From Haliclystus octoradiatus (Eukaryota; Cnidaria; Staurozoa; Stauromedusae; Haliclystidae): a stretch of 64,000 nt of DNA. How positions within the stretch are numbered: position 1 is the stretch's first letter; every line of letters starts with the position of its first letter. Both the position numbers and the translations under genes were made by a program. Below are positions 1 through 64,000 of the stretch, one piece after another. Where the stretch lies: positions 26,704,350 through 26,768,349 of the forward strand of contig OU744450.1 in assembly GCA_916610825.1 (NCBI GenBank), read 5' to 3'. The notes under the pieces were generated by a model that was given only the letters and a program-made list of their open reading frames with translations, had not been told where the DNA came from and searched no databases.

Positions 1-234
1 TTTATTCATAATGTATGCTGTATAGCCTGTCTGAGTGCATGCAGATCTAATTAAGCACAAGGTGTTTTTATTTTCAATAAAATACATTTTTAAATTTTTC
101 TGTGTTTTTATTGTGTTTATTTATTTGATGGTGTAAGATTTGATCATCTAAGCTTTATAATTACGTTGAAATATTGCTGATGGAGTTACGAAAATGGTGT
201 CACAGCCCTTCAATAGCTTTTGAATACCAAAAAC

Positions 235-345
235 TTTTTGGGGGGCATGCCCCCGGACCCCTAGATGACGGGGCTTCGCCCCTTATTGTCCCCTTTCAGC
301 ACCAGTCAGATTTTCAGCTGGATCCGCCCCTGGACATTATGACGG
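235..345. repeat. GC-rich dispersed repeat fragment
   Basis: A GC-rich island in AT-rich DNA. The phrase GGGGGGCATGCCCCCGGACC here resembles GGGGAGCATGCCCCAGACCT near 5217-5237, and both are preceded by a run of A and T. Two related copies in one window indicate a dispersed repeat. I cannot assign it to a class. Confidence 0.4.
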
Positions 346-693
346 AAGAGATGGTTTTTACATCGGCACTAATTACGGATACAATACAAAACAAATATGT
401 TATAATTACTGTTACACAAAGAAAACAATGAGACAACGCATAGAAGATAAAATGTTCTATCAGAATGGTCATAGATATTTTAATTTGTATTGTCCAGCAG
501 GTTTTGGTAATGAAAATATTTCCGACTTGAGTTGGCATGAAAACAAGTAAATTAGGTATCGCTCCCAATCCTTAAGTTCATTTTTGTATATATTTATAGC
601 ACCAACATTTTCTTCCCAAGTTCCAGTACATTCCATTGATACAATACAAAACGTAATTACAAATTAATGAAATTTATTCTTTGAATACTAATA

Positions 694-707
694 GGGGGGG
701 GGGGGGG
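694..707. repeat. Homopolymer of 14 G
   Basis: An uninterrupted run of 14 G. It is followed by two copies of ACTTACATAAGT about 25 bp apart. Length may be unreliable because homopolymers are prone to sequencing error. Confidence 0.9.
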
Positions 708-3469
708 CACTTACATAAGTAATTACATTTTTTTACTTACATAAGTGATTTTAAGTGGGACCCTATGATAATGGTAAACAATAAATCTGAATTAATAGAA
801 AGCGGCATTACGGATAGTTTACTATAAAAACTTGTTGCATTACTATTAAACTTTACAAGAATGACTTCTGATGTAAAAAAATGGGCAAAACATCGATATG
901 TCCAGACAAAATGAATATATGTAAGCTAATACACTGGTGTGTTAGAAAGGTAGTTAAAGAAGTTGTATTTGAAAAGTTCTATTAATCCTTACTTCAGCTG
1001 ACTGGATTATGGTCGGTCCTGTAAAAAAGTTTGTATTCTGGTATCAGATGGGGTATTTAAACTTATTCTAATCACATTGTGTACAGGCAGACACCTCAAC
1101 GTGTACTGTTATTAATAGTTGATATATTTGGCTTCATATGTATAAAACAAATTATGAAACATTGTGAATTGGATTGAAGAAGATGAATATAGCTAGCATC
1201 AGTTATGTGATCTTGGACTATACAAATTACTGTGTTTACTATCATTTTCATAATCATTAAAAGTTATTATTTGAAAAGCAATATAGCGTAATGTGTATGT
1301 GTGTGTGTTATCCACCGTGAAGAGTCGAAATGAATGTTATTGTATCATTATCACATAATTCGTAGTCAAGTTCACCCTGAAAGATAAAGAAAAACAATTA
1401 TTCTGGAAAAAATAAAAAATTCAACCCTATAACAATGAGGCCCCTAAAGGGGTGTTTGAAACATGAAACACTGTCAATTTTAACAGAGTGGTTTGAAATA
1501 TTAATGTATTAATTTGTAATGAAATGTGTTATATTTGGCCACCTGAATGGGGCCTTGATGATAGAAAAAAACGGACAAGAGAATGGCTAAGTAATACAAA
1601 CAGTAGCTTATCGCCCCACTTAGCTGGAGACGCAAGTGCAACCTTTTAATTTCCAGCGGATGAGTTTGTTGTTGTTGTTGTTTATTTGCTAATATTTTAA
1701 TCTAATGCCCTGTTTACAAGAGGGGCAACTTACCTGCCTTACCCAGTAAAAATGTGTTGTATGCTTACAATGGCATACCCGAATAACCCATCCACCCTCT
1801 CAAGTTGAATAATTAAAGCCAGTCTAAGCATGCACACTGCACTAGAGATGTGCGAATCCGACCCAAATCCGATCCGATCCAATCAGATCGGATCGGGTTG
1901 GATTCGGGTTGATATTTTTGGTCTTCGGATCGGATCAGATTTGTAGTGATAATTTTGTTCGGATTATTTCGAATTTTGAAATCTGATTGAGTCTTTTGTG
2001 TCTGATGTGTTCTAGTTTCCTTTCAACACGGAAAATAAAGTTTTGCTATGTAAATATAGCGGCTACGTTAATATCCCGTTATGTGATCACTTTTACAATT
2101 GGTCCGATTGACTCGATTGATGTAAAATAAATTAAAATTTTACGAAGGAAATGATTACGATGTCTTGATTAATCGTACATCGTTTCAATGTGTGTTGCGT
2201 CTCATGTTCTCCTCCACAGTTCACTCTCAGTATTATCATAGTTCATAACTTTATATAACGATAGACAGCTTAGTAAGTCAAACATCGTATGAGACTGTAA
2301 ACAAGCATCGATAGATTGAAATAAAATATAAGTACAACGGTGTCAAATTATGTTGGCTAAATGTACATCTATTCGGAAGTTTACATGTTTTACATCTCTT
2401 TGATGCCCTCTGGAATTCGGATTTTGTTATAAAACTATTAGGAATCCAAAATATACCTGATCTTTTAAGTAGCATCTCTATTCTATTTTAATTCATTTTG
2501 ATCAGGCAACTCTATCTGTATATATTACATCTTATAAAGTTATATTATCTCGACCTAGCTGTTATGGCAATGTCAGTTTTTTGTTCTTTTCTGACAGATA
2601 ATAGCCACGAATAAGCATCTTGGGCCATACAGATTATTTGCAGAACATTTTATTTATAAATAAACTATCTGGCTGATCACAATTGAATTATGTAGACTCC
2701 CATAGTTTCAGTCAATGTTCCTAGTTGTAATTGCTGTGGGAATACTACATTTAGGTCTAAACTCCTTAGAAATATTATACATTAATTATTCATACCATCA
2801 GCTCCCAATCAGAATCATTGATAAGTACAAGAATTCCAGGTCGTCTGAATAAATAAATCAAACCCCTTATTAGACAACATTTTTAATGTCTATACAAATG
2901 CTGTAATATGCATAATCAGGGTTGCCGAGCACAATATAGGGCACCTATATATATTACGGTACTACACACATCAGAAGTGGTATGTAAGTAAGGTTTGATG
3001 ATGACAAAGCACTCTCCTTTCCCTTTTATCTTCGGCCATTTTCAAAAGCAAACGATCAAAGAGCATATCATTCGATGGATAATTACAAATAGTTGTAGGC
3101 CTAACAGCTTATGATTTTTCAAGCTGTTCCTTTGCTTTGCATATCGAAAGAAAATATGATTTCACGCACTGACTTCGTTTGGCTTTTCAAAATCAATGGC
3201 TTCTCAAATTTAATTTTGCACATTTTACACATGAACTGATTATGAACTCCTGAACTGTTTTTCGAAGGGGAAATAAATGAACCATCAGATTTAGTCTTTT
3301 GCTTGGTTGTCGATAATAATTTTTGATACCAGTAGATCATTATCTATTGAAGTGGTTCAGGTTACAATGAATATATCTACAAATAATTTTGTTTTTTGGA
3401 TTGGAATTGGATTGACTGTTTTATCACAGACTGAGTAAGCTATTAACTTTTTCACCCGTGGAGTTGGTT

Positions 3470-3617
3470 AGTTGGTTAATGCTTCTAGAACATGGATGAG
3501 TTTAATGGCTGGATGCCATTTCTGACACCAACCAATAGTGCGTCAGGCAGGAATTGAACCCCCTAGACCCTATGGGGCTGAGGCACATTGCCCTAACCAC
3601 TGAACTAAGGCCCATTT
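3470..3617 (-). mobile_element. tRNA-derived SINE copy (family A)
   Basis: On the minus strand the element starts with a tRNA-like head. An A-box-like stretch, TTAGTTCAGTGGTTAGG, is followed about 45 bp later by a B-box-like GGTTCAATTCC. After the head comes ACTATTGGTTGG and a tail with GGCATCCAGCC. The ACTATTGGTT and GGCATCC phrases recur near 3750, 53450 and 54490, which defines a family. The tRNA part cannot be a functional tRNA because it lacks a paired acceptor stem. Confidence 0.6.
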
Positions 3618-3699
3618 GCTGGGTATAAAATGAAAGGATTTCAGTATTGGAGGTCAGATTGCAAGTGTATTTGTATTCTTATCTACATTTTCTTTATTA

Positions 3700-3835
3700 T
3701 CTAGGGCATTTGATCTCAGCCTGCAAGGTCTAGCAGGTTCAATTCCTGGCAGAAGCACTATTGGTTAGCGTGAAAAAACAACCACTACAGTGAAAAAAGA
3801 TCTTCCCAGTTGGTGGTCAAATGATCAATTTAAAA
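3700..3835 (+). mobile_element. SINE family A copy, 5'-truncated
   Basis: This has the B-box-like AGGTTCAATTCC, then CACTATTGGTTAGC and an A-rich tail with CCACTACAGTGAAAAAAG. The same tail occurs in the copy near 54580-54600. The A box is missing, so the copy is 5'-truncated. It lies in the opposite orientation to the copy at 3470-3617. Confidence 0.5.
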
Positions 3836-5518
3836 GAAATGCCTTACACTGTATCTTCCTTCATAAATAGTTCAGGTCTCTCTTTCAATAAATTGTCTTG
3901 CATCCAAGGCAGCAGTCTTCTGATTGTCCCTAAAGATAGTAACAAACCATTCATTATGTTCAGTTACTAATTCATTCCAAATAGCGCTAATACATCGCTC
4001 CCAAAATTGTAAATTATTGTTATGCAAAGGCGCAAAACTTGTTACTTGTCGTTTAAATGACTAAAAACAATTCTGGATTTTGCTTGGATTTATGATGAAA
4101 ATATTCGGGTCGTATTAATTTTGATCTTGAAATTCAGATCGGATTCGGATTAGAGATAATTTTGTTTCAGCAATGCACACTGAGTTTGGCCAACCAAAAC
4201 AAAGTCAGTTGGCCGGATCTTTACTTACTAGCTTTACTACAAAGATCAACTCATGTGATGATACTACAGGGCTCTCAGCCCTCCCCATTGGGCAGAAGTC
4301 TCCTGCTATTTAGGTTCTACTCCCTCTCTCCCGTATTGGGGAAATTTCTCTCCTGCATTTTTCAAATAATGCTCACCTTTTAAATAAATCAATAAACTAA
4401 AAAATGATGCCGTATTTTGTTTGATATCATACGTTTCTCAGCTCTGAAATGCCGAAAAACAACCACGAACAAACCTTGTAGTTTCAGATTTTTTCCTTCA
4501 TAAAATGAAATTGTGTGCTAAATGTGTGAAATGTGACTTATTTTATTATTGTTGACGAGGCTATTATAAAATGGGCATGTTTTATTCTTGGAAATGAGAT
4601 TTAATGTATACAGACAGTAGGCTATGCAGAATCACAAATTCTGATCTGAGATTGTGTAGTGGTTTATATATATTGTATCTTCCGTTTGAATCAGTCTTTC
4701 TCTACATGTAAATAGTCACTGTAATATGTAATCGCCCTCTTTCTATGTCAACCTTTCTTTGTAGAGTAAACATCTAATAAATTACACATGATCATACAAA
4801 ACTCTACACAAAACTCTGTTGGTCTTGAGGGCAATCTAACGTCTAGTAGGCCTACTATTGATACTATATAGCTATATCGTTTATATTATATTTAATTTAA
4901 TTTAACTTAATTAAATTTAACGACCATTAACACAGGATTTGAATCTTTATCAAGGGACAAGGTCAATGACTCAAGGTCACAACGCAAGGTCACGTTAAGG
5001 AATGGACATCAGAGTCGCAGAGAGTGATGATACGATGAACATATACTATATTTGACAATCTAACGTTACCTGATTGTGAGAATCTGTATGTTTAATTACA
5101 TTTCGAAGTGCTTCTTTGTTCTACAATTGTCTGTTTTCCAATTTCATTGTTAAGATATACCTTAAAAGTTGTCAGGAGAAGAGTTTCTTTGGGCCAATTG
5201 TATTTCCAGAAAATTTTGGGGAGCATGCCCCAGACCTATCTTGGTTGCCTCCCCAAAAATTTCCTATTTTTGTCAAACAAGGTTGATTGAGAGTTCTGTG
5301 AATGATATAGTAACTTTAAACAGACCAAACATAATTAGAATTTTATAAACTTTCATTAGTTTACCAGACTGCTTAGTTGATTTGTTTAATTCAATATCAT
5401 GAAATTCATTACGAAGTGTCTATTTGACCGGCAGTCGCAGCCATTATGGATTCAACTGCATGTGCGCCGACAGTCAATTACGTTATTCACTCGATCACGT
5501 GTTTCACTCGTACCAGTA

Positions 5519-5578
5519 TTAGGGTTAGGTTTAGGGTCCGATCACTTGAGCCACCCGTTTAGGGTTAGGGTAAGGGTC
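5519..5578 (+). repeat. Interstitial telomere-like TTAGGG repeats
   Basis: Two clusters of TTAGGG-type hexamers lie at about 5519-5538 and 5558-5578, separated by about 20 bp of other sequence. Most units are TTAGGG with TTTAGGG and TAAGGG variants. TTAGGG is the telomere repeat of most animals. These lie inside an inverted-repeat element, so they need not mark an old chromosome end. Confidence 0.75.
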
Positions 5579-5633
5579 AATTCACGTGATAACCACGCGG
5601 TCGAGATTAATTCATTTCTGTTTCCTAAGCTCT

Positions 5634-5706
5634 CGTCGGTTGGTGTAGCTCATTCGGATTGAGTCTGACTAGTGTGCAGGTTATGCTGGTCCGAGTCCAG
5701 GTCGAT
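5634..5706 (+). repeat. tRNA-like segment (pseudo-tRNA or SINE head)
   Basis: The segment has an A-box-like TAGCTCATTCGG and, 43 bp on, a B-box-like GGTCCGAGTCC. A D-arm (GCTC with GAGT) and a T-arm (CTGG with CCAG around a 7-base loop) can be drawn. The anticodon arm has only about 3 bp and the acceptor stem does not close. It is better read as a tRNA-derived relic within the surrounding MITE than as a working tRNA gene. Confidence 0.45.
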
Positions 5707-6182
5707 CTAAATTATTAATTTATTTTCATTATTTATATTCCAAAATGTTACTGTTCGTTTATTATACGCATGCGTTGGTATCCATAATGGCTGCGACTGC
5801 CGGTCAAATAGTCACCTCACAGCGAATTCATTAATTTGGGAATGTTTTTAGACTTTTAGTTTATAGCTATAGCAAGCATCTTCATCTACCTTAAATACCT
5901 AGCCTGGCCTTAGTAGGCCACTAGGCCTATATTTATTGTAGCAAGCTACCTGAAGTCCTGAGCTACTCAGTATTCAGCTCAGACTGCTCAGTATACTCAC
6001 TAACTCACATTCTTGTCCAGCTGGTAGAAACACTTCATGTTCTTTAACTTTGTCAAATAGTAGTTCTGCACCCCCACTAAAAACAACCAATTGTACAATA
6101 AAAATATAAATTCTTTATCATAAATTCAAATAATAAGTTGCCAATAACATACCTAAATTCTATTCTAATTTTCAAACTAGTG

Positions 6183-6276
6183 GCCGCCATGTTGTATCCT
6201 CGATTTGATTAAATCTAAGTTGGATGAATGCGAGGTTCTATCAAAATGAAGTCCTTTCGCGTCCCAATCATTCGCC
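6183..6276 (+). promoter_or_regulatory. RPL35 promoter with YY1-like motif and 5' TOP
   Basis: GCCGCCATGTTG at 6183-6194 matches the YY1-type motif common in housekeeping promoters. About 60 bp downstream, CCTTTCGCG (from 6252) looks like the terminal oligopyrimidine (TOP) start of ribosomal-protein mRNAs, giving a predicted 5' leader of about 25 nt. No TATA box is placed for this start. The same 12-mer, in reverse orientation, lies in the KDM8/Apollo promoter at 29319-29330. Confidence 0.5.
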
Positions 6277-8496
6277 ATGGTTAGTTATTTTGTTTTCTTA
6301 TAAAGTTTAAAAGTTTATATATCGCTACAATCCTTCACCCAAATTCGTAATTCGCGACACTATCAAGAACTAGATTATTTCGAAATTCATTTAAACCTAA
6401 TATTTTTGTCAATAACATTTATGATTGTTGTTTTAATGCAAGATATTGACCACTGTTTTATCAATTGTTATGACTGTCATTTTGCCATATTGAAACGCAG
6501 TATGTTATTACACAAATTGTGTTTTGTTACTTATTATGTGCAATTTGTGAAACATGATTGTTGTGTGAATTACATTCGTATTTGACAAGGAAAAACTCAG
6601 ATTTGAGGTTGTATGTAGGAAGTTAAAGAAGTTGCAAGGGATATGTGTTTATTATTGGTTAAGCATGATGAAGTAGCTATATTAGGTAGCCAGCTATAAA
6701 TATTATAGTTCTTCTTTTTTAACTAGATCTGAGATTTTATGGACCTAGACTCCCGCTAGCATGATTTCTAAATTAAAAGTTCTAATAAAGCTTTAATTTG
6801 GTTGCATTGGTACAGGTTAAAGTTAAAGCTCACGAGCTGAGAGGCAAGAAGAAGGAAGAGCTCTTAAAACAGCTCGAGGAGTTGAAAAATGAACTCCAAC
6901 AACTTCGCGTTTTTGAAGTATCTGGTGGTGCAGCCTCCAAGTTGTCCAAAATGTAAGTAAAATATATTTACATCAGTTTGGTATTTGCTGAGTGCCGATT
7001 TAATGATTTTAACTAAAATGCTCAGGGTTTTGAGTGACACACTTAGACAGGTGTCTAGAATATATCCCAGTCTGCAAATAATGGCAATTTCGACAAGATT
7101 TCGGGGGCGGCAACGCCGAAACAGGTTAAGGGCGGCAACTGATCAAATTTAACTCCAGGGGCGGCAAAATCCATAATTTCAGGAAAAATTATGAAGAAAA
7201 TGACAACTAATTAATATTTAACTGCCGATTTTTTGATGATAACTGCAGCTTCAGGGGCAGTAGTCACAAGAAAAATGTCCATCTCGGGGGCGCAGCTGCC
7301 ATGCTTTGCAGACCAGAATATATCTCCTGCCGTCTTGGTGTCTCTCTTATCGTCAACGTCTGGAATTATAAAAATTTAAAGGAAATTTAACTGAGTTATT
7401 TAACTGGTGTGGAGTTGGAAATATAGCACATCGACTGGTTATCAGTCCAGGAATGCCACATCATAAAGGTCTATTCTACTGTTTCAAAAGTATGTCTCAC
7501 AGACAGGCTATTGCATCTCCAGGGGATTGACGTTGCGATTTCGTCAGGCTGCAGCAATTGGACAGAAAACTATTATGCACTAGTCAATTTACATCACAGC
7601 CCATCACAGCAAGGGGAATTAACAATTGACCACACAAAGTGTTGACATCAGCAGAAACTTGCTAGTAGAAAATGAAAATGGCTTTTTACTTCATATTTAT
7701 AAAACTGAAAAGAGAATGACATAATTATTTGCAGGCATATTTCTTTTTCTCACGGGGTGCCATTTACTTGAACAAAAATTAATACCCTTGCGATTAAATT
7801 GTTGAAATGAACTACTCTGATGTATTAATGCTATGATGGCTATTTTCCGAGAGCCTCAGGACTGTGACATGCATTGGCTTGGGCGTAACTCTTTAAAATA
7901 GTTGTGAATTTCTCTTGCAAACCAATATTTCTGAATTCTTTGCGACCATTTGGAAAGATAATTTACGACATTACCATAGATACTGCACTATGAAAAAATG
8001 ATATTAGCATATCGATATTCATGACAGAGCATCCCTTCAAGTTTGCTAGTGAACAATTTCATTTAACAATTGCAATTTCTGGTTATAAATCATGTGCTTG
8101 TGCATCTAAAAGCTTTGCTTGTTAATACTATCTGGCACCTAGACAATAGTTGGTATCCTGAATCAAAAGTTTTGAAGTTACGTACATTATTATTCTCGTG
8201 TCAAATTGTCCCCAAATTTAACATATCATTGATATTCATCTATTTATTCTGCTTTATTTTTCAGTAAGGTTGTTCGTAAATCTATTGCTCGTGTATTGAC
8301 AGTCATCAGTCACACACAACGTGAGAATTTACAGAAGTTTTACAAAAACAAGAAATACAAGCCTTTGGATCTCCGCAACAAGAAAACACGCGCAATTAGA
8401 CGTGCATTGACCAAAAACGAAGCCGGTCGCAAAACTTTACGGCAGCAAAAGAAAGACCAGCATTATGGCTTACGAAAATTTGCCGTTAAAGAATAA
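6277..8496 (+). CDS. RPL35: 60S ribosomal protein L35 (uL29)
   Basis: Exons are 6277-6279, 6816-6952 and 8265-8496; all introns are GT-AG and the total is 123 codons plus stop, the usual length of RPL35. Exon 1 contains only the ATG, as in vertebrate RPL35. Exon 2 begins [20 protein letters not shown] and includes [10 protein letters not shown]; exon 3 continues as [13 protein letters not shown] and [18 protein letters not shown]. The protein is the uL29-family component of the large ribosomal subunit, near the exit tunnel. The C-terminal third ([11 protein letters not shown]) is closer to insect-type than vertebrate-type RPL35. Expression is probably under TOP control. AATAAA overlaps the stop and another lies at 8525. 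Confidence 0.97.
7067..7314. mobile_element. 248-bp inverted-repeat MITE in RPL35 intron 2
   Basis: The ends are imperfect inverted repeats: AGTCTGCAAATAATGGCA on the left and, read from the right, GGTCTGCAAAGCATGGCA. The 10-bp direct repeat AGAATATATC flanks it at 7057-7066 and 7315-7324. Inside are three spaced GGGGCGGCAA-type motifs, unusual in this AT-rich intron. The superfamily is not clear; hAT-like is possible. Confidence 0.5.
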
Positions 8497-8524
8497 ATTC
8501 ATTGTAAATGTTCTTCCTTTGATC

Positions 8525-8530
8525 AATAAA
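8525..8530 (+). promoter_or_regulatory. RPL35 polyadenylation signal
   Basis: Canonical AATAAA 29 bp after the RPL35 stop codon. A second AATAAA (8492-8497) overlaps the stop codon and is too early to be the likely signal. Confidence 0.7.
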
Positions 8531-8766
8531 TTCATGGTCTGATTTGGGTCGAAATCATCTCTGTTTGTTTTTCTTGAGTTGTATCTGAAACACCTCAATA
8601 TTCTTAAAAGTGCAACTTGTTATGTAAATAGTAAGAATATCCTTTTCCTTTGCATCATTCTTTCACAGCACTATCACTTTTGTAAATTTTGAGAATTTTT
8701 GTAGGCTGTTGGCTCAATTATCATGCATTACCGTTGTCCTTAGACTCTTTAAAGAAGATCCTAGTC

Positions 8767-8850
8767 TAGCCTGCGTCCAGACTAAAACGCTTCTGAAGGA
8801 AACTGTAAACGCACTTTTCTTCAGAAACGTTTTAGTGTGGACGCAGGCTA
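8767..8850. mobile_element. 84-bp hairpin MITE with perfect 9-bp target duplication
   Basis: Almost the whole element is an inverted repeat beginning TAGCCTGCGTCCAGACTAAA, with arms of about 32 bp. The direct repeat ATCCTAGTC flanks it at 8758-8766 and 8851-8859. Both the TAGC-TGCGT terminus and the 9-bp duplication resemble the element at 27579-27947. It lies about 270 bp downstream of RPL35. Confidence 0.7.
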
Positions 8851-8859
8851 ATCCTAGTC

Positions 8860-9460
8860 TAACAAGTAATAATCGTAGCCCCAATTTGCAGGGCCATCCT
8901 TATGTAAAGACCATGTACGATGTACATGAACCTTGTGTGAACTACATGACAATGACAATAGCTTCCAAACAACATTAGTCAGACCTGAAATTGTTCATAT
9001 TTTTGCAGTAGATTCAATTCAATATTAGTGGACTCTGATTAGTGATTCGCATTATCCTTAAAATTTTCAAAACAAAAACGCCATGACGGACCCGTTTGGA
9101 AGCAGCAATGTAATCAGTATTTTGACTGAACCACATATCATCTACGAGGATATACGATCGCGAATGTGCCTAATACCCTGAAATCGGAACATTATTTAAT
9201 GGCATTGCCTAGCCTCATTTCGGAGGGTCTATCATAAGGTTCGTAAGTAATAGCGCAAACTTGGCTTTCAAAGACTGCAACGACCGATCAAAGCTTCTGA
9301 ACTTCGAATCGCTAGAACGACAACTAAAAATATATTTAATTATTGATGTGTAGAATAACGCACAATTTAGGTCATCTAACTCTTTTGCCTCTCTAAATTG
9401 TAAATTAATTGCAAATAAATATTCAATGGCGTCAGAGCAACTATGGTCAGTGAGTGATGA
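8860..9460. other. Intergenic, no feature seen
   Basis: Plain AT-rich sequence between the small MITE and the large transposon. Short open frames here show no domain or codon pattern that I can recognise. Confidence 0.5.
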
Positions 9461-9466
9461 TAAACT

Positions 9467-11324
9467 TACGGTGGCCCACAACTGCCACTTACAACAACTT
9501 CACTTGCCTGCCACATTAACTTCACTTGCCTGCCACATTAACTTTACTTGCCTGCCACAATAAGAAAATCATGCAGCATTAACTTTACTTGCCTGCCACA
9601 ACAAAAACATGAATTACAACAACTTCACTTGCCTGCCGCATTAAGAACTTACATTACAACAACTTCACTTGTCTGCCACATTAAAAACTTACATTACGGA
9701 AGTGTTGCATTTATTACGGAAGTATATTCTTCAACGCGTCCGTTTGAAAACGAGATGCTGTGAAGAAATTTTTTATTCTGAGCCTCGGAATTCGGATAAA
9801 AAACATGGCCGCTGATTGTCTATTATTTTAGTCGATGCAGTTTTCTGTATAAATATAAACTGTGACTGAATGTTATAACAACTCAAAGATAATCAATAAC
9901 AACCAGGTAAAGCCATCATCTGTTTAATTGCCTAAGAACTTGCATGTTTTTTTTGTTATAATTGCAAATCAGTGAAGACAGACAGTGAAGCATAAATTAA
10001 TCAGATTATCCTGTTATCCATGTAGGCTAGACTTTGTATAATGTACATCCACCCTCTCCCTGATCAACTGCTGTTAATATGCTTGCAGATGACTATTTAC
10101 ATTCACCTTGATACACTAGTTTGTCATTATTAGGGCTCCGTAGTGCAGAGAACAGTCCCATTATTTCATGATTATATATTCATAAGAAAATATATAGTAC
10201 ATTCACGGCCAAGTGTTACACGTTCTTGTATTGGAATAATCAATTAATTAACATGGTAATATGTATGAACTGATAATGACTAATAATTTATTATTTCAAA
10301 GTTAATAAGTGTATACAAGTCACTTGTTGCAATTATTCAATACCAATTTAATATAATTTTTTGTAAGACTTGGTAAATATAACAATCAAATCAAGCTATT
10401 CGGCACGAAGGAATCTTGTAATGGCCGAGTTTGCCAAGGGACTCATACAATTTGGGCAGCTTGATGATTTGAAACCGAAGAAAGAAAGCTTGAAATCACT
10501 GTTTGGTTTGTACTGCCAAAAGTGAACTATCACAAATAAAAATATATAAATTATGGCCTACCAAATGCCTGTGCATTGAAGTATGCTGTCACAAAAATAT
10601 CTTTGAATTGATTGTATGTTTTTCATATGCTGTAGTTGCAACGATATGGGCTTTTCACAGGCGCTGACCAGTGGATGGCATATTGTATGGGCCGTATCTC
10701 CTGTACAGTCATGATTGAAACTGACCATGATGCTCTGAGATGTTTTGTTCCGTGGGACGTGCCGTGTTCCTGTCACCCATCCCAATAGTCCTGCTGATGT
10801 GGCTTCTACAGTTACCGTTTTTTGTTCTGATTCTGAAGTGTCAACATCCATTGGCTCCGATTCTGCTGCCGGTGTGTCTTCGTAAACATATGCAACTTTT
10901 CTCGATGGTATACTGCAGACTCCTCCAATGTACGTTTTGTAGATACAGGAGAAGGAGATGAATAACATGGTTGCAGAATAGATAATATGTAAATGACAGA
11001 TGGCTCAAATTAATCGTTCCCTTTTGGGAGTAGAAACAGTGATTTGAATCTTTCTTCTTCGGTTTCAGATCATCAAGCAGCCCAAATTGTGTGAGTCCCT
11101 TGACAAACTCAGCCATCACCAGACTCCTTCGTGCCGAAAAGCTTGATTTGATCGTTTCCGCTATCGCCTTCTTATTCGATTCTGCTATGACTCATGTGTA
11201 GCCATGCTCCATTATTTCATCCATTCTGTTCTTCATATCATCCATTATCTCACTAAGAATTTGTTTTTCTTTCTCTGCCAGGGCTTCGTCATCACCATCT
11301 GTCACTGGACATGGCTCGAAAATA
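9467..11324. repeat. Left inverted arm of the IS3EU-like element
   Basis: Its outer 220 bp hold several copies of CTTGCCTGCCACATTAACTT-like units, possibly subterminal transposase-binding repeats. The inner part is the 3' portion of a HECT-like gene. The 136-codon open frame inside differs from its right-arm partner at only two visible residues, so the arms are recent or homogenised. The right arm has one extra subterminal unit of about 37 bp. Confidence 0.8.
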
Positions 11325-11590
11325 CAGTTATATGCTAAATCGTCCATGAACTGCTCCGGTGGACCACCATGTGCAAGACAAACTGCCACAACTTCTCCAC
11401 ACGTCTGATAGGTTCTATTACTGAATGTATGTCATCGAGAAGAATGGTATTTTAAAGAGCTCTTCTCTGATTTTTAATATACAAGAGCTCATGAACTCTT
11501 TGCCCATGGCTCCTTGATCAATGCCAGCTTCACCAAAATACTTGACAGCCTTGACAGTGATTCCTTGCTCTTGGAAAGGAGGCTAGTTGT
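10558..11590 (-). pseudogene. Transposon-borne HECT-like domain gene, broken (left copy)
   Basis: Read on the minus strand in successive frames, the order of motifs follows a HECT-type domain. GEAGIDQGAMGKEF (about 11540-11500) resembles the HECT opening motif. LAHGGPPEQF (about 11375-11345) follows. Then come a short hinge, MAEFVKGLTQFGLLDDL (about 11116-11066), and a C-terminal part with WVTGTRHVP and HTICHPLVSAC in 10558-10968. This layout matches the G2E3/HECT-like genes found as dispersed copies in many invertebrate and fish genomes. Stops and frame changes separate the blocks. I do not see the catalytic cysteine placed with certainty. A ubiquitin-ligase role for the intact ancestor is inference. 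Confidence 0.55.
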
Positions 11591-13043
11591 AGACATCCAT
11601 ACAAACAAACAAACTGCCAATGTCGAGCTGAATGTTATGTCACGTCATGGGGGAACGCACCGTAATTACTGATCATTCACTAGAAAAATTTGCTCCGCGC
11701 CCTAAATATTTCGAGCTTTGCTATCAAGTCACAAAAAGTTTTTAAAAAGATGAAATCAAACCTCTGAACCTTTATGTATGATTATCCGAAAAGTTATCTA
11801 CTTTGATATTTTTTGGAATTCAAAGGATTTGTATCCTAGTCCAGCTGCTCCTGATCCTTACATAAAATACAACAGCAACAACTATACTTACGAGAATTAA
11901 TCACAAAATAGTTTGGCCTCAAGTTATTTTGGGAGCAATATTTAGTCTGTGGTATCTCTCACCTGGAAATGGACCCAAAAAAATGACACGTCCCAGTATG
12001 GCCATCATTTGGGGGTTACCCTGCGTGTACGTAGTATATGATAAGCACATCACATTACAATGAAACAGTAGTCTTACACATAGAGTATATACTGTACTTG
12101 ATATTTTGAATATATTTCATTTTTGGGTTATAAATATTGAATTTATAGAGGGTAGCAAAATTAAATTTTTTAAATTGTATATTAAATTTATATGACTGGT
12201 GATCCGATGATGAGAAAATGTGTAGTGGTCATTACTTTAATTAATTGCAAGTCTATATTCATATGAATTGTATTGCTTCACAGTCTCAGTTTTTAGTAAA
12301 ATTTATACCGACTATAAATCTTTAAATGCTATTGCAAATTTATGTAGAAATCTTAAACAATATATAAATTGATTGAATGATGAGGAATACTACCCGTCAT
12401 TTCTGGCGAATCCCATTAACTTTTTGTATAATTCCAATCCTGTTTTCCAATCATGGGCAGAGTTCTCCTGGCTTTAGTTCATTGCATAAGTAAAATACTC
12501 TTCATATTCATCCTCTTGAAGCGGCTCCAGTATCTGGGTTTTACAAAAAGCAATGTTATCGATACTCGGATACTCTTTGGCAGTCCACCTGATTGCTCAG
12601 GAAGATTGTACGATGCATCAGGTCTGCCAGCAATAGTTTGATACTTGGAATATCTTATGTAATGCGTATTCCAATGTGGCTGTATCAGCTGGCTTGCATG
12701 TCATCAGCTCTGTTATATATGTCTTGCTCTTCAAGATCCGTAAAGAAATTGATCCACTGTACTCTTGCAGCAATACCATTTTCTGTTCCCGAATCTGTTA
12801 ACTTCATTGGAGTACACCTAACCTTTTGATTGCATCTAGGTAAAACTGTGCTACAACTTGCGGTGAATTGTTGGATCGTGTGACGTTAAGCCATACACCT
12901 TCCTGCTCCAGCCATCAATACAACCATGGATAGGAAACCCAAAAGGTTTTAATTTATCATAATCATCACAGTGCCAGGCATAGTTTGGGCCAGGGCTGGT
13001 ATATACTCGTCGCTTGAGCTCATGCGCCCTCCTAAGTGAGGTA
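11325..13043. other. Spacer between the inverted arms
   Basis: This single-copy core of the element holds the upstream part of the HECT-like relic (to about 11590), about 850 bp of AT-rich sequence without recognisable coding, and the integrase relic from about 12440. Coding remnants all read on the minus strand, consistent with one original transcription direction. Confidence 0.6.
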
Positions 13044-13051
13044 CTATTTTC
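12440..13051 (-). pseudogene. DDE integrase (rve-like) relic of the IS3EU-like element
   Basis: A minus-strand frame ending near 12851 carries YTSPGPNYAWHCDDYDKLKP followed by GFPIHGCIDGWSRKV, the first catalytic-Asp region of eukaryotic rve-type integrases. After a frame break, TDSGTENG (second Asp region) and WINFFTDLEE follow near 12780-12700. There are several stops and a probable internal deletion between the two catalytic regions. The 5' end is cut exactly where the right inverted arm begins, so the N-terminal part of the integrase is missing. Confidence 0.7.
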
Positions 13052-14943
13052 GAGCCATTTCCAGTGACAGATGTTGATGACAAAGCCCTGGCAGAGAAAG
13101 AAAAACAAATTCTTAGTGAGATAATGGATGATATGAAGAACAGAATGGATGAAATAATGGAGCATGGCTACACATGAGTCATAGCAGAATCGAATAAGAA
13201 GGCGATAGCGGAAACGATCAAATCAAGCTTTTCGGCACGAAGGAGTCTGGTGATGGCTGAGTTTGTCAAGGGACTCACACAATTTGGGCTGCTTGATGAT
13301 CTGAAACCGAAGAAGAAAGATTCAAATCACTGTTTCTACTCCCAAAAGGGAACGATTAATTTGAGCCATCTGTCATTTACATATTATCTATTCTGCAACC
13401 ATGTTATTCATCTCCTTCTCCTGTATCTACAAAACGTACATTGGAGGAGTCTGCAGTATACCATCGAGACAAGTTGCATATGTTTACGAAGACACACCGG
13501 CAGCAGAATCGGAGCCAATGGATGTTGACACTTCAGAATCAGAACAAAAAACGGTAACTGTAGAAGCCACATCAGCAGGACTATTGGGATGGGTGACAGG
13601 AACACGGCACGTCCCACGGAACAAAACATCTCAGAGCATCATGGTCAGTTTCAATCATGACTGTACAGGAGATATGGCCCATACAATATGCCATCCACTG
13701 GTCAGCGCCTGTGAAAAGCCCATATCGTTGCAACTACAGCATATGAAAAACATACAATCAATTCAAAGATATTTTTGTGACAGCATACTTCAATGCACAG
13801 GCATTTGGTAGGCCATAATTTATATATTTTTATTTGTGATAGTTCACTTTTGGCAGTACAAACCAAACAGTGATTTCAAGCTTTCTTTCTTCGGTTTCAA
13901 ATCATCAAGCTGCCCAAATTGTATGAGTCCCTTGGCAAACTCGGCCATTACAAGATTCCTTCGTGCCGAATAGCTTGATTTGATTGTTATATTTACCAAG
14001 TCTTACAAAAAATTATATTAAATTGGTATTGAATAATTGCAACAAGTGACTTGTATACACTTATTAACTTTGAAATAATAAATTATTAGTCATTATCAGT
14101 TCATACATATTACCATGTTAATTAATTGATTATTCCAATACAAGAACGTGTAACACTTGGCCGTGAATGTACTATATATTTTCTTATGAATATATAATCA
14201 TGAAATAATGGGACTGTTCTCTGCACTACGGAGCCCTAATAATGACAAACTAGTGTATCAAGGTGAATGTAAATAGTCATCTGCAAGCATATTAACAGCA
14301 GTTGATCAGGGAGAGGGTGGATGTACATTATACAAAGTCTAGCCTACATGGATAACAGGATAATCTGATTAATTTATGCTTCACTGTCTGTCTTCACTGA
14401 TTTGCAATTATAACAAAAAAAACATGCAAGTTCTTAGGCAATTAAACAGATGATGGCTTTACCTGGTTGTTATTGATTATCTTTGAGTTGTTATAACATT
14501 CAGTCACAGTTTATATTTATACAGAAAACTGCATCGACTAAAATAATAGACAATCAGGGGCCATGTTTTTTATCCGAATTCCGAGGCTCAGAATAAAAAA
14601 TGTCTTCACAGCATCTCGTTTTCAAACGGACGCGTTGAAGAATATACTTCCGTAATAAATGCAACACTTCCGTAATGTAAGTTTTTAATGTGGCAGGCAA
14701 GTGAAGTTGTTGTAATGTAAGTTCTTAATGCGGCAGGCAAGTGAAGTTGTTGTAATTCATGTTTTTGTTGTGGCAGGCAAGTAAAGTTAATGCTGCATGA
14801 TTTTCTTATTGTGGCAGGCAAGTAAAGTTAATGCTGCATGATTTTCTTATTGTGGCAGGCAAGTAAAGTTAATGTGGCAGGCAAGTGAAGTTAATGTGGC
14901 AGGCAAGTGAAATTGTTGTAAGTGGCAGTTGTGGGCCACCGTA
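13044..14943. repeat. Right inverted arm of the IS3EU-like element
   Basis: Near-perfect reverse complement of 9467-11324. It interrupts the integrase relic at about 13044, which shows that the inverted copy was joined inside the gene. It includes one additional subterminal repeat (about 14815-14855) relative to the left arm. Confidence 0.8.
13070..13811 (+). pseudogene. HECT-like domain gene fragment, inverted copy (right arm)
   Basis: The plus-strand copy of the 3' part of the HECT-like relic contains MAEFVKGLTQFGLLDDL near 13253-13303 and the 136-codon block with WVTGTRHVP and HTICHPLVSAC at 13401-13811. It lacks the upstream GEAGIDQG region, which lies outside the repeat. It differs from the left copy by K/Q and T/M replacements. 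Confidence 0.55.
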
Positions 14944-15109
14944 TAAACTAGGTGGAAAAATTTACGTGAGTGAGTCTGTGGCAAATTATAAGCTTGAAAA
15001 TGCGCCAAAGTTTTAAGAAATCCTTCGTAGAGATGGACTTGTCAGCATATTGTAAAATATTTTCTTAAACTATTATAATCATCAATTTTTCTTCAATATG
15101 TTAATATTA

Positions 15110-15265
15110 TTTTTGTTATTGTATTAGGCTGTATTTGTATAAGTTGTATTATTTGTGAATGTAATCCCCTGTATTTGCCTGTATGATATTTGAGTTATAG
15201 CGCATTCGAGCTTTTTGGATATACGCTATACCAAATAAAGTATTATTATTATTACTATTATATGT
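15110..15265 (+). mobile_element. 3' tail of a non-LTR retroelement
   Basis: The stretch ends with ATAGCGCATTCGAGC, then CGCTATACCAAATAAAGTAT and an (ATT)n tail. Tails of this form occur at the 3' ends of CR1-like LINEs and their SINE partners in marine invertebrates. No coding part remains. It directly follows the IS3EU-like element. Confidence 0.4.
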
Positions 15266-17330
15266 TATAATATGACGAATAAATCAAATTAAATGCGATG
15301 TGAAAGCGAGAAATCATGCTCCGCTTTGATCATGCTTGATGATGCTTTCTGCTGATTGCTCCGCTTTAACGTATGGAAATGGATAATGGACATTGCCAGC
15401 GTAGGTTTCACTGTTGGCCACCGAATGCACAGTACACGCCTTTATGCTCCATGAACAAAACACGCAGGTTGCAATATGTGGATGTATATTAGTGCGCAGA
15501 GGGTATGCATAAGCCCAAACTCATAGCGTTCTGAATTGCAATACAGTTTCAGTTAATCAACTATTTGATGAACGTCACTACGACTACGTCATCAGGTCAA
15601 TCATTTTTTGCAGAAGGTGTGACATGCCTTCTATAGTAGAATTTATCGGCTTCTTTAATTAATCAATTCAGATCATGAATACTGAAGCTATATTATTATC
15701 ATTTATTAATCAAATACGTTTTACTCTTAATCAAATAGGCATTTTAGTCTCTTACCTTTTAATTGATAAAATGGCGAAAAACGACAAATGAAAATAACGG
15801 TTTACTAATGACATTAAAAAGGCGTTTATCGGTTACGTAAAGGAAATTGAAACATTTGAACAATGCTGACTACATGAATTCGAGAAAATGAATTTCCTGA
15901 GCTTACTGGGAAGTTTCAGATGGTAATAAAGTACAATGACGTCACGATCAAAACATCATTTGCCACAATTGCAAATCAAAGGCACGCCCTAATAGCGCTG
16001 TTTCTTTTTGAAAAGCAAAACTTTCAATGAGATTATCTTACCAAGATAGAAATCGGCACAGAGGCATATATCCGTTCTCCTATACCTCCCTCCCTCGTAC
16101 TATATGCTATCAAAACAGAAAGGCGTCCTAGCATGACTGGATTCATTTTTAAAAAGGTCTGTTAAAAATCCTCATGAACACATGATATTCTCTAGTTAAT
16201 TTTGGTTAAATACACTCGAAATTCATTATTACTTAATCTATTATATCATATAGTCATAAGCCACAGGGAAGTTTCAGTTCAAATAGATACAGGCTTTACC
16301 GAACATTGGAGCTCACTGCAGCAAAATTTGCAGGATAAATGTACTTGTTTACATCCTCATCATTATATTATTCACTGATGAGGGTAACAAAGTAACTAGC
16401 CTGGTGCGATGTAGCCTAGAGTGTCCCAAGGTCCTGTAAGCGTATAGAGACTGTTGTAAAGAGGGTCAGGATCCACAATCACAATCACGTTTATGGTTTC
16501 ACGGGCTTCCGAGCTATCGTTTCACGATCAACTGCTTGAAGCCATGGAAAGATATTTTGAAAGTGCAGGATCACGCTTCACGAATATTTAAACTGGAAAT
16601 TCACCGGAAAAAATTTCTATAATTTTATTTTGTGAATCTCAGCAATTATTTTTCTGACTTTGGAATATCTAAAAAGGCCATCATTCAGGTCACAAGGAAA
16701 TACCCGTTATAGTCTCTATACAATGAGCTTATTTGAGTAGTAATAAGTTGTAAAAGGGTATGTGACGTCATTGTTACAACATTTTAGATCACTGACCTAG
16801 AAGTATTCTCATCCCTCCTACTAGTCGTTGCACCTTATTATTATTATTATTACATATTCTATCTTTATCAGTATAATTTATACGAATAAAACAGACTATT
16901 CCCACAATTATAATATCGCTTTCAACAGGGAAATCCTCATCTAAAATTGCCATGAATAAAAGACCATCGAAGGTACAATTAAGGTCCAATGGGTTCAATG
17001 TGTTTGACCTGATACAATAATGCTAACAAATAAATAGATTGCTTTGTTGTTTTTATTGTGATGTGTTTTTGCTAATAGCAGCTCATTTCTAAAGTAAAAC
17101 GTGATAATATATAATCTATTTCTTTCTATAAATATACAAATCTATTTTGCTATATATAATTGTATACAATTTTACATAAAAACCTTTTTGTTAACCAGCA
17201 ACTTAAAGGTATGATTATTAATCTCTTCTACTAGTGTGATCTTTATATATATGTGATCTTTCTTTTCATATACTGTACAATATTTTTCTTTTGAATTATA
17301 TTATTAAAATTAAAAATTCGATCTATGATG
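15266..17330. other. Intergenic, downstream of the Ras-like gene
   Basis: Nothing recognisable except a short ATT microsatellite near 16837. Part of the segment next to 17330 is presumably the 3' untranslated region of the Ras-like gene. Confidence 0.5.
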
Positions 17331-19016
17331 TCATGCAAGTCTTTTCATTGAAGATTTCTTTAACATTGTGTTTGTGTTTGCCGTGAAACAAGCTGTAAGT
17401 TTCATCCAAATTGAACGTCTAAATTTCACCCATGAAGATTTACGAACAAGTGGTCGATAATCCTGGGTTGTTTCTTCAGGTAACAAATGAAATACTGATT
17501 CTTCGATCTGTTCAAGTAATAGATTAAATACATCTGTTACATTACTGTTCGATTTAGCCGATGTTTCGACTGGTATTATTAACGTTGAACTTCCCCAGTC
17601 ACATGCTGATGCAATCGCTTGTTCTCTAGAAACCCTTCTTGGTGACGTTAATCGATCACATTTATTTGCAACTAATACAATAGGAATATCTTTATCACAT
17701 TTTTCAAGACGAATTTCTTGATAAAGTCTTTTTGCTTCATCTAATGATTCAGGGTCATCGACAGCATACACTAATAAAAACCCATTTCCATTATGAATCG
17801 CATGTCGTCTCATAGCAGGGAATTGATACGTACCAGCCATATCAAATATTGTTAAATCACAGAAGTTACTATTATGTTCAATAAATCGTCGATGATCATC
17901 TTCAATAGTGGGTTCATATCCTTCATCAAAACGATCTAATAAAAACCTTTTAATTAAAGCTGATTTTCCAACTCCGCCAGCGCCAAATACAACAATGTTA
18001 ACAGCTGGGATCAAAATCTATAAAATAAACAAGAAAATAGAAGGAACATTAATTTCAATAGAATCGATCACATCTATTCAAAGAAATATGGGAAAATAGG
18101 CCATGTTATGATAACCGTTATCGTAAACACAGAACGTAAAATAATTACATCAGTTAATTAATGAGGAGTATATGGAAATGCGACGTGATGGTTCGAAATC
18201 TGATAACACATACATTCCGTTTGATGGTATATAAATATACAAATGTGATAACTATCAGATGAGATCAATGGGTAGGGCATATACATCGACATGATAAAAC
18301 AAACAACTGCTTAACAACTACAATTGAATTCATCAGTTGGAACACACCACAATAAAACACATAATGTGATTAGACATAGTGTCGCACCCATGCAGAGTTC
18401 AGAAGACAAGCAGGCGACTGCTCAACACAAAACACCCAAGACACTATATACAGTATCTATATAAATGTACGGAGATCGATAAGATTAACCTATAAAACGT
18501 ATAAAATTGCAAGATGTTCAATTCTCTTACGTAAGACATGTCCACGAGACAGTTAATGGCAAAGGATATAAAATAGATATAAATATATATAAACGAACCG
18601 ATTGCACCTTATCATGTAATAATCATAATACAATAAATCGCCGAATGTATTATAATATTCGTTCGATTATCGCCACACTAGAACAATGTGATCCATGCTT
18701 TATCAAATGTATAAGCAGGTGCAAAAGTGTAGTAAGTGTATTAAGTTCAACTACGTAAAATTCAAGCAATGATGGGGGTGTATCGAATTATTAGCATACG
18801 GAGGAATCAAGTCTATTAAATGTATGCCTGCGTGTTGTGACGAATCGTAAACTACCGTTAGCAGTGGAAGGCATAAATGAAATAAAAAAATAGATAAACT
18901 AGTGCAAATACTTATACGCAATTCAATCGTATAGTATATTACAACCATTAGTAGCAATTATAATAAAGTTAAATTACCTGTCGTCTTCTTTGCGAAGCAC
19001 TTCTCCTTAATCTCAT
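17331..19016 (-). CDS. Ras-family small GTPase, Di-Ras/RASD-like
   Basis: Two exons on the minus strand: exon 1 is 19016-18978 (MRLRRSASQRRRQ) and exon 2 is 18017-17331; the intron is GT-AG in phase 0 and the protein is 241 aa. G1 is GAGGVGKS (25-32), the switch I Thr is T50 in PTIED, G3 is DMAG (72-75), G4 is NKCD (131-134) and G5 is ETSAK (164-168). TYQFPAMRR after G3 resembles Di-Ras (SHQFPAMQR) and RASD/Rhes (NHPFPAMRR). The residue equivalent to Ras Gln61 is Thr76, as these families also lack Gln, so slow GTP hydrolysis is likely. The basic C-terminus ends KKSSMKRLA with no CAAX box, so lipid anchoring is not expected by prenylation. Assignment within Ras is uncertain. It is divergent from the Bok-like gene. 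Confidence 0.88.
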
Positions 19017-21745
19017 GTTGGTATAATATATATATATATATATAGGAAATATAAACAAGTATTTCTGTTGTGTAAATGCCAATGACTGTTGTTGTCTGTT
19101 GGAGTAATGTCTAACCTTCTCTCTTGCACTAAGTTTAACAATAAAACGACAACTGAACGGAAAGACAAGATATTCATTTGTTCAGGGTAATAGATCGACC
19201 ATCTGATTGGTCGGTTGATTCAAAATGACTGATAACAATAGCACTTGTAAATACACAGGCATGCCGATAGATGGAGCTATAGAAAATCTCGTCATCAATT
19301 ATGCTTACGTACAGAAAATCAACTAAATCAAGAAAAAACAAGACAAAAAAATGATCATGCCGACAGTCTGGTAGAAATAGCTAGTTTCACAATTTGTGTA
19401 GGTTGTACATCATATCTTAACAATAAAAAGACGGTTTTAAGATTGTAAAAATGAATGAAACGAAATCGTTGCTATATATTCAATACAAATATTATATATA
19501 TATAGGGGTGTCCAGAGGAACACTATGAAATATTACTAGAACTCATGGAGAGTTTTCACAAGAAGAATGAGTTTCATATCCCTGTTCTGAACTGAGAACA
19601 CAGTGGAAATATAACGAAATCCAAATACCATGAAAACCATGATAAATACACCTTGATGGAATCCAAAGAATTTCCAAAGTAAAGGTAGGCACTATTATAG
19701 ACCTTGTACATATATCATGTGTGCACGCATAATATATATTGTACAATTGTATTTTTAAATAAATTGAATGCGTTTAAAGTTAAAAATAGATTATTCAAGG
19801 CAGAAATAAATCCACGCAGAACATGGTATTAATTTCAAATAAATTCGTTGAAATGAGGATAAGAAATGATAAGTAAATTATCAGAAAAGCGAAAGATCTA
19901 AAGATAGCAGGAAAAAATTTACGCGTTTCATGAGATAACATTTTAGGAAAGGAAAAAGAAAGAGGGACACTACCGACCGACACACAACATGTCACGCTAT
20001 TGTATCACGTGGGAAATCAGAAGAACCAATCATAAACAGTCGAACAGAAATCAATCAAAACTGACACTGTATAGTAGCCATTAGTAACAAAAAGAGCATG
20101 GTATCAATAACATATTTATTTCTAGTAATAAATAACAATAATAATAACAGCAAAATGGCAATGTGTGTATCTCCATGGTAACTATGATTTGAAACATAAA
20201 CACATCATAGCAGAAATAAATAGTACTGTTTCCCAGGCTTGTAGAGTTATTGTATTATACAGTACTGGATTGAGAGGGTTTGAAGTTAGCAGCACAGAAC
20301 TGTATGATGGGGGTAGCTATACAATATAGAGCAAGCAGGCTGTATACTAGTTTTAACATGCCTATTTGACACGCGGTTAATTCGTGATTCAAACCTTTAC
20401 TTGAAGTAATATTCTACAAATAAGCTAATATCGTGACAATTATATATTATTTCCTGATTGAATTTCACGGAGGGTACACAAGGATAGAAAAAATATTTAA
20501 AAATGAGTAATTAAATGAACATTGTTTTGAAAACAATAAAAATAAACAGTTAGGTAAACAACACAATCTATACTGCTTTGTTGTTGGTAATAAGTAGCAA
20601 TTAAATGTCTACCGTCGCCCTCGCATTGCTAATTTGATAGCTTTTATTAGGTTGCTTTTAAATAGAAAGTTCTAGATTTTTTGATTGATTATTTTCATAA
20701 TAAGTTTTGTGTAATTTAATTGCTTGTTAGCGATAAGACAATCATTAGCCTGCATTAACACAAAGTGAAATCTTAACAAAAAGTATATAATATTGTCTAT
20801 ACTAATAATGTAATAAATTGGTTTGAGAATATATTGTTTGACATCAGTTTATTTGTATAAATCCATTCAAATCGTAACTATATGTATCAATGCATAGACA
20901 TTTAGGTCTGGCTCATTCATGAGATGATCATACACAGTAGTGATATTTATCATTAATTATTAAAAGTAAACTGGAAGGGGTAAAATTATGTAAATTCAGT
21001 TATGCCTCTAAAAGAATGAAAATAAATTATATGTTACTACAGGTATTCGAATGTTTGATACCGCAATTTGGTTAGTACACATTAGAGCAACATTTGAGTT
21101 GTTTCAGCATTGTTCTAGATGATCCACGTGTGCTAATTTGATCAATTCAATTCCATCTTCCTTGTTTCGCTTTTCCGTCAACGTTTCAGGATCAGGAAGG
21201 TTGAATGGGAGGGAAGCGAGGGTAACACACGCCCTTGACAAGGAAGTAGATGTGCGAATAACATGAACACAAGAATATAAATAGAACAAAGATAAAATCC
21301 GCAACAGCTTTGTATTTTTGTAAATTTTTGAGTAGATAATAATAACGATGGACATTGACTGATAAAACATAAAATACATTAAAAAAAGAAAGGCAAAAAT
21401 CTAAGTGATATATTGCACGGCAACACAATTATTGTCAGAGGCAAGTAACGGGATCATTTATTCAAGGAATTACCATGAAAAAGTAAGACAAAACAACGAC
21501 ATTACCAACAGATCGCAAAGGATATCCCCATTTGAATAGAACAGGACAAGAAGCAAATCTCTAATGAAACATGGGCTCACCAATAAGTAAATACACACAG
21601 AGTGAATCACAGCCAGAGCTTTCAAGAGAGTATACAGAAGAAGAAAAAATTATTTACAGAGCAAAGCAACTCGCGTGAATTTTACCTACAAACTATCCTA
21701 CAATAAAAATACTACTATAAAAAGGAAAGAAATATATATATTACC
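19017..21745. other. Divergent intergenic region between the Ras-like and Bok-like genes
   Basis: This 2.7-kb AT-rich segment must hold both promoters. Short AT dinucleotide runs occur near 19025-19045 and 19490-19505. The first lies just upstream of the Ras-like ATG and could serve as a TATA-like element. No additional gene is supported. Confidence 0.4.
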
Positions 21746-24700
21746 ATGACAACATGGCAAAATCTGTATACAAAAAGTCGAAAAATATCCCATGGCAAAC
21801 GTATATCACGAAATGAATTAGCATTTGATAAAATACCAGAAGAAGCAAGATACCTATGTTACGCTTATTTATGTACGAAATTAAATAGCGATCATACAGT
21901 ATTTAATAATAATAATAACAATGTACGATTTACAAGTATACCATCGAAAAGAACAACCGATTACTTTTGTGAAATAGCAGCATTATTAGAAGGATTGTAC
22001 CCTGCTTTGTATAATGATATGAGCAGTCAATTGGAGATATCAATGACAAGTAACGAAAGATCTTTATGTGAAATATATAGTGATTTTGCTAATGCGTTAT
22101 TTATACCTGGTATTAAATGGTCTTCGATTGTTGCGTTGTTTACTGTTGCTACATCGTTGTGTGTTGATTGTATAGAACGAGGTGAAGAACAATTAGTTGA
22201 TAGTGTGCTACTCTGGACGGCTCAGATTGTTTCGACCAGGCTGCAAGCATGGATTTTACAAGAAAAAAGCTGGGTAAGTAAATTTCGATCGCTTGATCGC
22301 AAATCGTATATCATGCATTAAAAATAAATCATAGCACATAGATTCAACCAACTGTTTACCAGATTTGAAGTTACCACACATATTGCAAAGGGAATTATAA
22401 CCATACCAATCGTTAAGATAATAAGACAGAATATCAATAACCAATCGAAATACACACTCAGATCTGAGTATGATAGAATATAGAATAATTGGGGTCTTTG
22501 TTAAATAGATGACAATGCTGACCCTTACTCATTGGGGGAAGGTAAACCCCTCTGCTTGACTGGTCCTATTCCTGCTTACTCTGAAATACGCCGCTTTAGA
22601 CGACTTGTAAATCTTCTGGTATACTTATATACAAACACGTCAAGATTGTCATAGTGAGTTAAGTCTCAGAACCCCTTTGCTTGATCAGATGTGAGCAAGG
22701 TCTCCCTGTGATAGGTGGCTTTCCATGGGACTAGCACATATTGTAGATCTGTAAATGGTCTCGGTGTAGATCATAGTGAGTTAAGTCTCAGAACCCCTTT
22801 GCTTGATCAGATGTGAGCAAGGTCTCCCTGTGATAGGTGGCTTTCCATGGGACTAGCACATATTGTAGATCTGTAAATGGTCTCGGTGTAGATCATAGTG
22901 AGTTAAGTCTCAGAACCCCTTTGCTTGATCAGATGTGAGCAAGGTCTCCCTGTGACAGGTGGCTTTCCATGGGACTAGCACATATTGTAGATCTGTAAAT
23001 GGTCTCGGTGTAGATCATAGTGAGTTAAGTCTCAGAACCCCTTTGCTTGATCAGATGTGAGCAAGGTCTCCCTGTGATAGGTGGCTTTCCATGGGACTAG
23101 CACATATTGTAGATCTGTAAATGGTCTCGGTGTAGATAGGAGTCTTCAAATCCAGTTTATAAGGACGATAGACCGATAAGCCAAAAACAAATTATCAAAG
23201 TCAGTGTATTAAAGCTAACACGTGTAATTATAGTTTCGTAATATTTAGCCTGTCAGTCAAATATTATGATAACAAAGGAATATAGTTTTGCAATAAAAGA
23301 GAGATTACATGAACACTTTCACGTTTCCTAAATAGTAAATTTTACAGTATAAAACTTATCTACGAAGCGCAACGTATACAGTCTGAAATTGTCAACACAT
23401 ATATTATTATAGAAATGTTTTTCACTTGTCTTGCATTTGTGACATTTATTGTTAGACTAGAAATAGTAAAGCAGTCTTTTGGAACTATAGAATCTCATGA
23501 AATTTAAGAAAATGTTAGCATTACAGCCTCATTGCTTGACGGAATGTTATAAAAAAAAAAATGATAAATAGACTCACGATTATTTGCGAACACAAGAGTC
23601 GAAAATAAGTGTTTTTCAAGCTAGAATAACATGTTATTCAAACTTATGCTATGTTTTCCAGATATTCTGTTGGAAAGATGCTATGTACTGTACTATCATA
23701 ACAGGACGTCCCGCTGAATTCGTTAAAAGAAGCTGAATTGTTCGCATATTTGAATCACTTCGTTGTTTGTTGCCTACGTTGTTGGCAATATAGTAACATA
23801 CCGGATCGTTAAATGCCCGACCAACTAGGCATTGGGTTATAGAATAAGTTTTTTTTACGGAAAGAAAGCTTCTTTATTTGCCCATTCAGAACCTTTAAAT
23901 TTCAACAACTTTTCTTGAGAAGAGAAGTTTAAAAAACGATGAAATGATTTCACATTTCTGATGTACGCTAGAAAGTCGGTTGACCCGGATGTGTAACTAT
24001 GACGGCAACGTAACCAAGGATCAAACGAAGAATGCAACAACAATGAGTTATAAAAATAGTTTACGGGAATGATTTAAACTTACGCAACGAGGACCTCAAA
24101 AGCTGTATAACATATCCTATAGCTTCAAGATAGCTCCAGCGAATGCCTCTAAAAATTTTTGATACAAATTCGTTACGAAACTTACGATGACCTCACAATA
24201 ACTTGCGTAACAACTGAACGTGTCAGAGCAGTCAAATCGTGTCAAATTTGTATTAGTTTCCCAGCAGACACAAGGAGGTCATTGCAACGCTTTGCAACGT
24301 AACTAAAAACGTCTTCTGATCCTCAATATACTATATAAGATTAAGCTGAATTGATTTGAATCAGGCATTTGCAAAAAAGTTTTGATGTGAACTTGGGTTT
24401 TCTGAATAAATGATGATGATGACGACGATGATAATAATATAATTATGTAGATGGCCATGACCTGTTTACAGTGCTGATTCAATGGAAATACTATTGAAAT
24501 ATGACTTCAGAGGGTGTGAAACACAGACGGAAGAAAAACCCACTCTGTGTATTTCGCTTTATAATTATCCATGAATTTAATTTTCTAGTTTCTCTACTAA
24601 ACCTTCCAAAAGTCTTTCATTATCTACAGAAATAGGAAATATTGATGGTTTGCCTGGAATTATTGTTTTCCAATTTTTTCTTCGAAAACAAAAACTTCTA

Positions 24701-25892
24701 AATCTTTAAGAACTCTCCCAGGCCTTCCGCCAACTATGTCAGCTGGTTCAGGCACTTTCTGACCCCCTGTTAAAGAGTGATCACTACAGACAGCATGACG
24801 AACATAACACCGAATGGATCACTTGTCACTCATTCAGAAATAGAAGGACGTAATAGGAGATTTGAGTAACGTATAACACGTGACATCAGTTAAACGCTTC
24901 ATGAAATTCTCTATAGACACACAGGACAGCCACAATCACTGTCTAAGAGTCCTTAGCTCCCTGAGGGTTCAACAATAGGGGTGATCCTGTGATCATACAT
25001 CACGGAGGGGTAGAGCAAATTTAAATTGATTTACATGCCAAACCTCAACAAAAATCCATATTAAAAATGTAGCTGAAAACGTTATTTGAATCTAGAACAC
25101 CAAATCATTTTTCAGACAAATTTGTTTCTGAGCCGTTGAAAGATGACGTTTCTTTGCAGTATCCACCAGGTTAATAAGCATACCATAGCACAACCTGTAT
25201 ATAAATACCACCTGTGTATATCGGTCAATATCTCTACATCCCTTAGCTGGCTGTTGTATACAGGTAAACAAAAAAATTGTTTCGGATCACCGTTCAGCGA
25301 TTCAAGTTTTTCTCAGTATGGGTTTATAGAACGATACTTTTGTGATAATTTACGACCATATTGAATGATACGCGTGATGAAACATGCACAGGGAAGGATT
25401 TGTTGAAAACCTACAAGATATTGCTATTTTATAAATCATGTAGGCCTATTAAACACATTCTGTGAAATATGGATTATGTAAACACTCGGGTAGCTACAAG
25501 GCACTCAAAAGAAAGTCAGAAGATCACTTGCAAAGGACCTTGGTCATTTTATAACATCTTCCTCTTGCCTCATGACGCAACACTCGTGTTTATAGGTGTT
25601 TATATTACCTGTATTCACACTGTAAAGTAGGCCTACAGTTTATAGTTTAGTAGATTCGCCAGTTGAATTAATGATGATATGTCAATTAATAACCCTTTTA
25701 CAGTTGGTGATTATTGGTACACGTTGATATTTAATTAAATTTCTATTTATATGATAGGATGGAATGGTGAATTATTTTCAACGTCAAAGAAGAAATGAAT
25801 CACTTTCAGCATCACCTGATGCAAATGTTCTGTACGTCTGTCTAATCATATTTGCAGCAGTAACAATGGCAGTTATGTGTGCCGTGTCGTAA
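21746..25892 (+). CDS. Bcl-2 family protein, Bok-like
   Basis: Exons 21746-22273 and 25758-25892, joined in phase 0 over a 3.5-kb GT-AG intron, encode 220 aa (human BOK is about 212). A BH4-like helix lies near 32-47 (PEEARYLCYAYLCTKL). A BH3-like helix lies at 76-92 (EIAALLEGLYPALYNDM), without the usual Gly-Asp pair. BH1 is at 115-134 (ANALFIPGIKWSSIVALFTV) and BH2 at 169-176 (WILQEKSW). Exon 2 adds a basic linker and a C-terminal anchor of about 20 hydrophobic residues (LYVCLIIFAAVTMAVMCAV). VDCIERGEEQLVDSVL matches BOK more than BAX or BAK. Such proteins act on the mitochondrial or ER membrane in apoptosis. An N6 run at 54-59 is unusual. An upstream non-coding exon cannot be excluded. Confidence 0.88.
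22648..23138. repeat. Tandem array, 4 copies of a 122-bp unit
   Basis: Units begin ATAGTGAGTTAAGTCTCAG at 22651, 22773, 22895 and 23017. They are nearly identical; the third has GTGACAGG where the others have GTGATAGG. The high identity points to a recent expansion. It lies in the Bok-like intron, 375 bp after the donor. No coding potential is seen. Confidence 0.95.
24365..24440 (+). mobile_element. Retroelement 3' tail with (GAT)n
   Basis: CTGAATAAATGATGATGATG occurs here at 24402-24421 and, reversed, at 37537-37518. Two identical tails, each ending in a GAT microsatellite, suggest the 3' end of one retroelement family. The body is not recognisable here. Confidence 0.4.
25190..25268. mobile_element. 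Fragment of the ~190-bp pogo-like MITE family
   Basis: Contains CACCTGTGTATATCGGTCAA and TTAGCTGGCTGTTGTATACA, which correspond to one half of the family member at 26578-26771. It lies in the Bok-like intron about 490 bp before the last exon. Confidence 0.55.
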
Positions 25893-26288
25893 CAGGAATG
25901 TAGAGTAACAAAGGCAATAACAATCATTGACCAGAACAAGTTAAACAAGCTAGTTAGAGTTACGTAATTTTGAAATATATAGCACAAGTTTTTATCTGAT
26001 CGTTTTCAAGGGCATGGTGTTTGATGTTCGATAGCTTTTTATTCAATTATTTAAAATATGTTGACGATAGAATATATATTATCCAATGTATGACGTATAT
26101 AAACAGAATAGATCTAATTAATATATATAATACTATAATGTTCATAATCTGTAAATATAATTTGTAAATTCTAACAATGAATCTTTCAAATAACTTTCAG
26201 AATAAGAAACTGAGTTGATAACTGAGATACACTTACCTTATCCTTTATGGAGTGTCACAGTTTGTTTTGCAAATTCCAAGCATGATCT
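25893..26288. other. Convergent intergenic region between Bok-like gene and KDM8
   Basis: Only 396 bp separate the two stop codons, so the 3' ends may overlap. AATAAA on the minus strand at 26043-26038 is a probable KDM8 polyadenylation signal. A good donor (AAG then GTAAGTG, minus strand, near 26230) lies about 60 nt after the KDM8 stop and could start a 3' UTR intron. Confidence 0.5.
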
Positions 26289-29116
26289 TTATTTCCACCA
26301 AAAACTAACAGAAAAACTCAGTTCAAGAGATTCAACATAGTGCCAATATTTTGGAGGGATATAAAGCATCTCGCCTTCGTTAAGTATACATTCAGTGTAT
26401 GGGGCATCTTTGAATTTAGGAAATGAATTGTGATCAATGTTGTTCAAATCAACCTGCACATACAAGAGAAAAACAAATATTATTATAAAACAAACAAATA
26501 ATCACATTAGAAACTAGTCAGTTAGTTGTCAAAGGCTGTACTTTGTGTAATATTTTTGTCAGATGGATTTCTTGATACAGTCAAAGGTGTTATAACGGTC
26601 ACCTCTATACAGCGGCCACCTCTATACAGCGGCCACCTGTCTATAATGGTCACTCTTGCAATGTCTAAAATAGTATTTTCTATTGAATCAAACATGGTTA
26701 TGAAGGCCACCTGCATATAGTGGTCAATTTATCTACTTCCGATAGCTGGCCGTTATATACAGGTTTCACTGTATTTGATAATTAATGTCCCGCATTAAAT
26801 TCAACATCATTGCAACATTATCAGAATTTGAAAAGTATCAAAAGTCTTAAGTCCTGGGCAACTTTTGCTCTACTTTTGAAATCTGTAAAAAACTGTTGTC
26901 CTGATATAGCCACTTTGTCAATTCTGTCTGACGTTATTGGATTGTTAAGATTTACTTGTTGTATTGTGTTTGATGGCCAAAATCGATTTTTATCCTGAAA
27001 ATGTTTAGAACTGCACAATCATTTGTAACAAGCACGTCAGGATGGTTACCATGGAAACGAATTGAATCATGGACTAGCTTATTACCCTTCTTTGAGTTTT
27101 TATTGATACAACAGTATTTGCTGTGGAACAATGGCTGACTCTCCATAAGTCACAGAAGAATCGATCTCGGCTCACAACTGTCAAATGGAATATTTTAACT
27201 TGCTTCATTTTTTAATCACCTTAAGCGTTGACTGATTTAATACTCCATCAATATTTTGGTGATCGTGGTTAGTCGGTCGTCGACAAGCAGTTAGAAACGT
27301 TTGACTGTTTGGTTCATGAAATGCTAGCAAAGTAGAAAGCTTATGAAAACCAAATCTAAACATTCAAATGATAACTTGAGTACTTGGATACAAAGTCCAG
27401 TCTGCGTGCTTGAAATTGCAATGTGATATTTACCAGCAGCTGTATTCATAGCATAACAAATTTATCACAAAATATCAAATGTATTTTACAGACTGTAAAT
27501 TACTTTTGCAGTGAACTAAACAGAGCCAACTATAATGCGCCGCCAAAATTAAACTTTGGATTGTATCAGCGTCAAATTTAGCGTGCGTTACAGACCGCTA
27601 TTCATTCACGAAAGAATAGGGTCTGTGTGGATTGCTCGGTTTCTCTGTCCAGGCCTCGTATCAGAATAAGATTGATGTCACATAATTATGCAAGATTAAT
27701 GTGATTCTCACAGGGATTCTCACATTACTTTGTTTACTTCAGTTGACATGATTGCAATAAGTTCTATTTTAGGTTTCGTAGCTATGACAATTAATTGATC
27801 GAACAGAGGTGATGAATTTATTATCTAAGTACAATAGATTTACCATGCATCGATCAGAAACTTCAGAACTTCAGCTGGACAGAGAACTGTGCAAATCACA
27901 CAGACCCTATTCTTTTGTGAATGAATCGCGGTCTGTAACGCAGACTACGTCAAATTAGGCAACTCACCTGACTTGTGTTATGCAATAATTTTGACGTATG
28001 CGGATAAAGCGCATCATTGACGGATTGTGGATAAATGCGAATGTATTTGGATCCTTTAACCTGACATAAGATATTATGATACGGATCGTGATGCAGAGGT
28101 GAGACAGTTCCTTGTGGACCAAACCATGCATTAATCATAACATCATCATCAGATACATCACTATCAGACAAGCAACAATAATCTGGGATAATTATATCGT
28201 TACGCAATTCAGGAATTTGATCGAACAATTGATGTTGTGCAAGGTATGCTATACCGTTTGACTTATCGTCAATATATTGCTTAATGAAATCACCAATGGT
28301 TAAAAGTTTTTGTGTCCAGTTATCAGAAGTATATTTGTCGCCTATTTCAATAGGCACAGTTCTGTAACCTGCTATATGTCTGACGTAATCAAGCGTCCAT
28401 CGTCTGGACCCCATACAAGGCCAATGGTTCATTGCATTTTCTACAATTGTAGGAGTCTGACTTTTCATGATGCTGGTGAAATACTGTAGTGCGGGAACTG
28501 ATACTCTTGGAATGTTGAATTCTTCAGAAATAATCCATTTTGTAGTTCGGGGTTTCTTATTGGGTAAACTGCCATAGTCATAGTTATTCTCCTCTACTGT
28601 ATTGCATTCTAGGCTAAATTTGTTCTGTTTTACATTGATTATTTCTGTTATAAGAGCTGATAAGGCATTATCAAGCATTGGAGCACCAAGTAAAAGGCCT
28701 TGATCACATAATCTCACAATAGCTTCAATTTTATCACATGACATTGAACCCATTTGTTTACTGTCGTAGGCAACATAATAAACACTTAAGAAAGTGGCAA
28801 AATAATATGACTTTCTCCAGTTAATTGAGACATCTTTCCAATTTCCAACATTAAGTCTTTCCCAAATAAAATCAGATGCTATTTGGCATGTTTGCTTATA
28901 AATTGAGATAGAAAAAGTGTTTTCTTTGCTTGATAAACATTTTATACAGTTCTGAAGCAAACTGGCTAAATACGGGGTCCCGAGTTCTTTCAGTGCGCAG
29001 AGATGATTGTCAATTTCATCGTTGAAATTGTTGTCGGTTACAATATTTCTGATCCAGGATAATACATCCTCGACATTATCCAATCTTACCTCACCATTGT
29101 TCATGATTATAGGCAT
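26289..29116 (-). CDS. KDM8: JmjC-domain protein KDM8/JMJD5
   Basis: Two coding exons on the minus strand, 29116-27968 and 26453-26289, with a phase-0 GT-AG intron, encode 437 aa (human 416). The N-terminal half is helical and divergent. The JmjC domain carries [16 protein letters not shown] with iron ligands H342 and D344, a [10 protein letters not shown] strand, and the distal His H421 in [20 protein letters not shown] at the C-terminus. This end is diagnostic of KDM8. The family are 2-oxoglutarate/Fe(II) oxygenases; human KDM8 hydroxylates arginine and has been linked to histone-tail processing. The gene is head to head with Apollo. The intron carries two MITEs, one only 20 bp from the donor. 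Confidence 0.95.
26578..26771. mobile_element. Full-length pogo-like MITE (type copy of the window's main family)
   Basis: A 194-bp element flanked by TA on both sides (26576-26577 and 26772-26773). Ends are inverted: CAGTCAAAGGTGTTATAACG on the left, CAGTGAAACCTGTATATAAC reading in from the right. CAGT ends plus a TA duplication fit Tc1/mariner-pogo elements. The interior is also partly self-complementary, with GGCCACCTGTCTATAATGGT pairing with related sequence in the other half. About ten relatives are scattered through the window. It lies in the KDM8 intron. Confidence 0.75.
27579..27947. mobile_element. 369-bp MULE-like MITE next to the KDM8 splice donor
   Basis: Long inverted ends, more than 60 bp, include TGCGTTACAGACCGC and AGAATAGGGTCTGTGTG in both arms. 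The element begins TAG and ends CTA. The 9-bp direct repeat CGTCAAATT flanks it at 27570-27578 and 27948-27956. The 9-bp duplication and long ends fit Mutator-like MITEs. Its end is 20 bp from the KDM8 exon 1 boundary. Confidence 0.75.
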
Positions 29117-29421
29117 TTGAAGAAAAATACCATTTCAAAACGTCCTCTCTATCAGATATTTGGCGGTCAGAAGTCTGGCACTAAATGAAGACTTTTGGGC
29201 GACATCGGATCAAGATCCGAAGAGGTTTAGATTTCAGCATGACACAGTACAGAATTAATCCGATCTTATGTTGATACACCTCAACACAGCATGAACTAGT
29301 TTTGATTGGAGCCATATTCAACATGGCGGCTACTTAACGAAACTTTGCAGTCGATGTTATTGGACTTTGAGTTGAGTGACTCGTTTTATCATTATATTAT
29401 CATATTATTTTAGAGTTAATT
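29117..29421. promoter_or_regulatory. Bidirectional promoter of KDM8 and Apollo
   Basis: The two start codons are 305 bp apart and divergent, so the promoters are shared or abutting. CAACATGGCGGC at 29319-29330 is a YY1-like motif and is the exact reverse complement of the 12-mer in the RPL35 promoter. It lies about 90 bp upstream of the Apollo ATG. No TATA box stands out. Confidence 0.6.
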
Positions 29422-31308
29422 ATGTCTAATGGAGCTGCGTTTGATAATGCACCAATAGCAGTTGACTATTGGGCACAAACAAAATGTCCTTGGGTTAAGT
29501 TTTACTTCCTAAGTCACATGCATTCTGACCATTATCAAGGTTTGAAGCCAACTTTTCGGAACAATATTTATTGCTCAACAATTACCAAGTCTTTACTCAT
29601 AAAACGAATTGGCTTGGTTAAAGATAATATTATCGATATTAACGTAGGAGAACATCACAATTTGCATTACAGAGATAAAGACGGAACAGAAAAACACTTT
29701 CTTGTCACTTGTTTTGATGCTAATCACTGTGCTGGGGCGTTGATGTTCTTATTTCAAGGCCATTTTGGAAATATATTTTACACTGCTGATTTTCGTTATG
29801 ATGCTGATACCATGGGACGAACCCTACATATATACAAAGGATTAATAGATATTTTATATCTTGATAATACTTATTGTGATCCAAATTGCAACTTTCCAAG
29901 CAGAGAGGAAGCTGAACAGGAAGTATTTAAAATCATGGAATCTCATCCTTATCATATTATCTTTTTAATTTTACATTCATTGGGACGGGAGAATTTACTC
30001 ATAAACATTGCACAAACATTTGATACAAAAATCGCGGTTGATGAAGAACGATATAATATATTATGTTGCTTAGGTGTTGATATGGACCATTTTACTAATA
30101 TTCAGCCATATACAAGTAATGTTCGTGTATGCTCAATGCGCGATATCAAACGTAAACGATATGAATTTAGAGATAGAAAAATCTTGTTTATTTATCCAAC
30201 AAATATGAAGGTTGATAGTCCAAATCTACAACAAAATGATGTAAAATATGTTGGATATTCGGATCATTCTTGTTTCGATGAACTTGATGCCTTTGTTAAA
30301 TTACTTTCACCTAGTGAGATACGGCCACTTGTTAGAAGATACAACGGGATGAACACACCAGGTAAACATGATCGTAGAAATATGGAAATATTCAGAAAAC
30401 ACATGTCATCCAATCGTAAAACATTTTCAGAGATGCAATCAAATTTAAATGTTGCCGCAAAAGCTATTTGCCATTTAGGGGAAGAAGCTGACACTAATCT
30501 AGAGAATAGTCTAAATAATACTGATATCACTGAAAATGATTACACAAAGGAAAATGAAGAGGTTTATACAAAGATTAAAAGGCTTTTTCGAAATAAGCGA
30601 TCACGATCACGTCCATCCCCTCGTGGGATTGTTTTTCATTCTAACAAAGTAATCGAAACTAATATAACTTCCGTAAATTTGTCTCCGACTCCACATGATG
30701 TTATTGGGTGTGAAGGACCGTCTACGGAAAGCTTTACTGGTATTAATCCATCATTAAAGTGTCAAAAATCATTTTTCAATAATCGAGATAAAACCATGAA
30801 TACATCCATATCTAGCATTACAGATGTCCCATCAACTGTTGACGGATGGTTAACAACAATCACAAAACCATCTGTCAATCATAAGCCTAACGAGTTCTTG
30901 AGTAGTCATATCAACAATACATCAGATATTTCTACAATTCAAGAACAGGCATACAAAGAAAAAGACAATACTAATAACACTGTTGATGTAACAGTAGTTT
31001 CTGCCAAGGATAAGAACAAAAAACTTATTCTAAGTAATAAACAAACTTTTATATCAAAATTAACTGAAGGCAAAACTCAATCAAATCAAAATGTTTTTGA
31101 CAAAAGTAGGTCTGGTGTAAATGTTGAAAATGGAAATTCAGAATCACAGCCAATAATCATTACTGATTCTTCTGTCAATGATTCGGATTCGTCACCAAAT
31201 GATGACGACATTTTAATGAATTATAAACATTCTGATGAAAATATCAAAAATATCTATGGTGGAACATTTGCTTTTGCGAAGGCGTATTTAAGGGCATTAA
31301 AGAAATAA
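29422..31308 (+). CDS. DCLRE1B: 5' exonuclease Apollo (SNM1B), intronless
   Basis: One uninterrupted exon of 628 codons (human protein 532). The metallo-beta-lactamase/beta-CASP core spans about 1-300. It has D15 in PIAVDYW, HMHSDH at 32-37, H102 in DANHCAG, D123 in YTADFRYD, YLDNTYCDP, and H282 in GYSDHS. The order and wording (NAPIAVDYW, YLDNT, YSDHS) match Apollo/SNM1B better than Artemis or SNM1A. Apollo trims telomere leading ends and acts in crosslink repair. The C-terminal 320 residues are Ser/Asn-rich and unconserved. VNLSP (418-422) is loosely like the YxLxP telomere-protein docking motif but lacks the Tyr. Absence of introns where the neighbours have them may reflect intron loss or retroposition. 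Confidence 0.93.
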   Translation: MSNGAAFDNAPIAVDYWAQTKCPWVKFYFLSHMHSDHYQGLKPTFRNNIYCSTITKSLLIKRIGLVKDNIIDINVGEHHNLHYRDKDGTEKHFLVTCFDANHCAGALMFLFQGHFGNIFYTADFRYDADTMGRTLHIYKGLIDILYLDNTYCDPNCNFPSREEAEQEVFKIMESHPYHIIFLILHSLGRENLLINIAQTFDTKIAVDEERYNILCCLGVDMDHFTNIQPYTSNVRVCSMRDIKRKRYEFRDRKILFIYPTNMKVDSPNLQQNDVKYVGYSDHSCFDELDAFVKLLSPSEIRPLVRRYNGMNTPGKHDRRNMEIFRKHMSSNRKTFSEMQSNLNVAAKAICHLGEEADTNLENSLNNTDITENDYTKENEEVYTKIKRLFRNKRSRSRPSPRGIVFHSNKVIETNITSVNLSPTPHDVIGCEGPSTESFTGINPSLKCQKSFFNNRDKTMNTSISSITDVPSTVDGWLTTITKPSVNHKPNEFLSSHINNTSDISTIQEQAYKEKDNTNNTVDVTVVSAKDKNKKLILSNKQTFISKLTEGKTQSNQNVFDKSRSGVNVENGNSESQPIIITDSSVNDSDSSPNDDDILMNYKHSDENIKNIYGGTFAFAKAYLRALKK

Positions 31309-32608
31309 GGAAGTAGAAATACAAATTATTATTAAATTGCTCTACATTTCTGTTAGTTTATTAATTGTTATGTTCTTATATTAGTCGCTTCTACTCAACT
31401 ATAGATTATCAATTGTAAATATGTAAATTTGAATGATCACATGTATAGAGATGCTATATACACCTATGACACCTATGTATTAATTCTTTTGCTAGAAATG
31501 ATATACAAGGTTGTTTTGTTTTATATTGGTTTATTTATAGAATGGTTCTTTGCCGTTATTGTCTAAATCATAATACTGTGACATTAGTTATTTGGTCCAT
31601 TGTTCGATGCATCAGAGTTTAAAATATCAAGACCTATATATATTGTTATTTTTTTCATTATCGTTTGAAATTCAGATAATTGATGTTCACATTGTTTTTA
31701 AATAGAATACTTTGAATGCATCTATATGTTACGATATTCAAGTTATTTTAGACACGAAAAAATATGCTTAAAACTTAAAAGAGAGTTCCTCGGAATTGTT
31801 GATCTACTTGTTCGATAGGCCTATCAGCTAAATCCATGAAGCTTCATGTAAAATTTTGTTTCGTTAAATTTAACATATTTTTAGAGGTTGTATAAGGAAA
31901 TTTTCTGTTAGCAATGTTAAAGGAGCAATGTTAAAGGAGTAACTAGCAATGTTAAAGGAGCAAAAATGACCGGCAGGCGCTCCGCACTTAGGATCACGTG
32001 CATGTTTATTGTTTATAACACAATGTACATAGTTGACATGAATTTATTACAAATTAGGCTTGCGTATAACAATAGTTTCAAAGCGAGACGGTTGAATTAC
32101 GCTAAGCATAAATTCAAATTGTCTCGCAGCGGTCGCCGGTCAATTTTGCCCCTTTAAATATTTGTTTGATATTAATATATTAAGTAATTGACGCACAGTT
32201 TTCTATGAGCGATTGATGTTTGCGCATGAGAGGCACGTAAAGAGAAAACAAGAAGGCATCAGAAAATCATGAGCCGCCGAGGCAAGTTAGCTTTGATTTC
32301 TTTCTTTACCACTGCACTCCACCATTACAATCAAGTATTAAGACAAAGTCATGGTTTATGCTATCTTATCGTTGCTCTAAATGTATATTTATGGACTTTC
32401 TATGTCCGAGCATACTTAAAATAAAATAATGGGTTTTCCCTCATAAGATAATACCGGAATATTCCAAAGGTTTTGCTCATGACTCTGGTATGTAGGCCCG
32501 TAGGGCGTTACTTACCGTATTATCCGCATAACAATCAACTTCAGTTTCTTTTGTTTTCACTTAAGTGTTAATTGTTTAAGCGATCTCAATCAATCTATTG
32601 TGTATGTC
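31309..32608. other. Intergenic region between Apollo and the CDK5RAP2-like gene
   Basis: Contains the Apollo 3' untranslated region and a small piggyBac-like MITE. Near 31912-31965 the phrase CAATGTTAAAGGAG is repeated three times. No coding exon is supported. Confidence 0.5.
31956..32153. mobile_element. 198-bp piggyBac-like MITE
   Basis: TTAA at 31952-31955 and 32154-32157 flanks ends that are inverted repeats (AGGAGCAAAAATGACCGGC and, from the right, AGGGGCAAAATTGACCGGC). A TTAA target is the hallmark of piggyBac. No transposase is present. Confidence 0.65.
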
Positions 32609-32643
32609 ATTGGCGGGCTTTTCGATTTAATTTCCCATCATGC
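32609..32643 (+). promoter_or_regulatory. Candidate promoter motifs of the CDK5RAP2-like gene
   Basis: ATTGGCGGG at 32609-32617 combines an inverted CCAAT core with an E2F-like TTGGCGGG. TTCCCATCATGC at 32632-32643 fits the ZNF143/Staf consensus TTCCCAKMATGC. They lie about 300 bp upstream of the first ATG. This combination is common in cell-cycle and centrosome gene promoters of vertebrates. Function here is inference. Confidence 0.4.
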
Positions 32644-32935
32644 CTTTGTTTTACGGTAAAGAGAAATCAAAATGGCGAATTTGACAACAATGAAGAGATT
32701 TATAATAGACACGAAAACGATTGATTTCATAGTCACGAAATCAACCGCAAAATAGCTCCATATCGTCACAGTTACTGCAGTGCTACGTTTTAATAAAGTA
32801 TAATGGTGTATTAATGAAGTAATATGGAACATTTTCATTGGTTTTGTTGCAACGGAATTGCCAACAGGGGTGATAGTTTTACGGTTCATGTGTGATAATT
32901 TGATCCAAAGATTTATATTGAAAAGTTCGAACAAT

Positions 32936-63544
<30,609 letters not shown>

Positions 63545-63575
63545 GTAAGTGACACAATCTATCTCATATATAACA

Positions 63576-63742
63576 TAATAGTCAGAAATCAGACAATCAT
63601 ATTTGCTACTCTTAGGTTCCACACCAAGGCGATCATCAGACAATCAATTCATTCCTAGGCATCAATGTATAGATTGCCTGATGATCGCCTTAGTGTGAAA
63701 TTCAGAGTAGCAAACATGGTTGTCTGATGTCTGACTATTATA
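63576..63742. mobile_element. Hairpin MITE of about 167 bp
   Basis: Arms of about 70 bp pair across a 20-bp loop: ATAGTCAGAAATCAGACAAT with its near-complement at the far end, and AAGGCGATCATCAGACAATC against GATTGCCTGATGATCGCCTT. It lies 31 bp after the donor of exon 41. Target duplication is not clear (possibly TA). Confidence 0.65.
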
Positions 63743-63744
63743 TT

Positions 63745-64000
63745 TTATATATTATTTAAATCTCTGCTGTATAGCATTGAGCGTTATATTCAACCAGCAA
63801 GACAACTTACGCGGGTCTCATATAATCTATCCTATTATATATTATTTCATTTGATTATGTTACATCACCATAAGACATTTACCTATCAATGCTATTGAGT
63901 TTAATTTCAAAATTATCATATTTGCTCTGTTCGTGTTGTTTTTAAAACTTTCCTTTTTTAAACATGTTTCCATACATTTGCTTTGTTGTTTCCTCAATGG
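63745..64000. other. Intron sequence to window end
   Basis: AT-rich, no exon recognised. The next exon of the CDK5RAP2-like gene is expected beyond the window. Confidence 0.5.

Follow-up and report, generated by a model that had tools for sequence, protein, structure and literature searches.

Fold-back architecture is already known in transposons elsewhere, namely in Galileo and Tm1. Galileo, a P-superfamily element of Drosophila, has long, internally repetitive arms that change in length by deletion and by tandem units, as well as deletion derivatives without transposase (PMC3573991, PMC3688188), and its end units have been shown to be binding sites (PMC3688188); its TSD (target site duplication) is 7–8 bp (PMC4168063), and its TIRs reach up to ~1.25 kb, with the longest arms in non-autonomous copies. 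Tm1, a Mutator/Foldback element of root-knot nematodes, has arms of a fold-back-like form, and one family member contains a gene (PMC3169594); its transposase is of the Phantom/Mutator type and its TSD is 9 bp. For IS3EU, the literature gives TA..TA termini and a TSD of usually 6 bp (PMC10045372, in which IS3EU and GingerRoot are not separated), termini of the form TAYGG..CCRTA (PMC12730594) and a core that is not preceded by an HHCC zinc motif (PMC10045372); in the passages on TET-bearing rust-fungus families, IS3EU is described only with TIRs >30 bp (PMC12730594). We found no description of a fold-back IS3EU element in the open-access literature searched, Repbase itself being outside that search.

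The window, i.e., the whole 64,000-nt stretch of Haliclystus octoradiatus DNA analysed, contains a 5,477-bp fold-back element at positions 9467–14943 (minus strand, given as that of its transposase remnant), delimited by its repeats, ends and TSD. It has TACGG..CCGTA ends, with TACGGTGGCCCACAA.. starting at 9467 and ..CCACCGTA finishing at 14943, and direct sequence matches of its 6-bp TSD, TAAACT, at 9461–9466 and 14944–14949. A sequence-only reading had proposed ~1.9-kb, almost identical inverted arms with exact inverted ends and TAAACT duplicated outside them, and its coordinates proved exact. Self-comparison of the window yielded an inverted repeat of 1,794 nt, ungapped at 99%; in a global alignment, the left arm (9467–11324, plus strand; 1,858 nt with six ACTTGYCTGCC subterminal units) and the right arm (13045–14943, minus strand; 1,899 nt with seven such units) differ by 9 substitutions and one 41-nt repeat unit. 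Their length and identity exclude a chance origin.

The 262-Mb assembly (33 contigs) was searched with a 234-nt end probe, resulting in at least 41 matches (40 of 81 candidates scored), many of which are facing pairs ~5–6 kb apart; 20 and a further 11 family regions were retrieved for comparison. Perfect 6-bp TSDs flank 19 out of 19 retrieved copies in which both ends were recognised, a count that leaves out L021, L026, L038, L039, L043, L047 and L048 (in which one end is absent, degenerate or beyond the retrieved piece) and the copies not retrieved. L021 is without the right terminal bases, L026 is cut at the edge of the retrieved piece, and L038 and L039 have a single end. The 19 TSD-scored copies have the termini TACGGTGG..CCACCGTA, the ends by which copies were picked. 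Other genomic copies with the termini of the window element had been anticipated and do occur: amongst others, L040 and L025 differ from it by 1 and 4 bases, respectively, across 5,477, have their own distinct TSDs and lie in flanks that are not alignable with the window flanks. Such near-identity at unrelated sites implies that the whole fold-back unit moved recently. The recency once ascribed to the rearrangement itself, thus, holds for the spread (1–4 differences to sister copies), arm formation being older.

The arms measure 1.48–2.2 kb in the 15 copies in which they were compared, and L023 and L024 have both ends but are rearranged, with shorter arm blocks. The long-armed build is a family trait and not private to the window copy; a single private rearrangement was rejected, as other loci carry near-identical full-length copies. 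At two other rva_4 loci (L045 and L046), no long arms were found beside the transposase within ~3.5–4 kb. The joined window flanks match dispersed paralogous repeats, four of which cover most of the query (67–72%). As to the proposed empty site, two flank paralogues, when aligned, run through continuously without the element, but their divergence around the target is too great for a single TAAACT to be recognised.

A larger relative, C11, is located on contig 11 (C11:3813906–3833055), with window-type ends and its own TSD, AAATAG; its coordinates below are those of the concatenation L041+L042+L049, in which the element occupies 307–19456. It hosts a nested LTR retrotransposon at 11555–18137, presumably BEL/Pao-like, whose two 583-bp repeats are identical and which contains a gag-like frame (DUF1759, E 4e-12). 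Minus this insertion, C11 is ~12.6 kb long with ~5.4-kb arms, the paired blocks of which are 97.9% (336–1403/19383–18319), 93.2% (1507–2059/11556–11000), 98.2% (2042–5368/10770–7441) and 96% alike (5612–5663/7482–7431, 52 nt). Between the arms is an open 392-codon transposase ORF on the minus strand (L041:6280–7458), which matches rva_4 (PF24764) over 1–175/194 at E 2.7e-35. Residues D147, D206 and E240 are present, and we presume their roles from an alignment. The dN/dS values between C11 and five derivative remnants range between 0.35 and 0.40 (216–219 codons), and a sixth remnant, which aligned poorly, gave 0.54; these values are consistent with past constraint on the transposase and say nothing beyond that.

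Judged by its rva_4 transposase, TAYGG..CCRTA termini and 6-bp TSD, the family is an IS3EU-type DNA transposon, as had been suggested from the window alone; we take the rva_4 model to cover IS3EU. With IS3EU, the family shares the integrase-like DDE transposase, the TACGG..CCGTA ends and the 6-bp TSD, but differs in having arms of ~1.9 kb (window) to ~5.4 kb (C11) and a gene in the arms. A Pfam scan of the C11 protein at E up to 1 listed no zinc-binding integrase domain, a result at the level of domain models. The fold-back features are long inverted arms, hairpin-capable as originally envisaged (as far as sequence can tell), and repetitive arm ends (6/7 units in the window copy, 7/8 in C11). 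Galileo is similar in its long, internally repetitive arms, their length change and its transposase-less derivatives, but its transposase is of another class, its TIRs are shorter, and its longest arms belong to non-autonomous copies, whereas, here, they belong to the copy with a transposase frame. Membership of Galileo or the P superfamily was rejected, since the same scan gave no THAP match in the C11 protein (rva_4 instead) and the TSD is 6 bp versus 7–8 bp. Tm1 resembles the family in its arms and in the gene carried inside a member, and is set apart by its transposase type and TSD length. Resemblance to bacterial IS481 and IS3 is confined to weak NCBIfam matches of the C11 transposase (E 2.6e-6 and 1.2e-5, far below the model cut-offs), while the eukaryotic host and the long arms are points of difference.

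Comparison with C11 shows which sections are absent from the window copy. Up to 11550, the latter corresponds to the C11 arm up to 2131 (mirror 10683), and the match restarts at 11555, equivalent to C11 5489; at this left deletion junction (11550–11555), ~3.36 kb of C11-type inner left arm is gone. The segment 11325–11550 (plus strand) matches the C11 right arm (concatenation 10913–10683) and would be the remainder of a longer ancestral left arm, the right-arm partner of which was deleted. The core stops at 13044, corresponding to C11 up to 7102, and from 13045, the arm continues from C11 10914 outwards, so that ~3.81 kb (right inner arm and about transposase codons 1–119) is missing at the right junction (13044–13045). 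A third gap of ~102 bp, with its junction at 12755–12757 (3-nt overlap, CAC), has removed about codons 219–252, including E240; L036 and L028 are without this deletion. What is left of the transposase (12393–13048, minus strand) consists of pieces of codons 120–392 with a frame change, stops and the internal deletion. It still matches rva_4 in Pfam (E 4e-8), and window positions 12200–13200 gave no match in a phage collection. With codons 1–119 and E240 absent, the element fits the non-autonomous status that had been attributed to it.

The right-joint pattern was found at 23 places in the genome at 0–2 mismatches (reversed-pattern control: 0). Amongst the 30 loci examined (L021–L049 and the window), 19 have the left joint and 18 the right one, while uninterrupted sequence across the left joint is found in both arms of C11, both arms of C8, C5:19460 and C4:11085, four copies in all. 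A search with the 392-aa transposase gave at least 131 matches (105 of 133 candidates scored); amongst those listed, only C11 itself reaches into codons 1–118 at >45% identity, and the first transposase pieces of the derivatives start at codon 119 or 120. At four loci belonging to another family, the likeness to the C11 transposase is 45% over codons 22–386. C11 is continuous on each side of the arm/integrase joint, with ~3.5 kb more arm on the arm side and the integrase extending to its start codon on the other. Because of this continuity and the recurrence of the joint, we interpret the joint in the window, on sequence comparison, as a deletion breakpoint younger than the inverted duplication that formed the arms.

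The sequence-only reading had it that the window copy turned fold-back when an inverted duplicate of the 3′ end took the place of its 5′ end, with the joint inside the integrase gene. It was right that the right arm adjoins the integrase remnant, at 13044/13045; the same joint recurs at all those other places, however, and arms without it exist in C11 and C8. We rejected 5′-end replacement at this joint on the continuity of C11 and regard it as highly improbable. C11 implies the opposite direction: its right arm runs continuously into the transposase start, and the opening ~28 nt of the ORF recur, detached, at the end of its left arm, so the arms would most simply go back to an ancient duplication by which the transposase-5′ side came to lie, inverted, on the 3′ side as well. 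This origin is the mirror image of the earlier proposal, older and with a different joint. One could also suppose that the inner ~3.3-kb arms of C11 stem from a later, second inverted duplication and that the window family descends from an ancestor whose arms were only ~2 kb long. The higher likeness of these inner arms (98.2% versus 93.2% for the adjoining block) would agree with it, as would their presence at full length in C11 only, amongst the matches listed (40 of 1,312 candidates scored); yet inner-arm sequence directly adjoins the arm in C5:19460, C4:11085 and both arms of C8:5636, and C4 retains a further inward block, to C11 position ~4943, which makes this scenario unlikely.

The resemblance between the arms has a history of its own. 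We aligned 30 arms from 15 copies, excluding L023, L024, L026, L027, L032, L038 and L039 as rearranged or partial; 18 substitution sites distinguish left-type from right-type arms, with six copies as reference. The left arms of the window copy, L025, L040, L021 and L029 carry right-type letters at 15 of the 18 sites and left-type ones at the inner three (window 11287, 11295 and 11310, within 11287–11310 of the plus strand), and the left arm of L022 follows suit at 14 of 17, with the inner three left-type. Over arm positions 1500–1790, the left and right arms show 0 differences in 291 in the window copy, L025, L040 and L029, and 1 in 291 in L021 and L022. The corresponding stretch of the window left arm (10966–11256, plus strand) is the putative conversion tract, outside which the three innermost left-type sites lie. 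In the arm tree, the six left arms of the window group are nested among right arms (98/90), 11 of the 25 inner branches being drawn open. Outgroup arms mostly have right-type letters, which makes left-type, for the most part, the derived state, and the case for conversion, consequently, rests on the nesting, on the left arms of L028, L033 and L036, which are left-type, and on one derived site, arm position 1829, at which the window group has stayed left-type. Eight of the 18 sites in the right arm of L036 are left-type, a pattern that suggests exchange in both directions.

Could the likeness simply reflect the youth of the element, without conversion? The sister copies are, indeed, nearly identical. 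Against the absence of differences in the window tract, however, the six unconverted reference copies (L030, L031, L034, L035, L037 and C1:7489) differ at 15–20 of 275–277 positions there, and the innermost 69 nt hold 3–5 arm differences in converted and reference sets alike; youth alone is a rather improbable account. Nor is a false palindrome created by assembly a serious contender: the palindrome is known here from the assembly, but it recurs at many loci, each with its own TSD, and fixed differences tell the arms apart in unconverted copies, on which grounds an artefact was rejected as next to impossible. The pattern is best read as partial homogenisation of the arms by gene conversion, in which right-arm sequence would have replaced the outer left arm in six of the 15 compared copies, in line with the earlier suggestion that conversion keeps the arms uniform. 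Homogenisation is partial and not uniform, given that the arms of L021 differ at 17 of 1,261 positions further out and that the terminal units of the window copy are unequal in number.

The arms also carry a gene. In the C11 right arm, it is a 390-codon ORF, open until the nested retrotransposon; its left-arm copy is broken, with one stop in the matched part and no 120-codon ORF there. The window has decayed copies in the left arm (10558–11119, minus strand) and the right arm (13250–13811, plus strand), recognised from sequence, with 92-aa parts at 10841–11119 and 13250–13528 delimited by eye. A relative of the arm ORF in C4 (L048) has 363 codons. With phmmer against PDB, the C11 arm ORF hit only two HECT ligases (E 0.29 and 0.89); it had no match in a Pfam search, and neither the related C4 ORF nor two profiles gave a HECT match. 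We take the HECT likeness to be a tentative resemblance. It is conceivable, if doubtful, that the autonomous form carried this additional gene, perhaps related to HECT-type ubiquitin ligases, in each ~5.4-kb arm, with the transposase alone in the centre; such cargo would be doubled and kept uniform by conversion, and derivatives would shed cargo and transposase while their arms keep converting. The broken left-arm gene of C11 weakens the two-copy reading, an intact pair not having been seen.

Taken together, the window element is, very probably, a non-autonomous member of a long-armed IS3EU-type family, whose history would comprise deletions that occurred once in a long-armed ancestor, overwriting of the left arm, movement in trans and exchange between arms. 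A C11-like transposase would bind the tandem units at both ends, putative binding sites by analogy with the end units of Galileo, and mobilise the derivatives in trans, by which route the window element probably moved. Integrase-type chemistry would join the strands 6 bp apart, and the arms could pair during break or gap repair, leading to sequence exchange and conversion. C11 itself may not be the helper of the derivatives, as it is 6–10% diverged from them and has a retrotransposon nested inside; a renewal of its inner arms is possible, since one pair of arm blocks, at 93.2%, falls below the rest in likeness.

Transposon groups that are unrelated to each other have very long arms, the role of which is unsettled. 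Here, one genome combines a long-armed copy whose transposase frame is intact with its deletion derivatives at numerous sites and with arm pairs homogenised to varying extent, so that how fold-back arms originate, shrink and are maintained is traceable stepwise in IS3EU.

The fold-back element of the window (9467–14943) is inserted in a dispersed repeat (element flanks 9320–9466 and 14950–15079); two paralogous copies of this repeat in the same genome, at C10:4413471 and C4:32301661, lack the element and are continuous there.

Each arm of the window element carries an internal inverted repeat of about 102 nt (90% identity), with a further stretch of about 23 nt, which in the left arm is located at 10381–10504 and 11034–11156 and has a mirror pair in the right arm. 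It spans a part of the arm gene (the gene carried by the arms) that is present in duplicate. A similar internal pair is present in the larger relative on contig 11 (C11). The right arm of the latter also hosts a nested LTR retrotransposon (C11:3825154–3831736; fetched pieces L041, L042 and L049), inserted within the arm gene, with two identical LTRs of 583 bp and GTCA on either side.

Other repeats in the window include a tandem array with a 122-bp period (22527–23258), a tandem family with 40/51-nt spacings (51628–52831) and a dispersed family of about 100 bp, occurring on both strands (36969, 39801, 42301, 50118 and 50219; inverted near 26657), with copies 65–93% alike. A long TAT/ATT-type array extends over 35841–37000, and GC content drops to 0.19 in the 36–38 kb bin.

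Two further families with an rva_4 transposase, L045 (C7:8384739) and L046 (C10:4396085), have open frames. Long arms around the transposase gene were absent from the fetched pieces of both; downstream in L046, there is a separate inverted repeat of about 930 nt (89%). Within C5:28752673–28762944, two fold-back family copies (L022 and L037) are separated by about 100 bp and have different target-site duplications (TGATTG and ACAACT, respectively).
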